Below the pieces are notes generated by a model, which saw only the letters and a program-made list of their open reading frames with translations, did not search any database and was not told where the DNA came from. Positions 1 through 64,000 of a stretch of 64,000 nucleotides of DNA are shown piece by piece (the first letter of the stretch is position 1; each line of letters begins with the position of its first letter). Both the position numbers and the translations under genes were made by a program. This DNA comes from Niastella populi (GTDB taxonomy: Bacteria; Bacteroidota; Bacteroidia; Chitinophagales; Chitinophagaceae), in the NCBI RefSeq assembly GCF_002078015.1, contig NZ_LWBP01000185.1:1-64000 (forward strand). The letters run 5' to 3'.

Positions 1-1626
1 GGTTGCGACAGCACGGTAACGCTGAATCTGGTGGTGAACTTATCGACCACCATTGTCACCCAGCCAGGTAACGCATCGGTCCTTATAGGTGATAACGCCA
101 GCTTTGCGGTATCGGCAAATGGCACAGGTGCCCTGAATTATCAATGGCAGGTAAATACCGGCAGCGGATTTGTAAATATTTCCAACGGAAGCGTGTATAA
201 CGGGGTCGATGCTGCTACACTCAACATTACCAATGTTCAGCCCGGTATGAACAGTTACCTATATCGTTGCATTGTTACAGGCGCTTGTGCACCATCAGCA
301 ATCACTAACGATGCCCAATTGACCGTAAGTAAACGTCCGCAGACAATCAATTTACCTGCCCCCGCAAATGGCAGCGTGGTTACTGTTACTTACGGCGATA
401 ATCCGTTCAGTGCGGCGGCCACCGCAAGTTCAGGTTTGCAGGTAAATTATAGCAGCAGTAACAATGCCGTAGCTGTCATCGATGCTAACGGGCAAGTAAG
501 GATAACGGGAGCAGGTTCGGCATTAATCGCCATTGAGCAGCCTGGTGATAATATGTATGCAGTTGCTCCAACGCTGCTATTTAATGTTCATGTGAATAAA
601 AAAGACCTGTATGTGCAAGGCGACGATAAATCAAGACCATATGGTGAAGCAAACCCTGCACTTTCAATGACCTATACCGGGTTTGTAAACGGAGAGGATG
701 CTTCAGTGATCACAGAGCCGGCCATTGCTACTACAGTTGATATAACTACCAACCCGGGTACTTACCCCATAACATTAAGCGGGGGAGCGGCAGTTAATTA
801 CAACCTGGTAATTACCAACGGAACATTTACGGTTACAGGGGCGCGCGTGTTTATCACTGAACACCCGCAGAACCAGCAGGCTTGTGAAGGAAAACAGGTT
901 TCGTTCACTGCTAAAGCAACTGCCGCGAGTATATTGGTAACAATTGCCTATCAGTGGGAAGAAAGTAATGATGGCAGCAACTGGCAGCCTGTAGCCGGGG
1001 CAACCGCTGAAACCCTCACTATTGATGCAACTGCCGGCCGTTTTATACGTTGTGTTATTCTGGCGCCAGGCACACAGGACCCAACCGGGGTGGCTTTCTT
1101 TACTGTGAATCCATTGCCCGGTGTATGGGCTACTAAATCGAACGATCTTGATTGTAATGTAGCCAGTACAAAACTAAATGCCGGCGGCGCCGTAACCTAT
1201 GCCTGGTCTCCTGTTACCGGATTAAGCAACCCCCATATCCCTAACCCGGTGGCTTCGCCTGCAGACGACATAACGTACACGGTAACGGGAACCGATGCAA
1301 ATGGCTGTAAGAATACAGACAATGTCCGCATCGGGATATTAACCGTTAAGTCAGGAGAAAATGTAATGGCAAATGCTTTCACTCCCAATGGAGACGGTAA
1401 GAATGATTGCTTCGGCGTCAGGTTCTGGGGGGTAATACAAAAAATCGATTTCACTATATATAACCGGTTTGGCCAACGTGTGTTCATCACTACCACACCC
1501 GGCGCCTGCTGGGATGGCCGCTTTAACGGTGAGGCGCAACCATCTGGAACGTATGTGTATGCTATAAAGGCAATTACAAAGTGCGGTATTATTGAACGAA
1601 AAGGTACAGTTACCCTTATAAGATAG
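1..1626 (+). CDS. Ig/MBG-repeat surface protein with gliding-motility C-terminal domain (5' truncated by window edge)
   Basis: The frame is open from base 1, so the true start lies outside the window; 541 codons are visible. From the N side they hold an Ig-like module (about residues 14-112), a beta-sandwich stretch (120-205), an MBG-type module with the YGEANPALS hallmark (207-290), a second Ig-like module (290-378), a PKD-like stretch (385-455) and a C-terminal domain starting with NAFTPNGDGKND (about 458-541). That last domain is typical of Bacteroidota gliding-motility/CHU C-terminal domains, which are known T9SS export signals of the type B kind. The protein is therefore probably exported and surface attached, serving as an adhesin or matrix protein; this role is inferred. 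A hairpin follows it at 1757-1780. Confidence is high for the domain class and low for any specific role. Confidence 0.9.
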   Translation, partial: GCDSTVTLNLVVNLSTTIVTQPGNASVLIGDNASFAVSANGTGALNYQWQVNTGSGFVNISNGSVYNGVDAATLNITNVQPGMNSYLYRCIVTGACAPSAITNDAQLTVSKRPQTINLPAPANGSVVTVTYGDNPFSAAATASSGLQVNYSSSNNAVAVIDANGQVRITGAGSALIAIEQPGDNMYAVAPTLLFNVHVNKKDLYVQGDDKSRPYGEANPALSMTYTGFVNGEDASVITEPAIATTVDITTNPGTYPITLSGGAAVNYNLVITNGTFTVTGARVFITEHPQNQQACEGKQVSFTAKATAASILVTIAYQWEESNDGSNWQPVAGATAETLTIDATAGRFIRCVILAPGTQDPTGVAFFTVNPLPGVWATKSNDLDCNVASTKLNAGGAVTYAWSPVTGLSNPHIPNPVASPADDITYTVTGTDANGCKNTDNVRIGILTVKSGENVMANAFTPNGDGKNDCFGVRFWGVIQKIDFTIYNRFGQRVFITTTPGACWDGRFNGEAQPSGTYVYAIKAITKCGIIERKGTVTLIR

Positions 1627-1756
1627 GTTGTAGCTTTTTAAATATAATAATTAAAATAAGTGCAAACCATCTTCCTGCCGGGGGGTGGTTTTCAGTTAGC
1701 GGCTATCTGCAGCGTATTTCAGAATGATGTTTGGGCCGCAAACTGTTCAAAAGATG

Positions 1757-1780
1757 GCCGCCCCGTTTTACGGGGGCGGC
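1757..1780. terminator. GC-rich bidirectional terminator hairpin
   Basis: GCCGCCCC pairs with GGGGCGGC around a short T-rich loop. It lies between two convergent genes (surface protein ending at 1626, lyase-like gene ending at 1800). Short T-runs flank it on both strands, so it could serve both. The rest of 1627-1799 shows no credible gene. Confidence 0.7.
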
Positions 1781-1799
1781 TTATGAAATTTTTCAGTAA

Positions 1800-2540
1800 T
1801 TATTGCCCCACAGGTCCGTTCTTCCAGTACTTAACATTTTTCCAACGCGTCTCCGACCGTGACCCGCTGATATTGTAAACACCGCATTTGAAGTAATGGG
1901 TGGCATTGCCACGGTCGGCATAATTTCCCTTCAGTGTATTGTTGATATACACATAGATCCTGCCGTTGTCGGCATCATGCTGTACGTTCACGTGAATCCA
2001 TTTGTTGTAAGCGCTGGTCATTAACGTTTCATTGTCGTATCGTTTAATGGTGCCGCCGCTGGCCGAATGTATTTTCAGCATAATGGCCGTTGCATGGGTA
2101 GAACCGCCGAACACCTGCATAATATCGGTGCCTTTAGAGCCGGAAACGATATATACATCGCCTTCAAACTGGTGCCGGCCCGATGTATAGTTATTATTCA
2201 TGCGCAGTTCTGAGCGCGGCCCGGTAGAACACCCTTCATACTGGCATTCATCATCGGGATAGATCCAGAAGCGATGTTCTCCGCCTGAATAACTATAACG
2301 GCTCGATTGGGAAAGGTTCCACGGCGTTTGAATATTATAGGTATAGGATGTTTGCGTCCAGCCGCTGGTTGGATTGGCTTCGGTGTTTGCTTCCCTGCCT
2401 GAGATCGCCGCATCGTGTTGTGCAGCGGACGTTGCCGTTTTTCTACAGCTAACATACAGGAATGAAACAATAAGTAACAGGAATGACATGTGCATTAGGA
2501 ACAGCATGTATTTGCTGCCCTTCGATTGTTGATAATTCAT
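1800..2540 (-). CDS. Alginate-lyase-like (PL7 superfamily) lipoprotein
   Basis: The 246-residue protein has a long hydrophobic N-terminus ending in a lipobox (Cys32, preceded by LYVS), so it should be a lipoprotein. The rest resembles the beta-jelly-roll polysaccharide lyases of PL7/alginate lyase 2: an RSELR motif (Arg109-Arg113), a KIH triplet (156-158) and YFKCGVYN (216-223, matching the usual YFKxGxY). In PL7 enzymes the second motif is usually QIH or QVH with a catalytic Gln; here Lys replaces Gln, so substrate or activity may differ. The start could be Met1 or Met12 (SD-poor, as usual in Bacteroidota). The gene stands alone, is divergent from yceI-like and shares a terminator with the upstream surface protein. 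The family assignment is by motif only; a non-catalytic glycan-binding jelly roll is the alternative. Confidence 0.65.
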   Translation of the reverse strand: MNYQQSKGSKYMLFLMHMSFLLLIVSFLYVSCRKTATSAAQHDAAISGREANTEANPTSGWTQTSYTYNIQTPWNLSQSSRYSYSGGEHRFWIYPDDECQYEGCSTGPRSELRMNNNYTSGRHQFEGDVYIVSGSKGTDIMQVFGGSTHATAIMLKIHSASGGTIKRYDNETLMTSAYNKWIHVNVQHDADNGRIYVYINNTLKGNYADRGNATHYFKCGVYNISGSRSETRWKNVKYWKNGPVGQ

Positions 2541-2755
2541 CTGGCAAGTTTTTAATGATTAGAGAAAAATGGTATCGTTAATAAAAGGTAAGCAATGCAG
2601 GAAGGAGAAGGATGTGGTGAATTGGCATTTTATTCGGTTAAGTTGGCTTGTCATGTGGCAATAAGCCGCAGGGTGGGGGTCTGATTTTTGCAGAATTGAT
2701 GAGGCATTTTGAGTATGTGCAAATGATAATCAGTCCATAATAAAATCAACATGTT

Positions 2756-3427
2756 ATGAAAGTAAAAGCATTTCTGGTAATAGCCGGCTTTATAGCAATT
2801 TTAACATCCTGTGGCGGCGGCTCGCCAAAAGGCGATGATGCTACGATACAGGAAAAACAGGAAACGTCAGAAGCGACGGGAACGCAATTTGCGGTCGATA
2901 CAAATACTTCAACCATTCGTTTTATCGGTTACGGCGTTGGTAAGAACCATCCGGGTAAATTCAAAATTTCTTCGGGTACGGTAGCACTTGCCAACAATCA
3001 GATCACCGGTGGCAGTTTCACGATCGATATCAAATCGATGGACCTGGAACAAAAAGGCGGCATCTTCGATTCAAAATTACGTCCGCACCTGATGAGCGGT
3101 GACTTCTTCGATGCCGATAAATTCGGAACGGCAAAGTTCGAGATTACCGGTGTTCAGCCATACACGGAGAGCGGGTCAGATACATCTGTTGTAGCAGGCG
3201 CCAACTATATGGTAAGCGGTAACTTTACACTGAAGGATGTTACAAAGAATATAAGTTTTCCTGCGAAGATCGATCTCGACGGTAATACATTAAAAGCGAA
3301 GTCGAGCTTCGTTATCGACCGTACGCAATGGCAAATGCGTTATGGTAATGATAAAACGCTGGGCGATAAATTCATTTCAGAGAAGGTAGATGTTGAATTG
3401 GATCTGGAAGCCAAAAAGCAGAGGTAA
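2756..3427 (+). CDS. YceI-family lipoprotein
   Basis: This 223-residue protein has a signal peptide with lipobox ILTSC (Cys19) and then an acidic linker. A YceI-like lipocalin-type beta-barrel domain spans about residues 45-220. Features typical of the family are the opening (FAVDTNTSTIRFIGYG), the central D/E-rich strand with IKSMDLE, the segment GNFTLKDVTKNISFP, and the ending SFVIDRTQWQMRYG. YceI proteins bind isoprenoid-like lipids and act in the periplasm; the ligand here is unknown. The gene is monocistronic and ends in a clear terminator at 3447-3488. It is divergent from the lyase-like gene. Confidence 0.9.
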   Translation: MKVKAFLVIAGFIAILTSCGGGSPKGDDATIQEKQETSEATGTQFAVDTNTSTIRFIGYGVGKNHPGKFKISSGTVALANNQITGGSFTIDIKSMDLEQKGGIFDSKLRPHLMSGDFFDADKFGTAKFEITGVQPYTESGSDTSVVAGANYMVSGNFTLKDVTKNISFPAKIDLDGNTLKAKSSFVIDRTQWQMRYGNDKTLGDKFISEKVDVELDLEAKKQR

Positions 3428-3446
3428 CGTAAATGAATAACGAAAT

Positions 3447-3488
3447 AAAAGAGGCATCAGGCAAATGGCTGCTGCCTCTTTTGTTTTA
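3447..3488 (+). terminator. Rho-independent terminator after the YceI gene
   Basis: AAAAGAGGCA (3447-3456) pairs perfectly with TGCCTCTTTT (3473-3482), followed by TTGTTTT. It also lies just past the 3' end of the convergent GyrI-like gene and may work in both directions. Confidence 0.85.
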
Positions 3489-3499
3489 ATTGGTTTGTA

Positions 3500-4123
3500 T
3501 TAACGAACCGGTTCTCTCAATATCGTTTTTAATTTTTCAGGTGATGTTTTTCTGAAATCAGACAGGTAGATCTCGTGATGAAGCCCGTTTCTTGCCAAAT
3601 TGTTTTGTTCTGTAAAAGCGGCAATCTGCAACAAGGATTCCGGCTCAGTTGAAAAAGGCCCAACGTGTAACATCTGAACACATTTTCCTTCATTCATGGT
3701 AAAGTGTTGCACCTGGCCGGCCAGTTGTATGTTCTTCTTACTAATAACTGTTTGTTTCGCTGCCTCAATGTCTCCGGCCATTACAAAATCGGGCATCCTG
3801 ATGAGTAACCGGTACTCCCATTCGCTTCTTGGTACTTCAGTGGCGGCGGTTTTTATATTCTTACCGGGAAACCTGGTTTCATCGAACCACCACAAACCTT
3901 CGAGTTTTGAAACTACAAAGTCCATGTTTTGGGCTTTGTACACAAACTCTATGGTGTAAGCCGTGGAGTACAACGCCTCAATATTTTTTGCAAAAGCCGG
4001 GGCCGAAGGATCGCCTTTTCCCGTAAGCGAAATAAAATGAGCTTCACCGATGTTTACCAGTTCTGGTTTTGGTTTGGCGGTGAAATAGGTTTTGAATGCT
4101 TTCGTAAGATCGAGTTTATTCAT
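3500..4123 (-). CDS. GyrI-like small-molecule-binding domain protein
   Basis: I place the start at the ATG at 4121-4123 (MNKLDLTKAF); a purine-rich GGAAAAA lies just upstream. The frame stays open to 4243, but those extra 40 residues look non-coding. The 207-residue product resembles the single-domain GyrI-like/SOUL-type proteins of Bacteroidota, with an opening KxYFTAKPKPELVxI, a strand pair around FVVSKLEGLWWFDE, and a C-terminal part with MLHVGPFSTEPESL and NGLHHEIYLSDFRKT. Such domains bind small hydrophobic or cationic molecules; no DNA-binding domain is attached, so the molecular role is unknown. It converges on the YceI gene and is divergent from the sigma factor of cluster 1. Confidence 0.75.
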   Translation of the reverse strand: MNKLDLTKAFKTYFTAKPKPELVNIGEAHFISLTGKGDPSAPAFAKNIEALYSTAYTIEFVYKAQNMDFVVSKLEGLWWFDETRFPGKNIKTAATEVPRSEWEYRLLIRMPDFVMAGDIEAAKQTVISKKNIQLAGQVQHFTMNEGKCVQMLHVGPFSTEPESLLQIAAFTEQNNLARNGLHHEIYLSDFRKTSPEKLKTILREPVR

Positions 4124-4332
4124 TTTTTCCGGTTTTGTTCGTGCTGCAAAAATGACGGTACCTGCTGACAACCTTATGTCAGCAGGAATATAAAACTTAT
4201 GAGAGGTTTTCTTCAAGGGTTTTTCGCTAAGGGTTTTCCCCACTTTAGCATTGTTTAGCAGCTAAATGGAAAATTGAAAACAGGTGATATATGATTTTTA
4301 TTGTAATTTCAACGCTTCTGATCATATGGTGA

Positions 4333-4935
4333 ATGCTGGCCCCTGATTACGAACAATATACCGACAATTATTTACTGCAACAGCTCTCGCATAACGACCA
4401 GGCTGCATTTACCGTCATCTACCAACGTTACTGGAATTCACTGTTCAGGGAAGCCATGAATGTGTTGCGTTCGCAAAAAGAATCGGAAGATTGCGTGCAG
4501 GAAGTATTCGTTTCCTTATGGAAGCGAAGGGAATCCCTTTCTGTAACCACATCACTGGGCGCTTATTTACATACTGCCGTAAAGTATAAGTGTATAGATA
4601 TCATTGAACGGGATATGATCCGCGGGGGATACCTCGAAGATTTTACCAGCTACATGACCGGGCAGCAATCCCTGCCTTCCGTTGAAGAAGAGATGTATGC
4701 CCGCGACCTTGCCGCGAATATCGACCAGGTAATGGATAAAATGCCCAATAAAATGCGGGAGGTTTTCCGGTTGAGCCGGCAGGAGCACCTTTCGCACCGC
4801 GAAATTGCCAACCGGTTACACATCTCGGAGGAGACGGTAAAAAAGCAGATCTACCTGGCGCTTAAAATTTTAAAGTCGCATTTGGGCGATGCCTCCCTCG
4901 CTATGCTCATCGCCGCCACCTTTATTTGCAAATGA
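4333..4935 (+). CDS. ECF RNA polymerase sigma factor, cluster 1
   Basis: This 200-residue protein has the sigma-70 region 2 (about residues 24-92: DQAAFTVIYQRYW, SEDCVQEVFVSLWKRRE) and region 4 (about 130-180: MREVFRLSRQEHLSHREIANRLHISEETVKKQI). The order and length are those of the ECF subfamily found with FecR in Bacteroidota. A hydrophobic tail (LAMLIAATFI) follows, as is common in this subfamily. It is the first gene of a + strand set with FecR, SusC and SusD and probably drives expression of that receptor operon. The gap to the FecR gene is about 225 nt and holds no gene. Confidence 0.93.
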   Translation: MLAPDYEQYTDNYLLQQLSHNDQAAFTVIYQRYWNSLFREAMNVLRSQKESEDCVQEVFVSLWKRRESLSVTTSLGAYLHTAVKYKCIDIIERDMIRGGYLEDFTSYMTGQQSLPSVEEEMYARDLAANIDQVMDKMPNKMREVFRLSRQEHLSHREIANRLHISEETVKKQIYLALKILKSHLGDASLAMLIAATFICK

Positions 4936-5160
4936 TCTAAACATTTCAGGTTGTTGTTAAAACCGGAAGGGAAGACATGCAGTTTTGTATGCCTTTGATT
5001 ATCCGGCAGGTACGGCTTATTGTTGTTGCATGTATGAAGGCATCAAATTTTTTTTTTAAGAAATTGTAAATTCTTCTACCACCACCTTCTCTTTTTTCCG
5101 ACATAATATCAAATACCTGCCATATTTAATTTAACCTTAACCTTAAATGAATGATTGAAA

Positions 5161-6345
5161 ATGGATGCTAACCAATTCAGCGATCTGTTAAAACGCTATC
5201 AGCTTGGAACCTGTACCGAAGAGGAAAAGAAATGGGTGGAAGGCTGGTACAGTGAACGGCGCAACAACATATACAACCCGTTGACAAACGAGGAAGAAGC
5301 GCTTGCCGGCCAAAGGATCTACAGCAACGTAATGACTGTGCTTACATCTGAACCTCAGAAAAATGTAGTACCACTTTGGCGGCGCCCCGGCGCCTGGTGG
5401 GTAGCTGCCGGTACACTATTATTCATGGCCACCACCTGGTATTTTGTAATGAACGACAAACAGGTGACCACGCAAACGGTAGAAGTACAAAAGCCGGTTA
5501 TTCAGACCACAGTGGTGCCGGGTGGAAATAAAGCGGTACTAACACTGGCCGATGGGTCAACGATCGTGCTCGATAGCGCAGCCAATGGCGCGCTTACCCG
5601 GCAGGGCGCAACCATGATAATGAAGAAACAGGATGGTGAACTGGTATATAAAACGGAAGGCAGGCATGGGCAACAGGCTGTTGCCATGAACACTATCAGC
5701 ACCCCCCGTGGCGGCCAGTACCAGGTTATATTACCCGATGGCACCAAGGTATGGCTGAATGCTGTTACCGCATTGCGTTTCCCGGCCAGCTTCACCGGTA
5801 ATGAGCGGGTAGTTGAGCTCACAGGTGAAGCTTATTTCGAGGTGGCGCATCAGTCATCATCGAATGGAAAGGGAAACCGGCCTTTTGTTGTAAATATTAT
5901 TACCGCAGCCGGTGAAAACCGGGTAGAAGTGTTGGGTACACACTTCAATATCAAGGCATATAATGACGAAACTTCCATCAAAACAACCTTGCTGGAAGGT
6001 TCGGTAAAAATGAGTGGCCTGAAGGGACAGTACCTGATGAAGCCGGGACAGCAGGCGCAAATTGATCGCAGCGGTAAAATGGCATTGGATGAAGATGCCG
6101 ACGTAGAGGAAGCCGTTGCCTGGAAAAATGGGCGCTTCCAGTTCAACAATGCAAATGTTGAAGCGGTTATGCGCGAAATAGCGCGGTGGTACGATGTGGA
6201 AATAGAATATGTGGGAAAAGTGCCGGATGAAAAATTCGAAGGTGAAATACCACGCAACAGTAATATCACCGAGGTATTTAAAATTCTGGAACTGAGCAAT
6301 GTGCATTGCAAAATAGAAGGTAAAAAAATTAAGGTGCTGCCATAA
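5161..6345 (+). CDS. FecR-family anti-sigma factor, cluster 1
   Basis: The start is the ATG at 5161 (MDANQFSDLL); a TTG two codons upstream is less likely. The product is 394 residues. It has a short cytoplasmic N-terminal part (about 1-75), one transmembrane helix (about 82-98, WWVAAGTLLFMATTWYF), the FecR domain (about 175-280, STPRGGQYQVILPDGTKVWLNA) and a C-terminal DUF4974-like domain (about 310-390, FQFNNANVEAVMREIARWYDV). FecR proteins hold an ECF sigma factor at the inner membrane and relay a signal from an outer-membrane receptor with an STN domain. Both partners are adjacent here. Confidence 0.94.
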   Translation: MDANQFSDLLKRYQLGTCTEEEKKWVEGWYSERRNNIYNPLTNEEEALAGQRIYSNVMTVLTSEPQKNVVPLWRRPGAWWVAAGTLLFMATTWYFVMNDKQVTTQTVEVQKPVIQTTVVPGGNKAVLTLADGSTIVLDSAANGALTRQGATMIMKKQDGELVYKTEGRHGQQAVAMNTISTPRGGQYQVILPDGTKVWLNAVTALRFPASFTGNERVVELTGEAYFEVAHQSSSNGKGNRPFVVNIITAAGENRVEVLGTHFNIKAYNDETSIKTTLLEGSVKMSGLKGQYLMKPGQQAQIDRSGKMALDEDADVEEAVAWKNGRFQFNNANVEAVMREIARWYDVEIEYVGKVPDEKFEGEIPRNSNITEVFKILELSNVHCKIEGKKIKVLP

Positions 6346-6510
6346 GAGAAAACGGGTGCTACACCCGGGGACCATTAGTGTATGTAACTGCGAAAAATTG
6401 ATTATTAACCAAAACTCAACCAAAACAAACACACGATGAAAACCTGACCAAACTATTCATTGACTGCCTTACATAACAAAGCCGGAAGCGCTGGAACGCA
6501 ACCGGCCTAA

Positions 6511-9500
6511 ATGGGCAAACTCTGTAAAAGCGTCGAAACTGTTATTTGTTTACCCAATTTTAAAAGTATGATTTTTACCATTCTTTGCCAAGTGGTACTG
6601 CGTCGCCGTGGTATACCACAACGGGCAAAGTCCAAAACTATTCTGGTTATGAAGTTAACCGCTGTTTTATTGTTGGCGGGCTTCTTACAGGTTTCTGCAG
6701 CGGGATTTTCGCAAACTGTTACCGTTTCAAAGGAAAACATCCCATTGCAGCAGCTTTTCAGGGAAATAAAGAAGCAAACAGGGTACGTGTTCTTTTATAA
6801 CATGCGACTGTTAAAGAAAACGCATGCTGTAAATATCGACGTAAAGAATAAGCCGCTAAAAGAGGTGCTGGATCAGGTCTTTATTGCGCAACCTGTAACA
6901 TACAGTATTGTGAATAAAACTGTTGTGGTAAGCGAAAGAGCTGCTCCGCCGCCCATGCCAATTGGTGAAACAAAGCCCGATACGGTGCCGTTGCTCGAAG
7001 TGCATGGCAAGGTGGTCGATGAAAGCTCGGGCACACCGGTTGTGGGCGCCAATGTAGTGACAAAAGGCAATCAATTCGGTACTACAACCGATGTAAACGG
7101 TGCTTTTACCATTAAGGCGAAACGTGGCGCGGTACTCACCATCAGTTATGTGGGTTTTGAAAATCAACAGGTAACTGTAAAGGAAAATATGCAGTTATCG
7201 GTAAAGATGAAAAACAGCAAAACGCCCATGACCGATGTGGTGATCACCGGTTACCAGCAGATCAAAAAAGAAAGTTATACAGGAAACGCGGTTACCGTAA
7301 CAGGCGATGAACTGAAGCGGGTGAATCCGATAAATATTTTACAAAGTATACAGGCATACGATCCTTCCTTTCAGGTACAACAGAATAACTTATTCGGTTC
7401 AAACCCCAATGCGCTTCCCAATGTAAATATTCGGGGTTCGGCTTCATTGCCAACAGGTTCCGAAGGGGTGTTAACCCGCAACAACCTGGCCGGTAATGTG
7501 AACCTGCCCACTTTTATTCTCGATGGTTATGAAGTTGGTGTTGAAAAAGTATACGATATGGATGTGAACCGCATTCAGTCGATCACCATCCTTAAAGATG
7601 CGGCTGCCACAGCCGTATATGGTTCCCGTGCCGCCAATGGCGTATTGGTGATCACCACCAAGGCGCCGGCAGAAGGAAAGCTGCAGGTGTCGTACAATAC
7701 CGATCTTACAGTTAATGCGCCCGATCTTACCGGTTATAGTGTATTGAACGCAGCTGACAAACTGGAATATGAAAGACTGGCCGGGTTATATGAGGAGGGT
7801 TTCGGTGGAATAACCAGAGATGATCTGGAGGAGATCTATTATAAAAAGTATTCGAATGTAATAGCCGGTGTGAACACCTACTGGTTGTCGCAGCCGGTAA
7901 AAACTGCCTTTGCACAAAAGCATTCCATGTATATTGAAGGTGGAAGCGGCGCCATTCGCTACGGTATCGATCTGCGTTATCAAACCCAGCCGGGTGTAAT
8001 GAAGGGATCGGGCCGCAACAGGTATGGCATTGGCAGTGAGCTTACCTATACCCCTAACAGAAGGTTTACATTCAGGAACAAACTTACCATTACCGGGGTA
8101 GATGGTACCGAATCGCCCTATGGCAACTTCTCCAACTATGTAAGAATGAACCCCTACTACCCTAAAACCGACTCTGCAGGCCATATTATTCAGGGGGTGG
8201 ACGAATGGCTGGTAGATACCAAACAACAGAATAATCAGTATGTGATCAAAGCGGTATTGAACCCGTTGTATAACTCAACACTCAGCAATTTTAATAAGAA
8301 CAAGTATTTCGAGATGATCGATGCGTTTTCCGCCGACTGGACAATAACCGGCGCCTTTCGGTTACGCACATTGATTAGTGTTACCAAACGTAAGTACAAT
8401 ACCGATATCTTTACTTCGCCGCGCGCCAATGAATTCTATTTTTATGATGCCAACCGGTTAAAAGAGCGCGGTAGTTATTTTTTTAGCAATACCGATGAAA
8501 CGATCCTCGATGGGAATGCTACATTAAACTATAACAAACAACTCGGCGATCATTTCCTCAACCTGGCGGCAGGCGCAAATATCCGCAATTATACCAGCGA
8601 TTTCAAAAGCATGACCGCTATAGGGTTTTCGAACGACCGGTTCACCAATATTGCCTTTGCCAACAGCTATGCACTGAATAGTTCTCCCTTTGCCGATTAC
8701 CAGCTCGAAAGGTTGTTCGGTTCATTCGCTTCACTGAACTATTCGTACAGAAATAAGTATATGGCCGATCTGTCGGTAAGGTTAGACGGTTCTTCCAAAT
8801 TCGGAAGTGAAAATAAAACAGCGCCATTCTGGGCCTTTGGCATTGGCTGGAATGCGCACAGGGAAGGTTTTTTACTGAACAGCGCTATCAGCATGTTGAA
8901 GCTGAGAGCAAGCGTTGGCCAAACAGGTTCGGTATCATTCCCTGCATATCAGGCAAAAACAACCTATGATTATTATACCGGCAACTGGTACTCAACCGGC
9001 ATCGGGGCTGCGGTGAACAATTATGGCAATGAGTCACTGAAATGGCAAAAGACCGATAACTATGAAGTAGGGGTGGACCTCGGATTGCTGAACGACAGGA
9101 TATTTGTCAGTGCAAGGTATTACGAAAAAATAACGCATGGATTGTTGGCCGATGTCATTTTGCCCCCCTCAACCGGTTTTATCTCCTATAAGGAAAACCT
9201 CGGCGATATGAAAAACACCGGCGCCGAGCTGAATCTTAAGGGTACGGTATTTAAAAACCGCGACTGGACGGTGAACCTTACCGCCAATATGGCCCGCAAT
9301 AAGAATGTAATACTGAAAATTTCCAACGCACTGAAAGCATACAACGACAAAGCCGACCAGGAGCAGATAAAGGATGAATATAAAGCAACACCATTATTGC
9401 GCTTCAACGAAGGCCAGTCATTGAATACTATTTATACAGTACGGTCAATGGGTATCGATCCTGAAACCGGAAAGGAAATATATATAGACAGGAATGGTAA

Positions 9501-10002
9501 ATATACCTATGATTATAATGTAAGGGATATAGTGCCGGTTGGCGACAATACGCCTAAAGCTTATGGTTTTTTTGGCGGCAATATCGGGTATAAACGCTTT
9601 TTATTGAATGTGAACTTCTACGGCCGCTTCGGGGGTAAAGAATACAATCAAACTGTGGTTGACCGCATCGAGAATGCCGATCCACGCGATAACGTAGACA
9701 GCAGGGCGCTGTCGCAAAGATGGAAACAACCGGGCGATAAAGCATTGTATAAGAACATTGCAGAAATAGGCCAGTCGAGAGCCAGCGAACGGTTTGTGCA
9801 AAAAGACAATGTGCTGGAACTGCAATCGGTTTACCTGTCGTACGATTTTGAAAATGCCATTTACAGCAAACTGGCTATGCGAAACCTGCGGGTGGCCTTT
9901 ACCATGAACGACATTGGCCGTTGGGCAACTATGCAAACAGAGCGGGGGATTGCTTATCCTTTTGCCAGAAGTTTTACATTTTCCATTCAAACAAGCTTTT
10001 AA
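6511..10002 (+). CDS. SusC/RagA-family TonB-dependent receptor with STN domain, cluster 1
   Basis: This 1163-residue outer-membrane receptor has a positively charged leader and signal peptide; the first ATG is used here, but Met47 (MKLTAVLLLAGF) is an alternative start. An STN domain follows (about 70-135), then a CarboxypepD-regulatory-like beta domain (about 163-245), a TonB plug (about 255-385, with ILKDAAATAVYGSRAANGV) and the 22-strand barrel up to the terminal FxFSIQTSF. SusC proteins import ligands captured by the SusD lid, powered by TonB. The STN domain fits signalling to the neighbouring FecR. SusD starts 9 nt downstream, so the two are co-transcribed. The ligand is not evident; the accessory lipoproteins give no glycan-specific hint. 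Confidence 0.95.
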   Translation: MGKLCKSVETVICLPNFKSMIFTILCQVVLRRRGIPQRAKSKTILVMKLTAVLLLAGFLQVSAAGFSQTVTVSKENIPLQQLFREIKKQTGYVFFYNMRLLKKTHAVNIDVKNKPLKEVLDQVFIAQPVTYSIVNKTVVVSERAAPPPMPIGETKPDTVPLLEVHGKVVDESSGTPVVGANVVTKGNQFGTTTDVNGAFTIKAKRGAVLTISYVGFENQQVTVKENMQLSVKMKNSKTPMTDVVITGYQQIKKESYTGNAVTVTGDELKRVNPINILQSIQAYDPSFQVQQNNLFGSNPNALPNVNIRGSASLPTGSEGVLTRNNLAGNVNLPTFILDGYEVGVEKVYDMDVNRIQSITILKDAAATAVYGSRAANGVLVITTKAPAEGKLQVSYNTDLTVNAPDLTGYSVLNAADKLEYERLAGLYEEGFGGITRDDLEEIYYKKYSNVIAGVNTYWLSQPVKTAFAQKHSMYIEGGSGAIRYGIDLRYQTQPGVMKGSGRNRYGIGSELTYTPNRRFTFRNKLTITGVDGTESPYGNFSNYVRMNPYYPKTDSAGHIIQGVDEWLVDTKQQNNQYVIKAVLNPLYNSTLSNFNKNKYFEMIDAFSADWTITGAFRLRTLISVTKRKYNTDIFTSPRANEFYFYDANRLKERGSYFFSNTDETILDGNATLNYNKQLGDHFLNLAAGANIRNYTSDFKSMTAIGFSNDRFTNIAFANSYALNSSPFADYQLERLFGSFASLNYSYRNKYMADLSVRLDGSSKFGSENKTAPFWAFGIGWNAHREGFLLNSAISMLKLRASVGQTGSVSFPAYQAKTTYDYYTGNWYSTGIGAAVNNYGNESLKWQKTDNYEVGVDLGLLNDRIFVSARYYEKITHGLLADVILPPSTGFISYKENLGDMKNTGAELNLKGTVFKNRDWTVNLTANMARNKNVILKISNALKAYNDKADQEQIKDEYKATPLLRFNEGQSLNTIYTVRSMGIDPETGKEIYIDRNGKYTYDYNVRDIVPVGDNTPKAYGFFGGNIGYKRFLLNVNFYGRFGGKEYNQTVVDRIENADPRDNVDSRALSQRWKQPGDKALYKNIAEIGQSRASERFVQKDNVLELQSVYLSYDFENAIYSKLAMRNLRVAFTMNDIGRWATMQTERGIAYPFARSFTFSIQTSF

Positions 10003-10011
10003 ATCTGTGGT

Positions 10012-11502
10012 ATGAAAAATATTATCTGGATCGCGGTTATATTACTCGGATTGTCATCGTGCAAAAAATGGCTCGATGTAACACCGGTATCGCAGGTGCC
10101 CGAAGAAGACCTGTTTAAGACCCAGGAAGGTTTTGAAGAGGCAATTAACGGTGTGTATACGATTTGTACCCATATGAACCTGTATGGGTACCAACTGAGC
10201 ACCGGTTTTCCTGAAGTGCTGGCGCAGAACTACAGCTGGCCGGGTGATGATTTGCTGAACTTTAAGCAAACCAGCCAGTACAATTATAAAGATCCCTATT
10301 TTATTGCCCGCAAGGATACTGCCTGGACCCGTTTGTACAATGCCATAGTAAACTGCAATCTTATTCTTAAAAACCTGGAAACGAATAAGGATGTGCTGCC
10401 GGCCGACCGGCAGGCGCTTATAAAGGCGGAAGCCCTGGCTTTGAGAGGATATTTACATTTTGACGTGTTGCGTTTGTTTGCGCCTTCTTTCAAGAACGGC
10501 GCGGGCATAAAGGCAATTCCTTATGTTACTGAATTTTCGAATAAGGTTACTCCGTTGTCGACTGTAACGGAGGTGTTGACAAAGATCATAACAGACCTGG
10601 AAGAGGCTAAAAACCTGATACGGCCTGTTGATCCTATTCTTACAGCTGAATACATTCCCAGCTATCCCGACGATGCAGACAAAGTTAATGAGCCCGATGT
10701 AATTCCTGAAGAAGAACGGTCGGGCAGTCTTTTCCTGCAGAACCGCCGGCACCGCCTGAATTATTATGCCATTTGCGGTGAACTGGCAAGAGTGTATTTG
10801 TACCAGGAAAAAAACAGTGAGGCGTTGGCCAATGCGCGCGAAGTGATCGAATCAAAGAAATTTCCGTGGACGACATTTAAATATTTCTATGAGCCAGACC
10901 CCAAATACAAAGACCGCATAATGTACAAGGAGCTGCTGTTTGGCTGGTATGTGCCGAATATAAAGGATACGCTGGCCAGGCGCTTCAACAGCGGAATTTC
11001 TGGTTTTATTATAGAGGAGAATGCCGCAAATGTTTTGTATGAGGCGGGAAGTTCGGGCGGTGATGACTGGCGTTATAAGAACTGGTTTATTCCCGGTGCC
11101 GGCTCCGGAACTATCAAGTGGTATGAATTGCAGAAATACAAACGCGATTTCGAGCGTAACCTCCATTACCTGATGCTGCCTGCCATCAGGCTTTCTGAAA
11201 TGTATTACATAGCTGCGGAAGCTGCATACGATTCCGATCCTGCCGGGGCAGTTGACTATTTAAATCTGGTGCGGCATAACCGTGGTTATATTGTTGATCT
11301 TACCGTGTCGGATAAGGCCACATTCATAGATGAACTGGTAAAGGAGGCCCGCAAGGAATTTTATGGCGAGGGGCAGATCTTTTTTATGTACAAAAGATTG
11401 AACAGGAACATACCAACCCTGTTGGGCGGCAGCACCCCCGCTTCTGACAAGATCTTTGTAATGCCGCTTCCTGACAATGAAATTGAATTTGGTAACCGTT
11501 AA
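10012..11502 (+). CDS. SusD/RagB-family nutrient-binding lipoprotein, cluster 1
   Basis: This 496-residue protein has lipobox LSSC (Cys17), the N-terminal SusD hallmark (VSQVPEEDLFKTQEGFEEAINGVY), TPR-like helices (EALALRGYLHFDVLRLFAP) and a C-terminal part with RLSEMYYIAAEAAY and EARKEFYGEGQIFFMYKRL. SusD proteins cap the SusC barrel on the outside of the cell. It is placed 9 nt after SusC and 15 nt before the DUF4843 gene. Confidence 0.95.
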   Translation: MKNIIWIAVILLGLSSCKKWLDVTPVSQVPEEDLFKTQEGFEEAINGVYTICTHMNLYGYQLSTGFPEVLAQNYSWPGDDLLNFKQTSQYNYKDPYFIARKDTAWTRLYNAIVNCNLILKNLETNKDVLPADRQALIKAEALALRGYLHFDVLRLFAPSFKNGAGIKAIPYVTEFSNKVTPLSTVTEVLTKIITDLEEAKNLIRPVDPILTAEYIPSYPDDADKVNEPDVIPEEERSGSLFLQNRRHRLNYYAICGELARVYLYQEKNSEALANAREVIESKKFPWTTFKYFYEPDPKYKDRIMYKELLFGWYVPNIKDTLARRFNSGISGFIIEENAANVLYEAGSSGGDDWRYKNWFIPGAGSGTIKWYELQKYKRDFERNLHYLMLPAIRLSEMYYIAAEAAYDSDPAGAVDYLNLVRHNRGYIVDLTVSDKATFIDELVKEARKEFYGEGQIFFMYKRLNRNIPTLLGGSTPASDKIFVMPLPDNEIEFGNR

Positions 11503-11517
11503 ACAACAGCATCCGTT

Positions 11518-12330
11518 ATGAAGAAGATTGCAATTATTTTACTGGCGGCTGTTGCGCTGATGACAGCCTGCAAGAAGCAGCAGATAGACAGCTTTCATGG
11601 GAACGAGAATTTATATTTCGATATAGGTATGGCTGGTTTTAGGGACAGTGTGTTATACACCTTCGCTAAATTTCCCGGAAAATCAAAAGATACGGTATTC
11701 ATCCCTGTAAGAGTGGCCGGAAACCGTATAGGAGATAAGGACAGAACCTATTCTGTAAAAGTGATCGACACGGCATCTACCGCGCTGCCTGGTATACATT
11801 ATCAACCGTTGCAGGCTGATTACCTGTTTGCGGCAGGTTATGGTATTCAGCGGTTGCCCGTAGTGGTGTATAATACCGATACTAACCTGCTTAAGCAAGC
11901 CGTTACGCTTAAACTGGAAATAGTGCCCGGCGAGGATTTCAATGCCGAACTCACTAAGCTTATTACTACCCGTATAGTGTTTTCGGCCAAGCTCGAAAAG
12001 CCCAACTGGTGGGATATGTGGCTGGGTGGTTATTATTCAACTGTAAAGCACCAGCTGTTCCGCTTGTCGGCCACTACCGACGACCTCACTACCGCCGGTA
12101 TAGATGCGCCTAAGAACCTGTATTTCGTTGATAAACTGAAAGCATTGCTCACCAGCCCTGCTACCTGGGTAGCCAATAATCCCGATAAAGGATATGTGTT
12201 CAGTGTAAGGTCCGATGGTGACTATGATTTTTATGACGCAGGTACTCCCGATAAGAAGTTCCTGTATAAGAAAGATGCGGCTACCGGTAAGTATTTTTTC
12301 ATGGATGAGAACGGTATTAAAGTGATTTAG
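11518..12330 (+). CDS. DUF4843-type lipoprotein
   Basis: This 270-residue protein has lipobox LMTAC (Cys18) and a beta-rich body with the start FHGNENLYFDIG and the phrase DTVFIPVRVAGN. It resembles DUF4843 lipoproteins, which are encoded next to SusCD pairs in Bacteroidota. The function is not established; an outer-membrane accessory role in capture of the SusC substrate is an inference from position. It is tightly spaced in the operon (15 nt after SusD, 25 nt before the PKD-like gene). Confidence 0.8.
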   Translation: MKKIAIILLAAVALMTACKKQQIDSFHGNENLYFDIGMAGFRDSVLYTFAKFPGKSKDTVFIPVRVAGNRIGDKDRTYSVKVIDTASTALPGIHYQPLQADYLFAAGYGIQRLPVVVYNTDTNLLKQAVTLKLEIVPGEDFNAELTKLITTRIVFSAKLEKPNWWDMWLGGYYSTVKHQLFRLSATTDDLTTAGIDAPKNLYFVDKLKALLTSPATWVANNPDKGYVFSVRSDGDYDFYDAGTPDKKFLYKKDAATGKYFFMDENGIKVI

Positions 12331-12355
12331 GTTAACTGCTTAAAAAGAAAATTGA

Positions 12356-13777
12356 ATGAAGCGATTAATATTGGTTACGCTTACAGCCTTTGGGCTGCTT
12401 CAGCTGGCCTGTTATAAGGATAAAGGCAATTACGATTATAAGGATATTGCGATACCGGAAATAACAGGTTTAGATTCATTGTATAAAGTTTTTTTAGGTG
12501 ATACGCTTATCATAAAACCAACTGTAAGGTCGGCCAATGCCAGCGCCACATTTACTTACGAGTGGCGGGTAAACTTTCCTAAAAAGTTTTCAGATACTAC
12601 TTTGACCGGTTTTCCGTTTAACTTCATTTTCTCGCTTGAGCCCGACGATTATGATGCAAGGTTGACGGTTACCGATAATTCAAACGGAATGAAATACTTC
12701 CGCTTTTTCAGGATCAGGGGCCAAACACAATTTTCTGTAGGTTCCCTGGTGCTAAGCCAGGAAGGAAATACATCACAGCTAAGTTTTGTAAAGCCCGATA
12801 GTACTGTATTGCCCCGTATTTATAAGGCATTGCATGGCGTTGATTTGCCGGGGAAACCACTACAGGTGATAGATATGATCCATAAGTTTATTTCACCAAC
12901 GCCGGCCCTGGGTTACTGGATTACCGGCAGTGGAGTGCCCGATGGCGGAGTGCGTTTGAACAACAATACCCTGTTGCAGTACAGTACGCTGCGTAAAAAC
13001 TTCTTCGATATGCCGGCAGAAGCAAAGCCCGGTTATCTCGAAAACTCTACCAATGGTGTTTTACAGGGTGTTATCAATGGTAAATTATACGTGGGCGCTT
13101 CACAAACCTTTTATGGCAGTGACGTATACGGTATGTTTGGGGTAGCGGTTCCCGGCGATTATGAATTGTACCACCGGGCTGCCTTCAACAGCGTAATGCC
13201 CTACTTTTTAGGGTACGACATCAACCGCAAACAGGTGGTGGCTTTTACCAATTTTGGTATTCCTGCCTATGCAGGTACGGGTTACCAGGTTTCAGACGTA
13301 GTTGCATTCGATCCCCTCAGCGTAGGGCTCGATCTCATCCATTTTCAACAGATCAACGACAACAACTGTTTTGCCTTTGGCAAAGCTGCAGATGGAACAC
13401 TATATGAAATAAAATTTGGGGCTGCCTTTGTAGGAGTGGTGAAATTATCGCCGCTGTACAAACGTGCATTTCCACAGCCTTCATTGATAACGCCAACCAC
13501 TAAATGGGCGGGTTCTCAGGCTGAGGTGTTTTATTTTACTTCCGGCGATAAAGTGTATCGGTACAACCCAACCAACCAGGACCTGAGAGCGCTCACAACC
13601 GATTTCGGTGGTAAAGCAGTTTCTATGGTTAAGCTTGCCGATAATGATAATACATTGATCGCTGGTGTTGAAGGCGCTGTTTATTATCTCGATATCAGTA
13701 CCGGTAAGTTTGGTGACGTTATCAGGAAGTATGAAGGTATACCTGGTTCACCTGTTGATGTTATAAAAACAAAATAA
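12356..13777 (+). CDS. PKD-like family lipoprotein
   Basis: This 473-residue protein has lipobox LQLAC (Cys19) followed by YKDKGNYDY, the characteristic start of the PKD-like lipoprotein family linked to SusCD loci. A PKD-like beta domain covers about residues 35-125 (FTYEWRVNFPKKF, YDARLTVTDNSNGMKYFRFF). The C-terminal two thirds look like a beta-propeller built of repeated strands (YYLDISTGKFGDV near the end). It probably sits at the outer membrane beside the SusCD complex; the ligand is unknown. Confidence 0.8.
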   Translation: MKRLILVTLTAFGLLQLACYKDKGNYDYKDIAIPEITGLDSLYKVFLGDTLIIKPTVRSANASATFTYEWRVNFPKKFSDTTLTGFPFNFIFSLEPDDYDARLTVTDNSNGMKYFRFFRIRGQTQFSVGSLVLSQEGNTSQLSFVKPDSTVLPRIYKALHGVDLPGKPLQVIDMIHKFISPTPALGYWITGSGVPDGGVRLNNNTLLQYSTLRKNFFDMPAEAKPGYLENSTNGVLQGVINGKLYVGASQTFYGSDVYGMFGVAVPGDYELYHRAAFNSVMPYFLGYDINRKQVVAFTNFGIPAYAGTGYQVSDVVAFDPLSVGLDLIHFQQINDNNCFAFGKAADGTLYEIKFGAAFVGVVKLSPLYKRAFPQPSLITPTTKWAGSQAEVFYFTSGDKVYRYNPTNQDLRALTTDFGGKAVSMVKLADNDNTLIAGVEGAVYYLDISTGKFGDVIRKYEGIPGSPVDVIKTK

Positions 13778-13802
13778 TCTTATAATAATAATTAATCGTT
13801 AG

Positions 13803-14933
13803 ATGATTACAACCTCCATGAGACCATTCTTCCTGAAAGCGGCATTATGCCTGTTGATAACGAACAATGCCCTGGCTCAGAAAAAAGCGCCGCAATTTCT
13901 GATCAAAGCAAAGATTGCAAATTTTACCGATAGCCTGTTGTTCCTGAATTACGGCACGCTGAGTGCATCATCGATCGATTCGGCTGTGGTTAAAAATGGC
14001 GTCTTTACTTTTAAGGGGCATGTAAAAGAACCGGCTGTCGCCATGATCTTTACAAAGAATTTCAAAGTGAAGATCGACCTGTATCTTGAAAATTCAAACA
14101 TCGCTGTGGAAGGCGATGCAAACTCACAGTTCAAATATAAAGTGACCGGTACCGGAACTACAAAGGAATATGAACAATTGAATCAGCGGTTTATGGATAA
14201 CCGCATCCGGACCGTTGCGCTTTTTCAAAAGGCATATGACCTGAAGAATGCAGGCGATACTGTTGCTGCGAAACAATTGCAGGCCCGGGCCGACAGCCAG
14301 TATCAATGGGAGTATAAGGCAAGGCATGAATACATTGCAGGGCATCCGAAGAGTTATATCTCCGCGTTTGAACTACTGGGCTATACTACCACAATTACCT
14401 TGAGCAACAGCATAAAGTTGTTTAATGGGCTCGATGCCTCTATCAAAGAATCAAATATAGGAAAGGAGATCGCTGCACGCATTGAACTGTTAAGTAAAGT
14501 AGAGGAAGGCAAGCCTGCGCAGGAATTTACCCAAAGCACACCCGATGGCAAACCGGTTACCCTTTCTTCCTATAAGGGCCGTTATGTATTGGTTGAATTC
14601 TGGGCAAGCTGGTGCGGTCCCTGCCGGGCAGAGAACCCCAACCTGCTGAAACAATACCAGCTATACAACAATAAAGGATTCGATATTCTCAGTGTTTCGC
14701 TCGATAATAACAAAGATAACTGGCTGAAAGCAGTTGAAAAGGACGCGCTGCCATGGACCCAGGTTTCTGACCTGAAAGGCTGGAGCAATGAAGTGGCCGT
14801 GCTGTATGGCATCAGGGCTGTGCCAGCCAGTTTTCTGATCGATCCGGCCGGGAAAATAGTTGCTACAGGGTTGCGCGGTGAAACGCTGAATAAAAAACTG
14901 GAAACGCTTTTCGGACAAGTCCCCGCTAATTAA
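13803..14933 (+). CDS. TlpA-like thiol:disulfide oxidoreductase with DUF4369 domain
   Basis: This 376-residue exported protein has a signal peptide ending near ALAQ, an N-terminal DUF4369 domain (about 30-130, IKAKIANFTDSLLFLNYG) and a helical linker. A C-terminal AhpC/TlpA thioredoxin domain (about 235-370) follows, with active site WCGPC (Cys271, Cys274) and a cis-proline loop RAVPASF. It probably keeps periplasmic or cell-surface cysteines in a given redox state. It is the last gene of the cluster 1 operon, 25 nt after the PKD-like gene, and is followed by a terminator at 15095-15124. Met7 is an alternative start. Confidence 0.9.
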   Translation: MITTSMRPFFLKAALCLLITNNALAQKKAPQFLIKAKIANFTDSLLFLNYGTLSASSIDSAVVKNGVFTFKGHVKEPAVAMIFTKNFKVKIDLYLENSNIAVEGDANSQFKYKVTGTGTTKEYEQLNQRFMDNRIRTVALFQKAYDLKNAGDTVAAKQLQARADSQYQWEYKARHEYIAGHPKSYISAFELLGYTTTITLSNSIKLFNGLDASIKESNIGKEIAARIELLSKVEEGKPAQEFTQSTPDGKPVTLSSYKGRYVLVEFWASWCGPCRAENPNLLKQYQLYNNKGFDILSVSLDNNKDNWLKAVEKDALPWTQVSDLKGWSNEVAVLYGIRAVPASFLIDPAGKIVATGLRGETLNKKLETLFGQVPAN

Positions 14934-15094
14934 AATCCAATTTGAAGAACGCAAATGATGAGCGCTTGATGCGGAGTGAAAAGTGTTGAATGGGTATGTT
15001 GGTCAACGATCAGGACGTTGATCGCATTCCGCCAACTACATGAAGCTCACACCATCAAATTAATCACCGATTAGAGATTCGTAAATCTGCTCAG

Positions 15095-15124
15095 GCGTCC
15101 CGATGTATCGGGACGCTTTTTTTG
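15095..15124 (+). terminator. Terminator closing cluster 1
   Basis: GCGTCCCGAT pairs perfectly with ATCGGGACGC around a very small loop, followed by a run of about eight T. It lies about 160 nt after the TlpA-like gene; 14934-15094 shows no gene. Confidence 0.9.
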
Positions 15125-15177
15125 TGTAAAAGCGATGTTGTGAATAACTACCTTCAAATTCCGGTAATAATGCATTT

Positions 15178-15780
15178 ATGCTTTCGTTTGGGAAACTGTA
15201 CCTTAAATCGGATCTTATGTTAACTATAGAAGAGTTCGCTCAAAACTTCGGCGGCAAACCTGTTCCGGGGTCGCTGGCGAAACTGGTAGATTTTCAGAAC
15301 GAAACCGAATTCGGAAGTTATTGCAAAGGGTTCGGCCTGGTTTATGACGATAAGAGCGGGCTCGAGCATGGCTGGTCAATGAACCCTGATTTTCTTGAAA
15401 AATTAATGCCTTTTGCCCGCGCCACCGCCGGCGGTTCTTTTTATGCTTTATGGCAATATGAGGATGGCATAGCGCCCGATGAATTCCCGGTTGTACTTTT
15501 CGGCGATGAAGGCGGTGAGTTTGTTGTGGCCGAAAATATTCAGGCCTTTTTACGCCTGCTAACGCTCGATACGGAGCCCATGACCTACCGGCACGCCAGT
15601 TATTATAGAGACGAAGACGATGAATCAACTGAATACTCAGGAGAGTTCAGGAACTGGTTGAAAAAGAATTTTAACCTCGATGCCATAGATGATGAAAATA
15701 TTGTGCTGGCGCCTGCCATTGAGAAATACCAGCGCCGGTTCGATGATTGGATAGGGAGGTACCTGGGAAAGAATAAATAG
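15178..15780 (+). CDS. Hypothetical protein, SUKH (SMI1/KNR4)-like
   Basis: This 200-residue soluble acidic protein has no signal peptide. The start may instead be Met14 at 15217 (MLTIEEFAQN), which has GGATCTT just upstream. The segment around residues 70-130 (GGSFYALWQYEDG, then PVVLFGDEGGEFVVAENIQAFLRLL) has the look of SUKH superfamily proteins: a tryptophan-bearing strand, a GxEGGxx-like turn and a closing helix. SUKH proteins are often immunity proteins in toxin systems but also occur alone. No toxin lies beside it. The assignment rests on pattern only. Confidence 0.55.
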   Translation: MLSFGKLYLKSDLMLTIEEFAQNFGGKPVPGSLAKLVDFQNETEFGSYCKGFGLVYDDKSGLEHGWSMNPDFLEKLMPFARATAGGSFYALWQYEDGIAPDEFPVVLFGDEGGEFVVAENIQAFLRLLTLDTEPMTYRHASYYRDEDDESTEYSGEFRNWLKKNFNLDAIDDENIVLAPAIEKYQRRFDDWIGRYLGKNK

Positions 15781-15800
15781 TTTTTTGCTGAAAAATAAAA

Positions 15801-15836
15801 GGTATGTTATCATGATCGATGACATACCTGTTTTTT
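15801..15836 (+). terminator. Terminator after the SUKH-like gene
   Basis: GGTATGTTATC pairs with GATGACATACC (one G-T pair) and is followed by six T. It begins 20 nt after the stop codon. The remaining stretch to 16148 (about 310 nt) is AT-rich and holds no gene that I can support. Confidence 0.85.
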
Positions 15837-16148
15837 AAATGGTTGGTTTGTTTTTGAGTTTTAAATCAGGCTGCTAAACATATAAAATAGTTTTCCTTCT
15901 TAATCGCTTTACTTCCACCGTTAACCGCCCCGTGTTTGAGATTTTTGCCGCTTTCTTTTGTCACGAGTCACTTGGAATTGTTTATGTAATATATACCAAT
16001 GTAATACAAGCAGGAAAGCGCTTAAACAGGCCTGTTTTTCTTCCTCTTTGTTTGCTGCGATTTATTTCCGTTCTCATTTGTTCGGCTGCGTTTACGGGTA
16101 CGCCTGTAAGCGAAGGATGTCTTTTTCTTTTTAAAAACCTAAAATAGA

Positions 16149-16463
16149 ATGATCATGAAAAAGAAAGCAATTCTCTTTATGATAGCGATCGTTATCGCTA
16201 TTACCGGAACGAATATTTTTGCCAAACAAACAACCACACTTACGCAAAAGGTGAAACCGGCACTGATTAATTATGCATGGTATGCAGATGAAGATTTTAT
16301 GGTTCCTGTTGGTACTCATTCCGATATAAATGTAGAAATGAACCGCTTGCGGAATTTGTTCCCTTACAATATATTCAGTGCAACGCCTTTTGGAATGTTG
16401 AACCCTTATGAATTTGGCTACAACGAATACAGCAATACGTCAATTATCTACAGCGATCTTTAA
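16149..16463 (+). CDS. Small secreted protein of unknown function
   Basis: This is 104 residues, or 102 if translation starts at the second ATG (16155, MKKKAILFMI). It has a clear signal peptide (KKKAILFMIAIVIAITGTNIFA) with a cleavage site near Ala26. The mature part of about 78 residues is rich in Tyr, Asn and Phe, has no cysteine and shows no domain that I recognise. The size and layout recall the small secreted peptides common in Bacteroidota (DUF6520-like), but the Cys residues of that family are missing. It stops 5 nt before the convergent SusD gene of cluster 2. Confidence 0.6.
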   Translation: MIMKKKAILFMIAIVIAITGTNIFAKQTTTLTQKVKPALINYAWYADEDFMVPVGTHSDINVEMNRLRNLFPYNIFSATPFGMLNPYEFGYNEYSNTSIIYSDL

Positions 16464-16468
16464 CTAAA

Positions 16469-17875
16469 CTAGTATCCTTTATTTTGAATTAAGGCAGGAT
16501 TTAAGTTTACCTCTTTGCCTGGGATCGGCCATTGCAGGGCGGTAGTTTCCCATTCGGGCTTGAATGTATCAAGTACTTCATCTGCACGGTTTACAAAATT
16601 TCCCGGCAGGGTATGGGCTTCGAATCGATTGAGATCGAACCAGCGATGCCCCCATTCGGCGAAGAGTTCTATCCGGCGTTCCTGTTCAAGCGCCAGCATT
16701 GCAGCATGTTCAGAGCTAAATCCGGCTATTGGAGCAAGTCCTGACCGGGTACGGATCTTATTCAGATCGATGGCGGCGCCTGTTAAATTGTTTTGCATTA
16801 TACGGGCTTCTGCACGAATAAGATATTGTTCGGCCAACCGGAGTACCATATTGTATTCAGTATAGGGGGCGCCATTATTTTGTTTGTATTTATACGGGTA
16901 ATAATACTTTGAACCGTTATAGGTTGTGTTATTTACCCATTCCCGGCGTTTATCATTTGTTTCAAAAGCATTTAGGAGTGACCTGTGAATATTGAAAGTA
17001 GGTGGTTTGCCGGTTTGCGGAATAAACGTAGCGCCTTCCGCTGAATTGTAAATGGTAAAGGGCAGAAATTGAAGTATAGCTTCCTTACTGTCTGACAAAA
17101 ACACCTGTAGCACGTTGGACTCTAAATTGTAGTAGTGAGATTCTATCAACTGGGTTGCTGCTTTTTCAGCGGCAGCCCAGTCTTTTTTATACAGGTAGGC
17201 CCTTGCCAGCAATGCGGAAGCTGCAAACGAGTTGGCGCGTACTCTTTGATAGGGTTTGTCAACTGAAGTAAAATATGTTAACAGATGCTGTGCGTCCTGC
17301 AGGTCGCTGATGATCTGGTCGTAGATCCTGTGAATTTCGGTTCTGCCCATTTTTGCATTGGCAGCAAAATCAGTGATTGTAATTAGGGGAACTTTGCCGA
17401 ATAAATTAACCAGGTAGTAGTAATTCAATGCCCGTAGAAAGTAGGCTTCGCCGGATAACTGGTTGCGTATACTGTCGCTAAGCGATGAGTTTTTTAGTCC
17501 CTCTATTACGTCATTACATTGATAAAGGGTGCTGTATAATTTTGTCCAAATTGCCTGTACCGTCGGGTTATCGGCTCTAAGTGTATTAGTAAGAAAAGGT
17601 TCATATTCTTTCATGATATCAGGCTGGGTAAGTTCATCGCTATAGATTGCGCATAGCCAGGTTATTTGTCCGTGTAATGGCCCGAATGATTTCATGATTT
17701 CCCGGTAAATGCCAACGACGGCTTCCCGCGCAAGCGTATCGTTGTTGTATACTTTTTCCGAGGTAGTTCTGTTGGCCGGAACGCCCGGATTCACCAGCTT
17801 TTTACAACTGATAATGATAATGCAACATGATGCAATTAAAAAGCCGGGTAATAAATTGTAAAATTGTCGGTTCAT
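16469..17875 (-). CDS. SusD/RagB-family lipoprotein, cluster 2
   Basis: This 468-residue protein has lipobox IISC (Cys24), SusD N-terminal features (TTSEKVYNNDTLAREAVVGIYREI), a TPR-like part (SGEAYFLRALNYYYLVNLFGKVPL) and the C-terminal signature RLAEQYLIRAEARIMQN, LALEQERRIELFAEWGHRWFDLNRF. It should form the lid of a SusC barrel. It lies 9 nt downstream of its SusC partner, which carries an in-frame stop, so the pair may not be functional unless the stop is read through or is an error. Confidence 0.94.
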   Translation of the reverse strand: MNRQFYNLLPGFLIASCCIIIISCKKLVNPGVPANRTTSEKVYNNDTLAREAVVGIYREIMKSFGPLHGQITWLCAIYSDELTQPDIMKEYEPFLTNTLRADNPTVQAIWTKLYSTLYQCNDVIEGLKNSSLSDSIRNQLSGEAYFLRALNYYYLVNLFGKVPLITITDFAANAKMGRTEIHRIYDQIISDLQDAQHLLTYFTSVDKPYQRVRANSFAASALLARAYLYKKDWAAAEKAATQLIESHYYNLESNVLQVFLSDSKEAILQFLPFTIYNSAEGATFIPQTGKPPTFNIHRSLLNAFETNDKRREWVNNTTYNGSKYYYPYKYKQNNGAPYTEYNMVLRLAEQYLIRAEARIMQNNLTGAAIDLNKIRTRSGLAPIAGFSSEHAAMLALEQERRIELFAEWGHRWFDLNRFEAHTLPGNFVNRADEVLDTFKPEWETTALQWPIPGKEVNLNPALIQNKGY

Positions 17876-17884
17876 GATCTGCGA

Positions 17885-20800
17885 TTAAATGGTTATTGAA
17901 AGGCCGAGGGTAATGACTTTTAAAACAGGAAGTGTAAGGGGATTGCCAATTTGTGGATCGGTTCCCTCATAAGAAGTGATCATCAGCAGGTTTTCTCCGT
18001 TTGCATATAGTTTCAATCGGCTTATTCCAACTTTTTTGGACAGCTTTTCCTTTACCTCCCAGGTAAACAGTATATTCTTTAACAATGCATATGAGGCGTT
18101 AACAAGTTTTGCGTTGGTGTTGGTCCAGTTGCGAATGGAAGTATTGATCTGGCTGGTGCTTTTTGTTGAAAATTTTTGCCATTGGGTTGGGTTATTTGGA
18201 TTTTGCCAATGGTTAGCCAGATCAGCAGGCTGGTTCATTAACAGATTATTATTACTTCTGCCTGGCGCCAGCAGGTTGTACATATAGTACATATAGTGAT
18301 TTGTTTTTTTAACTGTAAAGATCCATGTAGCCTGTAATTGAATGCTATGGTATTTGAAGGTTTGTGCCAGTCCACCCATTACTACCGGGTCATGGTGACC
18401 CGCTATAAATTCGGAAGAATCTGCAATTGTATACATCCCTGTATTGGGATTGATACCGCCAAACCGGTAAACTTTTTCCACTGTAAGCGACTCTCCAACG
18501 ATCAGGCTTTTATTATAGATAGAATGATCGAGGTTGGGGAACTTCAGCAGTTTATTCTTTTGCGTTGAGAGGGTGGCCCTTGCGTTATAATAAGCATGTT
18601 TCCATTTTTTCTGGATGTTTACTTCAAACTCAAAGCCGCTGTTCTCTACTTCCGCCGGAAAATTATCTGTGATCGATGTGAAACCGGTTTGAGAAGGGAT
18701 GGGATGGTTGACAAGTTGATTGGTGGTCCGGTTGCGATAGAAGAGAACCAAAAGTTCAACGATCCCTTTAAATAAACTGGCTTCGATCGCAATATCCAGT
18801 TTTCTGCTAAGCACCCATCGATAATCCGGATTTGCCAGGGCAGATGCAGCAATTGTTGAATATCCCATGTATTGCGGGTCTGTAGTTCTGGTATAATCGT
18901 TAAGATACCCGTAATCTCCGATCTGGTCGCTGCCAGTTATGCCAAAACCTGCCCTTAGTTTTGCAAAGGTTACAATCCGCTGCGATGTGTCTTGCTTTTT
19001 TATGGTATAACCGGCACCTGCAGACCCTAATTTTGCCAACCTGGCATTTTCTCCAAACCGCGATGATTCATCGAGCCGAAAAGTTGAATTAAATTGAAAC
19101 CGGTCGAAGAGCGACATGTTTATCCGGGCAAACCCCGATACATACCCATACTTTGAATTTCCTGATCTTATTTCCGAGGTTGTATGCGGTCCTGGTATTC
19201 CTAACGAGTCATCGTGGGTAAAGCCTCCCTGTTCGTTGATGAGATAGTCATTTTTTTGACTAAAAAGAGAACCACCTGCAATGCCTTGTAAGTTAAATTT
19301 TCTGGACCGGCTTTTATAATTATACTCTAATTGTGGATTCAGGTCAAGCACCTGGCTTTCGTTGCTACCAGTTGTTAACATACCGGTTGAGGGCCGGGCC
19401 GGATTTTTTGCACTCTTTGGCCATCTGGCTTCTTCATGGGTTGAGATCCTGTTGTATCCTAAAGAGATCTCGGCTTTTAATCTTTTTGAAATTTTATATT
19501 GTGAGTGGGTATGAATTAATGTATTGCTGCTGTTTAGCCGGAGTGTGTTCCTTAAATAACTTATAGGGTTAAGAAAGCTGATATTATTATGTGTCCACTT
19601 TAAGGTGCCGTTTTCGTTATAGAGCTCAGGGGCATGAGGTACCAGCAGCAGCACATTCATAATATTATCAGTTATCCAGTTGTTTTGGGTGCCTGTGGCA
19701 ATAGCTGTAACACCCGCAAGTAATTTGTTGTTTTTTGAATTATAGGAGATATCGCTTGTTAACGAAAATCGTTTGAGATAAAGATCACCCGGCAACACGG
19801 TTGATTCATAGTGATAACCTCCGTTGATATAATACCTGAATAAATTGTTGCCATTAGATAAAGTAACGTGATGGTCGGTGATCCTGGCGGTACCCCCCAA
19901 CAGCCATTTTTTCCAATCTGTATACCGCGTAGTATCCAATGCTTTCAGGTCCGGTGCCAAGGTGTTTGGCAGCCACCATTGAATGGTATCGTTTTAAAAG
20001 GCCTGATACCGCATATCGAGGAATTGACGGGTATTCATTGGGGTCATAGCCCTGGTGCTAAAGCCGACCCCGGTAAAAGAAGAGAAGGTTATTTGCAGCG
20101 ATGTATCTGATGCCTTTTTGGTTCTTATTACAATTACCCCATTCGAACCGCGCGAGCCGTAAATAGAAGTATTGGCAACATCTTTTAAAACCTGAATAGA
20201 CTCGATATCCAACGGGTTAATTCCCGATAAGGGATTAAATCCTGTACCTGAAATTCCTTCTCCCTGCGGATTTCTGCCCATTGCCGGAAATACATTTATT
20301 GGACGTAAATTGATGGGGACTCCATTTATTATTACCAATGGCTCGTCGGACGGTCTGTTGCTCCAGCCTGCTACCTGGCCTATGGAACTATACCCTCTTA
20401 TGTTCAGGATCTGGGAAGCGCCGGGGGCGCCGCTTGATGAATGGTTGGTCAGCGAAGAATACTGGCCTTTGATATTTTCGAACAGGTTGGTATTGATTGC
20501 CAGATCTGGTTTGTACTTATACGGAACCGGGAGGCCGGTATATTTACCTTCAGTTCTGTAACCGGTAACTGTATGTGCTTCATTAACCGATATTTTCTTT
20601 TCCAGTTTAATGGTAAGCCAGTTTGTTTCTTCCCATTCAATTTCCTGCTGTTTGTAGCCAATGTGAGAAACCACCAGTTTCTCGCCCCGGCACCTGGTGA
20701 TAGAAAACTTACCCTCATTGTTCGAGGTAGTTCCATTCTTTGATCCCGGTATCGTCAACGAAGCTTCGGACAGATCTTCTCCTTCAGTATTTATGATTAT

Positions 20801-21151
20801 TCCCCTTAATAACGGGCAACCCGCGGGGTTGGGAAAAGGTATATATTTATTTCCCTGCTTTTTTATTACCGAGATGATTTTTGGTCCGGTGATCTCGAAG
20901 GTCAGATTTCGTTGATTGTTGAAAACATACACAAGGGCCGAGTCCGGGTCCCGGGGCAGTTGTTTCAGATCGACAGGATCTCCTCTGCGTTTTACAAGGC
21001 CTTCCCGTGCAACTATTTCTGCATTTGTTGCCTGCATGTAGCTTTTAAGAAAGTCTTCTAATGAAATGCGGCCGCTTTTACTCCCGTTGAACTGACCTTT
21101 AACAATACATACACAGCAAATCATTACCAAAACCATGGTTGTTTTGATCAT
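17885..21151 (-). pseudogene. SusC/RagA-family TonB-dependent receptor with STN domain, interrupted by one in-frame TAA (cluster 2)
   Basis: Two consecutive segments in the same frame (21151-19994 and 19993-17885) form one receptor of about 1088 codons. The first part has a signal peptide, an STN-like domain (about 27-105), a CarboxypepD-like domain (about 115-190) and the plug (about 200-350, IQVLKDVANTSIYGSRGSNGVI). It then reads FLDMRYQAF and meets TAA at 19996-19994. After the stop it continues without a gap as NDTIQWWLPNT and then the barrel, ending in LGLSITI. SusC relatives usually have a Lys (AAA) at this spot (EAFKND), so one AAA to TAA change would explain the break. It could be a true nonsense mutation or a base-call error. 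Everything else looks intact. Confidence 0.88.
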
Positions 21152-21739
21152 ATGATCATTTTTTAATTGTAAACCGTACTGCTACTAATATGTAAGATGC
21201 TGCACGGATTGGTTCTCCAAACGACAGGTTTGGTGTTTGTTTACAAAAAGGAATCTGGTTAATGGTGCGATGTTAAATGGTCCTGATTAGGTAAAATGGA
21301 TAAGGAGTGGTGAAAACTTTAAAGCATTTTGAAGAGAATTACTGCCGGCTGGCAGTATGTTCGAGATTCGTTTTTTATTAATTGGGAAGAAACAAAACTG
21401 CGGAAGTATTTAATGGCAGGATCGTTCTTAGTCCAATTTTTTTTGTAAATAATCGTGTTACACTTTGGCATTAGTGAAAGTTTTGGTTCAGAAATATATC
21501 CCTTGCGCCCGGGTATACATTAATGTTAATGATGCCCCGGGCGGGGATACCAAACAGACCTTATCAAAGCCGTTGGTACGGCTTCACTGAGATCTTCTAC
21601 ATAAGAACAAAAGGTTTAATGAAACTAATGGCGTGATTATAAAGCGCAGCCTGATGGGGCGGCCTTTAACCATCTTGTCATAAGGTACAGATCAGTTGCA
21701 GGTTGTTACTGCTGGTTGGGGAACTACCGGGATGTTGTA
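21152..21739. other. 588-nt gap between FecR and SusC of cluster 2
   Basis: No gene is supported here. Two small dyads are visible: CGCCCGGG/CCCGGGCG with arms starting near 21507, and AAGCCGT/ACGGCTT at 21567-21584. Neither is followed by a T-run, so they are not convincing terminators. Since it precedes the SusC gene on the minus strand, the promoter recognised by the cluster 2 sigma factor would be expected here, but I could not identify it. Confidence 0.5.
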
Positions 21740-22750
21740 TTATTTTATCGCCACCGTGATATTGGTACTGTCTTTATTTATTTCAAAATTCGCTTCGGGA
21801 ATATTTGTTCTTAATGTATTCAAAATTACGCTCAGGTCGTTGTTGGCATCTACCTTGCCTGTAAGGCCGATTTCAGGCAGCGTGCCCCTGATAGTAACCT
21901 TTACGTTGTAAAAGCGTTCAATTTGTTGCATGATGGAGGGCAGGGTCTTTCCGTCAAATATGATCCATTTTTGTTGCCAGGCTGTAACATTTGTGGTTTT
22001 TATATTTTCGTTTATTGAGATCTTGTTTTCTGTAATAACAGCCTGATCTCCTTTTTTTAAGGTCTTTTTTTCCGACCCGTTATCTACCGTTATAACTCCT
22101 TCAATAAGGGTAGCTTCTACTGTCGTGTCTTCCTTATAAGCTCTTACATTGAACTCCGTTCCTTTAGCTGTGATATCCTTTCCGGAAGCGCTTACCCTGA
22201 AGGGGTTGGCTGCATCGGATTCTACTTTAAACAATGCCTCGCCGGTAAGTTTGATGTGCCGCTCTTTGCCGTTAAACTCCGCAGGGTACTCAATGGTGGA
22301 AAGCGCGCTCAATTTTATTGTACTACCGTCGGGCAGGGAAACTGTCCGTATTTCACCGAGGCCCGTTTTTGCCGTTAGATATCTGGGCTCAACCTGTTTA
22401 GAATTCCATAAGAAAACTCCTGCAATAATCAGTACTGCAGCAGCGGCTGCTGACCACCATAACGTCTTCCGGGTTTTTAACTGTGGCTGCGGTTCCTCGG
22501 TTTTATATTCTTCCGCGTGGCCCAAAATTGCCCGCTCTATTTTTTCCAGTGGAGCTATATTATCTCTTTTCAATTTGAAATACAACTCAAAAGCACTGTA
22601 AAATACCGGGTCGTTCAGGTCAATGTTTATTTCCTGCGGTTGTTCGCTTAATATTATTTCATCTAAGATGTCCTGTTCCTCTGCTGTTAATAGCTCATCG
22701 GGTTCTTTATTAAAAATCTCCTTTTTAATATTGTCGTTTTTGTAAGGCAT
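21740..22750 (-). CDS. FecR-family anti-sigma factor, cluster 2
   Basis: This 336-residue protein has a cytoplasmic N-terminal segment (about 1-85), one membrane helix (about 93-111, WWSAAAAAVLIIAGVFLW), a FecR domain (about 120-225, GLGEIRTVSLPDGSTIKLSALS) and a C-terminal DUF4974-like domain (about 258-334, IIFDGKTLPSIMQQIERFYNVKVT). It lies between the sigma gene and the SusC gene on the same strand and should relay the receptor signal to that sigma factor. Confidence 0.94.
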   Translation of the reverse strand: MPYKNDNIKKEIFNKEPDELLTAEEQDILDEIILSEQPQEINIDLNDPVFYSAFELYFKLKRDNIAPLEKIERAILGHAEEYKTEEPQPQLKTRKTLWWSAAAAAVLIIAGVFLWNSKQVEPRYLTAKTGLGEIRTVSLPDGSTIKLSALSTIEYPAEFNGKERHIKLTGEALFKVESDAANPFRVSASGKDITAKGTEFNVRAYKEDTTVEATLIEGVITVDNGSEKKTLKKGDQAVITENKISINENIKTTNVTAWQQKWIIFDGKTLPSIMQQIERFYNVKVTIRGTLPEIGLTGKVDANNDLSVILNTLRTNIPEANFEINKDSTNITVAIK

Positions 22751-22941
22751 GCGAGATAAAGTTTAGTAAACGAATATTAATTATTCGGAAATCTGGTGGT
22801 TGGTATTTATAGGATAATGCGGGATAAAGGTTGTTGAGGATAAGATCTTTCTGCTGTAAAATCTATGTCCTTTTTGCTATTACAAACAGCCGGCACATTT
22901 CTGACACTTTTTTATAGATTTTTATAAAAATTGTTTAAAAA

Positions 22942-23577
22942 TCAAAAAAGCAAAGGGTACATGTCTGATTTTAAACCAGTTGAATTAAGTTGAATTAAAA
23001 AGATAAGGAGATAAGTAAGCGCGTTAGGGTCATCCGGCATGCTGTTGCCCAGCATTTCTTTAAGTTTTTGAATACCCCGCTTTCTTGCCTGGTGAACACT
23101 ATTAATACTGATCTTCAATCTGTCGGCAATTTCTTCATCCGATAGTTTTTCTTCAATCATAAGGTTCAACACCTGGCGGCTACGAGCGGGTAGTTTCGGG
23201 AAATGGGAGATCACATAATTGATGGCGTATTCCCTTCTTCGTTTCACGTCAAGCGTTTCCTGCTGATTGTCATACATATAAGCCAGCTCTTTGTCTCTTC
23301 TGGCGAGGAATTGCTGATGCCTTACAAGTGTATTGCTTTTATTGAGCGCTGTCCTGTACAAATACCGGCGTACGTTTATGAGAGATTTGAATTCCGGCTT
23401 TGTAAGCCACACATCCTTAAAAGTATCGGTGATGATATCTTCTATTTCGGCTTTAGTGAAATTGTGGTATCTCCCGGCAATCGTAAGCAGGACCTGATCT
23501 TTGTACAATTTCAGAATTTCCCGTAAAGCAGCCGGATTGTGATCGCGTAAGCCTTTAATTACTTCTTTTTCTTCCAT
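22942..23577 (-). CDS. ECF RNA polymerase sigma factor, cluster 2
   Basis: This 211-residue protein has region 2 (about 14-80: AALREILKLYKDQVLLTIAG, DIITDTFKDVWL) and region 4 (about 130-185: LPARSRQVLNLMIEEKLSDEEIADRLKISINSVHQARKRG). The tail is hydrophobic (LTYLLIFLIQLNS). It starts the minus-strand set sigma-FecR-SusC-SusD. There are 191 nt between it and the FecR gene without a gene. Confidence 0.93.
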   Translation of the reverse strand: MEEKEVIKGLRDHNPAALREILKLYKDQVLLTIAGRYHNFTKAEIEDIITDTFKDVWLTKPEFKSLINVRRYLYRTALNKSNTLVRHQQFLARRDKELAYMYDNQQETLDVKRRREYAINYVISHFPKLPARSRQVLNLMIEEKLSDEEIADRLKISINSVHQARKRGIQKLKEMLGNSMPDDPNALTYLLIFLIQLNSTGLKSDMYPLLF

Positions 23578-23853
23578 AACTTAATGGGTTTAACAATATA
23601 AGGCATGGAACGGAAGAACCCGTTCTTAGGTTTACTTAAGTGAGCTTGTTGGAAATGACACGATCCTTAGCAGAAAGAGGCTGCAATGTAAAAAAAATAC
23701 CCGAATAAGAACGAACGATTGTAAGTAAGTGTAAATAGTTATTTGATCTATTTGTAACCGGTTATTATTTAATATTTTGATATGGCAGCTTATCGGCAGT
23801 AATAAGCTTTTCAGCTTCCCCTTTTTTATCGTTCTTTGCAAAAATACCGGTAA

Positions 23854-24699
23854 ATGGCAAACAGCAGGATCAAAGTTGGGGAATTCAATACGTTACGCGT
23901 GGCACGGGCATTCGATTTTGGAATGTACCTCGGCGAGGATAAAGATGTGGTGCTGCTGCCTAAACGATTTATACCCAAAGGAGTAGAGGTAGGCGATATG
24001 TTGAAAGTGTTTGTTTATCATGATTCCGAAAACCGGTTGATAGCCACTACCCAGCAACCCATAGGCATCGTTGGCGATATCGTAAACCTCCAGGCCGTAT
24101 CCGTTACCAACCAGGGCGCTTTTATGGATTGGGGCCTTATGAAAGACCTGTTTGTGCCCAAATCAAAACAACTGATGGGCATGCGGGTAGGAGGGTATTA
24201 CATCGTAAAAATTTACCTCGATGAACAAACCGGCCGGGTAGCCGCTACTGAAAAAATAGAACCCTTTTTAAATAATGAACACCTGACGGTGAAGGAGCTG
24301 GAACCGGTCGACCTGCTCGTTTACCGCCGTACCGACATAGGCTATACTGTCATCATCAACAACCAGCACACCGGCGTACTGCATTTCAACGATATCTTCC
24401 AGGAGATAGGGGTTGGCGACAGGTTGAAAGGTTATATCAAGAATATCAGGGAAGAAAACAAAATAGACGTTGGTATTGGAAAAGTAGGGTACCAGCGGGT
24501 GGAAGATGAAGCCGGTAAAGTACTGCGATTGCTGCAGGAGAACAACGGTTATCTTCCTTATAACGATAAGTCGGATCCCGAAGATATTTATTCCTTTTTC
24601 GGTATGAGTAAAAAGACCTTCAAAATGACTACCGGCAATTTATACAAAAGCAAAAAGATCATTTTTACCCAAACGGGAATAAAGTTGGTAGAAGAATAA
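23854..24699 (+). CDS. S1-type RNA-binding protein, CvfB family
   Basis: This 281-residue cytoplasmic protein is made of consecutive S1-like OB-fold modules: about 5-60 (GEFNTLRVARAFDFGMYLG), 70-130 (GDIVNLQAVSVTNQGAFMDWGLMKDLFVP) and 145-215 (LEPVDLLVYRRTDIGYTVII). A C-terminal winged-helix-like part follows (about 220-281, EDIYSFFGMSKKTFKMTTGNLYKSKKI). This order is that of the CvfB/YitL family, whose members bind RNA and affect virulence-factor or stress gene expression in Firmicutes. The role in this organism is unknown. It is monocistronic and convergent with the PepSY gene. Confidence 0.9.
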   Translation: MANSRIKVGEFNTLRVARAFDFGMYLGEDKDVVLLPKRFIPKGVEVGDMLKVFVYHDSENRLIATTQQPIGIVGDIVNLQAVSVTNQGAFMDWGLMKDLFVPKSKQLMGMRVGGYYIVKIYLDEQTGRVAATEKIEPFLNNEHLTVKELEPVDLLVYRRTDIGYTVIINNQHTGVLHFNDIFQEIGVGDRLKGYIKNIREENKIDVGIGKVGYQRVEDEAGKVLRLLQENNGYLPYNDKSDPEDIYSFFGMSKKTFKMTTGNLYKSKKIIFTQTGIKLVEE

Positions 24700-24700
24700 A

Positions 24701-24728
24701 GCCGGAGCAATAGCCCCGGCCTTTATAT
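24701..24728 (+). terminator. Weak terminator-like hairpin after the CvfB-like gene
   Basis: GCCGG-A-GC pairs with GC-C-CCGGC directly after the stop codon, followed by CTTTATATG. The T-run is poor, so this is only a probable terminator. Confidence 0.5.
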
Positions 24729-24742
24729 GTCTTTAACCGTAA

Positions 24743-24812
24743 ACTGTGAACTATAAACTGTGAACTGTGAACTATGAACTATGAACTATGAACTGTGAAC
24801 TATGAACTGTAA
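24743..24812. repeat. Ten tandem heptamers, ACT(G/A)TGA
   Basis: Ten 7-bp units follow each other without interruption, each ACTGTGA or ACTATGA; two units end in TAA instead of TGA. The array lies in the convergent gap between the CvfB-like and PepSY genes. It resembles the short tandemly repeated elements known from intergenic DNA of some bacteria; no function is evident. Copy number is likely to vary between strains. Confidence 0.9.
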
Positions 24813-24826
24813 ATGTTATACTTTCT

Positions 24827-24885
24827 GCTATTAGTTCCGAGTCCCTAAAATAAAGTGTATTCCATTATCACATTATCACATTAGC
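24827..24885 (-). repeat. Intergenic octamer-array repeat element, copy A
   Basis: On the minus strand it reads octamers (TGTGATAA type), then a core GGAATACA (24856-24863), an ATTTT block, and GAACTAATAGC. Two other copies (53172-53242 and 53988-54091) share the same order and core. The octamer part overlaps the end of the PepSY gene, so the last residues ANVIM and the TGA are written in repeat sequence. Confidence 0.8.
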
Positions 24886-26148
24886 CTCCTCCAGCCTTTC
24901 AACCACCATTAGTTTGGCTGCCCGTTTAGGTTTGGCCCTGACCTTGCCTTTTTTCCGCTTTCCCCACCAGATAATAAAACCGGTAACGGGGAAGCTGCCC
25001 GCGATAAGACTGATCAGGAAGGCAATGCATTTGCCGGCAAAACCGCCAATTGCGCCAATATGTATATCATAGTTCATGCGAACCAGTTTGTCGGCCCCGC
25101 TTGATTCTTCGTATTTTTTGCTGAACAGCGTTTTACCTTTTATCTCCTTTGTCGTGTACTGGTCAAAGTAGCGAGTATGGCTTTTGTAAAACGTTCCTTC
25201 ACCGGGATTGTAAGTAGTAGTGATGGCATCACTTTGTTTTTGCGGAAAAGTAATGGACAGACTGCCTCTCCCTTTGTATTCCTGGTTCAGGTTGGCCCAT
25301 ACGCGGTCTTCAGAAGAATACAGGGCTGTTTGCGGTGGAATATTTGTTGTGTCGGAAAATACCTGGCCTCTTCTTTCGGGCATTGTTTTACCACCCGAAG
25401 CTATCCGGTAAATGCTTTTGGGCACCCATTTCCAACCGAAGTACAAACCGGTAATGGCAATTATGAGTGCGCCAATGAGCACATAAAATCCCAGCACATT
25501 GTGCAGGTCGTAGTTCACGCGTTTGAAAGATGCCTTCCATTTAACCTTAAAGCTCTTGTCGACATTCGCTTTGCGCAGGTTCTTTGGCCACCACATGATC
25601 AGCCCGCTGATCAGTAGTATTACAAAAATGCCTGTTGCCCAGCAGATGATCTGCTGGCCTACCTGGCGCGGCAGCCACAGGTTGAAGTGGCCTGCGAGTA
25701 TGATTCGGAAGAAATCTTTTTCCAGCTCCTTTACTTTTAGTATTTCACCGGAATAGGGGTTCATGTAGATCATCATGAAACCCGTTTTTTTGTCGCGGTA
25801 CGAAGCAATGGCTGCTTTACCGCGGCCGGGATACTGGATCCCATTGATTACCGAACCGGGCTTTCCGGCTTTATCGCCGAACTGTTGCTGTTCGGCGATC
25901 TTTTTAAGCGCGGAAGGAGTTATATAGGGTTTATCTTCTGTTTTTACAAACTGATACGGTTGTGTAAGGCTGGTGATCTCTTTTTGAAAACAATAAATAC
26001 AGCCGGTAATGCCGAGAATGAAAACTATCAGTCCGGAAGCCAAACCCAGCCACAGGTGCAACCAGTCGTTAATTCTACGAAACAGGCTTTTGCCGCTTTT
26101 TTTGCGCGCATTGCTCTTTGCTGCCATGGAGGTTGATTGGTTGCTCAT
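24868..26148 (-). CDS. PepSY-associated transmembrane protein (putative iron/siderophore-linked reductase type)
   Basis: This 426-residue inner-membrane protein has a cationic N-terminus, then TM helices near 32-55, about 160-182 and 215-240, and a large periplasmic loop between TM1 and TM2 with a PepSY-like fold (about 60-130). A second loop (about 250-365) and a final TM (near 380-400, ISLIAGSFPVTGFIIWWG) follow. It belongs to the PepSY-TM family, often encoded with siderophore receptors and suspected to reduce or release iron from siderophores. Here it starts 14 nt after the TonB-dependent siderophore-type receptor, so the two form an operon. The C-terminus runs into repeat copy A. Confidence 0.9.
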   Translation of the reverse strand: MSNQSTSMAAKSNARKKSGKSLFRRINDWLHLWLGLASGLIVFILGITGCIYCFQKEITSLTQPYQFVKTEDKPYITPSALKKIAEQQQFGDKAGKPGSVINGIQYPGRGKAAIASYRDKKTGFMMIYMNPYSGEILKVKELEKDFFRIILAGHFNLWLPRQVGQQIICWATGIFVILLISGLIMWWPKNLRKANVDKSFKVKWKASFKRVNYDLHNVLGFYVLIGALIIAITGLYFGWKWVPKSIYRIASGGKTMPERRGQVFSDTTNIPPQTALYSSEDRVWANLNQEYKGRGSLSITFPQKQSDAITTTYNPGEGTFYKSHTRYFDQYTTKEIKGKTLFSKKYEESSGADKLVRMNYDIHIGAIGGFAGKCIAFLISLIAGSFPVTGFIIWWGKRKKGKVRAKPKRAAKLMVVERLEEANVIM

Positions 26149-26162
26149 GTTGCTGTATATGG

Positions 26163-28610
26163 CTAGAATTTATAGGTGAAGGTCATTCTCATGTTACGGC
26201 GGGCTTCTACTATATACGTATAGAAACTGGTATTAGCCGAAGAAGCAGCAAGCGTAGCTGCTGTCAATAATTTCCGGTTATCGAGCAGGTTGTTCACCAG
26301 CATCGAAATGCTGAACCTGCTTCTTTGGTAAGAAACACCACCATCGGCACGGAAATAATTGGGCATGTTTGCTGTTTGGGTGGTTCCCACATAACGCTCG
26401 GCAAGCCATTGAACACCGCCATTTAAGCCAAAACCTTTGAGGGCGCCAGCGCCGAAACGGTAGGTAAGCCAGCCGTTGGTAATATGGGCATTTGTATTCG
26501 GTGTAACGTTACCAACTGTTTTGGTTGGCTGGTCTGGTGATTCTTTAGTGATCTTTGAATCGGTATATGCGTAGTTCAGGATCAGGTTCAGGCCTTTTAC
26601 CACTTCACCATTCAGGTCAACTTCAACTCCTTTTGTACGGGTTTCGCCAAGCTGTACCTGGAAGGTAGTGGTGCCGTTCACGTGAGTGGGATCGGTATCG
26701 GGGGTAAGTGAGTTTACCCGGTCGATCTGGTAAACGCTCACACCGCTTGCCCAACGGCCGCCGAACCATTCTTTCTTCACACCGAACTCGATGTCGTTTC
26801 CTTTGATTGGTTTGAACGCATTGCCGAAGAAGTCGGTACCGGATACTGGCACAAACGACTGGTCGTACAACGCATATACTGAAGTTTGTTTATCGATCGA
26901 GTAGCTGATACCGGCGCGGGGCGACCATACCTGGTTTTTTATATCGGCAGCGTTTGTTTTACCAACGGTTTCGGCATAAGTGAAACGCAGGCCAAGCGAC
27001 ACACGTAATTTGCTGTCGAAGAAGCCCAGTTCATCCTGAACATAGGCAGAGCCGTAATTGGTATACGTAGCATATGCGGTAGAACCGGCGTGGGTGCGAA
27101 TGTTTTTAGAACGGTCGAACACGGGGATAGAATCCACGGGTAGCCCGTAAATGGGATCATAGATGTTAAATACTCTTCCACCGGCAAAACGAACGTTGGG
27201 ATTACCTGAGCGGAAATCGCCCCAGAACTTTTTGTTACCGAAGTCACCGCCGGCGAGAATACGGTGGCGGATGCTGCCGGTATACTCTTCGCCGCTGAAC
27301 GAGAACTGGGCAAAGCGGTTTTCGCCGGCTTCGTCACCGATATTGTAATAACGGGTCATGTTACCTGCTGAGTCGAGGGTAGAAGGCCACATACTGCCCG
27401 ATAACATAGCGAAGTTGAAATAAGCAACCTGCGCATGTGCCTTCCAGCGGTCATTGATCTGGTGATCGAGGTATACGTATACGCTATGGTCCCTGATCTT
27501 ATTGGGCGGTAAAGAAGGATCGGCATAAAAGAAATCGTTCTTTACGTTTTCATCGGCCAGTTTTACCTTGCTGAACATGTAGTTGCCGTTGGCGAGGTAT
27601 TTTATCGATTGGTAGCTATATTCAAAAGTAACCGAAGTTTTGTCGTCGATCTGGTATTTTATTACCGGCGCAATCACTACGCGGTTATTGAAGTTGAATT
27701 TGGTGTGATAGTCTTTTTGCTGACCTGCCAGGTTAAGGCGGTACAACAAACGGCCATCTTTGGTGAGTTTGCCATCGAGGTCAACGGCAGCGCGGTAAGT
27801 GCTGAAACTTCCGGCGCTCAGGCTCACCGACTGGTGGTTGCGGCCGGTAGGCTTTTTGGTTACTACGTTATAAAAACCGCCGGGCTCACCGGCAGCCAGC
27901 ATAAAACCGGCCGGACCTTTTACGAATTCAATGTTTTCGATCATGGAGGCGTCTTCAGCAGTAGGTCCCCAACTGGCTTCAATGTTCATTCCATTGCGGA
28001 AAGCGGGGATCTTCGAGCCGCGCATGCGAATGTTGGCATACTGGTTATCCCAGTGACCCATGCGCGATACGCCGCTTACATTGCGGGTAATACCGTCAAC
28101 GATATCGAATGTTTGCTGATCGGCGAGGGTGCGTTTGCTGATCACCTGTATATTTTGCGGCGTTTCGAGTATGGTACCCGGTAACCGGAGTGATGAAGAG
28201 CCACGGTCAACTTTATAGCGGCCGCTGGAGTTTACGATCACTTCATCCATTTGGGCATCGGATAATTCCAGTTTGAAAGAAATATTCTGTTTGCCATTTT
28301 CTGACACAGTTATTGTTGTGTCGATCGTTTTATATCCTTTTACTGATATGTCGACATGATAGGTGCCGGCAGGCAGGTTTTTGAAAATGTAAAAACCTGT
28401 TTCAGAAGTAAGGGTTAGTTTTTCTAGGGTACCGGTAATTTTTACAGCTACTGCTTCCGCTGGTTCATCATCTACCGTAAAGACCTGACCCGAGATAACG
28501 CCTTTCGACGTGTTTACCTGGGCTGAAAGGTTCATGGAAAGAAAGAGACACAAAAAAACACTGAATACAGCGGCGAACGGGATACTGTATTGCTTTTGAA
28601 AACGCGTCAT
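26163..28610 (-). CDS. TonB-dependent siderophore receptor-type protein
   Basis: This 815-residue protein has a signal peptide (cleavage near LSAQ), a CarboxypepD-regulatory-like domain (about 35-120), a plug (about 140-250, DRGSSSLRLPGTILETPQNIQVISKRTLADQQ and GPAGFMLAAGEPGGFYNVVTKKP) and a barrel ending in MRMTFTYKF. The plug signature (TPQNIQVI, GPAGF, GEPGG) is that of the FhuA/FoxA-type TonB siderophore receptors rather than SusC. It should import ferric siderophores across the outer membrane. PepSY-TM follows in the same operon. No Fur box could be identified with confidence. Confidence 0.92.
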   Translation of the reverse strand: MTRFQKQYSIPFAAVFSVFLCLFLSMNLSAQVNTSKGVISGQVFTVDDEPAEAVAVKITGTLEKLTLTSETGFYIFKNLPAGTYHVDISVKGYKTIDTTITVSENGKQNISFKLELSDAQMDEVIVNSSGRYKVDRGSSSLRLPGTILETPQNIQVISKRTLADQQTFDIVDGITRNVSGVSRMGHWDNQYANIRMRGSKIPAFRNGMNIEASWGPTAEDASMIENIEFVKGPAGFMLAAGEPGGFYNVVTKKPTGRNHQSVSLSAGSFSTYRAAVDLDGKLTKDGRLLYRLNLAGQQKDYHTKFNFNNRVVIAPVIKYQIDDKTSVTFEYSYQSIKYLANGNYMFSKVKLADENVKNDFFYADPSLPPNKIRDHSVYVYLDHQINDRWKAHAQVAYFNFAMLSGSMWPSTLDSAGNMTRYYNIGDEAGENRFAQFSFSGEEYTGSIRHRILAGGDFGNKKFWGDFRSGNPNVRFAGGRVFNIYDPIYGLPVDSIPVFDRSKNIRTHAGSTAYATYTNYGSAYVQDELGFFDSKLRVSLGLRFTYAETVGKTNAADIKNQVWSPRAGISYSIDKQTSVYALYDQSFVPVSGTDFFGNAFKPIKGNDIEFGVKKEWFGGRWASGVSVYQIDRVNSLTPDTDPTHVNGTTTFQVQLGETRTKGVEVDLNGEVVKGLNLILNYAYTDSKITKESPDQPTKTVGNVTPNTNAHITNGWLTYRFGAGALKGFGLNGGVQWLAERYVGTTQTANMPNYFRADGGVSYQRSRFSISMLVNNLLDNRKLLTAATLAASSANTSFYTYIVEARRNMRMTFTYKF

Positions 28611-28684
28611 AGTGGTAATGAGTTGCTTGTGAATGATTTTTAACAGTTGAAACTAAATGTGCCTAAGCGTTTTGGTTTCGCCGG

Positions 28685-28692
28685 CAAAACTA
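28685..28692 (-). promoter_or_regulatory. Candidate -7 promoter element (TAGTTTTG) for the siderophore receptor
   Basis: The minus strand reads TAGTTTTG, an exact match to the Bacteroidota -7 consensus TAnnTTTG, about 75 nt before the start codon of the receptor gene. A matching TTG at the usual -33 distance was not found, so this is weak. Confidence 0.3.
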
Positions 28693-28850
28693 ATTTGAAG
28701 AATAACTGTATTATTTACGCTTTCGGGAAATGCGTTTATGTAATACGGAAAATTTACTCAGCTGATTGGGGAGTTTAGCTGGTTTAGCAGGTTGTAACGC
28801 CTGTTAGCCGGCTGGGCAGGGCCTTCGCTGAAGCCAAAGACCGTACTCAA

Positions 28851-29078
28851 ATGGAAAAGGATGTACTTTCATTTATTGCCGATAACGAGCTGGATGATCT
28901 CAACCGGTTACGCATGCACTACCTTTTCCTGAATTATATTTATTATCTCGATAAAAAAGAAGACCGCCTGGCAGGATTGCAAAAATTGGAAGAGGCTGAT
29001 AAAAAATTGCCATCTTACATGTATTCAAAGCTGAATATCGATAAGGCGGGCATATCCGAGGGGTTTAAGAAGCAGTAA
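28851..29078 (+). CDS. Small hypothetical helical protein
   Basis: This is 75 residues from ATG, with a charged, helical composition (LDDLNRLRMHYLFLNYIYYLDKKEDRLAGLQKLEEADKKLPSYM) and no signal peptide. It resembles a TPR-type helix pair. The same frame remains open for 21 further codons upstream to a TAG at 28785, but no ATG, GTG or TTG start lies in that stretch, so either the short form is real or it is a remnant of a longer gene. I recognise no family. It is followed by a DUF3592-like gene 82 nt downstream. Confidence 0.45.
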   Translation: MEKDVLSFIADNELDDLNRLRMHYLFLNYIYYLDKKEDRLAGLQKLEEADKKLPSYMYSKLNIDKAGISEGFKKQ

Positions 29079-29160
29079 TGTTTTCCTTGTAATAAAAAAT
29101 AAGGGAATAATAATAAATCAACCCACCCCTACGTTCTTCCCATCTTAACCGACCCTATCA

Positions 29161-29652
29161 ATGAAAAACAAAATCTCCGCTGTAATAGCGATCCTCGTCT
29201 GTGTTTTCCTGTCAAAAGGCTGTTTCTCAGATTATATGAAAGGTGGCGACAAAGACGCCATCGCCCGGTATGAATCTATGCTGGCCGACAAATCAAAAGT
29301 TACCGCCCAGCTTCAGGATGAGTACAAAGAAGTTACCATAAAGATCATGAAAGTTCCTGTAAAGACCTATGAGTTTAAATACGACTACCAGGTCGATGGC
29401 AGATCTTATACCGGTGAGCACACCTTTTCCCAGTTGCCAACCACGCAAAACCTCGAAGTGTATTACCTGAAAGGCAATCCCTCCGTTAGCTGTGTAAATC
29501 CTGCAAGTAAATTAACGGCCGAAAAAGAAAAGAACAGTTCTAAAAGCGGATTATACTGGGGCATTGGCTGGGCCATTCTCGGTTTATTGATCCTGATTGG
29601 CTTCATCAGCGAATTAAGGGAGAAAAAAGCTGGCGTTCCCCAGGTTGCCTGA
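29161..29652 (+). CDS. DUF3592-like membrane protein
   Basis: This 163-residue protein has an N-terminal hydrophobic segment (about 7-22, VIAILVCVFLSKGC), an extracytoplasmic domain (about 30-120) and one C-terminal TM helix (about 130-150, GLYWGIGWAILGLLILIGF) with a short charged tail. The segment YEFKYDYQVDGRSYTGEH, followed by LEVYYLKGNPSVSCVNP, is the pattern of DUF3592 domains. The Cys22 context (LSKGC) is not a good lipobox. The function is unknown. It ends 6 nt before the convergent SBF-type gene. Confidence 0.65.
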   Translation: MKNKISAVIAILVCVFLSKGCFSDYMKGGDKDAIARYESMLADKSKVTAQLQDEYKEVTIKIMKVPVKTYEFKYDYQVDGRSYTGEHTFSQLPTTQNLEVYYLKGNPSVSCVNPASKLTAEKEKNSSKSGLYWGIGWAILGLLILIGFISELREKKAGVPQVA

Positions 29653-29658
29653 TATTAT

Positions 29659-30663
29659 TTACGATCCCGTTTTATATTTACGTGCCATGCCTTGCGCTAT
29701 AATGCTTACCGCAATCAGCTGCAAGGCATGGTACAACATTATAGGCAGTAACAATATACCCATGAGCGGACTGCCCATAAAGATCACCTTTGCCATTACC
29801 GTTCCATGGATCAATGATTTCTTTGAGCCGCAGAACGTAGCCGTAATGGCGTCTTCCCGGTTGAAATGTAATAACCTCGCAATACTTCCAATAAGAAAAT
29901 AGGCAACGAAGAACAAACCCAGCAAACAGGCGCCCAGTAAGAATAACTCCGTTATATCAAGTGTGCTGAACATGTGCTGATCGAACGAATCGCTGAATGC
30001 CGTGTATACGATAGCGAGTATGGTCAGTTGATCGAAGTATTTTAATTGTTTGTTGTACTTCTCCGCAAGCTTACCCAAACGGGTAGGGTTCAGTAACAAC
30101 CCCACCACTACCGGTAATAAGATCTGAAAGAGTAATTTCTTAACTACATCGCTCATGTCGATATGGTCGTGATCGCCGCCGGTTGCCAGTGCCATCCATG
30201 CGGGCGTTATGAAAATACCCATCAGGCTCGAAATGCTGGCATTGAAAATAGCGCCGGGGATATTGCCATGTGCAATGGATACCATCACTACCGACGAAGA
30301 AACAGTTGAAGGCAACGCTGCAAGGAAAAAACTGCCTAACCATAATACCTGCGTTTCCCCGCTGTTAAGCAATGGTTTCAATACCAGTAGCAACAATGGG
30401 AACAGGATAAAAGTGCCCGCCTGCACCAGTATGTGCAAACGCCAGTTGCTTAAACCTGCTACCAGCTTATTTCTGTTCAGCTTCAATCCATAAAAAAAGA
30501 AGATGAGCGAAACGCCGATGTTGGCCAGCCACGATATGGAAAAGGGCCCTTCGGCAATACCCGGACCGGGATACTGCGATGCAAGAATAATTACCCCAAT
30601 AATGGAGAGAATGAACCAGTCGAACCCCAACCTGCCTGACAATTGTGCTATTTTGTTTGCCAT
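29659..30663 (-). CDS. SBF-like transporter (bile acid:sodium symporter superfamily)
   Basis: This 334-residue integral membrane protein has about ten hydrophobic helices. The opening (LGFDWFILSIIGVIILASQYPG), the loop NIGVSLIFFFYGLKLN and the later segment LPSTVSSSVVMVSIAHGN match the SBF-like/DUF4137 branch of the bile acid:sodium symporter (CPA/BART) superfamily, related to yeast Rch1. The substrate cannot be deduced. It lies 26 nt downstream of the second LytS-type kinase on the same strand, so it may be co-transcribed with the kinases. Confidence 0.88.
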   Translation of the reverse strand: MANKIAQLSGRLGFDWFILSIIGVIILASQYPGPGIAEGPFSISWLANIGVSLIFFFYGLKLNRNKLVAGLSNWRLHILVQAGTFILFPLLLLVLKPLLNSGETQVLWLGSFFLAALPSTVSSSVVMVSIAHGNIPGAIFNASISSLMGIFITPAWMALATGGDHDHIDMSDVVKKLLFQILLPVVVGLLLNPTRLGKLAEKYNKQLKYFDQLTILAIVYTAFSDSFDQHMFSTLDITELFLLGACLLGLFFVAYFLIGSIARLLHFNREDAITATFCGSKKSLIHGTVMAKVIFMGSPLMGILLLPIMLYHALQLIAVSIIAQGMARKYKTGS

Positions 30664-30689
30664 ACAGGCTGCAAGATACTGATCCCTGT

Positions 30690-31760
30690 TTATTTGGTTA
30701 ATCCCAGCGTTCTTTCGTCGGCTAGTTGCGGCGGCAGCAGGGGAAGTGTTACCATAAAACTGCTTTCATCCTGTATAATGGCAAAACCATCCTGTTGCAG
30801 CAGCTCATATTTCATGCGAATATTGCGCAGCCCGATCCTGGTGCCGGGTACTTTTACGGTGCGGCGTTGCAGATTATTCCGTACTACCAGTTGTAGGTCA
30901 TCGCGGGTGTAGATCTCTATTTCAAGGGGCATTGAGCGGGCAAGGATATTATGTTTTACGGCATTTTCAATAAGCAGTTGCAACGTAAGGGATGGCAAAA
31001 GGAACGCATCATACCGCGGAACTGTGGTTACCCGCAGTTTGATGGCTTCGCCGTAACGCGTTTGCAGCAGGCGGAAGTAGGAGTGTACAAAACGGATCTC
31101 GTTGGCTACGGTGCTAAGCCCTTCTTCATTGTTCTTCAGCAGGTACCTGTAAACTTTGCTCAGTTCGTTCAGGAACAGATCGGCTGTGTCTTTGTCTTCA
31201 CGAATTAGCGACGAAAGTGTATTGAAGCAATTGAAAAGGAAATGCGGGTTCACCTGGTTTTTGAGCGAGTCGAATTCTTCGCGGAACGACAGCTGCCGCA
31301 GCATTTCTTTTTCTTCCTCCACTTCCTTGTATTTGGTAATGGCATAATCGGCGTCGTACAGCATTTCAAAAACGATATTCACGCAAAGCGATAACACCGC
31401 TCCCTGCCATACGTCGGAAAGATTGAATGAATACCCTTCAATATGAAGCAGGCTGTAAATGGTAATGATCACCAGCACCGTGCTCACCATCGACATACAA
31501 CAGATCAGCATTTTGTAGCGCAGCCTTTTTAATGTCTGGTTCAGCTCGGGATATTTTTTTTCCGCTTTTGCCGAAACGGAGATGCGCGCGTACCAGGCAA
31601 AAAATCCCAGCAAAAAAATGAGGGGAAACGAAATGGCCCAGATCTGCCATTCCCACCACAACCGTTCTTTGTACAGGATCTGGTTCACCGCAATATCAAT
31701 GATGGGCATGGAGAACAGAAACGAATACACCTTTAGTTTGGGGATAGCCCGTAATCTCAT
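30690..31760 (-). CDS. LytS-type sensor histidine kinase, second of a pair
   Basis: I start at the ATG (31758-31760) that overlaps the TGA of the upstream kinase as ATGA, a sign of translational coupling; a longer form from 31781 is possible. Four TM helices come first (up to about residue 130), then a coiled-coil-like segment and the His_kinase domain with NPHFLFNCFNTL (phosphoacceptor His). A HATPase follows, with an intact N box (LLIENAVKHN) and G box (GTRIGLRNI). It probably senses an envelope signal and phosphorylates a LytTR-type regulator, but none is encoded nearby. Confidence 0.88.
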   Translation of the reverse strand: MRLRAIPKLKVYSFLFSMPIIDIAVNQILYKERLWWEWQIWAISFPLIFLLGFFAWYARISVSAKAEKKYPELNQTLKRLRYKMLICCMSMVSTVLVIITIYSLLHIEGYSFNLSDVWQGAVLSLCVNIVFEMLYDADYAITKYKEVEEEKEMLRQLSFREEFDSLKNQVNPHFLFNCFNTLSSLIREDKDTADLFLNELSKVYRYLLKNNEEGLSTVANEIRFVHSYFRLLQTRYGEAIKLRVTTVPRYDAFLLPSLTLQLLIENAVKHNILARSMPLEIEIYTRDDLQLVVRNNLQRRTVKVPGTRIGLRNIRMKYELLQQDGFAIIQDESSFMVTLPLLPPQLADERTLGLTK

Positions 31761-32815
31761 GCGCAGCCTCCCGTTTTGCATGTAAACAAAGGAAGATAGA
31801 TTACGCGTTCGGTATGGCTGTCTTCTATTACGATGCGCGACTGATGCAGCAGGGAATAGCGGGTTACCAGGTTATCGATCCCCGATTCTATATCGGTTTT
31901 CTGACTGATCAGTTTCGGTTGTACATTATTGCACACTACGATGCCATCTGCCGATTTTGCGATCTGGATGTGCAACGGCTGGTCTTTGGTCATTACATTC
32001 TGGGTAAAGGCATTTTCGATAATGGTTTGCAGCGTAAGCGGCGGCAGCCATTTGTCGTAATCTGCCGGACTGATATTGATCGTGATCTGCAAACCATCGC
32101 CGTACCTTGTTTTCAACAGGTAGTAATAGGAGCGAACGAAATTCAGTTCCGTGATAAGCATTACCAGTTCGTCATCGTCATTGCGCAGCATGTACCGGTA
32201 TACTTTGCTCATTTCATCGAGGAACTTTTCAGCTTTTTCTTCATCTTCATGTATAAGGCTGCTGAGCGAGTTCAGGCTGTTGAACAGGAAGTGTGGGTTC
32301 ACCTGGCTTTTCAGGCCCTGTAACCGGCTCTGGCGGTTGGCCCTGCTCAACTGTTCACTCTCTTTCATTTTATTCTTCCAGATCTCATACCGGGCTATAC
32401 CTTCCAGCAGGAAGGTGATAAAGATGGCGCTGATGCCGGTACCCAGCAGGCTCCATACAAAGGCCGTATTGTTGAAGGTGTATTGAAAAAAGGGAATGTA
32501 TTTATAGCCATGGAACAACAGCTCGAGGAAGAGAACGATTATGATAAGGAACAGAAATACCATTACCAGTAATCGAAGGCCGATCCCTTCTTCGCCTGTA
32601 AAAAAGCGTTTTAAGAAAACGCCAACGGCGCTGCAGGTGGTAAAACCGGTTGCATAAATAAGGGCGGCGGCAGCTGTTGCTGTAAGAAATACCCTGTAAT
32701 CGGTAAAGTAAAGAGCGCCCAGCATAAGGCTGTTGACGCCGATGGTAAAAGGGCCAACAAAAAACGACATCACCAGGTAATCCCTGCCACTATATTGAGG
32801 TAGTTTCCATTTCAT
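31757..32815 (-). CDS. LytS-type sensor histidine kinase homologue with altered ATP-binding boxes
   Basis: This 352-residue membrane protein has four TM helices in the first 140 residues, a linker with MKESEQLSRANRQSRLQGLKSQ, and the His_kinase motif NPHFLFNSLNSLSSL. The HATPase region is degenerate compared with its partner: the N box reads IIENAFTQN (usual KHx replaced by TQ) and the glycine box is reduced to SGIDNL. It may be a pseudokinase that dimerises with the neighbour. The stop codon overlaps the next gene's start. A response regulator is not found in this neighbourhood. Confidence 0.85.
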   Translation of the reverse strand: MKWKLPQYSGRDYLVMSFFVGPFTIGVNSLMLGALYFTDYRVFLTATAAAALIYATGFTTCSAVGVFLKRFFTGEEGIGLRLLVMVFLFLIIIVLFLELLFHGYKYIPFFQYTFNNTAFVWSLLGTGISAIFITFLLEGIARYEIWKNKMKESEQLSRANRQSRLQGLKSQVNPHFLFNSLNSLSSLIHEDEEKAEKFLDEMSKVYRYMLRNDDDELVMLITELNFVRSYYYLLKTRYGDGLQITINISPADYDKWLPPLTLQTIIENAFTQNVMTKDQPLHIQIAKSADGIVVCNNVQPKLISQKTDIESGIDNLVTRYSLLHQSRIVIEDSHTERVIYLPLFTCKTGGCA

Positions 32816-32972
32816 GCTTTCCGCTCGTGATACAAGTTACTTCCAAATACCTGTTGTTGCGTAGCGGGAAGTCTGGTTGCGGTTTTGGCTGTATGAATTG
32901 TTTAAAACCAGGGGTGAGTTGTGTGCGTAAACAGGCTGCGGAATGGCTTTTTCCGCCGGGCCTTAAAACAAC

Positions 32973-33004
32973 AAAACCCATCCCCCGCAGGGGAATGGGT
33001 TTTT
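32973..33004 (-). terminator. Terminator after cluster 3
   Basis: AAAACCCAT plus a C-run pairs with a G-run plus ATGGGTTTT around a three-base loop. On the minus strand it follows the DUF4302 gene by about 20 nt, with a T-rich tail. The + strand also has T after it, so it may act both ways. Confidence 0.75.
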
Positions 33005-33022
33005 GAAACAGGACAATGCCGT

Positions 33023-34339
33023 TTATTTTCTTAGCGTGCCGTAAAAGAACGACGTGTTATCTGACACCCGGTATAAACCGCCCAGGTTGGTTACGCCCGG
33101 GTTGGTGCTTTGAACGTAGTCGACTTTGAATGGCCCACCGGTTGCAAAGTAATTCTGAATATCTATCAGTTGGGCAGTGCGGGCCGTCCAGTTACCATCG
33201 TATGTTGGGTTGCTCAAAGTAATAATGCCGTTGTTATAAACGTACTGGAAGGTGGCGTTGGCAATAAAGGTCGAAGTGCCATTATTGTTGCGGGTGATCA
33301 CCGTGGCTGTTGTCGAATTGGTAAGTACGAACCTTACGTCAACCAGCGTTCGTTTGGGGCTCATGGCCGCAAATTTTGCCACACAGCCGTTGTAAGCGGT
33401 ATTGAAGCCCGAGGTTACGCCTGCCGGCAGGTTGCTGCCTATATAAAGCTCCCTGTAAGTGCCATTGTAAGCGAACAGCAAAGGCATGGGAAGAACGGGG
33501 ATGGCATTTTGCTTTAATGTATATTTCGTGCCATCGGCAGCATATAATACGAATTCGCCATTTTCAATTTTTCCTCTGATGAAAACAACGCCGTTAACAG
33601 TAAAGCCATCATCGAACAGGATGCCATCGTCTACATAACTGTATTTGGCAGTGGTCTGAGTTACATTCCCATTGTCATTGAGGTACTGGAATTTGGCCGT
33701 TTTACCGCTTTTGTCGAGCACGAACTCTATCTGGTTGGTGATGCCATTTATGTTGAAATAGTTGTTCTGTTTGGTTACAAAGAAACTGGTAATGTCGTCT
33801 ATGTTGGCTTTGAACGCACTGCTGAGGTAGCGGGTCTTTTGCACGGCTGTTGCTTTTACAAGAATAAGATCGTTCTTATACTTGAAGCCTTTCATTACAA
33901 TGGTATCGCCGTTCATGCGTATAAACTCAAATTCCACATCGCTTTTCATGCCTGAGCCCGCCACGCCGCCATAAACAGAAGGCACAGGGTCTTGCAACAT
34001 GGTAATGTAATTATACGTATCAAAAATGAGCGTGGCGTTCATTACCCATTTTATACGAAAGGTGGAAGTGTTGGCATTCGTGGCCGATTCATCATTCAGA
34101 TCGGCTACCATTACTAATGATTGTGATGGTTCGAAATCCATATAGAAGCCATAGCCGCCGCTGCCTGTGGTGGAAAGGAAGGCTGTCCAGCCGTGCTCAC
34201 TGCCAACCAGCGCCGTTTTGAGCTCATCGATGCGGGCCGACATCCTTTCTTCAGGTGTTTCGTCAAAGATCTTTGCCGTGTCTTTTTTGCAGGCGGTGAA
34301 CAGAATTGCTGCGGAAAGTATATATAGCAGTTTTTTCAT
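33023..34339 (-). CDS. DUF4302-type lipoprotein
   Basis: This 438-residue protein has lipobox LFTAC (Cys17) and then KKDTAKIFDETPEERMSARIDELKTALVGSEHGW, the usual start of DUF4302 lipoproteins. The rest is beta-rich with long antiparallel-strand patterns (YGFYMDFEPSQSLVMVADL, EFEFIRMNGDTIVMKGFKYKNDL). DUF4302 genes are found at SusCD loci with the zinc metallohydrolase lipoprotein, as here. The function is unknown; it is probably an outer-membrane accessory protein. It is the last gene of the cluster 3 operon, 11 nt after the metallohydrolase. Confidence 0.82.
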   Translation of the reverse strand: MKKLLYILSAAILFTACKKDTAKIFDETPEERMSARIDELKTALVGSEHGWTAFLSTTGSGGYGFYMDFEPSQSLVMVADLNDESATNANTSTFRIKWVMNATLIFDTYNYITMLQDPVPSVYGGVAGSGMKSDVEFEFIRMNGDTIVMKGFKYKNDLILVKATAVQKTRYLSSAFKANIDDITSFFVTKQNNYFNINGITNQIEFVLDKSGKTAKFQYLNDNGNVTQTTAKYSYVDDGILFDDGFTVNGVVFIRGKIENGEFVLYAADGTKYTLKQNAIPVLPMPLLFAYNGTYRELYIGSNLPAGVTSGFNTAYNGCVAKFAAMSPKRTLVDVRFVLTNSTTATVITRNNNGTSTFIANATFQYVYNNGIITLSNPTYDGNWTARTAQLIDIQNYFATGGPFKVDYVQSTNPGVTNLGGLYRVSDNTSFFYGTLRK

Positions 34340-34350
34340 GTTAGTTTGGT

Positions 34351-35730
34351 TTAAAATTTACCATAGAAGTAACTGGTGGGGTCGCTTTTTACATAGAAAC
34401 CGCCAAACTTCAAATAATAGTTGCCACCTTCGGTCACCGGCATCCAGTCGCCGGTGAAAGTATTACCGGTTAGGTAATTGATCAGCGGGGTAAAGCCGGC
34501 CAGTACCTGTGCGTTCCTGCCATTGGCATAGGGCGTTTCGGTACTTGGGTTATCGAAATAAGTGAACGTAATGTCGCCGCTGCTGTTGATGGTGAAATCG
34601 AAATCGTACCAGGCCACCAGGGCGGTGTTGCTGCTGTTCACATAATTCATTTGCAACTGTATTCTTGTTTTAGACAACCACACTACATTAAAGTAAACCG
34701 GCGTGCGGCCGCCATTGGTAAACAGCAGGGTTTTGCATTGATCCCAGATAGCTTTGAATTTTGCCGACTGGCCAAACTCTGCGTAGTGCGTGCCATCGGT
34801 AAAGTTGATCACCAGCGGGTTTGCCAGCATGCCGTTTTGCATGGCATAGGTAAAGCCCCGGGTTTTATCGTTGTACGTATCGCGTAATACTTTACCTACT
34901 TCATATTGCAACTGGCGAAAGTTGATGTTGAAGTACTGCCTGAAGTAATCAACTACAATGGCTTCCTTCTTTTTCAATTTAGCCTGTCCTGCTGTGCCGG
35001 CGCTTTTTGCATAGGTATCGAACCACAACTGGCCTTCAATAAGCAGGTGCGCTACCATTTCGGCAAAATCTTCGGTATATGCGCTTCTGGCATATCGTGA
35101 AACATAGCCCAGTTTTTTGGCCGTATCTTCCGTATTGGTGGTATTGGTCCAGTCTGCATAATAATCGCTTTTGGTTACCTCCTGATAATCGGGTGGAATG
35201 CTGATGATCTGGTTAAGGATGTGTGTAAACTCGTGGTGAATGGTACGCATTTTACGGCTTACCTGAGCCGGATCGTTGAAGTTAAGATCGTTGAGTTCAT
35301 AGAGTACCACGCGTCGGCCCCCATCGGCTGTACCCAGGGTTATAGAACCATTCGAGTTATAAGCAGGGGAGCCGTACAGCACGAATTGTTTCGGCGTATA
35401 GGTTTTAATAAATGTAGCGCCACCTACATTTTCATATGTTTTCAAAAAGATGTTGATGAGGGCCTCGGCAGTAGGTTTTACTTTTTCGAGCTTAACGGGC
35501 GATACATCCTTTGCCACATCCATCAAACTTCTTTCAAACCTGTATTGCAACTGAATGTTGTAAGGATCGGTGAGGTTGGCCGTTATCCATTTATCGAGGT
35601 CGTTCGCTGTTGGGTTGTCGATAATGTATTGCGACATATCGACATCGAGCTTGTCTGATTTGCTACACGACCAGGTGCTAACAAGCAGCAGGCCGCATAC
35701 GCTTATATTGAATATATTCTTTAGTGTCAT
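34351..35730 (-). CDS. Substrate import-associated zinc metallohydrolase lipoprotein
   Basis: This 459-residue protein has lipobox STWSC (Cys22). It carries an HExxH zinc motif, HEFTH (His166, Glu167, His170), and a downstream glutamate candidate in SAYTEDFAEMVAHLLI. This matches the family of putative zinc metallohydrolase lipoproteins encoded beside SusC/SusD, proposed to process the imported substrate at the cell surface. It starts 2 nt after the SusD stop. Whether it cleaves peptides is not known. Confidence 0.88.
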   Translation of the reverse strand: MTLKNIFNISVCGLLLVSTWSCSKSDKLDVDMSQYIIDNPTANDLDKWITANLTDPYNIQLQYRFERSLMDVAKDVSPVKLEKVKPTAEALINIFLKTYENVGGATFIKTYTPKQFVLYGSPAYNSNGSITLGTADGGRRVVLYELNDLNFNDPAQVSRKMRTIHHEFTHILNQIISIPPDYQEVTKSDYYADWTNTTNTEDTAKKLGYVSRYARSAYTEDFAEMVAHLLIEGQLWFDTYAKSAGTAGQAKLKKKEAIVVDYFRQYFNINFRQLQYEVGKVLRDTYNDKTRGFTYAMQNGMLANPLVINFTDGTHYAEFGQSAKFKAIWDQCKTLLFTNGGRTPVYFNVVWLSKTRIQLQMNYVNSSNTALVAWYDFDFTINSSGDITFTYFDNPSTETPYANGRNAQVLAGFTPLINYLTGNTFTGDWMPVTEGGNYYLKFGGFYVKSDPTSYFYGKF

Positions 35731-35732
35731 AA

Positions 35733-37196
35733 TTATCTTGCATTTAAAGGTAAGTTTGCGGTTGCCGCTTCTTTTGGTAACTGGAATGCCCTTCTGGGAT
35801 CGCCATGGGGCAATTCGGTGAATGTTTCGGTGCCGCTGATGCCATCGATGTGGTTATGCCTCACAGTGAGCTTGTGCCTGAGTATATCCATCCAGCGGAT
35901 TCCTTCCCAGATAAAAGCCCGTTTCTTCGAATCGAGCAGGACAGCTATCATAGCTTCCTTCGTATCGCTTTTTCCGGTAAAAGCTATTGCTTTGCCGGTA
36001 GTTAAACCATGGGTGCCCTGGTTGAAGTTTGCAATACGCGAGCGGCCAAAAGTGTTCAGGTCATTGATAGCATTCGTGAAATCGTCTTTTTGAATATAGG
36101 CTTCGGCGCGGTTCATCAATGCTTCGTCAACGGTGAACAGCGGCATCATGATGTAGGGCAATCCAATACCCTGGGCTACGTTGGTGTAATAAAAATACTC
36201 GTTGAATTTACCAGGGTTGTAGTTGGGCGCCGTCCAGTGGAACAATACGGTCCTGAAAGGAGCGCCAAATACAGTGGTTCCATTGTAATGGGTTTTTACC
36301 TGTTCGCCAAAGCCATAGCGATTGGCGCCTGCGCCCGAACTGCGATGGAAAGTTGAATAGGTATTTGCCAGCAGCAGGTTGAATGGCCTGTCGGCTTTCG
36401 TGTATTCCTGCCTGTGCTCAGTGCCGGATAAACTGCTCAGGTTGCCTGCATACTGACGCAGATTGTCGTAGAAATTATTCTCGGGTAAAATGGCGTTTAC
36501 ATGTTCAATTACTTTATCCCACTCGCCTTTGAACAGGAAGAAGCGGGCGGCAAATGCATGGGCTGCCTGCGGATTGAAGTGGTATTTGGGCACATCCCAT
36601 GATCCGGCTTTCAGCAGCTTCAATCCATCGGTAAGGTCTTTTTCGATGTTTTCGTAAACGCTCTTTACGGTACCCCTGTCGTATTTCTGGAAAACTTTTG
36701 TTTCCGGTGCGGTAACATATGGGATACCCATGCCATTGTTGGCGCCGCCAATTTCATAAGCCGGTGAAAAGTGCATTACCAGCATATGATGGCAATAAGC
36801 GCGTGCTATAAGGGCTTCGCCTTTATAGGTATCGGCTTTGCTTCCGAAATTGTTTTTCTCAATAGCTTCCAGTGCATAGTTGGCTGAAGCAATAGCTTCA
36901 TAGGTTGCTATCCAGTATTCGGCAGGGGTGCTGTTGCCATTGCCTTCGGGGTCGCGCCAGAAGTACAGGTCGGTGTAGGGCTGGCCTTCGTTCGATATTT
37001 TGGTTGTCCTGTCTTCCGAGTTGTCGGAAGCTTCTTCGTTCCAAAGGTAATGCCTGTCGGGATAGGCCGAAACCAGCAGGCCGGCCACCTGGTCTACTGT
37101 TGTTATTTCAGCCCGGTTATCGGGGTTCTCTTCAAGATATTTGCTGCATGAAGCAAATCCCAGAAGTATCGCGGTATATGATAATATTTTTTTCAT
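35733..37196 (-). CDS. SusD/RagB-family lipoprotein, cluster 3
   Basis: This 487-residue protein has lipobox FASC (Cys17) and the start YLEENPDNRAEITTVDQVAGLLVSAYPD. TPR-like helices (KGEALIARAYCHHMLVMHFSPAYEIG) and the C-terminal part (VDEALMNRAEAYIQKDDF, KKRAFIWEGIRWMDILRHKLTV) identify a SusD protein. It is 88 nt downstream of the SusC gene and 2 nt upstream of the zinc metallohydrolase gene, so it lies in one operon. Confidence 0.95.
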   Translation of the reverse strand: MKKILSYTAILLGFASCSKYLEENPDNRAEITTVDQVAGLLVSAYPDRHYLWNEEASDNSEDRTTKISNEGQPYTDLYFWRDPEGNGNSTPAEYWIATYEAIASANYALEAIEKNNFGSKADTYKGEALIARAYCHHMLVMHFSPAYEIGGANNGMGIPYVTAPETKVFQKYDRGTVKSVYENIEKDLTDGLKLLKAGSWDVPKYHFNPQAAHAFAARFFLFKGEWDKVIEHVNAILPENNFYDNLRQYAGNLSSLSGTEHRQEYTKADRPFNLLLANTYSTFHRSSGAGANRYGFGEQVKTHYNGTTVFGAPFRTVLFHWTAPNYNPGKFNEYFYYTNVAQGIGLPYIMMPLFTVDEALMNRAEAYIQKDDFTNAINDLNTFGRSRIANFNQGTHGLTTGKAIAFTGKSDTKEAMIAVLLDSKKRAFIWEGIRWMDILRHKLTVRHNHIDGISGTETFTELPHGDPRRAFQLPKEAATANLPLNAR

Positions 37197-37284
37197 TGTT
37201 TCAAAGTTCTACTGGTTGCTGTTCCTGGTTATTCAGTTGTGCGCTTATTGAATGCTGAATTAACTGAAACTTACAAACTGGTTT

Positions 37285-40200
37285 TTAAAATCCCATTTTC
37301 AAAGCCACTGTATATTGTTTAGGTATAGGCATGGCCACACCACCGTTGTTGAAGAATTCAGGGTCGGCGCCGTACAGGTTCTTATCGGAGTACAACAGGG
37401 CAATGTTGTTACCCACCAACGACACGTGCGCGGTTCTCATTTTTGTGTTCTTCAGCAGTTTGGCGGGGATCTCGTAATCGAGCGATACTCTTTTCAACCG
37501 AACGAAATCGCCTTTGGCCACGGCTTGTGTTGAATAGTTGTAGGCGTTATACGGGTAATTCGCATTAACGGTAGATGTTCCATTCAGCACTCCGTTCTCC
37601 AAATGGTACACGCCAATGAGCGATGGGATGTTGGTGCGTGTTTCATCACCTGGAACCAGCCATCTGTCGTTCACGCGGTTCGAGAGTGTGTACATATCGG
37701 AATAGGAAGCTGAAAACGTGGGTTGCAGCCTGATGTAGTTACCGGCTGAATAGGTAACAAGGGCCGACAGTGAGAATCCTTTCCAGCTAAAGCTGTTATA
37801 GAAACCACCGGCAAATGTTGGGTCGGTTGGCCCATGGTACCTGAGGTAATTCTTGTCTTCATCCTGCAAACGAACATAGGGAGTAGTTGCGCCCTTGCCT
37901 TCTGCTGTATAATATACCGGGTAACCATAGTTGGGGTCGAGGCCCGCAAATGGGATGGAGTACAGGCCGCGTTGTGCGTACCCTACGCGCATGCCGCCTT
38001 CGGCCTTTGCGTTGTTCCAGATGGTTGGGTTTATTTCAAGTCTGGTGATCTCATTCCTGTTAATGCTGAAGTTTAACTGTGTTCTCCAACGGAAACCATT
38101 ACGTGGCATTTGAATGGGGTTGCCGCCAATGGTAAATTCAAAACCGCGTGCAGCCATATCGGCATAATTGGCTGTTTTTACAAACTGGCCGCCAATGCCC
38201 GATGTGTTCAGGCTGCCGATGAGGTCGAATGAGCGGCGTTTGTACCAGTCCATGGTAACGTCAATTTTATTGAACAGGGCCAGGTCGGTACCAATGTTCA
38301 GCTCGTACATTTTTTCCCAGGTCAGTTCCGAGTTCTCAACTCCGCTGAGGAAAATGCCCGATTCTTTTTCGGTATCATAAGGGCGGTAAGTAACCTGGTT
38401 ATAAAATACGGCCGAAGAGTTGCGTGCGTCGCCAATGCTGGCGGTCATACCATAGGTACCGCGCAGGGTAGCGCCGCTGATCACTTTGGCAATACGGTCG
38501 CTGTAAAATGGTTCGTGGTCGATATGCCATGCACCCGATACGTTCCAGGTAGGAAGCCAGCGGGCCACTTTCGATTTACCCATTTTGTTACTGCCGTCGT
38601 AACGGGCGGTTGCATTAATGCTGTATTTGTCGGCATATGAATAAGCAGCGCGTCCCATAAAGGCGGCAAAACGGTCTTTACCGGTTCCCATACCAAAATA
38701 AGCGTCGCCGCCTTCGATCATTTTTTTGAAGTAACGGTAGTTGGGATTTACCAGTCCGCCGTTCTCATATTGGTAACCGATACCTTCATAAGAAGAGGTT
38801 TGGCGGTCGGTGCTGCGCAATTCCATCGATCCAAAGAAGTTGAACAGGTGGTCGTCGCCAAACTTATTGTTGTATTCGAGGTTCTGTCTGAAGTAAAAGT
38901 TACGCAGTTGGTCAGTTTTCGTATTGAAGAAACCACCTTCGGGTAACACTACGACAGGCAATGAATTAGGCTCATCGGGGTCGGTGTACAGGTTGATGTT
39001 GTTATCTGCAATGGTTCCGTCATAGTCGGCACGGAAGCTTTCGGCCATGTTACTTTGTTCTTTCACATAGTGTTGACGCGTGGTATTGGCGTACCGGTAG
39101 GCTCCGTCAATTGAGTATTCCAGTTGCGGAATGATCTTGTATTTAAGTCCCATCTGCACCTGCAGATCGAGCCCTTTCAAAGTAAGGTAGTTGTTATTCA
39201 ACTCTTCGAGAATATTGAAGGGGGCATAGTTCCGTACAAAATACTCAGGTGCGCCGTTCTCATCATAAGCCGTCATTAAACGGCTGGTGTTAAGGGCGTA
39301 GGAGTAGGGGTTAATATCGAAGTCTCTTGAATAAACGCCATATACGGGATCGCTGTTCCTGGTAAGGGTGCCCGGTGTGCGCTGGTCTCTTATGGAACCG
39401 TTCACCATGGCTTCGCCGCGGAATTTTTCACTTAGTTTGAAGTTGTTGCGGAACTTTACGGTATAACGGCTTACCTTATCGCCAACGGTCATCCCGTTGT
39501 CTTTCATCATGGAGGTGCTGAAATAGGTTTGCGAGTTGGCAGAACCTGAGTTCATGCTCAGTGAGTGTTCCTGTAACAGTGAATTTTTGAAAAGCAGATC
39601 GAACCAGTCGGTATTGGACTCGGCATAACGCTCGAGGAAATTCATTCTGGCGTCTACTGTATTTTTAAGTGCGTATGAGTCGGTGGCGGGGTCATATTCG
39701 TACATCTGGTTGTACATCTTATGAAATATGCCACCGTCTTTGGTGCGTGATATAGAGCTGTGATTATACCAGCCTTTGCTTTCCAGCTCGAGCAACACTC
39801 CCAACTGTTCGGCGGAGTTCATGATGTCGAACTGCTTGTAGGTTGGTTTCAGGTAAGTGGTGAAGGTGCCTGAGTAGTTGATCTGGGGCGTACCGTTGGT
39901 ATTCTTACCTTTTTTGGTGTTAACGACAATTACGCCGTTCATGGCGCGGGCGCCATACATGGCGGTAGCTGCCGCATCTTTCAGGATGGTGAACGATTCA
40001 ATGTCATCGGGGTTCAAACCGGCAACGGAAGAACCTATGAGCGTATTGGCATCGCCCGATGAAAGCGCCTCGTTGCTGATATTCACAATGTCTTCGAGGA
40101 TGATGCCATCTACCACCCAAAGCGGTTTGTTCTCACCGGAAAGTGAAGTGGCGCCGCGCACGCGGATCTTGGGTGCTGCACCAAAGGTACCCGATACGTT

Positions 40201-41001
40201 TTGTACGGTTACACCTGCTACCTGGCCTTCCAGCATGCGCGATACATCGGGAACACCGTTACGCTCGGCGTCTTTGGCGTTCACTTTCCCGGTAGCGCCG
40301 GTGAACAGTTTGCGGTCAACATTCTGATAACCGGTTACCACTACTTCCTGCATCCTGGTCTCGGCTTCTACCAGTTGTACGTTCAGTACGGTAGTGCTGG
40401 CGGTAAGTTTCACTTCTTTATTGGCATAACCAACGATGCTGAACACCAGGGTGGCCGTTTCGGGTATGCCTCTTAATTCAAAGCGGCCGTTGTTGTCGGT
40501 TACCGTACCGCTGCTCGTACCCTTTATCATTACCGACACGCCCGAAAGTGGTACGCCGCCGATGCCTTTTACCACACCAGACACCGTAATGTTGACGGCA
40601 GTTTTGGCGTGCATTGCAACGGCAGGGGTAACCGGTTCTCTTTCCGGTTTTATAACTACTGTACTGTCGACAATGGTGTAAGTGAATGGCTGGCCCGCAA
40701 GGGAGATCTTCAGGGCCTGTTCAAGCGGAACGTTTTTGACGTTGATGGTAACCTTGTGTGCATTGTGCAGCATTTGCATGTTGTACATGAACTGGTAACC
40801 GGTCTGACGCCGCATTTCGAGAAAAACCTTTTCTACCGGGGAATTTTTAAGGTTGATCGAAACGTATTGCGCCCAACCTGCCGCGCTTGACTGCAGTGAG
40901 GCTACGGTCGTCAACAATAGGATTAATCTCATAGTCAAAAAAGTTTTGGCCGGGAGGCGTCCGCGCAAATAATGGACGCACCCGTTAGCAGTTATTTTCA
41001 T
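37285..41001 (-). CDS. SusC/RagA-family TonB-dependent receptor with STN domain, cluster 3
   Basis: This 1238-residue outer-membrane receptor has a signal peptide (cleavage near AAGWAQ; Met24 is an alternative start), an STN domain (about 48-118), a CarboxypepD-regulatory-like domain (about 140-215) and a plug (about 220-360, TILKDAAATAMYGARAMNGVIVV). A long barrel ends with QYTVALKMGF. It should import an unknown ligand with the SusD lid and also signal through the adjacent FecR. The gap to FecR (41002-41197) contains no gene and probably holds the promoter for the receptor operon. Confidence 0.95.
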   Translation of the reverse strand: MKITANGCVHYLRGRLPAKTFLTMRLILLLTTVASLQSSAAGWAQYVSINLKNSPVEKVFLEMRRQTGYQFMYNMQMLHNAHKVTINVKNVPLEQALKISLAGQPFTYTIVDSTVVIKPEREPVTPAVAMHAKTAVNITVSGVVKGIGGVPLSGVSVMIKGTSSGTVTDNNGRFELRGIPETATLVFSIVGYANKEVKLTASTTVLNVQLVEAETRMQEVVVTGYQNVDRKLFTGATGKVNAKDAERNGVPDVSRMLEGQVAGVTVQNVSGTFGAAPKIRVRGATSLSGENKPLWVVDGIILEDIVNISNEALSSGDANTLIGSSVAGLNPDDIESFTILKDAAATAMYGARAMNGVIVVNTKKGKNTNGTPQINYSGTFTTYLKPTYKQFDIMNSAEQLGVLLELESKGWYNHSSISRTKDGGIFHKMYNQMYEYDPATDSYALKNTVDARMNFLERYAESNTDWFDLLFKNSLLQEHSLSMNSGSANSQTYFSTSMMKDNGMTVGDKVSRYTVKFRNNFKLSEKFRGEAMVNGSIRDQRTPGTLTRNSDPVYGVYSRDFDINPYSYALNTSRLMTAYDENGAPEYFVRNYAPFNILEELNNNYLTLKGLDLQVQMGLKYKIIPQLEYSIDGAYRYANTTRQHYVKEQSNMAESFRADYDGTIADNNINLYTDPDEPNSLPVVVLPEGGFFNTKTDQLRNFYFRQNLEYNNKFGDDHLFNFFGSMELRSTDRQTSSYEGIGYQYENGGLVNPNYRYFKKMIEGGDAYFGMGTGKDRFAAFMGRAAYSYADKYSINATARYDGSNKMGKSKVARWLPTWNVSGAWHIDHEPFYSDRIAKVISGATLRGTYGMTASIGDARNSSAVFYNQVTYRPYDTEKESGIFLSGVENSELTWEKMYELNIGTDLALFNKIDVTMDWYKRRSFDLIGSLNTSGIGGQFVKTANYADMAARGFEFTIGGNPIQMPRNGFRWRTQLNFSINRNEITRLEINPTIWNNAKAEGGMRVGYAQRGLYSIPFAGLDPNYGYPVYYTAEGKGATTPYVRLQDEDKNYLRYHGPTDPTFAGGFYNSFSWKGFSLSALVTYSAGNYIRLQPTFSASYSDMYTLSNRVNDRWLVPGDETRTNIPSLIGVYHLENGVLNGTSTVNANYPYNAYNYSTQAVAKGDFVRLKRVSLDYEIPAKLLKNTKMRTAHVSLVGNNIALLYSDKNLYGADPEFFNNGGVAMPIPKQYTVALKMGF

Positions 41002-41197
41002 ACTTTCGAGAGTTGGGTTTTACGTTTTCCTAATGTTAATTGAATGTAGATCCAGCGGGTTCGCCTTTGCTAAAACTTCGGCGAACAAAGCCGGTAATGC
41101 GCCAACATTACTGGCTTTTTAGATCTATAAAGTACTGTTTTGGTTATTTCTATCTTCTCATGTGTCTGTTTGCATGGTCCTGGTTTTTGTTATTTTT

Positions 41198-42385
41198 TTA
41201 TGGTTGAACGATTATCGTATTTCCTTCCATGGTAAAATGTACTGCCCCCGTAAGCTCCATCAGGCCGAGCAGTTTCGATAATTTGTCTTTACGCGAAACG
41301 GTGCAGGTAAAATCAAGGTTGGCTACATCGCCTTTGTATTGAACATCTACATCGTACCACCTTGCAATTTGCCGCATGATCTGCCTGATGTTGGCGCCAT
41401 TGAAATAGGTGCGTCCATTCTTCCAGGCCGTTTCTTCTTCCACATCTGCTTTCTCTACAATCATATCGGAGTTATTATTTTTTACCACGGCATGTTCACC
41501 GGGGACAAGCGTAAGTGGCGCGTTTGCATTTGCTGAAATGGCTACGGAACCCGAAACCAGGGTGGTCACTATCTGGTTCTCGTCTTCATAACCCATGATA
41601 TTGAATTCGGTACCGTGAACTGCTACGTTAACGTTGCCGATCTTGACTTCAAAAGGATGATGTTGGTCTTTGGCTACATCCATATAGGCTTCGCCGGTAA
41701 GTTCCACTTCCCTTTTTTTGCCGGTAAAGGCGGTGGGGAATTTCAGTGAAGAAGCTGCATTCAGCCACACTTTGGTGCCATCTGACAAGGTGATGGAATA
41801 TTCACCGCCGCGTGGTGTGGTGATCTTATTATATGCAATGGTAGTTGCTTTTTTATCGGGGGCAACATAAGCGAGCTGCCCGTTTGCCAACATTACCTGC
41901 GAGCCACCCTGCGTGGTAATAAGACCGTTATTAATACTATCCAGTTCTACAACGGAATTGTCTGCAAGATAAAGGACGGCGGTGTTACGCCCGGCGGGCT
42001 TTTCGGGTTTTACGGGTGTTACCTGACTGCCTGCTACAGAGTTTTTCTTATCGTTCCTGGTAATAAGATATATAGCGGCCGAAAATGATAACACCAATGT
42101 GGCAGCGATGCTGAGCCGGCGAAAATTTATTCGCCACCAGGGAACATCGATGGCTGGTGAAGCCGGTTTGTCGGCAGCCATAATATTGCGGAAAGTTGTA
42201 GCGCTTCTTTCTTCATTTATTATTATCCGGGGCAGATCGTTCTGTTGGGCAATTGTGGTAATGTATTGTGCTAACTCTTCGCGATCGGTTTCTGTAAGCA
42301 AACGGGCAAGTTCCTGTTGTTCATCACTGGTAAGTTTACCAGAAGCATATTGTTTCAGTAAGTAGGTTAATCTGTTCTGGTTCAT
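41198..42385 (-). CDS. FecR-family anti-sigma factor, cluster 3
   Basis: I prefer the ATG at 42383-42385 (MNQNRLTYLLKQYASGKL), since the 13 extra codons up to 42424 do not look like part of the domain. The product is 395 residues: a cytoplasmic start, a membrane helix (about 86-103, LSIAATLVLSFSAAIYLI), a FecR domain (about 175-280, TTPRGGEYSITLSDGTKVWLNA) and a C-terminal DUF4974-like part (YFNGANIRQIMRQIARWYDVDV). It lies between the sigma and SusC genes and should link receptor occupancy to sigma release. Confidence 0.93.
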   Translation of the reverse strand: MNQNRLTYLLKQYASGKLTSDEQQELARLLTETDREELAQYITTIAQQNDLPRIIINEERSATTFRNIMAADKPASPAIDVPWWRINFRRLSIAATLVLSFSAAIYLITRNDKKNSVAGSQVTPVKPEKPAGRNTAVLYLADNSVVELDSINNGLITTQGGSQVMLANGQLAYVAPDKKATTIAYNKITTPRGGEYSITLSDGTKVWLNAASSLKFPTAFTGKKREVELTGEAYMDVAKDQHHPFEVKIGNVNVAVHGTEFNIMGYEDENQIVTTLVSGSVAISANANAPLTLVPGEHAVVKNNNSDMIVEKADVEEETAWKNGRTYFNGANIRQIMRQIARWYDVDVQYKGDVANLDFTCTVSRKDKLSKLLGLMELTGAVHFTMEGNTIIVQP

Positions 42386-42484
42386 TTTCAGGGTTTTACT
42401 ATGTATACGCCATCGCTCTTTCATGCGTCCTCATTAATAAGACCGGACTCAGGAAAGAACGTCACGAAAAAATTTCACATTTTT

Positions 42485-43150
42485 TTAAAAAAAGTCGGTA
42501 AGAGGGTGCATCAGGATCAGCAGCGCGAGTGGCCCGTAACCGGCAGCGGCGAGGGCTTTCCTGATTTCTTGCAGAATGGCCGATAAATTATTCTTCACGG
42601 TGCCTACCGGTATGTTGAGCTCGGCCGCTATCTGCCCCGGTTTCATTTGCATTTCGCGGTTCAGCCTGAAGATGTTCCTTTTTTGTTCGCTGAGGTTGTT
42701 CAGCACAACCTGAATGATGTGGCTTACTTCATTCAGGTGCGTACGTTCAGAGGGCACTACCATGCCCGAGCCGTACATCGCTTCCCCAAAAGAAGCTTTG
42801 CGGTCGCGGTGTTTAATGTCGCGCTCAATATGATCGAGGTAAACCCGGGAGGCGATCCGGTATATCCAGCCGCCGATGTTATCAATGCCGGGCAGGCGGT
42901 CGCGGTTTACCCAAACTCGTACAAAGGTTTCCTGTATAATGTCTTCAACATCTGTTTCGGAGCGGGTATAGTTTAACAGGAAGGGGCGTATCTGGTTACT
43001 GTAATGGGCATAGAATTTAAAGAAGACCTGTTCGTCGCCTTCAGCAATTAGTAATAATTCCCCTTTCTCAAAATATGATACGCCCTGGTGCAAAAAATTA
43101 TGTTCTTCTGCAAATATGCATAAAAAATAAAGATTACGCCAGCCGTTCAT
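42485..43150 (-). CDS. ECF RNA polymerase sigma factor, cluster 3
   Basis: This 221-residue protein has region 2 (about 38-110: EQVFFKFYAHYSNQIRPFLLNYTRSETDVEDIIQETFVRVW) and region 4 (about 150-200: LSEQKRNIFRLNREMQMKPGQIAAELNIPVGTVKNNLSAI). The C-terminal tail is hydrophobic. No other ATG lies close to the conserved part, so the first one is used although its leader is unusual (MNGWRNLYFLCIFAEE). It heads the minus-strand set sigma-FecR-SusC-SusD-metallohydrolase-DUF4302. Confidence 0.92.
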   Translation of the reverse strand: MNGWRNLYFLCIFAEEHNFLHQGVSYFEKGELLLIAEGDEQVFFKFYAHYSNQIRPFLLNYTRSETDVEDIIQETFVRVWVNRDRLPGIDNIGGWIYRIASRVYLDHIERDIKHRDRKASFGEAMYGSGMVVPSERTHLNEVSHIIQVVLNNLSEQKRNIFRLNREMQMKPGQIAAELNIPVGTVKNNLSAILQEIRKALAAAGYGPLALLILMHPLTDFF

Positions 43151-43224
43151 ATGAATTGGAAGTGGATGGGGCAGGAACTGCTCCGTCTTCGTTCCTGCTT
43201 CGCATCCGTTTTGCCGTTCTGCTG

Positions 43225-43322
43225 CCTGAACATTAGGTAATGACTACCTTTTTACACCCCGCTCCCTTAGCGCAGGGGTAGTAAAAAGGTAGTATTTCTC
43301 TGGTAAATGGGTAGTGTTCAGG
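43225..43322. repeat. 98-nt nested palindrome
   Basis: The outer arms are CCTGAACATTA (43225-43235) and TAGTGTTCAGG (43312-43322), matching at 10 of 11 positions. The inner arms are ACTACCTTTTTAC (43243-43255) and GTAAAAAGGTAGT (43281-43293), matching perfectly, with a further CCCC/GGGG pair inside. It lies in the 316-nt gap (43151-43466) between the sigma gene of cluster 3 and the permease remnant; nothing else is seen there. It could be a MITE-like relic, an operator array or a transcript structure. Confidence 0.7.
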
Positions 43323-43466
43323 TTGCCGGGGGTAAACAGGGAACGAACAACGATTATTGGCGCAATCGCTAAAAACCTTCCAAAAACGCGATAAAAACGT
43401 CTAAAAAGGTACAATTGTTAGTCAAAGAGAGTTATAAAGTAGGTTACTGTTCGGGTCTATCAAACC

Positions 43467-44212
43467 TCACTCACTCTTCAATGCCTTTACCGGGTTGGCC
43501 CTGGCGGCTTTTATGGTTTGGGAGGCAATGGTCAATGCGGCAATGACAAACGAAGCCGTAATGGCCGCAATAAAAAAGCCGGCGCTTATGTCTATATGAT
43601 AAGCGAAATGCTTCAGCCAGTTATGCATGGCGAAATACGATAATGGCGCCGCCACCAGGAAGGCAATGAGTATAAGCCAGATAAACTTCCGCGAGAACAG
43701 GTAAACGATACTTGCGAGCGGTGTGCCCAGTACCTTGCGAATGCTCACCTCTTTGGTGCGCTGGATGGTGGCAAAAGAGTTCAGTCCATATAAACCCAAA
43801 CAACCAATGAGAATAGCAATGCCGGCAAAGATGCGGAAGGCGGTATAAAGTTTTTGTTCCTGCCGGTAAAAATCCGCAATATGATCGTCGAGAAATTCAT
43901 AAGTGAACATTTCCCGCGGGTTCATGGCCGTCCACCTTTTTTCTATCTGGCGCATGGTTTGGGCCATGGCAGCCGGTTGCAATGATGCACTTATCCTGAA
44001 AAAGCGACGGCTATTGTAATTGATGATACAGGGTCTTCTTGGTTTGTGTTTCGATTCGCTTTGAAAGTCTTTACAACACCGGCTATCGTTACCATTTCGC
44101 CCGCCCCTCTTAATCGAACACCTATTGCCTTTTCCGGTTGCTGTATACCCAGTTTATGAATAAGTGTTTCATTCACCATTACCTTGTGCAGGGTGTCGTT
44201 ATCAGGTTTCAT
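43467..44212 (-). pseudogene. FtsX/MacB-type ABC transporter permease, C-terminal remnant with a frameshift
   Basis: Two reading frames together give one permease tail. The upstream part (44212-44063) has VMVNETLIHKLG and IAGVVKTF, the typical periplasmic loop. The downstream part (43982-43467) has FRIFAGIAILIGCLGLYGLN, TKEVSIRKVLG and two more TM helices with ARANPVKALKSE at the end. Between them the coding frame changes at an AAA run (44060-44062 on the + strand, as TTT). Restoring a single A joins the two parts as TFKSESKHKPRRPCIINY, which fits the family. The N-terminal half of the permease is missing; 44213-44469 shows only disrupted sequence. Confidence 0.85.
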
Positions 44213-44428
44213 GAAAGGTTCACTTTAATGATGATAGAATGGCCTCTTAATCCCTTAAATAGTATGCCATTCTTCAAACAGCCTGATTGCCAGTTCGAAA
44301 AGCAGGATTTCCAATATGCAATGTCCGGTATCGATACAGTGAGTGTGCGGATTGACCAGATTTTGGTAAATGTTTCTGTTACAGCTAACCGCACGGTATA
44401 CGGCCTGCCGATCTTAAATTGTAACTTT

Positions 44429-44463
44429 GAAACAGTTACCCCGCCAGCCGGGGTAACTGTTTC
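44429..44463. terminator. Perfect 15-bp inverted repeat (possible terminator)
   Basis: GAAACAGTTACCCCG (44429-44443) pairs with CGGGGTAACTGTTTC (44449-44463) around a five-base loop. It starts 6 nt beyond the GNAT stop on the minus strand. There is no strong T-run after it, so it may be a terminator of the L-shaped/hairpin-only kind or an RNA-stabilising hairpin. Confidence 0.5.
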
Positions 44464-44469
44464 AGGTTA

Positions 44470-44493
44470 TCACCTCGTCACCTCATCAACATA
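44470..44493 (-). repeat. Octamer array (GTTGATGA type) at the GNAT 3' end
   Basis: Three octamers (GTTGATGA, GGTGACGA, GGTGATAA) end the GNAT gene and include its stop codon. The reverse complement matches the array type at 53287-53318. Confidence 0.55.
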
Positions 44494-44916
44494 TTCCAGG
44501 TGAATATTGGGATTACTGATCTCCATGATGGTTGAGGCGTTTGACACATCCCTGAACTGAAACTGCCGGTACAAGGTATGCGCATCTCTCGTTCTCAGCA
44601 TTTTCCTTCTCAGTCGTTTGCTCCATTCCTGCTCAAGAATATAGGATAACATTTTTTTGGCAACACCCTTGCCCTGGTGTTCGGACAGCACAAAAAAATC
44701 GGCAAACCAGGCAAATGTATAATAGTCGGTAACCACCCTTCCAAAGCCAACCTGTTTGTCGTCGATGAAGGCGCCAACACAAAATGAATGAGTCAGCGAA
44801 TTTTCTACAAAGGCATAGGGAATGCCTTTGGCCCAGTACGATTCTTCGCTTAAAAAGCGGTGTATTGTATTTACATCCATCTGCTCTTTGCCCGTTTTGA
44901 TAACTACAGCTGACAT
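44470..44916 (-). CDS. GNAT-family N-acetyltransferase
   Basis: I start at the ATG at 44914-44916 (MSAVVIKTGKEQM), giving 148 residues; the upstream extension to 45000 is not conserved-looking. The acetyl-CoA-binding motif is visible: FVLSEHQGKGVAKKMLSYIL (about residues 74-93), preceded by the strand pair AFIDDKQVGFGRVVTDYYTFAWFADF. The substrate is unknown. The gene is divergent from the MocR-type regulator at 45065, which may control it. The final codons (VDEVTR and the stop) lie within octamer-repeat-like sequence. Confidence 0.85.
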   Translation of the reverse strand: MSAVVIKTGKEQMDVNTIHRFLSEESYWAKGIPYAFVENSLTHSFCVGAFIDDKQVGFGRVVTDYYTFAWFADFFVLSEHQGKGVAKKMLSYILEQEWSKRLRRKMLRTRDAHTLYRQFQFRDVSNASTIMEISNPNIHLEYVDEVTR

Positions 44917-45005
44917 GTTGTTTGGTTTTGAATGATGCCACAAAATTACCGGCAGGTATTTAATAATCACAGTCTCAGTTTTATGTATTTTTATGGACAC
45001 AGTTG

Positions 45006-45052
45006 GTTAATGTGATAATGTGATAGTGTGATAATTGAAATACAAAAGAACT
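45006..45052. repeat. Octamer array (ATAATGTG type), copy D
   Basis: Four octamer-like units (TTAATGTG, ATAATGTG, ATAGTGTG, ATAATTGA) are followed by AATACA, as in copies A, B and C, but the longer core is absent. The array lies between the divergent GNAT and MocR-type genes, just before the start codon of the latter. Confidence 0.6.
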
Positions 45053-45064
45053 GACCTTTAACAT

Positions 45065-46474
45065 ATGAAGAACGATTTTCTTTACGTTGAGATCTCGAAC
45101 AACATTGCCGGTCTTATCAGGAATGAAGTACTGAAAGCCGGCGACCGCCTGCCTTCGGTGCGCATGTTATGCCAGGAGCATGGCATCAGCATGAATACGG
45201 CTAAAAGAATATTCCTCGAACTGGAAGCGCAATCATTGATTGAGTCAAAACCGCAATCGGGTTATTTTGTAAGCCGATTGTTGCACCGGAAGCCTGCATT
45301 ACCCGGGGTAAGCAAACCTTTACGAACAAACGGTAAGGAACCAGATGAACTGATCCGCAAAGTGTATGGTTCCATGCGGAAAGGCGAGGTTACATTTCTG
45401 TCTGTTGGCGTATTGGCCAAAGAGCTGTTGCCAATAGCGAAACTGAATAAAGAACTGATGCATGCCACGCGGCAACTGACAGGGAGCGGTACGGAATATG
45501 AAAGCGTTCCGGGTAATGAAAATTTACGCCGCCTGGTTGCTGCCCGTTCCATAGGATGGGGTGGAAGCCTGCGGGAAAACGACCTCATCACTACCGCCGG
45601 CGGTATGAATGCTTTGTCGTTTTGTATGATGGCATTGGGAAAACCGGGCGATACCATTGCCATGGAAAGTCCCTGTTACCCCGGTAGTTTACAGTTGGCC
45701 GTCAGCCTCGGTTTGAAAGTGCTTGAACTGCCTACCCACCCTACGACCGGTATAGAGGTAGATGCGTTGAAGAAAGTGATCAATAAGATCGATCTCTGTT
45801 TGCTGGTGCCCAATTTCAATACGCCGCTGGGCAGTTTAATGCCCGAAGAAAATAAAAAGGAAGTAGTGACACTGCTGGCAAAACACGGCATTCCGCTTAT
45901 CGAGGATGACATATATGGCGACCTGTACTTTAGCGGGCAGCGCCCTAAATGCTGCAAGTCGTTCGATAAGGAAGGAAATGTGCTGTTGTGCAGTTCATTT
46001 TCAAAAACGCTTGCACCGGGGTATAGAGTAGGCTGGGTAGCACCGGGTAAATACAAACACCAGATCCTGAAACTGAAATGGGTTCATGCCATATCCTCTT
46101 CAACCGTAAATAATGAGGCGGTGGCCAACTTTTTGAAAAGCGGCCGGTACGATTCCCATCTGCGCAAACTGCGGCTAACCTTGCAGCAGAATTACCAGTA
46201 TGCCGTAGACGCCATAGCTGAATATTTTCCGGCCGACACCAGAATAAGCCGTCCACAGGGCGGCCTTGCCGCCTGGGTGGAGTTCAATAAAAAGGTAAAT
46301 ACCGCCGACCTGTTCGACCGGGCCATAAAACAAAAAATAGGCATCTCACCCGGCAGAATGTATACGCTGCAAAACCAGTTCGAAAACTGCATGCGGTTAT
46401 CGATTGGGTTATACTGGACAGATGAGCTGCGGCAGAAATTGAAAACATTGGGTGGAATAGTTTCCCGGATGTAG
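45065..46474 (+). CDS. MocR-type transcriptional regulator (GntR domain fused to aminotransferase domain)
   Basis: This 469-residue protein has an N-terminal winged helix-turn-helix of the GntR family (about 8-72, LKAGDRLPSVRMLCQEHGISMNTAKRIFLELEAQ), a linker, and a fold-type-I aminotransferase-like domain (about 110-465). Its PLP-binding lysine lies in SSFSKTLAPGYRVGWV (Lys314). MocR proteins use PLP or an amino-compound adduct as effector and regulate genes of PLP, amino acid or GABA metabolism. It is divergent from the acetyltransferase, a likely target by position; the effector is unknown. Confidence 0.92.
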   Translation: MKNDFLYVEISNNIAGLIRNEVLKAGDRLPSVRMLCQEHGISMNTAKRIFLELEAQSLIESKPQSGYFVSRLLHRKPALPGVSKPLRTNGKEPDELIRKVYGSMRKGEVTFLSVGVLAKELLPIAKLNKELMHATRQLTGSGTEYESVPGNENLRRLVAARSIGWGGSLRENDLITTAGGMNALSFCMMALGKPGDTIAMESPCYPGSLQLAVSLGLKVLELPTHPTTGIEVDALKKVINKIDLCLLVPNFNTPLGSLMPEENKKEVVTLLAKHGIPLIEDDIYGDLYFSGQRPKCCKSFDKEGNVLLCSSFSKTLAPGYRVGWVAPGKYKHQILKLKWVHAISSSTVNNEAVANFLKSGRYDSHLRKLRLTLQQNYQYAVDAIAEYFPADTRISRPQGGLAAWVEFNKKVNTADLFDRAIKQKIGISPGRMYTLQNQFENCMRLSIGLYWTDELRQKLKTLGGIVSRM

Positions 46475-46484
46475 CGAATGGCTG

Positions 46485-47906
46485 TTATTGCAGCCATTCG
46501 TTTATTACAGCCGCATCAAACTGTACCAATACCTCAACCGGCATTTGATTACTGTTTATATGTCCTGCTTTATCAATCAAAAAGGTACGGGGCAGTGAAT
46601 CAGCTTTATAGTCTTTACAAATTTGAAGTTCGGTAAATCCCTTTGCCACTACATTAACGCCGCCGATATTCAGTTCTTTCACTTTTCTTCTCCATCCGGC
46701 TACGTCTTCTTCAAAGCAGATATTCAGGAAAACGATGTTTTTATCTTTATACTTTTCATTGATGATGGGTTCGTATTTCATGAAATTACCCGTGCAGGCG
46801 CCATGGGATACAGACCAGAAATTAAGATAAACCCATTTGCCCTTAAAGCCGGAAAGCGACACTTTGTTGCCATCTGTGTCTTCCAGGGTGAAGTCAGGCG
46901 CGGGATTGCCATTTTTAAGCCTGGCATATTCCATGTCCATTTTTTTTATGCTTTCTTTGATGGCTGTATTGTTGCAGATCTGTTTGTATTCGTCAGATAA
47001 CCGGAGGGCGTCTGCATAGGAACCGCCATGGTATAAACCTTTCAGGTAATTCATGATCAGCCAGTCCCTGATCACCGGAATATGAACATCACCAATGATC
47101 GTATGGTATCGCCCATGATGATTGATGGGATGATCCTGCCGTGTACTGTCTGCTTTAATGGTCTTTGTAAATAGCAGTCCGGTATTTGTATAGTTCAGCA
47201 AAAACGTACGGTAATGATCCGAGGTGTAAAACAACGGTTCGTTCAGGGTTTGGTATTCGCGCTCTGAAGGAAAAAAGGAGCTGTATCTGTTATACAGTTC
47301 TTTGCCTATTATTTTTTCATTTTGCTTAAGGGCGAATACGGGGTTGTTGCTGAGCCAGTGTGTAAGATGCCGGTAATATATTTCAAAGATCGTTTGTTTA
47401 ATACTGGGTGAAGGTTGTTGAATGCGTTGCAGAAAATCTTTTAGCTGCTGGTTGTAAATTACGCTCAGTAAACTGTCTGACCCTTTTTCTGCAGCAGCAT
47501 CGATCTCTTCGAGTCTGCTATCGAACAGGGCGGTATTGTCAAGCACCGCTGTTATCTCCCTTTTTCGCTGCGTGTTATTTACAGCCAGATTATAGGTCAA
47601 TAACGATTCGTCGAATGTAAGATCTACGGTGTCGCCGGGCAGTACGGGAAAACGGAAGTCCTGGTTCGGAAAAGTGATAGTGATGTAGTTTCCCGTACCT
47701 ACGGCAATTTCCTGTTTGAAGTAGCCGGAATCGCTTACGAGCAAAGAATATTTCCTGTTTTCAAGCAGATCATCTACTGAGACAATTACGAGGTCGTTTA
47801 CGGGGTGAATTACTGTTCCTTTGATAACCGCGTTGGATTGTGCTATTCCTGAAAATACAAACAACTGCAATGCAGCAAAGAGAAAACAGGTCCTGGGGTT
47901 TTTCAT
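46485..47906 (-). CDS. Thioredoxin-like (AhpC/TlpA) exported protein lacking the first active-site Cys
   Basis: This 473-residue protein has a signal peptide (cleavage near SGIAQ), a long N-terminal domain of the type seen in Bacteroidota thioredoxin-like proteins (about 25-325), and a C-terminal thioredoxin fold (about 335-470; PAPDFTLEDTDGNKVSLSGFKGKWVYLNFW). Where an active CxxC should be, the sequence is SHGAC: His368 takes the place of the nucleophilic Cys, while Cys371 remains. The cis-proline loop is DSLPRTF. Disulfide exchange of the standard kind is therefore unlikely. It converges on the MocR-type gene, which ends 10 nt away. Confidence 0.87.
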   Translation of the reverse strand: MKNPRTCFLFAALQLFVFSGIAQSNAVIKGTVIHPVNDLVIVSVDDLLENRKYSLLVSDSGYFKQEIAVGTGNYITITFPNQDFRFPVLPGDTVDLTFDESLLTYNLAVNNTQRKREITAVLDNTALFDSRLEEIDAAAEKGSDSLLSVIYNQQLKDFLQRIQQPSPSIKQTIFEIYYRHLTHWLSNNPVFALKQNEKIIGKELYNRYSSFFPSEREYQTLNEPLFYTSDHYRTFLLNYTNTGLLFTKTIKADSTRQDHPINHHGRYHTIIGDVHIPVIRDWLIMNYLKGLYHGGSYADALRLSDEYKQICNNTAIKESIKKMDMEYARLKNGNPAPDFTLEDTDGNKVSLSGFKGKWVYLNFWSVSHGACTGNFMKYEPIINEKYKDKNIVFLNICFEEDVAGWRRKVKELNIGGVNVVAKGFTELQICKDYKADSLPRTFLIDKAGHINSNQMPVEVLVQFDAAVINEWLQ

Positions 47907-48026
47907 TTTTTCAATCGGTAATTAATTCTAATATAACGATTAAGCAGCCTTGTCTGGTATATAACAGGAATAAGATATATTTTACCCCATCAAAATAATG
48001 GTTTTTAGGACATTTATAAACAAAAA

Positions 48027-48054
48027 AGCCAACCACGCCCGGGGGTGGTTGGCT
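48027..48054 (-). terminator. Terminator after the T9SS-exported GH5 gene
   Basis: AGCCAACCAC pairs with GTGGTTGGCT around a GC-rich loop; on the minus strand six T follow. It is about 50 nt past the stop at 48103. A second small palindrome, CCGGTTTTT/AAAAACCGG, occupies 48062-48080. The gap 47907-48026 shows no gene. Confidence 0.85.
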
Positions 48055-48102
48055 ACCTGAGCCGGTTTTTTAAAAACCGGGTTGGGTGAATTATAAAAGA
48101 TT

Positions 48103-50196
48103 TTACTTCTTCAGGATCTTTTTGATCGTTTTCTTATCGCCATCGATGATCTGTATCAGATACATGCCAGCTGGATATTTGCTGATGTTCAATGTGTGTA
48201 AATTTCCGGTAGCATTTGCCACTGAATATACTTTTCCATTGATGTCGCTTACGATGATCTGGCTTTTTTGACGGTTACCGGGAAGAGAGATGGTAACCTG
48301 GTCATGTGCCGGAACCGGGTACACGCTGACCGGTTGTTCATTGCTTACAACAGCGGCCGGCGTGGTTGTTTCCCTACGCGCGCCTACCGGCGTACCATAT
48401 ACTTCCAGTTCATAAATTGAATAACCATAAACAGAACCGCGGGCGGTTCCATGGATCCGCACATATCTTCCTGTTGCGGTTAAACCTGTATAGTCATTCG
48501 TGAGTGAAGTATTGCCGGTGATGTTTCTTACGGTGTTCCAGTTGCTGTTATCGGTTGATACCTGTACCAGAAAATCTTTACCATACGCGGCTTCCCAGTT
48601 GATCTTTATCTGCGAAATATTGTAATTGGCGCCAAGATCTACCGTCATCGTTTGCGGATCTGCATACAGGGTGGCCGACCAGCGGGTGGTGCTGTTTCCA
48701 TCAACTGCATATTGACCTTCAAACCCGGCCTCTTCAACGGAAGAAACGGTCACATTTTTGTTCAAAGCAATGTTTACGGGTCCGCTCACCTGTGTGCCAT
48801 ATACTTCCAGTTCATAAATTGAATAACCGTAGGTAGTGCCGCGGGCTGTACCATGAATACGCACATAGCGGCCGGTGGCGGTCAAACCGGTATAGTCATT
48901 GGTTACGGAAGTATTGTTTTGTACATTCTGCACGGTGCTCCAGTTGCTGTTGTCATTTGAAATCTGTACCAGGAAGTTTTTGCCATATGCGGCTTCCCAG
49001 TTGATGCGGATGCGGTTGATGTTATAAGTAGCGCCAAGGTCAACAGTGATCGTTTGCGGATCGATGCCCTCCGCACTTGCCCAACGGGTTGAACCATTGC
49101 CGTCGACGGCGTTTGGCCCTGTCAGTGTGTTGTCTTCAATAGAAGTAACGGTAACATTTTTGTTAAGGGCGATGTTCTCAGGGCCCGGTGCGCCGCCAAA
49201 ATCATCGGCGGGGCTAAGGATATTATTGCGGATCCATGCGCCCGCTTCTTTCAGTCTGCCCGTTGTCCAGTTGCTGCCACCGCAGGTGCCGGTTGTCCAT
49301 ACGGCGCCGGTTCTGAAATCATCGCTGTAGTTCCAGTTTACCCAACTGATCTTTTTTGTACGCATGAGATTGATGTACCGTTGCGACATGTTGAAGTCGT
49401 TGGGGCCGTCACCTGATGCTTCCTGCGTACCGAACTCGGTAACGAAGATGGGCAGGCTGTCTGCAGCCCACTCGAGGTGGTTCAGGTACGAATCACCATG
49501 ACTTTTGGCATAAAAGTGAAACGTGTACAGGATGTTAGGGAAGGTAAGCGGACTGTTTACGATCTCCTGTGCGCTGCTGCCTTCCGACAGGCCCAGTGAT
49601 GACCATGCTCTTGTGCCTACGATTATAGGCGCATCGTTGTCGATATTCCTGATAACCGGGATCACCTGGTTGGCATAGTTCTTAATGCTTGCCCAGCTTA
49701 CATTGCCGTTTGGCTCATTACAGATCTCGTACAGGATGTTGTTGTTGTTCTTGAAGGTATTGGCCATTTCGGTAAAGAACGTAATGGCGCGGCTGGTGTT
49801 GAAATTGGGGTCGCCGGGCGTAAGCATGTGAAAATCGATCAATGCATACATACCGCGGGCCGTTACTTTGTTCACCAGTGTTTTTACCAGGTTGGTGTAA
49901 TAGGTGGGATTGGTTTCATATCCCCCTTCCTGGATGTACATCGAAATACGGAAGATGTCTGCTTTCCAGTCATTGGCCACCGCATCGAGCGATGCATCGG
50001 TTAAACACTGGTTGAACCATTGAATGCCATGAGAGCTCATACCCCGTAACTGAATGGGATAACCGTTCTGGTTGACAAGCTTTGTGCCGTTCACCCTCAG
50101 TTGTCCGTTTTGCGAAACTGGTGTTTGTGCGTAGGTTAGCGCTACGCTGAAAAGGCTAAGGAAAAGGATAGCCGGTTTCGATAATAAATGTTTCAT
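48103..50196 (-). CDS. GH5 endoglycosidase with two CBM32-like (F5/8C) modules and T9SS sorting domain
   Basis: I start at 50196 (MKHLLSKPAILF), giving 697 residues and a standard signal peptide ending in LTYAQ. A GH5 TIM barrel covers about 25-325, with acid/base Glu161 (ICNEPNG) and nucleophile Glu254 (FVTEFGTQ); it is closest to the bacterial cellulase group GH5_2. Two discoidin-type modules follow at about 340-470 and 475-605, each starting NIALNKNVTV and ending YGYSIYELEVYGT. The last 70 residues are a type A T9SS sorting domain (VYPVPAHDQVTISLPG up to KTIKKILKK). It should be exported to the cell surface or medium to cut beta-glucans or beta-mannans. A GH5 paralogue lies just upstream. 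Confidence 0.93.
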   Translation of the reverse strand: MKHLLSKPAILFLSLFSVALTYAQTPVSQNGQLRVNGTKLVNQNGYPIQLRGMSSHGIQWFNQCLTDASLDAVANDWKADIFRISMYIQEGGYETNPTYYTNLVKTLVNKVTARGMYALIDFHMLTPGDPNFNTSRAITFFTEMANTFKNNNNILYEICNEPNGNVSWASIKNYANQVIPVIRNIDNDAPIIVGTRAWSSLGLSEGSSAQEIVNSPLTFPNILYTFHFYAKSHGDSYLNHLEWAADSLPIFVTEFGTQEASGDGPNDFNMSQRYINLMRTKKISWVNWNYSDDFRTGAVWTTGTCGGSNWTTGRLKEAGAWIRNNILSPADDFGGAPGPENIALNKNVTVTSIEDNTLTGPNAVDGNGSTRWASAEGIDPQTITVDLGATYNINRIRINWEAAYGKNFLVQISNDNSNWSTVQNVQNNTSVTNDYTGLTATGRYVRIHGTARGTTYGYSIYELEVYGTQVSGPVNIALNKNVTVSSVEEAGFEGQYAVDGNSTTRWSATLYADPQTMTVDLGANYNISQIKINWEAAYGKDFLVQVSTDNSNWNTVRNITGNTSLTNDYTGLTATGRYVRIHGTARGSVYGYSIYELEVYGTPVGARRETTTPAAVVSNEQPVSVYPVPAHDQVTISLPGNRQKSQIIVSDINGKVYSVANATGNLHTLNISKYPAGMYLIQIIDGDKKTIKKILKK

Positions 50197-50330
50197 TCTT
50201 GTGGGTTTATTTGCATTAGAGAAATGACAATTCACCCGAAGCGGTGCTTCGAAAAAAATGAAGAAGGTATGGCAGTGCAGGGTGCTTAGTGATTAATAGG
50301 GGAAGATGAAAAATGTAACTAAAGGGGACA

Positions 50331-50338
50331 CAAAAGTA
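50331..50338 (-). promoter_or_regulatory. Candidate -7 promoter element (TACTTTTG) for the GH5 gene
   Basis: The minus strand reads TACTTTTG, an exact match to the Bacteroidota consensus TAnnTTTG, about 135 nt before the chosen start at 50196. A TTG lies 26 nt upstream, which is longer than the usual 19-21 nt, so support is limited. Confidence 0.35.
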
Positions 50339-50401
50339 TATAGTTAATTGGAATGCGAGTTTACCAATTTTAACTTGTGAATAAATAAATAGGTGTTCTT
50401 A

Positions 50402-51358
50402 TTATTTTAAACCGTTATGTTTTCTGATGAGCGCTCTTGCTTTTATGCCCGATTGTTTCAGGTCGCTCGTTTTCCAGTTACCGGTATCCGAAGCGGTAGG
50501 TAACAATACCGAACAGGTTTCGTCTTTATCCGATACCGACCAGGTGATCCAGCTGATCTTATTGTTCTCGGCCCATGTTATCCATGCGTTCCATTCCGGT
50601 TCGTTCAGCGGGCCATTACCGGTAGCTTCCATCCCGGCAGATTCCGAAATGAAAATGGGTAATCCTTTTTTAAGCGCATAATCGCCCCTGTCGCGCAAGT
50701 GCTGTTTATGTGTTGCTGCATAAAAATGAAGCGTATACATTAAGTTGTTATATCCTTTTATGGGGTCATCGGCCGCAAGGTGAATGTCCTGGTCCCAATG
50801 AGGTGAGCCAACCAGAATGACATTATCGGGGTCTATGGCCCTGATGGTTTTTATGAGCTCGATGGAGTAGGTTTTTACATCGGCCCACGACTGTTGTTCG
50901 GGCTCGTTGAAGATCTCGTAAATGATATTTGGATGTTTGCCGTAGGTGGTGGCTATTTCGGTAAAGAACTGCTGCGCTTCTTTTTGCCTGATATTATGAC
51001 TGTGCCAGTCTACTATAACATAAATGCCTTCTTTGATGGCGGCGTCGATCACCGCTTTTATTTTTTCCTTCGACCAGCCGGGTTTATTTATATAGCCGTG
51101 CTCAGGTTCAACGCCCATGGCTGCCCGCACAATGTTACAACCCCAGTCTTTTTTCAGCCAGCTTACGGTTCCGGCATTATAAAAACGCGGCCACCAGTTA
51201 TGCCAGCCATAGCTCATGCCGCGCAAAACTACAGGCTGCCCTTTCTCATTGACGAGGTGTAACCCCGATACCTGTAACCGCCCGTTCTCTTTCACCGGTT
51301 GGGTAAACCCGGTATAAAATGCCAGGACGAACAGGAGTACTGAACTGATCTTTTTCAT
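50402..51358 (-). CDS. GH5 endoglycosidase, single domain
   Basis: This 318-residue protein has a signal peptide (cleavage near FTQ) and a lone GH5 TIM barrel. Acid/base Glu152 is in YEIFNEPEQ and nucleophile Glu239 in IFISESAG; further family signatures are RGMSYGWHNWWPRFYN and VDWHSHN. No carbohydrate-binding module or T9SS sorting domain is present, so it should stay in the periplasm or be surface anchored by other means. It is upstream of the multidomain GH5 on the same strand, with about 165 nt between stop and candidate promoter region of that gene. Confidence 0.92.
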   Translation of the reverse strand: MKKISSVLLFVLAFYTGFTQPVKENGRLQVSGLHLVNEKGQPVVLRGMSYGWHNWWPRFYNAGTVSWLKKDWGCNIVRAAMGVEPEHGYINKPGWSKEKIKAVIDAAIKEGIYVIVDWHSHNIRQKEAQQFFTEIATTYGKHPNIIYEIFNEPEQQSWADVKTYSIELIKTIRAIDPDNVILVGSPHWDQDIHLAADDPIKGYNNLMYTLHFYAATHKQHLRDRGDYALKKGLPIFISESAGMEATGNGPLNEPEWNAWITWAENNKISWITWSVSDKDETCSVLLPTASDTGNWKTSDLKQSGIKARALIRKHNGLK

Positions 51359-51452
51359 ATATGCAGGCTTTGAGGCTTTAAGTTGCTATAAAAAATCGAG
51401 ATTGGAACAGCCCGGGCAATAAAAGCGGATAAATGGATAAAAAACAGGCAGT

Positions 51453-51875
51453 TTATTGCCCCCAGGCGGTGATCACCAGGGATCGAGATCCGCCGTGGTT
51501 GCGGTGCTCGCATAAATAAATGCCCTGCCAGGTGCCCAGGGCCAGCTGGCCTTTACGAATGGGAATGAGCACCGAGCAGCCCAGCATGGATGCTTTCAGG
51601 TGAGCGGGCATATCGTCGGCGCCTTCATAATCGTGTTTATAATCGGGGTCGTTTTCCCTCACTGTTTTATTGAAGAACATTTCAAAGTCCATTCGAACGG
51701 TGGGGTCGGCATTTTCATTGATGGTAAGCGATGCCGAGGTATGCTGAATAAAGACCTGTAAAAAGCCGGTAGTGATACCCGCCATTTCCGGCAATGCCCG
51801 CACCACTTCCCTTGTTATTAAATGAAAGCCCCTTGGTTTTTCCGGTAATGCTATCTGTTGCTGATACATTTTCAT
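51453..51875 (-). CDS. yjbQ: YjbQ/UPF0047-family protein (secondary thiamine-phosphate synthase type)
   Basis: The start is the ATG at 51873-51875 (MKMYQQQIALPEKPRGFH), giving 140 residues, the normal length of this family. Conserved parts are FIQHTSASLTINENADPTVRMDFE, DDMPAHLKASMLG and LGTWQGIYLCEHRNHGG with the conserved Gln, Glu and His residues. E. coli YjbQ has a weak thiamine-phosphate synthase side activity; the true role is unclear. The frame remains open to 51956, but that part does not resemble the family. Confidence 0.92.
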   Translation of the reverse strand: MKMYQQQIALPEKPRGFHLITREVVRALPEMAGITTGFLQVFIQHTSASLTINENADPTVRMDFEMFFNKTVRENDPDYKHDYEGADDMPAHLKASMLGCSVLIPIRKGQLALGTWQGIYLCEHRNHGGSRSLVITAWGQ

Positions 51876-52021
51876 GGTGTTATTGTTAAAGGTCGTAGCG
51901 CAAATTTGGGTAATATTTTGAACATATGTATTGGTGACAGGCGGCCGGCGACGCAAAATTTATTCCTGAGCGGTTATTGTATGGTATAATAATTATGGGA
52001 ATAATGGCCTAATACCTGTTT

Positions 52022-53177
52022 ATGAGTAAAGCTTCACGCACTTCGCCTTATTCACCTTATTCGAGAAGAAAATTCATCCATAATGTATCGCTGGCTTCCC
52101 TCGCATTAGGAAGCGCTTCCATGCTGCCATCCTGCGGGCCCGCTTCCAATGAAAAAAGAACCGAAAAAAATGAATAATATGAATACAGAAGGAAAACTGG
52201 GAATTGCCCTGGTTGGATTGGGCAATTACAGTGAGAACGAACTGGCGCCTGCCTTACAGGAAACCCAACACTGCTACCTGGCCGGCCTTGTTACCGGTTC
52301 GCCCGATAAAGCAGATAAATGGAAGAAAAAATATAATATACCGGATAAGAACATTTACGATTACAAAACCTTCGACACCATAAAAGATAATCCCGATATA
52401 GATATCGTATATGTGGTACTGCCGAATGCCATGCATGCCGAATACGTGATACGGGCGGCCAAAGCCGGCAAACATGTGATATGCGAAAAGCCTATGGCCA
52501 TTACCGTTGAAGAGTGCGACCAGATGATCGCGGCCTGTGCAGCAGCCGGTAAAATGTTGTCGATCGGTTATCGCCTGCATTTTGAACCGCATAACCTCGG
52601 GATGATGCGTATAGGCAAAGAGAAACCATTCGGTAGTATTGTAAAAATGACAGCGGAAAATGGAATGGGTGATACGAAAGGCTGGCGGTTAGATAAAGTA
52701 CTGGCCGGCGGCGGTCCGTTGATGGACCTTGGTATTTACTGCGTACAGGGTTGCCGGTATACAACCGGTATGGAGCCGGTTGCCGTAACTGCCAAAGAAG
52801 CTGCCAAAACCAATCCGGAAAAGTTCACAACCGTTGAGGAAGGACTTAGCTGGGTAATGGAGTTTCCCGATAATATAAAAGCGGCCTGCACTACCAGTTA
52901 TTCAAAAGAAATGAACAAACTGCGGGCAGAAGCGCAAAACGGATGGGCAGAACTATCACCGGCCTATGAGTACAGGGGCATAAAAGGAGAAACCTCCAAA
53001 GGGAAAATGGATTTTCCGCAGGTTAACCAGCAGGCTAAACAAATGGATGATTTTGCGGATGCAATAAAAAATAAACGGCCTACACCGGTACCGGGTGAAA
53101 TGGGGCGGCAGGATGTAAAGATCTTACAGGCTATTTATAAGGCCATGGAGAGCGGGCAGCGGGTTGAAATAATTTGA
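52022..53177 (+). pseudogene. Gfo/Idh/MocA oxidoreductase with Tat lipoprotein leader; leader and enzyme separated by a 1-nt frameshift in a poly-A run
   Basis: From ATG 52022, 43 codons form a Tat leader (SRRKF at residues 15-19, hydrophobic SLASLALGSAS) with a lipobox LPSC (Cys38), then a linker. The frame ends in TAA at 52175-52177. The enzyme follows in another frame: it is open from ATG 52149, with the likely native joint after the 7-A run at 52164-52170. Removing one A gives a single protein (EKRTEKMNNMNTEGK). The enzyme has a Rossmann start (ALVGLGNYSENELAPAL), the EKPMAITVEECDQM motif and a GFO_IDH_MocA C-terminal domain. Its paralogue at 55351 has the Tat signal in frame. Expression from 52149 alone would give a cytoplasmic enzyme of about 342 residues. 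Confidence 0.8.
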
Positions 53178-53242
53178 TAATGGGCTAATATGCTAATTTG
53201 CTAATGGAATACAGTTTAATTTTGTAGTTCAGGACTAATGGC
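53172..53242 (+). repeat. Intergenic octamer-array repeat element, copy B
   Basis: Three octamers (GCTAATAT, GCTAATTT, GCTAATGG) lead into the core GGAATACA (53206-53213), an ATTTT block and CAGGACTAATGGC. It starts at the stop codon of the first oxidoreductase. The same order is seen in copies A and C. Confidence 0.8.
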
Positions 53243-53286
53243 GAAGTAAGATAATTTGATGATGTGATGATCCCGGCTGCGCTAAC

Positions 53287-53318
53287 CAGTCAACTCGTCA
53301 ACCAGTCAACTCATCAAC
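53287..53318 (+). repeat. Four tandem octamers (CAGTCAAC/TCGTCAAC type)
   Basis: CAGTCAAC, TCGTCAAC, CAGTCAAC and TCATCAAC follow each other directly. A shorter TGATGATG-type array precedes it at about 53253-53270. Both lie between repeat copy B and the TRIC-like gene. Confidence 0.8.
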
Positions 53319-53352
53319 CTACAATCCCTATATTTACAGGAACTTAAACTGT

Positions 53353-53979
53353 ATGAAAGAAGAACTGCTCAGCCTCATCGACATCCTGGGCACTATAACC
53401 TTCGCCATCTCGGGCGTATTTGCCGCTATTCAAAAAAAGCTCGATCTTTTCGGGATCCTGATCATAGCCTTTATTACAGCAATAGGCGGGGGAACGTTAC
53501 GGGACATGCTGATCGGCGATCTGCCGGTTAGCTGGATGCGGAGCGTTACAACGCCGCTTTTGATCCTCGTAAGCGCGGTAGCTGCCATTCTGTTCAGAAA
53601 GATCATCGGCAACTTTCAGCAAACGCTGTTTGTTTTCGATTCGCTGGGACTGGGCTTCTTCACCGTACTGGGTATACAAAAAGGAATAACCTTCGGGTTT
53701 AGTCCGGGTATATGCATTGCCATTGGCACCATCAGCGGTTGTTTTGGCGGGGTGATCCGGGATATCCTTCTCAATAATATTCCACTTATTTTCAGAAAGG
53801 AAGTGTATGCTACCGCCTGTATCCTTGGCGGACTGATCTATTTTCTTTTATTAAAACTCGATTTCAACAAGAACTGGCTCGATGTGGTAATTATGGCTAT
53901 CGTATTCCTGGTGCGTATTCTGGCCGTTCGGTTCAAATGGCGCATACCCGGCATTTACAACGATAAAATGGAAATGTAG
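53353..53979 (+). CDS. TRIC-family (UPF0126) trimeric cation channel-like protein
   Basis: This 208-residue protein has about seven TM helices. It has two repeats of the UPF0126/TRIC pattern: one with the glycine-rich AIGGGTLRDMLIG (about residues 45-57) and one with GTISGCFGGVIRDILLN (about 124-140). Bacterial TRIC proteins form homotrimeric potassium-permeable channels in the inner membrane. No partner genes suggest a specialised role. It is followed 8 nt later by repeat copy C. Confidence 0.93.
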   Translation: MKEELLSLIDILGTITFAISGVFAAIQKKLDLFGILIIAFITAIGGGTLRDMLIGDLPVSWMRSVTTPLLILVSAVAAILFRKIIGNFQQTLFVFDSLGLGFFTVLGIQKGITFGFSPGICIAIGTISGCFGGVIRDILLNNIPLIFRKEVYATACILGGLIYFLLLKLDFNKNWLDVVIMAIVFLVRILAVRFKWRIPGIYNDKMEM

Positions 53980-53987
53980 GATGCCAG

Positions 53988-54091
53988 TAATAATTTGCTA
54001 ATTTGCTAATGTGCTGATGTGCTAATTCCGCAGCGCGGGACAAGTTGTGCTAATGGAATACACCTCATTTTCGAATCTCAGGACCAATGGC
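53988..54091 (+). repeat. Intergenic octamer-array repeat element, copy C
   Basis: Octamers GCTAATTT, GCTAATGT, GCTGATGT and GCTAATTC come first. A further stretch with TGCTAATG and the core GGAATACA (54055-54062), an ATTTT block and CAGGACCAATGGC follow. It lies between the convergent TRIC-like and DUF6929-like genes. Confidence 0.8.
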
Positions 54092-54110
54092 ACAAGTTTC
54101 AGGGTATGAC

Positions 54111-55073
54111 CTAATTCTTTATTTCTGAACTGATCAGTTGTAGACGGAAAAGTTTTGAGGTGCCATTGTCATTGTCGGCCACGGCAATACAGGTAATTGT
54201 TCCTCCCTTTTTGCTTACAATATCTATCGATTCTATTTTTTCTTTCAGCACTGCGCCCTGCTTGTCCCTTAACAGATGACTGGCTATCACTTTATTTTCT
54301 TTCATTGAATAGATGCCTATAAAGCTGCCTGATATAGGGCCGTCCGTTATCCAGTCGGGTGTATCTTCAACGGAAGCAGTGAATAATATAAGGTTGTCAT
54401 TGATGGTACTTAACCCCGAAAGCCGGGCTTCTTTGCCATCAATCTGCGGTAAATGAGCCCGCTGATAAGTTATGGGCGGTACCGGGGCGCCTGCAAAAAA
54501 GAAATAATGCATCAATGAATCGACGTTACAGCTGATTATTGTATTGTTTCCCCGGTTGCTAAGCAACAACGAATCGCCCGCAACGGTGGAACCTTCTACA
54601 TTCCATTGTGTACTATCGGTGCCTGTTAGCTGCTGTAGTTCCCTGTAAAATTGTTGAACGGGTATAATTTGCTGATCGGCCGTATCGGCCATGTTCAGTA
54701 ATAAAATACTATCCCGGTAGGGCGCCAGGCTGCCCGACCCGAAGGCCAGCAGGTATAGTTTGTTGTTGTACCTGATAAGATTGGCGCATTCAAGATCATG
54801 TTTAATGGATTTGGGCAGCCGGTATTCATCAGTGGCAACGTTGTTCAGCGGGATCTTCTGTTGTTGGTAATTGGAAAGGTTAAGCCGGTATATGCCGGTA
54901 GCGTCATCGCCTACGATCCAGGCTGAATCGCCATGTATAACAAGCCCCGAGGCGGAGGGAATACTGTCGAGCAATAATTCTTTTTCGATAATAAGCATTT
55001 CTGTAGGGGTATTTTCCCGGCAGCCGCCGGCAAGGAATATGATTATGGATACAATATAAAGACAGCTTTTCAT
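54111..55073 (-). CDS. DUF6929-like lipoprotein
   Basis: I start at the ATG at 55071-55073 (MKSCLYIVSIIIFL), giving 320 residues with lipobox LAGGC (Cys18). The mature part is beta-rich with propeller-like repeats (SASGLVIHGDSAWIVGDDATGIYRLNL; HDLECANLIRYNNKLYLLAFGSGSLAPYRD; WNVEGSTVAGDSLLLSNRGNN). This looks like the Bacteroidota DUF6929 family, whose function is unknown. It is divergent from the second oxidoreductase; two 17-nt direct repeats lie between them. Confidence 0.65.
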   Translation of the reverse strand: MKSCLYIVSIIIFLAGGCRENTPTEMLIIEKELLLDSIPSASGLVIHGDSAWIVGDDATGIYRLNLSNYQQQKIPLNNVATDEYRLPKSIKHDLECANLIRYNNKLYLLAFGSGSLAPYRDSILLLNMADTADQQIIPVQQFYRELQQLTGTDSTQWNVEGSTVAGDSLLLSNRGNNTIISCNVDSLMHYFFFAGAPVPPITYQRAHLPQIDGKEARLSGLSTINDNLILFTASVEDTPDWITDGPISGSFIGIYSMKENKVIASHLLRDKQGAVLKEKIESIDIVSKKGGTITCIAVADNDNGTSKLFRLQLISSEIKN

Positions 55074-55129
55074 GTGCAGCAGGGAAGTTATACTATTTTT
55101 CATACTCCCTATTCAAAAATATGACCAGG

Positions 55130-55180
55130 GTTGGGGTTATATGGTTCAGGTTGCCCCCATATAGTTGGGGTTACATGGTT
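55130..55180. repeat. Two 17-nt direct repeats in a divergent promoter region
   Basis: GTTGGGGTTATATGGTT (55130-55146) and GTTGGGGTTACATGGTT (55164-55180) differ at one base and start 34 nt apart. They lie between the divergent DUF6929-like and Gfo/Idh/MocA genes and could be an operator pair. Confidence 0.5.
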
Positions 55181-55350
55181 TTCCCTGAAACCTGTGCCCT
55201 GTAACATCTAAGGCATCAATTTGCAGGTGAGGTTAACAAATATGAGATATGTTTCATTACTGGTATTACCTCCAAAAAAAATGGTAACTTCACTGAAGGC
55301 CATATGATCGATGGTGTTTTATTATTATAAAACCTGAAAATCCTGTTACA

Positions 55351-56451
55351 ATGAGCACTGTGTCACGCAGACAAATAATTAAAACGATTGCTGCCGGCAG
55401 CGGCATCATTTTGCTTTCTCCCAAAACCATTTTTTCCGCTAAGCGCCTTTACAAAGACAAGCTGGGTATTGCGTTGGTTGGACTGGGTTATTACAGTACC
55501 GACCTGCTGGCGCCGGCATTGCAACAAACCAAACACTGTTACCTCGCAGGTATAGTAACCGGTACGCCGGCCAAGGCGGAAGCATGGAAGAAGAAATACA
55601 ATATACCTGACAAGAACATTTACAACTATCAGAACTTCGACAGCATTGCCAATAACCCCGATATCGATGTGGTATATGTGGTATTGCCGCCATCGATGCA
55701 CAAGGAGTATGTGGTAAGGGCTGCCAATGCCGGTAAACATGTCTGGTGCGAAAAACCCATGGGAATGACCGAAGCGGAGTGTAAGGCCATGATCACCGCC
55801 TGCAAAGCCAACAAAAGGTCCCTGGCCATTGGATACCGCCTGCACCATGAGCCCAATACCCAGGCATGGCGAAAGATCGTGAAGGAAAATCAACTGGGTA
55901 AAGTAACAAAGGTGAATTGCGCAGCGGGATACCGCGATAACCGCACCGATCACTGGAAACAGAAAAAAGAAATGGGCGGCGGCGTTTTATACGATATGGG
56001 CGTATACTCCATACAGGGCGCCCGGCTGGGTACCAATATGGAACCGGTTGCTATCGTTTCGGCACAAACGTCAACTACACGTCCTGAGATCTATAAGAAC
56101 GGTCTCGATGAAACCACCATCGCTACCCTTGAGTTTCCGGGTGGGGTGCTGGCCGATATAAAGACCAGCTTTGGCGAAAATGTAAACTTTCTCAATATCA
56201 CCTGTGAAAAGGGCGAAATAAAGGTGCAGCCTTATTCGGCCTACAACGGGCAAAAAATAACCAGCCCGCTCGGTACTATAGAGCATCCTTATAATATACC
56301 CTTTCAGCAGGCAACACAAATGGATGATGACGCATTGAGCATTATGCAAAAGAAACCGATGATGGTGCCCGGCGAAGAAGGATTGCGTGATATAAGAATT
56401 GTGGAGGCCATTTATAAATCGGCTGCTACCAAACAGCGGGTGAGTTTGTAA
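55351..56451 (+). CDS. Tat-exported Gfo/Idh/MocA family oxidoreductase (glucose-fructose oxidoreductase type)
   Basis: This 366-residue protein has an in-frame Tat signal (SRRQIIKTIAAGSGIILL, about residues 5-22) without a lipobox, so it should be a soluble periplasmic enzyme. A Rossmann NAD(P)-binding domain follows (about 38-160; GIALVGLGYYSTDLLAPAL, CEKPMGMTEAECKAM) and then a C-terminal substrate domain (about 165-365). Residues YRLHHEP and MGGGVLYDMGVY match the GFOR-like group, which carries a tightly bound NADP. It is strongly similar to the enzyme at 52149, so the two are paralogues; the sugar substrate is unknown. Confidence 0.9.
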   Translation: MSTVSRRQIIKTIAAGSGIILLSPKTIFSAKRLYKDKLGIALVGLGYYSTDLLAPALQQTKHCYLAGIVTGTPAKAEAWKKKYNIPDKNIYNYQNFDSIANNPDIDVVYVVLPPSMHKEYVVRAANAGKHVWCEKPMGMTEAECKAMITACKANKRSLAIGYRLHHEPNTQAWRKIVKENQLGKVTKVNCAAGYRDNRTDHWKQKKEMGGGVLYDMGVYSIQGARLGTNMEPVAIVSAQTSTTRPEIYKNGLDETTIATLEFPGGVLADIKTSFGENVNFLNITCEKGEIKVQPYSAYNGQKITSPLGTIEHPYNIPFQQATQMDDDALSIMQKKPMMVPGEEGLRDIRIVEAIYKSAATKQRVSL

Positions 56452-56690
56452 AAGTTCTTTGCCGTGTTAAGGTTCCCCACCGTAACGTGGTGGATTCCGC
56501 ATCCTTTAACAGGTAAAACTTACCGTTGCGGCAACCGATAGGCCGGCAACGTTGGGCATTGAAGGAATTTGTAACGGCGGCGGCCATGCCGCGCAATACC
56601 GCGTAGCCTGGCCGCATAGCGAATGGGTTGTTCCCGGGGGCAGGGCCGTTAAATGGCCCGCCAGAAATGGGAATGCCGTTCCTGTAAGGC

Positions 56691-58832
56691 TTACTCCACT
56701 TTCCCCTCCAGCGCCAGCAAAAACGCATACTGCCAGGCTTTGTCTTTTAAGTAATCAAAACGGCCCGAGGCGCCGCCATGGCCGGCTTCCATATTGATCT
56801 TGAAGAACAGTTTGTTGTTGTCTGTTTTCAGCTCGCGTAATTTGGCTACCCATTTGGCCGGTTCAAAATATTGTACCTGCGAATCGTGCAAACCGGTTGT
56901 TACCAGCATATGGGGATAGGCTTTCTTTTCTACGTTATCATAAGGCGAATACGATTTCATATACAGGTATTCTTCTTTCTGAGCCGGGTTGCCCCATTCT
57001 TTGTATTCCCCGGTGGTAAGGGGGATGCTGGGGTCGCTCATTGTGGTGATAACATCTACAAACGGTACATCGGCTATTACCCCATGCCAGAGATCGGGGC
57101 GCAGGTTCACGATGGCGCCCATAAGTAAACCGCCGGCGCTGCCGCCATTGGCATACAGGTGTTCTTTGGTGGTATAATTTTCTTTGATCAGGAATTCACC
57201 GCAATCGATAAAATCATAGAACGTGTTTTTCTTATGAAACATATGTCCCTGGTCGTACCACTGGCGGCCCATTTCCTGGCCGCCCCGGACATGCGCAATG
57301 GCATATATAAAACCACGGTCGAGCAGGCTGATGACATTGCTGTTGAAAGAGGGCGACATGCTGGCGCCATAAGAGCCATAGGCGTATAACAGCAATGGAT
57401 TGCTGCCATCTTTTTTTACGCCCTTTTTATACACTATGGAAACAGGTATTTTCACCCCATCCCTTGCTACTGCCCATAGCCGCTCTGAAGTATACTCGTC
57501 TTTTTTAAAACCGCCCAGCACCTCGGTTTGTTTTTTAAGTACGCGTTGCCGCGTGTCCATATCGAAATCGTAGATGGAAGCAGGGGTGGTCATGGAAGTA
57601 TAGGAGAAACGCAGGATGTTGGTATTGTAGTCAGGATTTACATTGGGGAACGAGGTAAAAACTGCTTCGGGAAATGTTATGTAATAGTCTTTTTTATCGG
57701 TGAAGTTTATAACCCGCAACTGGTTCAGGGCGTCTTTCATTTCACTCAGCACCAGGTGGCCTTTAAATACCAGCATATCGGAAATGAATACGTTTTTTCG
57801 ATGGGCGATCACTTCTTTCCAATTGTTTTTTCCGGTTTTTTCTTCAGGCGTTTCCATAAGGCGATAGTTGGGCGCCTTCCAGTCGGTAAGCACATAGAAC
57901 TTGTTGTTGTAATGTTCTATGGAGTATTGAAAATTTTCTTCCCGCGGTTCAAATATTTTGAACTCGCCGGTTGGGTGGGCTGCTTCGAGCAAACGGTATT
58001 CGGTCGACACCTGGTTCATGCTGGAATAAATGCTAACATATTTTTTCGACTTGGTGCGGTAAACGCCAGTATAAAAACGATTGTCTTTTTCTTCATAAAC
58101 CATTACGTCTTTGGCAGCATCGGTGCCCAGCTCATGACGCCAGATCTGGTAGCCCAGCAACGTAACCACATCTTTTTTAACGTAGAAGATGGTTTTATTA
58201 TCTGCCGCCCATGCTATATTACCGCCTTCCACATTGGTAATGATCTCGGGGTATATAACGCCGGTTATCAGGTTTTTGAATTGAAGTGTGTAAATTCTTC
58301 TGCCCACGGAATCAACCGTAAATGCCAGCAGTTCGTTATTGTCGCTTACTACACGGCGGCCGACTGAATAGTACTGAAATCCTGTGGCCATTAAATTCTG
58401 ATCGAGCATGATCTGTTCCGGCGCTTCAAGGCTTTCTTTTTTCCGGCAAAATACGGGGTATTGTTTGCCTTCTTCAAAACGGGAGTAATACCAGTAGCCA
58501 TTGTCTTTATAGGGAAGGGATTCGTCTTTTTCTTTAATGCGGCTTTTCATTTCAAGGAACAGTTTTTCCCTGAGCTCTTTTGTGCCGCTCATCAGGGTAT
58601 CGAGATAGGTATTTTCTGCTTTCAGGTAATACAGTACTTCCGGATTTTCGCGCTGGTTCAGCCAGTAATAATCATCGATGCGTTTATCATCGTGGGCAAT
58701 AAATTCTTTGGGTTGCTTTTTTACAGTGGGCGGTGGAACGCCTTCCGGCCATTGAAATCCCTTCATAACAGGTGATGGTTGATTAAAGGCTACTAAGGTA
58801 GCAGCTATTAGTATAAGAATTATACTTCTCAT
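56691..58832 (-). CDS. S9-family prolyl oligopeptidase (oligopeptidase B type)
   Basis: I start at the ATG at 58830-58832 (MRSIILILIAATLVAF), giving 713 residues with a signal peptide. An N-terminal seven-bladed propeller (about 60-440) gates a C-terminal alpha/beta hydrolase (about 450-705). The catalytic triad is Ser565 (GGSAGG), Asp650 (GLHDSQV) and His685 (AGHGG). Together with the start RIDDYYWL this matches oligopeptidase B/protease II. It should degrade small peptides after basic residues in the periplasm. The gap 56452-56690 upstream of its 3' end holds no supported gene. Confidence 0.93.
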   Translation of the reverse strand: MRSIILILIAATLVAFNQPSPVMKGFQWPEGVPPPTVKKQPKEFIAHDDKRIDDYYWLNQRENPEVLYYLKAENTYLDTLMSGTKELREKLFLEMKSRIKEKDESLPYKDNGYWYYSRFEEGKQYPVFCRKKESLEAPEQIMLDQNLMATGFQYYSVGRRVVSDNNELLAFTVDSVGRRIYTLQFKNLITGVIYPEIITNVEGGNIAWAADNKTIFYVKKDVVTLLGYQIWRHELGTDAAKDVMVYEEKDNRFYTGVYRTKSKKYVSIYSSMNQVSTEYRLLEAAHPTGEFKIFEPREENFQYSIEHYNNKFYVLTDWKAPNYRLMETPEEKTGKNNWKEVIAHRKNVFISDMLVFKGHLVLSEMKDALNQLRVINFTDKKDYYITFPEAVFTSFPNVNPDYNTNILRFSYTSMTTPASIYDFDMDTRQRVLKKQTEVLGGFKKDEYTSERLWAVARDGVKIPVSIVYKKGVKKDGSNPLLLYAYGSYGASMSPSFNSNVISLLDRGFIYAIAHVRGGQEMGRQWYDQGHMFHKKNTFYDFIDCGEFLIKENYTTKEHLYANGGSAGGLLMGAIVNLRPDLWHGVIADVPFVDVITTMSDPSIPLTTGEYKEWGNPAQKEEYLYMKSYSPYDNVEKKAYPHMLVTTGLHDSQVQYFEPAKWVAKLRELKTDNNKLFFKINMEAGHGGASGRFDYLKDKAWQYAFLLALEGKVE

Positions 58833-58895
58833 GTGACAAAGTTTGACGGCAATGAAATTACAGCATTTGGCTGCAATATTGTTACCGTTAAAATA

Positions 58896-58932
58896 AACAG
58901 GTGGGCCGCCCTTGGAAGGCAACCCACCTGTT
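58896..58932 (-). terminator. Terminator after the ZU5-like lipoprotein gene
   Basis: AACAGGTGGG (58896-58905) pairs perfectly with CCCACCTGTT (58923-58932), with a smaller CCTT/AAGG stem inside. On the minus strand a T-rich tail follows. It lies about 45 nt past the stop at 58979. Confidence 0.8.
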
Positions 58933-58978
58933 AAAAAGAAGGCCGTCTGCCCGCTGGCAAACGACCCATCCCTGAAGT

Positions 58979-60238
58979 TTACCAGCTCTTTCTTACCCTG
59001 AACCTGCCTTCAACTGTTGTCGTGTTTTTTAAATTGTTGCCAAAACCAGCAGGTGACATTACAAAGGTGCCTTTTATAAACCCGTCATCATCACCCATGC
59101 TGGTGATTGTAACCCCGCCGCCGCTGGGTACAAATTCTTCAGCGCCGTTTATATAGGCGCATGTATAGTTGTTGCCGCCTGTTATATGATAATGCACGTG
59201 GGTGCCCCAGATAACTGCAGGGTCTTTGAAAGCATGGGTGCCAACGCCGCCAACAAACCTTATCAATACGTACCAGCCGCGGGCGTCGCCGTCCGAATCG
59301 GCCATGGCAATATTATCGGGACCCATTTTAACCGCGGGGGAGGCCGGTTGTTTTACCCAGTTACCACCAGCCACTCTTACTTCTATTTCGCCGTCGTCGC
59401 CGGTTATTTCAATGTTTTTTACAAGCATAAATTTTCCACGTTGTTTAAGATCGAGGTTAACACTGATGGCTACCGGATTGGGTGCATTCGGTACCGTGCC
59501 CGGCGCTTTGTAAACAGCTTTGGCGCCATTCGCTTGCAGGTTGCCTGCACCGGCCAGTTTCCATTCTTTTATATTGGTAGTGGCTATCGAAATTTTCTTA
59601 CCCATCGGAACCTGCGAACCGGGTGTAAGCGGGGCCAGAATATCTTCGGTGCAAAACACTTCCAGGTCGGCTGTGCCGTTAACCGGTAACATGGATGCGG
59701 AGCTTACCAGGTAAAAACTTTCAAAGAGGCTCCAGTCGCTAAAGTGAGTGGTTGTTACTCTTGCCTTTTTATTCTCAGGGTCGATAACGGTGCTGCCCTG
59801 CGCCTGCCAGATGCCTTTATCGTCCTGGTAGGCAATGCCCAGCGCTTCGGGTAGGGTGTTTATGATCTCCTCTTCATTATACGAAAACTCGATGGTTACC
59901 GGTTTGCTGAAGGTAACATTGTGCGGCATAAGGCGGTATGCCTTACCGATAGCAAGCGGGTTTTGATTGCTGATCGACTGAACGGTGAACTGTTGTGCTG
60001 CTGATACGGCGCCTGCGGGGATCGACAGTTTTATACGTCCATCGGCACTGGAAATGGCGCCCCCTTCCGCGCCAATTGTTTTTACGCTGGCTGCGGTGGC
60101 ATCGGGTAAACCTACAGGCGTTGCCACGCCTTCGCCATTGTATACTGGATCAGGTTGGGCGTTGTTATCTTTTTTACATGCGAACAAAAGGAACATCAAT
60201 GCACAGCCCGTGATGGCTGCGGTAATTCGTTGTAACAT
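58979..60238 (-). CDS. Lipoprotein with ZU5-like domain
   Basis: This 419-residue protein has lipobox LFAC (Cys21). A ZU5-like beta domain covers about residues 48-150, with the typical GAEGGAISSADGRIKLSIPAGAVS and YRLMPHNVTFSKPVTIEFSYN. The C-terminal part (about 160-415) is beta-rich and not recognised. ZU5 domains act as interaction or autocleaving modules in other proteins (the UPA/FIIND type); here only the ZU5-like start is clear. It stands alone between the peptidase and EcsC genes. The function is unknown; surface location is inferred from the lipobox. Confidence 0.7.
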   Translation of the reverse strand: MLQRITAAITGCALMFLLFACKKDNNAQPDPVYNGEGVATPVGLPDATAASVKTIGAEGGAISSADGRIKLSIPAGAVSAAQQFTVQSISNQNPLAIGKAYRLMPHNVTFSKPVTIEFSYNEEEIINTLPEALGIAYQDDKGIWQAQGSTVIDPENKKARVTTTHFSDWSLFESFYLVSSASMLPVNGTADLEVFCTEDILAPLTPGSQVPMGKKISIATTNIKEWKLAGAGNLQANGAKAVYKAPGTVPNAPNPVAISVNLDLKQRGKFMLVKNIEITGDDGEIEVRVAGGNWVKQPASPAVKMGPDNIAMADSDGDARGWYVLIRFVGGVGTHAFKDPAVIWGTHVHYHITGGNNYTCAYINGAEEFVPSGGGVTITSMGDDDGFIKGTFVMSPAGFGNNLKNTTTVEGRFRVRKSW

Positions 60239-60352
60239 GGTGGTGATGATTTTTACACTGTTATTTTCAGTGCAGCAAAACTAGCAGCGGGCAGGCGGGT
60301 GAGGTAGCGGATGATGTATGAATTGAGGATTATACTATACCTGTTGAAATAA

Positions 60353-61081
60353 TCACGGTTGCGCTTCCGCTTTACGCATATGATAAGCCATTTTTGCGGT
60401 GAAACCCAGTTTGCGAATGAGGCGGTAATTCACTACAGCGCCAACGGGAGCACCTATCAGCGGTATGAGTTGTGCGAGTTTCGCCAGATCGATATAATCT
60501 CTGTACTCCTGTTGAAAACTGCGCCATTCGAACTGGTTGATATCGGCGGGAAGGCTTTTCGATTTTTCATCCCAGTTCTTCATTTCCATAAATACATTTC
60601 GCCTGTGTTGGGCAGATGAAAAGGCAAGCTGGAAAATATGCAGAATATACACCCGCTCGCGATAGTCGTTCACCGGGAAACCATAAAGGGATGCGATCTC
60701 GAACAGCAGTTTGATCTTTATCGCAATCAGCAACGGGAAATCTGCAAGTCCCAGTAATATACCGCCCGCCCCGGTAATAGCGCCTTCGGCTGCTGCCGTG
60801 GTGCGGTATTTCTTTATTGTTTCTTCAACTTTGCGGTCGGTTTCTATGAGCGCAAGGCGTGTTTTATTATTGCGGGTAGTGAGTTTGGCGCCAAACAGCA
60901 CGCCCCTGATCATTTGTTTTATGGTGGTGGTAATTACCTGGTGCACTTTTTCCGGTATGATGCTGTTGATCTTGTCCTGTGCGCTTTTCGACAGCCTGTT
61001 GAGAATGCCGGGCCGCCGCATCATTTTCCGCTGCCAGGTTTGCAGCTCACGCATCATTATGTGCTCGTAGGTTGTTGTCAT
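60353..61081 (-). CDS. EcsC-family protein
   Basis: This 242-residue protein has EcsC-family features: an N-terminal helical part (HIMMRELQTWQRKMMRRPGILNRLSKSAQDKINSIIPEKV), a central glycine-rich hydrophobic stretch (about 98-130, EGAITGAGGILLGLADFPLLIAIKIKLLFEIASLYG), and a C-terminal IPLIGAPVGAVVNYRLIRKLGFTAKMAYHMR. EcsC proteins are poorly understood and are encoded with an ABC transporter in Bacillus, but occur alone in Bacteroidota. It is divergent from the caspase-subtilase gene. Confidence 0.88.
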   Translation of the reverse strand: MTTTYEHIMMRELQTWQRKMMRRPGILNRLSKSAQDKINSIIPEKVHQVITTTIKQMIRGVLFGAKLTTRNNKTRLALIETDRKVEETIKKYRTTAAAEGAITGAGGILLGLADFPLLIAIKIKLLFEIASLYGFPVNDYRERVYILHIFQLAFSSAQHRRNVFMEMKNWDEKSKSLPADINQFEWRSFQQEYRDYIDLAKLAQLIPLIGAPVGAVVNYRLIRKLGFTAKMAYHMRKAEAQP

Positions 61082-61446
61082 ATTCTAATTTACGACATGG
61101 TTCAGGTATCTATGTAAAAGATATGCCAACCGGTAAACCAGCCAGGCAGGAATACTGTTGCAACTTCTTTCTGTTTAAGAAATTATGATCATATAAAAAA
61201 CGTGAAAAACACCCGGATTTTATCGGCTATTTCATTGTAATTCTACAATCAGATTGTGGATTCTCAAAGAGGATCTTTTTCAATAAGTTATATACCACGG
61301 CGACACAGGTGGGTGTGCTATGCATATCCGTTTGTGTCGCATTGCGTTATATTTAAATGTGTATAGTACAGCAATGGTGCCCGCACCAGTTGCTTCACAG
61401 CAGGTATAGCCAGCATCCATCTACTTTAACCTTCAATTGTATAGCT
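61082..61446. other. 365-nt gap between the EcsC and caspase-subtilase genes
   Basis: This divergent gap holds no supported gene. It contains one 8-bp perfect dyad, GCGACACA (61300-61307) and TGTGTCGC (61333-61340), about 107 nt before the caspase-subtilase start. No clear TAnnTTTG element was found. Confidence 0.5.
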
Positions 61447-64000
61447 ATGTCAAATGCGTATTCACTCCACCTCGGGCTGAACAATGTAGATCCTGATCAT
61501 TACGACGGCTGGAACGGCCAGTTGTATTGTTGTGAGAACGACGCGCTGTTCTATCATGAAATGGCAGAACGGGCCGGTATTAAGAACCGCAAATTGTTAT
61601 TGTCAGGCGGCAGCCAGGGTGCGGAAATGCCTGTTTCGGCCAACCTCGATAAATATCTTGAACAATTCAGCAAAACATTGAAAAGCGGCGATTTTCTTTT
61701 TATCACCTATTCGGGCCATGGCGGACAAATAAAGGACATAAACTTCGATGAAGAAGACAGTGTAGATGAAACCTGGTGCCTGTACGACCGGCAGTACCTC
61801 GATGATGAATTGTGGGAACATTTCAGCCGGTTCAAAAAAGGCGTTCGCATTCTTATGATCTCCGACAGCTGTCATAGCGGAAGCGTGGCGCGGGCGATCG
61901 ATTCGCCAAAAGATGCAGAAGTGGCCGGTTTGCTGGAAGATATCTTTAAGAAAATGAATCTGGTTACGCGCAATGCGCCAAAGGATATTACATTCAACTC
62001 ATACAGCAAACATAAAGAACAATATTACGGCCCCACGCACAAACCCATCGTTGTAAAGGAAGATATCCCGGCCACGGTATTGCTGCTGGGCGCCTGCCGC
62101 GATGAAGAGCTGGCCAGCGAATGGGACGGCTATGGACTGTTCACCAGTACCATCAGGAAAGTGCTGAGCATGAATAAAAGTATTGGCAGTTATGACGACT
62201 GGCACGAAAAGATTACACAGCAAATACCGGCCATTCAGCATCCTACGCTGTTCACTTATGGTTCGGGCGCTGATCTTTTCCGGAAGGAAAAGATCTTCCA
62301 GGTGGGTAATGGACAAAGTCCTTTCAGCTTTTTTGATCCCGAACAAAATACGGTTCCTGAAAAAGTGAAGGAGAACCTGCTTGTTGATTTTGGGAAAACC
62401 GCACCGCAATTGAGATCAACGGAGTATAAACCAGCGCAACATCTCAAACGCGATATGCCTGATACTCCTTCCATTCATTTAAAAGAAACAGCTCCCGATA
62501 CCACCAGTTCATGGGATGAAGCCTACAAAGCGTATTTTTCACTGCGGGCCGAACACCCTGAAGTTTTTGTTGAGCCCGATGTAAAAAGCAAATACCTGAA
62601 AGAATCACCGCTCTCCAAATCGGCCGATGGAAACAATTATATGTCTAACTGGCCCAAACCGCCCAATACGCTGGGCATAGATGAATTCATCTGGCACCTC
62701 GGCGATAACCATTCCCAGCTAAGAAAGGCGGCGCAAAGAGTAAAGGAGAAAATGAAATTAACCGATGTGCTGGATACGGTTCCAGACGACATGGTGAAAA
62801 TTGCGCACATCGATACGGGGTATATCCCTTCGCACCCGGCCACACCGAAATACCTGGTAAAAGATGCCGGCATCAGTTTCGTAGGCGGCGAACCCGATAA
62901 CAAGGGCACCGATATAATGCAAAACCGCATAAAGTTCCTCGAGCAGGATGGACATGGTTCTGCCACGTTGGCCATACTGGCGGGTAACTTCATAAAGAAA
63001 GAGGATGCCTATGCAGGTTATGAAGGTTTCTTTGGCGGCATACCATTCGCCAGAGTGATCCCTGTTCGCATTTGCGATACGGTTTACAATTCATTCAATG
63101 CAAACGATGTGGCCCGGGGTATTGAATATGCCATTGAAATGGGATGCGAAGTGATCTCCATGTCGATGGCCGGTTATCCAACGCGGCGGGTGGCCCGGGC
63201 GGTAAATAAAGCGTATGAGGCCGGCGTGGTGATTGTTACAGCCGCCGGTAATAATTGGGTAAAAGGCATCAGTAAACTAACGCCCAAAGCAGTAATGTAT
63301 CCTGCGCGGTTCGACCGCGTAATTGCTGCCTGCGGTGTTTGCTTTAATGAAAAGCCTTATGATTTTGCAGCGAACGAAGAAGAAATGAAGTTGCGTTCCG
63401 AAGGCGGCGATACCATGCAGGGTAACTGGGGGCCCGAAAAGGCAATGAGAACGGCATTGGCTGCGTATACGCCCAACCTGGCATGGGCCAACAATAATCC
63501 CAACAGCAAATACCGCTTTTCAAGAACCGGTGGCGGCACTTCATCAGCTACCCCGCAAATTGCGGCGGCCGCCGCATTATGGATCGCATATAACCGGCAG
63601 GAGCTGGCAGATAAACAATACAAAGGCACATGGAAACAGGCAGAAGCGGTGCGGCAGGCCCTGTTCCAGAGCGGTGGAATCGATTATCCCGGGTATAAAA
63701 AATATTACGGCAATGGCTCTTTAAAAGCAAGCGCAGCACTGGATGTTTCGGCCGATATTTTCAATATGGAATTGAAACAGGCAGAAGAAGCGTCGGTAAG
63801 TTTTTTGGGAATCGGTAAATTCGTATCACAATGGTTCCGGGCATTGCCTGCAAAATCGGCGCTTCCCGAAACAGTACCGCCCACCGATAAACAAATACAG
63901 GAAATGATGTCGGTTGAAATAATGCAGGTCATGTATAAAGACCCGGCGTTGTTCGAGTACCTCGATACGATTGACCTGGATGGCGCCGACGCAGATTTTT
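61447..64000 (+). CDS. Caspase (C14)-subtilase (S8) fusion protein, 3' end beyond the window
   Basis: One frame is open from ATG 61447 to the right edge (851 codons). An N-terminal caspase-like domain (about 1-265) has catalytic His91 (TYSGHGGQ) and Cys142 (ISDSCHSGS). A linker of about 150 residues is rich in charged and Pro residues. A subtilisin domain follows (about 440-770) with Asp456 (AHIDTG), His503 (DGHGSA), oxyanion Asn602 (AAGNN) and Ser699 (GGTSSATP). All catalytic residues of both proteases are present. No signal peptide is seen, so it should be cytoplasmic. A caspase of the metacaspase/orthocaspase type in the same chain as a subtilase suggests a protease cascade, possibly for regulated cell death or defence; this is inference. 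Confidence 0.88.
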   Translation, partial: MSNAYSLHLGLNNVDPDHYDGWNGQLYCCENDALFYHEMAERAGIKNRKLLLSGGSQGAEMPVSANLDKYLEQFSKTLKSGDFLFITYSGHGGQIKDINFDEEDSVDETWCLYDRQYLDDELWEHFSRFKKGVRILMISDSCHSGSVARAIDSPKDAEVAGLLEDIFKKMNLVTRNAPKDITFNSYSKHKEQYYGPTHKPIVVKEDIPATVLLLGACRDEELASEWDGYGLFTSTIRKVLSMNKSIGSYDDWHEKITQQIPAIQHPTLFTYGSGADLFRKEKIFQVGNGQSPFSFFDPEQNTVPEKVKENLLVDFGKTAPQLRSTEYKPAQHLKRDMPDTPSIHLKETAPDTTSSWDEAYKAYFSLRAEHPEVFVEPDVKSKYLKESPLSKSADGNNYMSNWPKPPNTLGIDEFIWHLGDNHSQLRKAAQRVKEKMKLTDVLDTVPDDMVKIAHIDTGYIPSHPATPKYLVKDAGISFVGGEPDNKGTDIMQNRIKFLEQDGHGSATLAILAGNFIKKEDAYAGYEGFFGGIPFARVIPVRICDTVYNSFNANDVARGIEYAIEMGCEVISMSMAGYPTRRVARAVNKAYEAGVVIVTAAGNNWVKGISKLTPKAVMYPARFDRVIAACGVCFNEKPYDFAANEEEMKLRSEGGDTMQGNWGPEKAMRTALAAYTPNLAWANNNPNSKYRFSRTGGGTSSATPQIAAAAALWIAYNRQELADKQYKGTWKQAEAVRQALFQSGGIDYPGYKKYYGNGSLKASAALDVSADIFNMELKQAEEASVSFLGIGKFVSQWFRALPAKSALPETVPPTDKQIQEMMSVEIMQVMYKDPALFEYLDTIDLDGADADF

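Follow-up and report, generated by a model that had tools for sequence, protein, structure and literature searches.

What does a caspase-like protease do when it is joined, in one bacterial chain, to a subtilisin? Gene A raises this question at the end of the window, the 64,000-nucleotide stretch of Niastella populi DNA that we analysed. A sequence-only reading of the window had proposed a cytoplasmic protein with both catalytic sets intact, in which one domain may cut or activate the other.

Gene A is one open frame without internal stops, running from 61447 on the plus strand and encoding 879 aa. Its start at 61447 (MSNAYSLHLGL) agrees with relatives, and the frame is also open from another ATG, 90 nt farther upstream. 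The window shows 851 residues; extending the contig, as the sequence-only reading had advised, adds 28 more, up to the stop at position 64086 of contig C184, 86 nt past the window, followed by two further genes, B and C. The parts of gene A are:

61447..64000, continuing to contig position 64086, plus strand: gene A, 879 aa, with C14 domain, propeptide-like linker, S8 domain and tail in that order
61447..62310, plus strand: metacaspase-type C14 domain, residues 1-288 (His91 codon 61717-61719, Cys142 codon 61870-61872)
62368..62577, plus strand: propeptide-like segment, residues 308-377, with a beta-alpha-beta unit at 343-377 ending in a conserved EP motif
62596..62628, plus strand: junction loop, residues 384-394, predicted to be disordered (pLDDT <50), in which K391 (codon 62617-62619) is a candidate caspase cleavage site
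62677..63756, plus strand: subtilisin S8 domain, residues 411-770 (first codon bases: Asp456 62812, His503 62953, Asn602 63250, Ser699 63541)
63757..64000, plus strand: helical C-terminal tail, residues 771-851 in the window (771-879 whole)

Pfam recognizes both proteases in this single frame above cut-off, bearing out the proposed joining: residues 17-261 match Peptidase_C14 (E 1.6e-12, 48.1 bits, cut-off 21.4) and residues 449-757 match Peptidase_S8 (E 2.1e-24, 86.8 bits, cut-off 21.8). We aligned the proteins of 34 of the 47 fused loci described below, leaving out the nine one-chain forms, the three of swapped order and one that its contig end cuts. H91, C142, D456, H503, N602 and S699 are invariant in 34/34 of these C14-S8 proteins. 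Both catalytic sets are therefore intact, as claimed, and a decayed caspase, which would have spoken against a role in cell death, is rejected, since the His and Cys are kept throughout. The dyad lies within SGHG and DxCHS motifs and, with the above-cut-off profile match, marks the first domain as a Peptidase C14 member; Asp32 and Asp140, also invariant in the 34 sequences, are presumably the S1-pocket acids of metacaspase work. The second domain has the Asp-His-Ser triad, oxyanion Asn and subtilisin fold of a subtilase, as judged from Pfam, the alignment and the model. The chain opens directly with the caspase domain and its peak 19-residue mean Kyte-Doolittle hydropathy is 1.14, and therefore no transmembrane-like stretch is present, in agreement with the cytoplasmic location that the sequence-only reading had proposed. 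The AlphaFold model of A has a pTM of 0.62, and its mutual placement of C14 and S8 is unreliable. Compared by eye, the tail is like that of the caspase-free S8 relative in L027. That gene is of A's family and is immediately followed by a Peptidase_C25 gene (L027 7077-10306; also L027/L100), which we take to encode another caspase-clan cysteine protease.

Relatives were gathered by a scan of genome contigs from 84,980 species, each represented by one genome. The best 80 of 350 relatives were kept, giving 79 loci (L035-L113); L022-L024 were dropped as duplicates of L037, L036 and L035, whose contigs they share by length and match. Among these best 80 of 350, C14 and S8 share one ORF at 46 of the 79 loci, or 47 with the window locus, all in Bacteroidota. 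By domain order, the fused loci comprise 35 C14-S8, nine one-chain S8-C14-S8-hydrolase and three swapped-order S8-C14 forms.

The segment between the two domains looks like more than a mere spacer and, in the model, resembles a subtilisin propeptide. AlphaFold predicts strands at 343-346 and 374-377 and a helix at 355-367, with block pLDDT values of 71-83 at 341-380 and 41-73 at 301-340. W356 is invariant in the 34-sequence alignment, where E376 and P377 are each kept in at least 90%. With VIA-align, the match to pro-subtilisins extends to model residue 308 for 2zwp_A and 307 for 3wiu_A, with 338 and 342 aligned residues, respectively, versus 279-280 for related chains whose alignment starts no earlier than their own residue 84. 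This match of residues 307/308-770 to 3wiu_A and 2zwp_A points to an N-terminal propeptide for the S8 domain, by structure only and in a model of moderate confidence; Pfam I9 has no match in A at E values up to 1.

Beyond this segment, K391 is the sole column in residues 287-435 with a K or R in at least 85% of sequences (31/34), and the three rows without it (L046, L048 and L073) have a K/R no more than two residues away. The preceding residue is T, S or A in 27/34 and the following one E, S or A in 26/34. Measured by distance to the invariant Trp402, all 24 non-redundant segments carry a K/R in one 4-residue window, compared with a mean of 14.4 and a maximum of 20 in shuffles (0/2000 reach 24); these sequences are related, so counts over relatives are not independent. 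Swapped-order forms have a K at the junction in 3/3 cases and one-chain forms a K/R in 9/9 (L068 read by eye). No K/R column at 70% is found near the junction in 20 S8 relatives without C14, a region that aligns badly and in which many have scattered K/R; this comparison set is phylogenetically separate, with 17/20 outside the fused group. Orthocaspases cleave after positively charged residues (PMC6426788), so the simplest reading is that a caspase cut at the junction K/R would free the subtilisin from its propeptide. The candidate propeptide-like linker and the conserved K/R in the loop lend support, at the level of model and alignment, to the proposal that one domain may activate the other; we infer the inhibition of S8 by the linker, the junction cut and its order.

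The subtilisin might instead mature itself at K391, leaving the caspase part as a separate activity, an adaptor or the subtilisin's own substrate. Self-cleavage at the pro/mature junction is common, a general subtilase rule, and S8 domains of this kind do occur on their own, both as a free gene of A's family beside the C25 peptidase (L027/L100) and in the 20 S8 relatives without a fused C14. Yet the conserved basic column is seen only in caspase-fused forms, and a dyad kept in 34/34 proteins would be needless for an adaptor. We regard self-maturation as unlikely.

A is apparently the first gene of an A-B-C operon, judged from strand and spacing:

C184:64100-65158, 13 nt after A: gene B, 352 aa, CHAT protease
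C184:65211-68474, 52 nt after B: gene C, 1087 aa, C14 domain plus DUF7379 alpha/beta-hydrolase
next after C: fatty acid hydroxylase family gene

Protein B has the caspase-like fold with a His/Cys dyad of a CHAT protease. It matches Pfam C14 weakly (E 0.063) and has no Pfam CHAT match, and by profile it matches 8tl0, which has a CHAT domain (E 1.5e-9). When the Niastella copy is modelled (mean pLDDT 70.6), its top fold match is the activated SAVED-CHAT filament (E 6e-10), and His73 and Cys111 are invariant in seven aligned sequences. Protein C matches C14 (E 1.9e-18) and a DUF7379/PGAP1-like hydrolase (E 7e-16) in Pfam and is the sole DUF7379 match in the genome; its residues 310-815 have no Pfam match. 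The gene 5′ of A (60353-61081) is divergent. In a Niastella relative, the upstream divergent gene (by eye) and the downstream hydroxylase also flank A and B, and C is absent. GC content does not stand out against the flanks (A and C 0.485, B 0.449, flanks 0.476 and 0.478).

The window operon has no adjacent sensor NTPase, which counts against placing A in a gated module. MoxR and vWA are absent among the ORFs of contig positions 58000-72086 around A, and the genome's two nSTAND1 matches, one of them above cut-off, lie on other contigs. Contig C215 (region 11000-30999) carries, at 2812-10913 on the minus strand, an operon of a C14 protein (582 aa), MoxR, vWA and a 1303-aa protein with a SLOG match, possibly an undescribed MoxR-vWA ternary type. 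Its C14-MoxR-vWA set is related to genes adjoining A in L056, L061 and L072 (61.5% identity for MoxR and 41% for C14 with L056). With this set on C215 and A-B-C on C184, the two are separated in this genome.

Across the 47 fused loci, counting genes fused to A or within 8 kb as partners, at least one recognised partner is present at 38. A hydrolase is found at 24 (21 by DUF7379-type profile and three, L043, L045 and L049, weakly through cluster c15, whose Pfam DUF900 match of E 0.011 is below cut-off), a second C14 at at least 22, CHAT at 14, an nSTAND-like NTPase at 12 (nine of one cluster, with L048, L078 and L079 found by that cluster's profile) and MoxR at four. The layouts vary. In Chitinophaga, nSTAND and CHAT genes diverge from C followed by A; L054, the sole such locus scanned, gives nSTAND PF20703 at E 8e-34 and CHAT at E 1e-4, just below cut-off. 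C and A stand beside MoxR and vWA genes in L037, L061 and L072, and L056 reads A-C14-MoxR to the contig end. The C-type proteins of L053 and L063 have no hydrolase match, and those of L059, L064 and L065 neither this nor DxCHS. In L048 (294-3953), one ORF directly upstream of C14-S8 holds C14 with an nSTAND-profile match (E 1.8e-15). In L098 (1383-11495), from Chitinophaga sp. E66, the A, nSTAND and CHAT genes are each split into several ORFs, as if decayed together.

Nine loci have no recognised partner within 8 kb (L038-L041, L044, L057, L066, L073 and L075), and A may thus act without the module. Among them, L057 is close to a contig end with a C-like gene fragment upstream, and in L038-L041 A sits amid shared, ordinary-looking neighbours. 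The sequence-only reading held that ordinary loci would weaken a role in cell death; on this point the picture is mixed, with partners at 38/47 and none at nine, L038-L041 among them.

Nine control loci with a lone C14 contain no hydrolase, CHAT, nSTAND or MoxR. Seven of them carry c6 and the C14-related c5, which the C14 profiles of the partner count do not flag; with a C14-related gene adjoining lone caspases in 7/9 loci, we set aside a second C14 as a module-specific partner. In these seven (L089, L090, L091, L094, L095, L105 and L106) the caspase is GSU0716-like, c5 is 363-374 aa and c6 is a protein of unknown type of ~518 aa. In L042, L045 and L049, c6 instead precedes C14-S8. Around 20 S8 loci without C14, a hydrolase occurs in two, a second C14 in one and nSTAND in one.

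We also considered mobile and defence contexts. A as mobile-element cargo was rejected: nothing was found in viral contigs or among 50,697 phage records, and of 72,556 plasmid records 23 match in part, none over 80% of A. Setting aside the module's own parts, the fused loci have 287 eligible neighbours. Leaving out three near-duplicate loci took away 18 of these, and from the other 269 we drew 119, which matched 109 PADLOC families at 1e-10, counted as families, 25 of them listed, rather than as proteins per family. The control pool of 195 proteins came from the whole stretch of 18 lone-C14 or lone-S8 loci with c5/c6 kept, and the 114 drawn matched 28 families, in genomes that differ from those of the fused loci. 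The matches to type I specificity models seem to come from a single protein, and the caspase model matches four control members. Near the one-chain form of L030/L068 lies an SngC-like helicase (E 4e-156); its two neighbours have no PADLOC match, and a whole Shango system is not supported.

The fusion is not common, which would have told against the cell-death reading if it were: matches spanning both domains occur in 4/10 genus, 4/147 family and 3/395 class genomes, own genome included, and any match to A in 4/10 genus (E 1e-10), 9/147 family (E 1e-10) and 6/395 class genomes (E 1e-30), counted likewise. A tree of 68 S8 domains places the 47 fused rows with four others in a group of 51 (SH-aLRT 100), with all labelled rows in Bacteroidota and bacterial families mixed. 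Niastella sp. OAS944 and two Longitalea species are closest to the window. One-chain (SH-aLRT 98) and swapped (100) forms each make one group. The one-chain proteins (L062, L067-L070, L074, L076, L077 and L083) span 1569-1921 aa and reach about 1900 when complete; a 1777-aa protein is cut by a contig end and a 1569-aa protein has its hydrolase in the next ORF. Their N-terminal S8 is matched by profile or Pfam in four (L074, L076, L030/L068 and L031/L069) and assigned by motif in all nine, and the hydrolase serine motif is present in 5/9. A small protein of unknown type (121-162 aa, cluster c2) lies nearby in 7/9 one-chain loci (not L067 or L083). S8 relatives of 1162-1229 aa in Acidobacteriota and other phyla (L086, L087, L093, L096, L099, L103, L108, L109 and L113) have ~700 residues after S8, which in L086, the one scanned, gave no Pfam match at E up to 0.05.

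Could A have no part in phage defence or suicide, and serve instead in development or, as a pair of general intracellular proteases, in stress or quality control? Its partnerless presence amid ordinary-looking neighbours in L038-L041 would suit such a role, as would phage records without a match and plasmids of which none covers 80% of A. The presence in only 4/10 genus genomes, the mixing of families in the tree, the nSTAND, CHAT, MoxR-vWA and hydrolase partners and the SngC-like helicase near a one-chain form argue otherwise, and we think such a role improbable. Chance fusion or an assembly artefact is scarcely credible and was rejected on the relatives: the two domains are individually common, its sole support, but A is not an assembly accident because 46 other loci have both in one ORF, and the 47 fused S8 rows fall within the group of 51 (SH-aLRT 100).

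How, then, does A compare with known systems? GSU0716 of Geobacter sulfurreducens (3bij) is, unlike A, a lone caspase of 285 residues without subtilisin or propeptide. SAVED-CHAT, whose CHAT protease acts in the proteolytic cascade of a type III CRISPR system, is the best fold and sequence match of B (8tl0), and B has no SAVED match in Pfam. The two-gene arrangement of EACC1-caspase systems is not seen: the gene upstream of A is divergent, B is upstream of C, and C scores 59.6 bits against an EACC1-type cut-off of 140. In the MoxR-vWA ternary conflict systems of Kaur et al. 2020, caspase and alpha/beta-hydrolase go together (PMC7159879). The same pairing is seen here, with MoxR and vWA adjoining A in L037, L061 and L072 and MoxR in L056, but the window genome has its MoxR-vWA genes on another contig rather than in the operon. 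No VMAP family is among the Pfam matches of the third component in C215 or L061. In Canu caspase-nuclease systems, a caspase has been shown experimentally to unlock a co-encoded pro-enzyme by proteolysis (Tuck et al. 2025, PMC12799240), whereas in A the caspase shares its chain with the candidate pro-enzyme, a subtilisin. The Pfam matches of A, B and C include no nuclease family, and the Pfam-blank residues 310-815 of C could hide one. In fungal HET-Q2-like systems, death is activated by proteases of the subtilase and CHAT types (review, PMC10989679); unlike A, these are separate proteins acting on gasdermin, a family absent from the Pfam matches of A, B and C, the three proteins scanned. A survey of caspase homologues reports 71 domain types and 112 architectures (PMC3501461); S8 is absent from its section 8, and its main text has no "peptidase_S8". 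We found no mention of the fusion in PMC7159879 either, where "subtilisin" occurs once in the main text, with trypsin and NucA. The text of open papers, figures and supplements apart (e.g. those holding the 112 architectures of PMC3501461), contains no description of a C14-S8 fusion that we could find.

Together, these findings show that the C14-S8 fusion is real, conserved and rare, and we regard it as a variant of known caspase conflict systems. Domains, catalytic residues, a linker that in the model resembles a propeptide, a conserved junction K/R and recurrent partners are the observed basis on which we give even chances to A being a subtilisin zymogen that a caspase activates, within a conflict module of several proteases. 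Residues 308-377 would keep the S8 site blocked. An activated C14 domain (A's own, in cis or trans, or that of C) or the CHAT protease B would then cut after K391 in the disordered loop, separating S8 from C14 and propeptide to give a broad cytoplasmic executioner. B and C (C14 and lipase-like DUF7379) may contribute an initiator or amplifier and a membrane-lipid executioner. Because the set in relatives often has an nSTAND-like NTPase or a pair of MoxR and vWA genes next to it, the whole would most likely be an NTPase-gated suicide or conflict module. By analogy, the NTPase partners, several caspase-fold proteases, protein-degrading and lipase-like executioners, patchy spread and SngC-like helicase would fit a module of the Kaur et al. 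kind; we infer its substrates, the cell death and the trigger.

Animal cell death repeatedly uses caspases to unlock other enzymes, and the bacterial cases, in type III CRISPR cascades and Canu, are recent. New here, from model and alignment, are the apparent structural alignment of the linker with a subtilisin propeptide and the junction K/R in 31/34 proteins. Judging from relatives, A may belong to a machine for cell suicide or defence, with the caspase part acting to unlock the subtilisin. Activator, inhibitor and executioner would then be one polypeptide, with K391 as a pinpointed, mutable site, and a bacterial relay from caspase to serine protease can be tested directly on A. The recurrent Bacteroidota set joins CHAT, caspase, subtilisin and lipase-like parts with STAND and MoxR. 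More tentatively, a STAND or MoxR NTPase may trigger the CHAT protease and two caspases, releasing subtilisin and membrane lipase, in a Bacteroidota cell-death machine; if true, the machine, with its built-in relay of proteases, would be a bacterial counterpart of the apoptosome or inflammasome.
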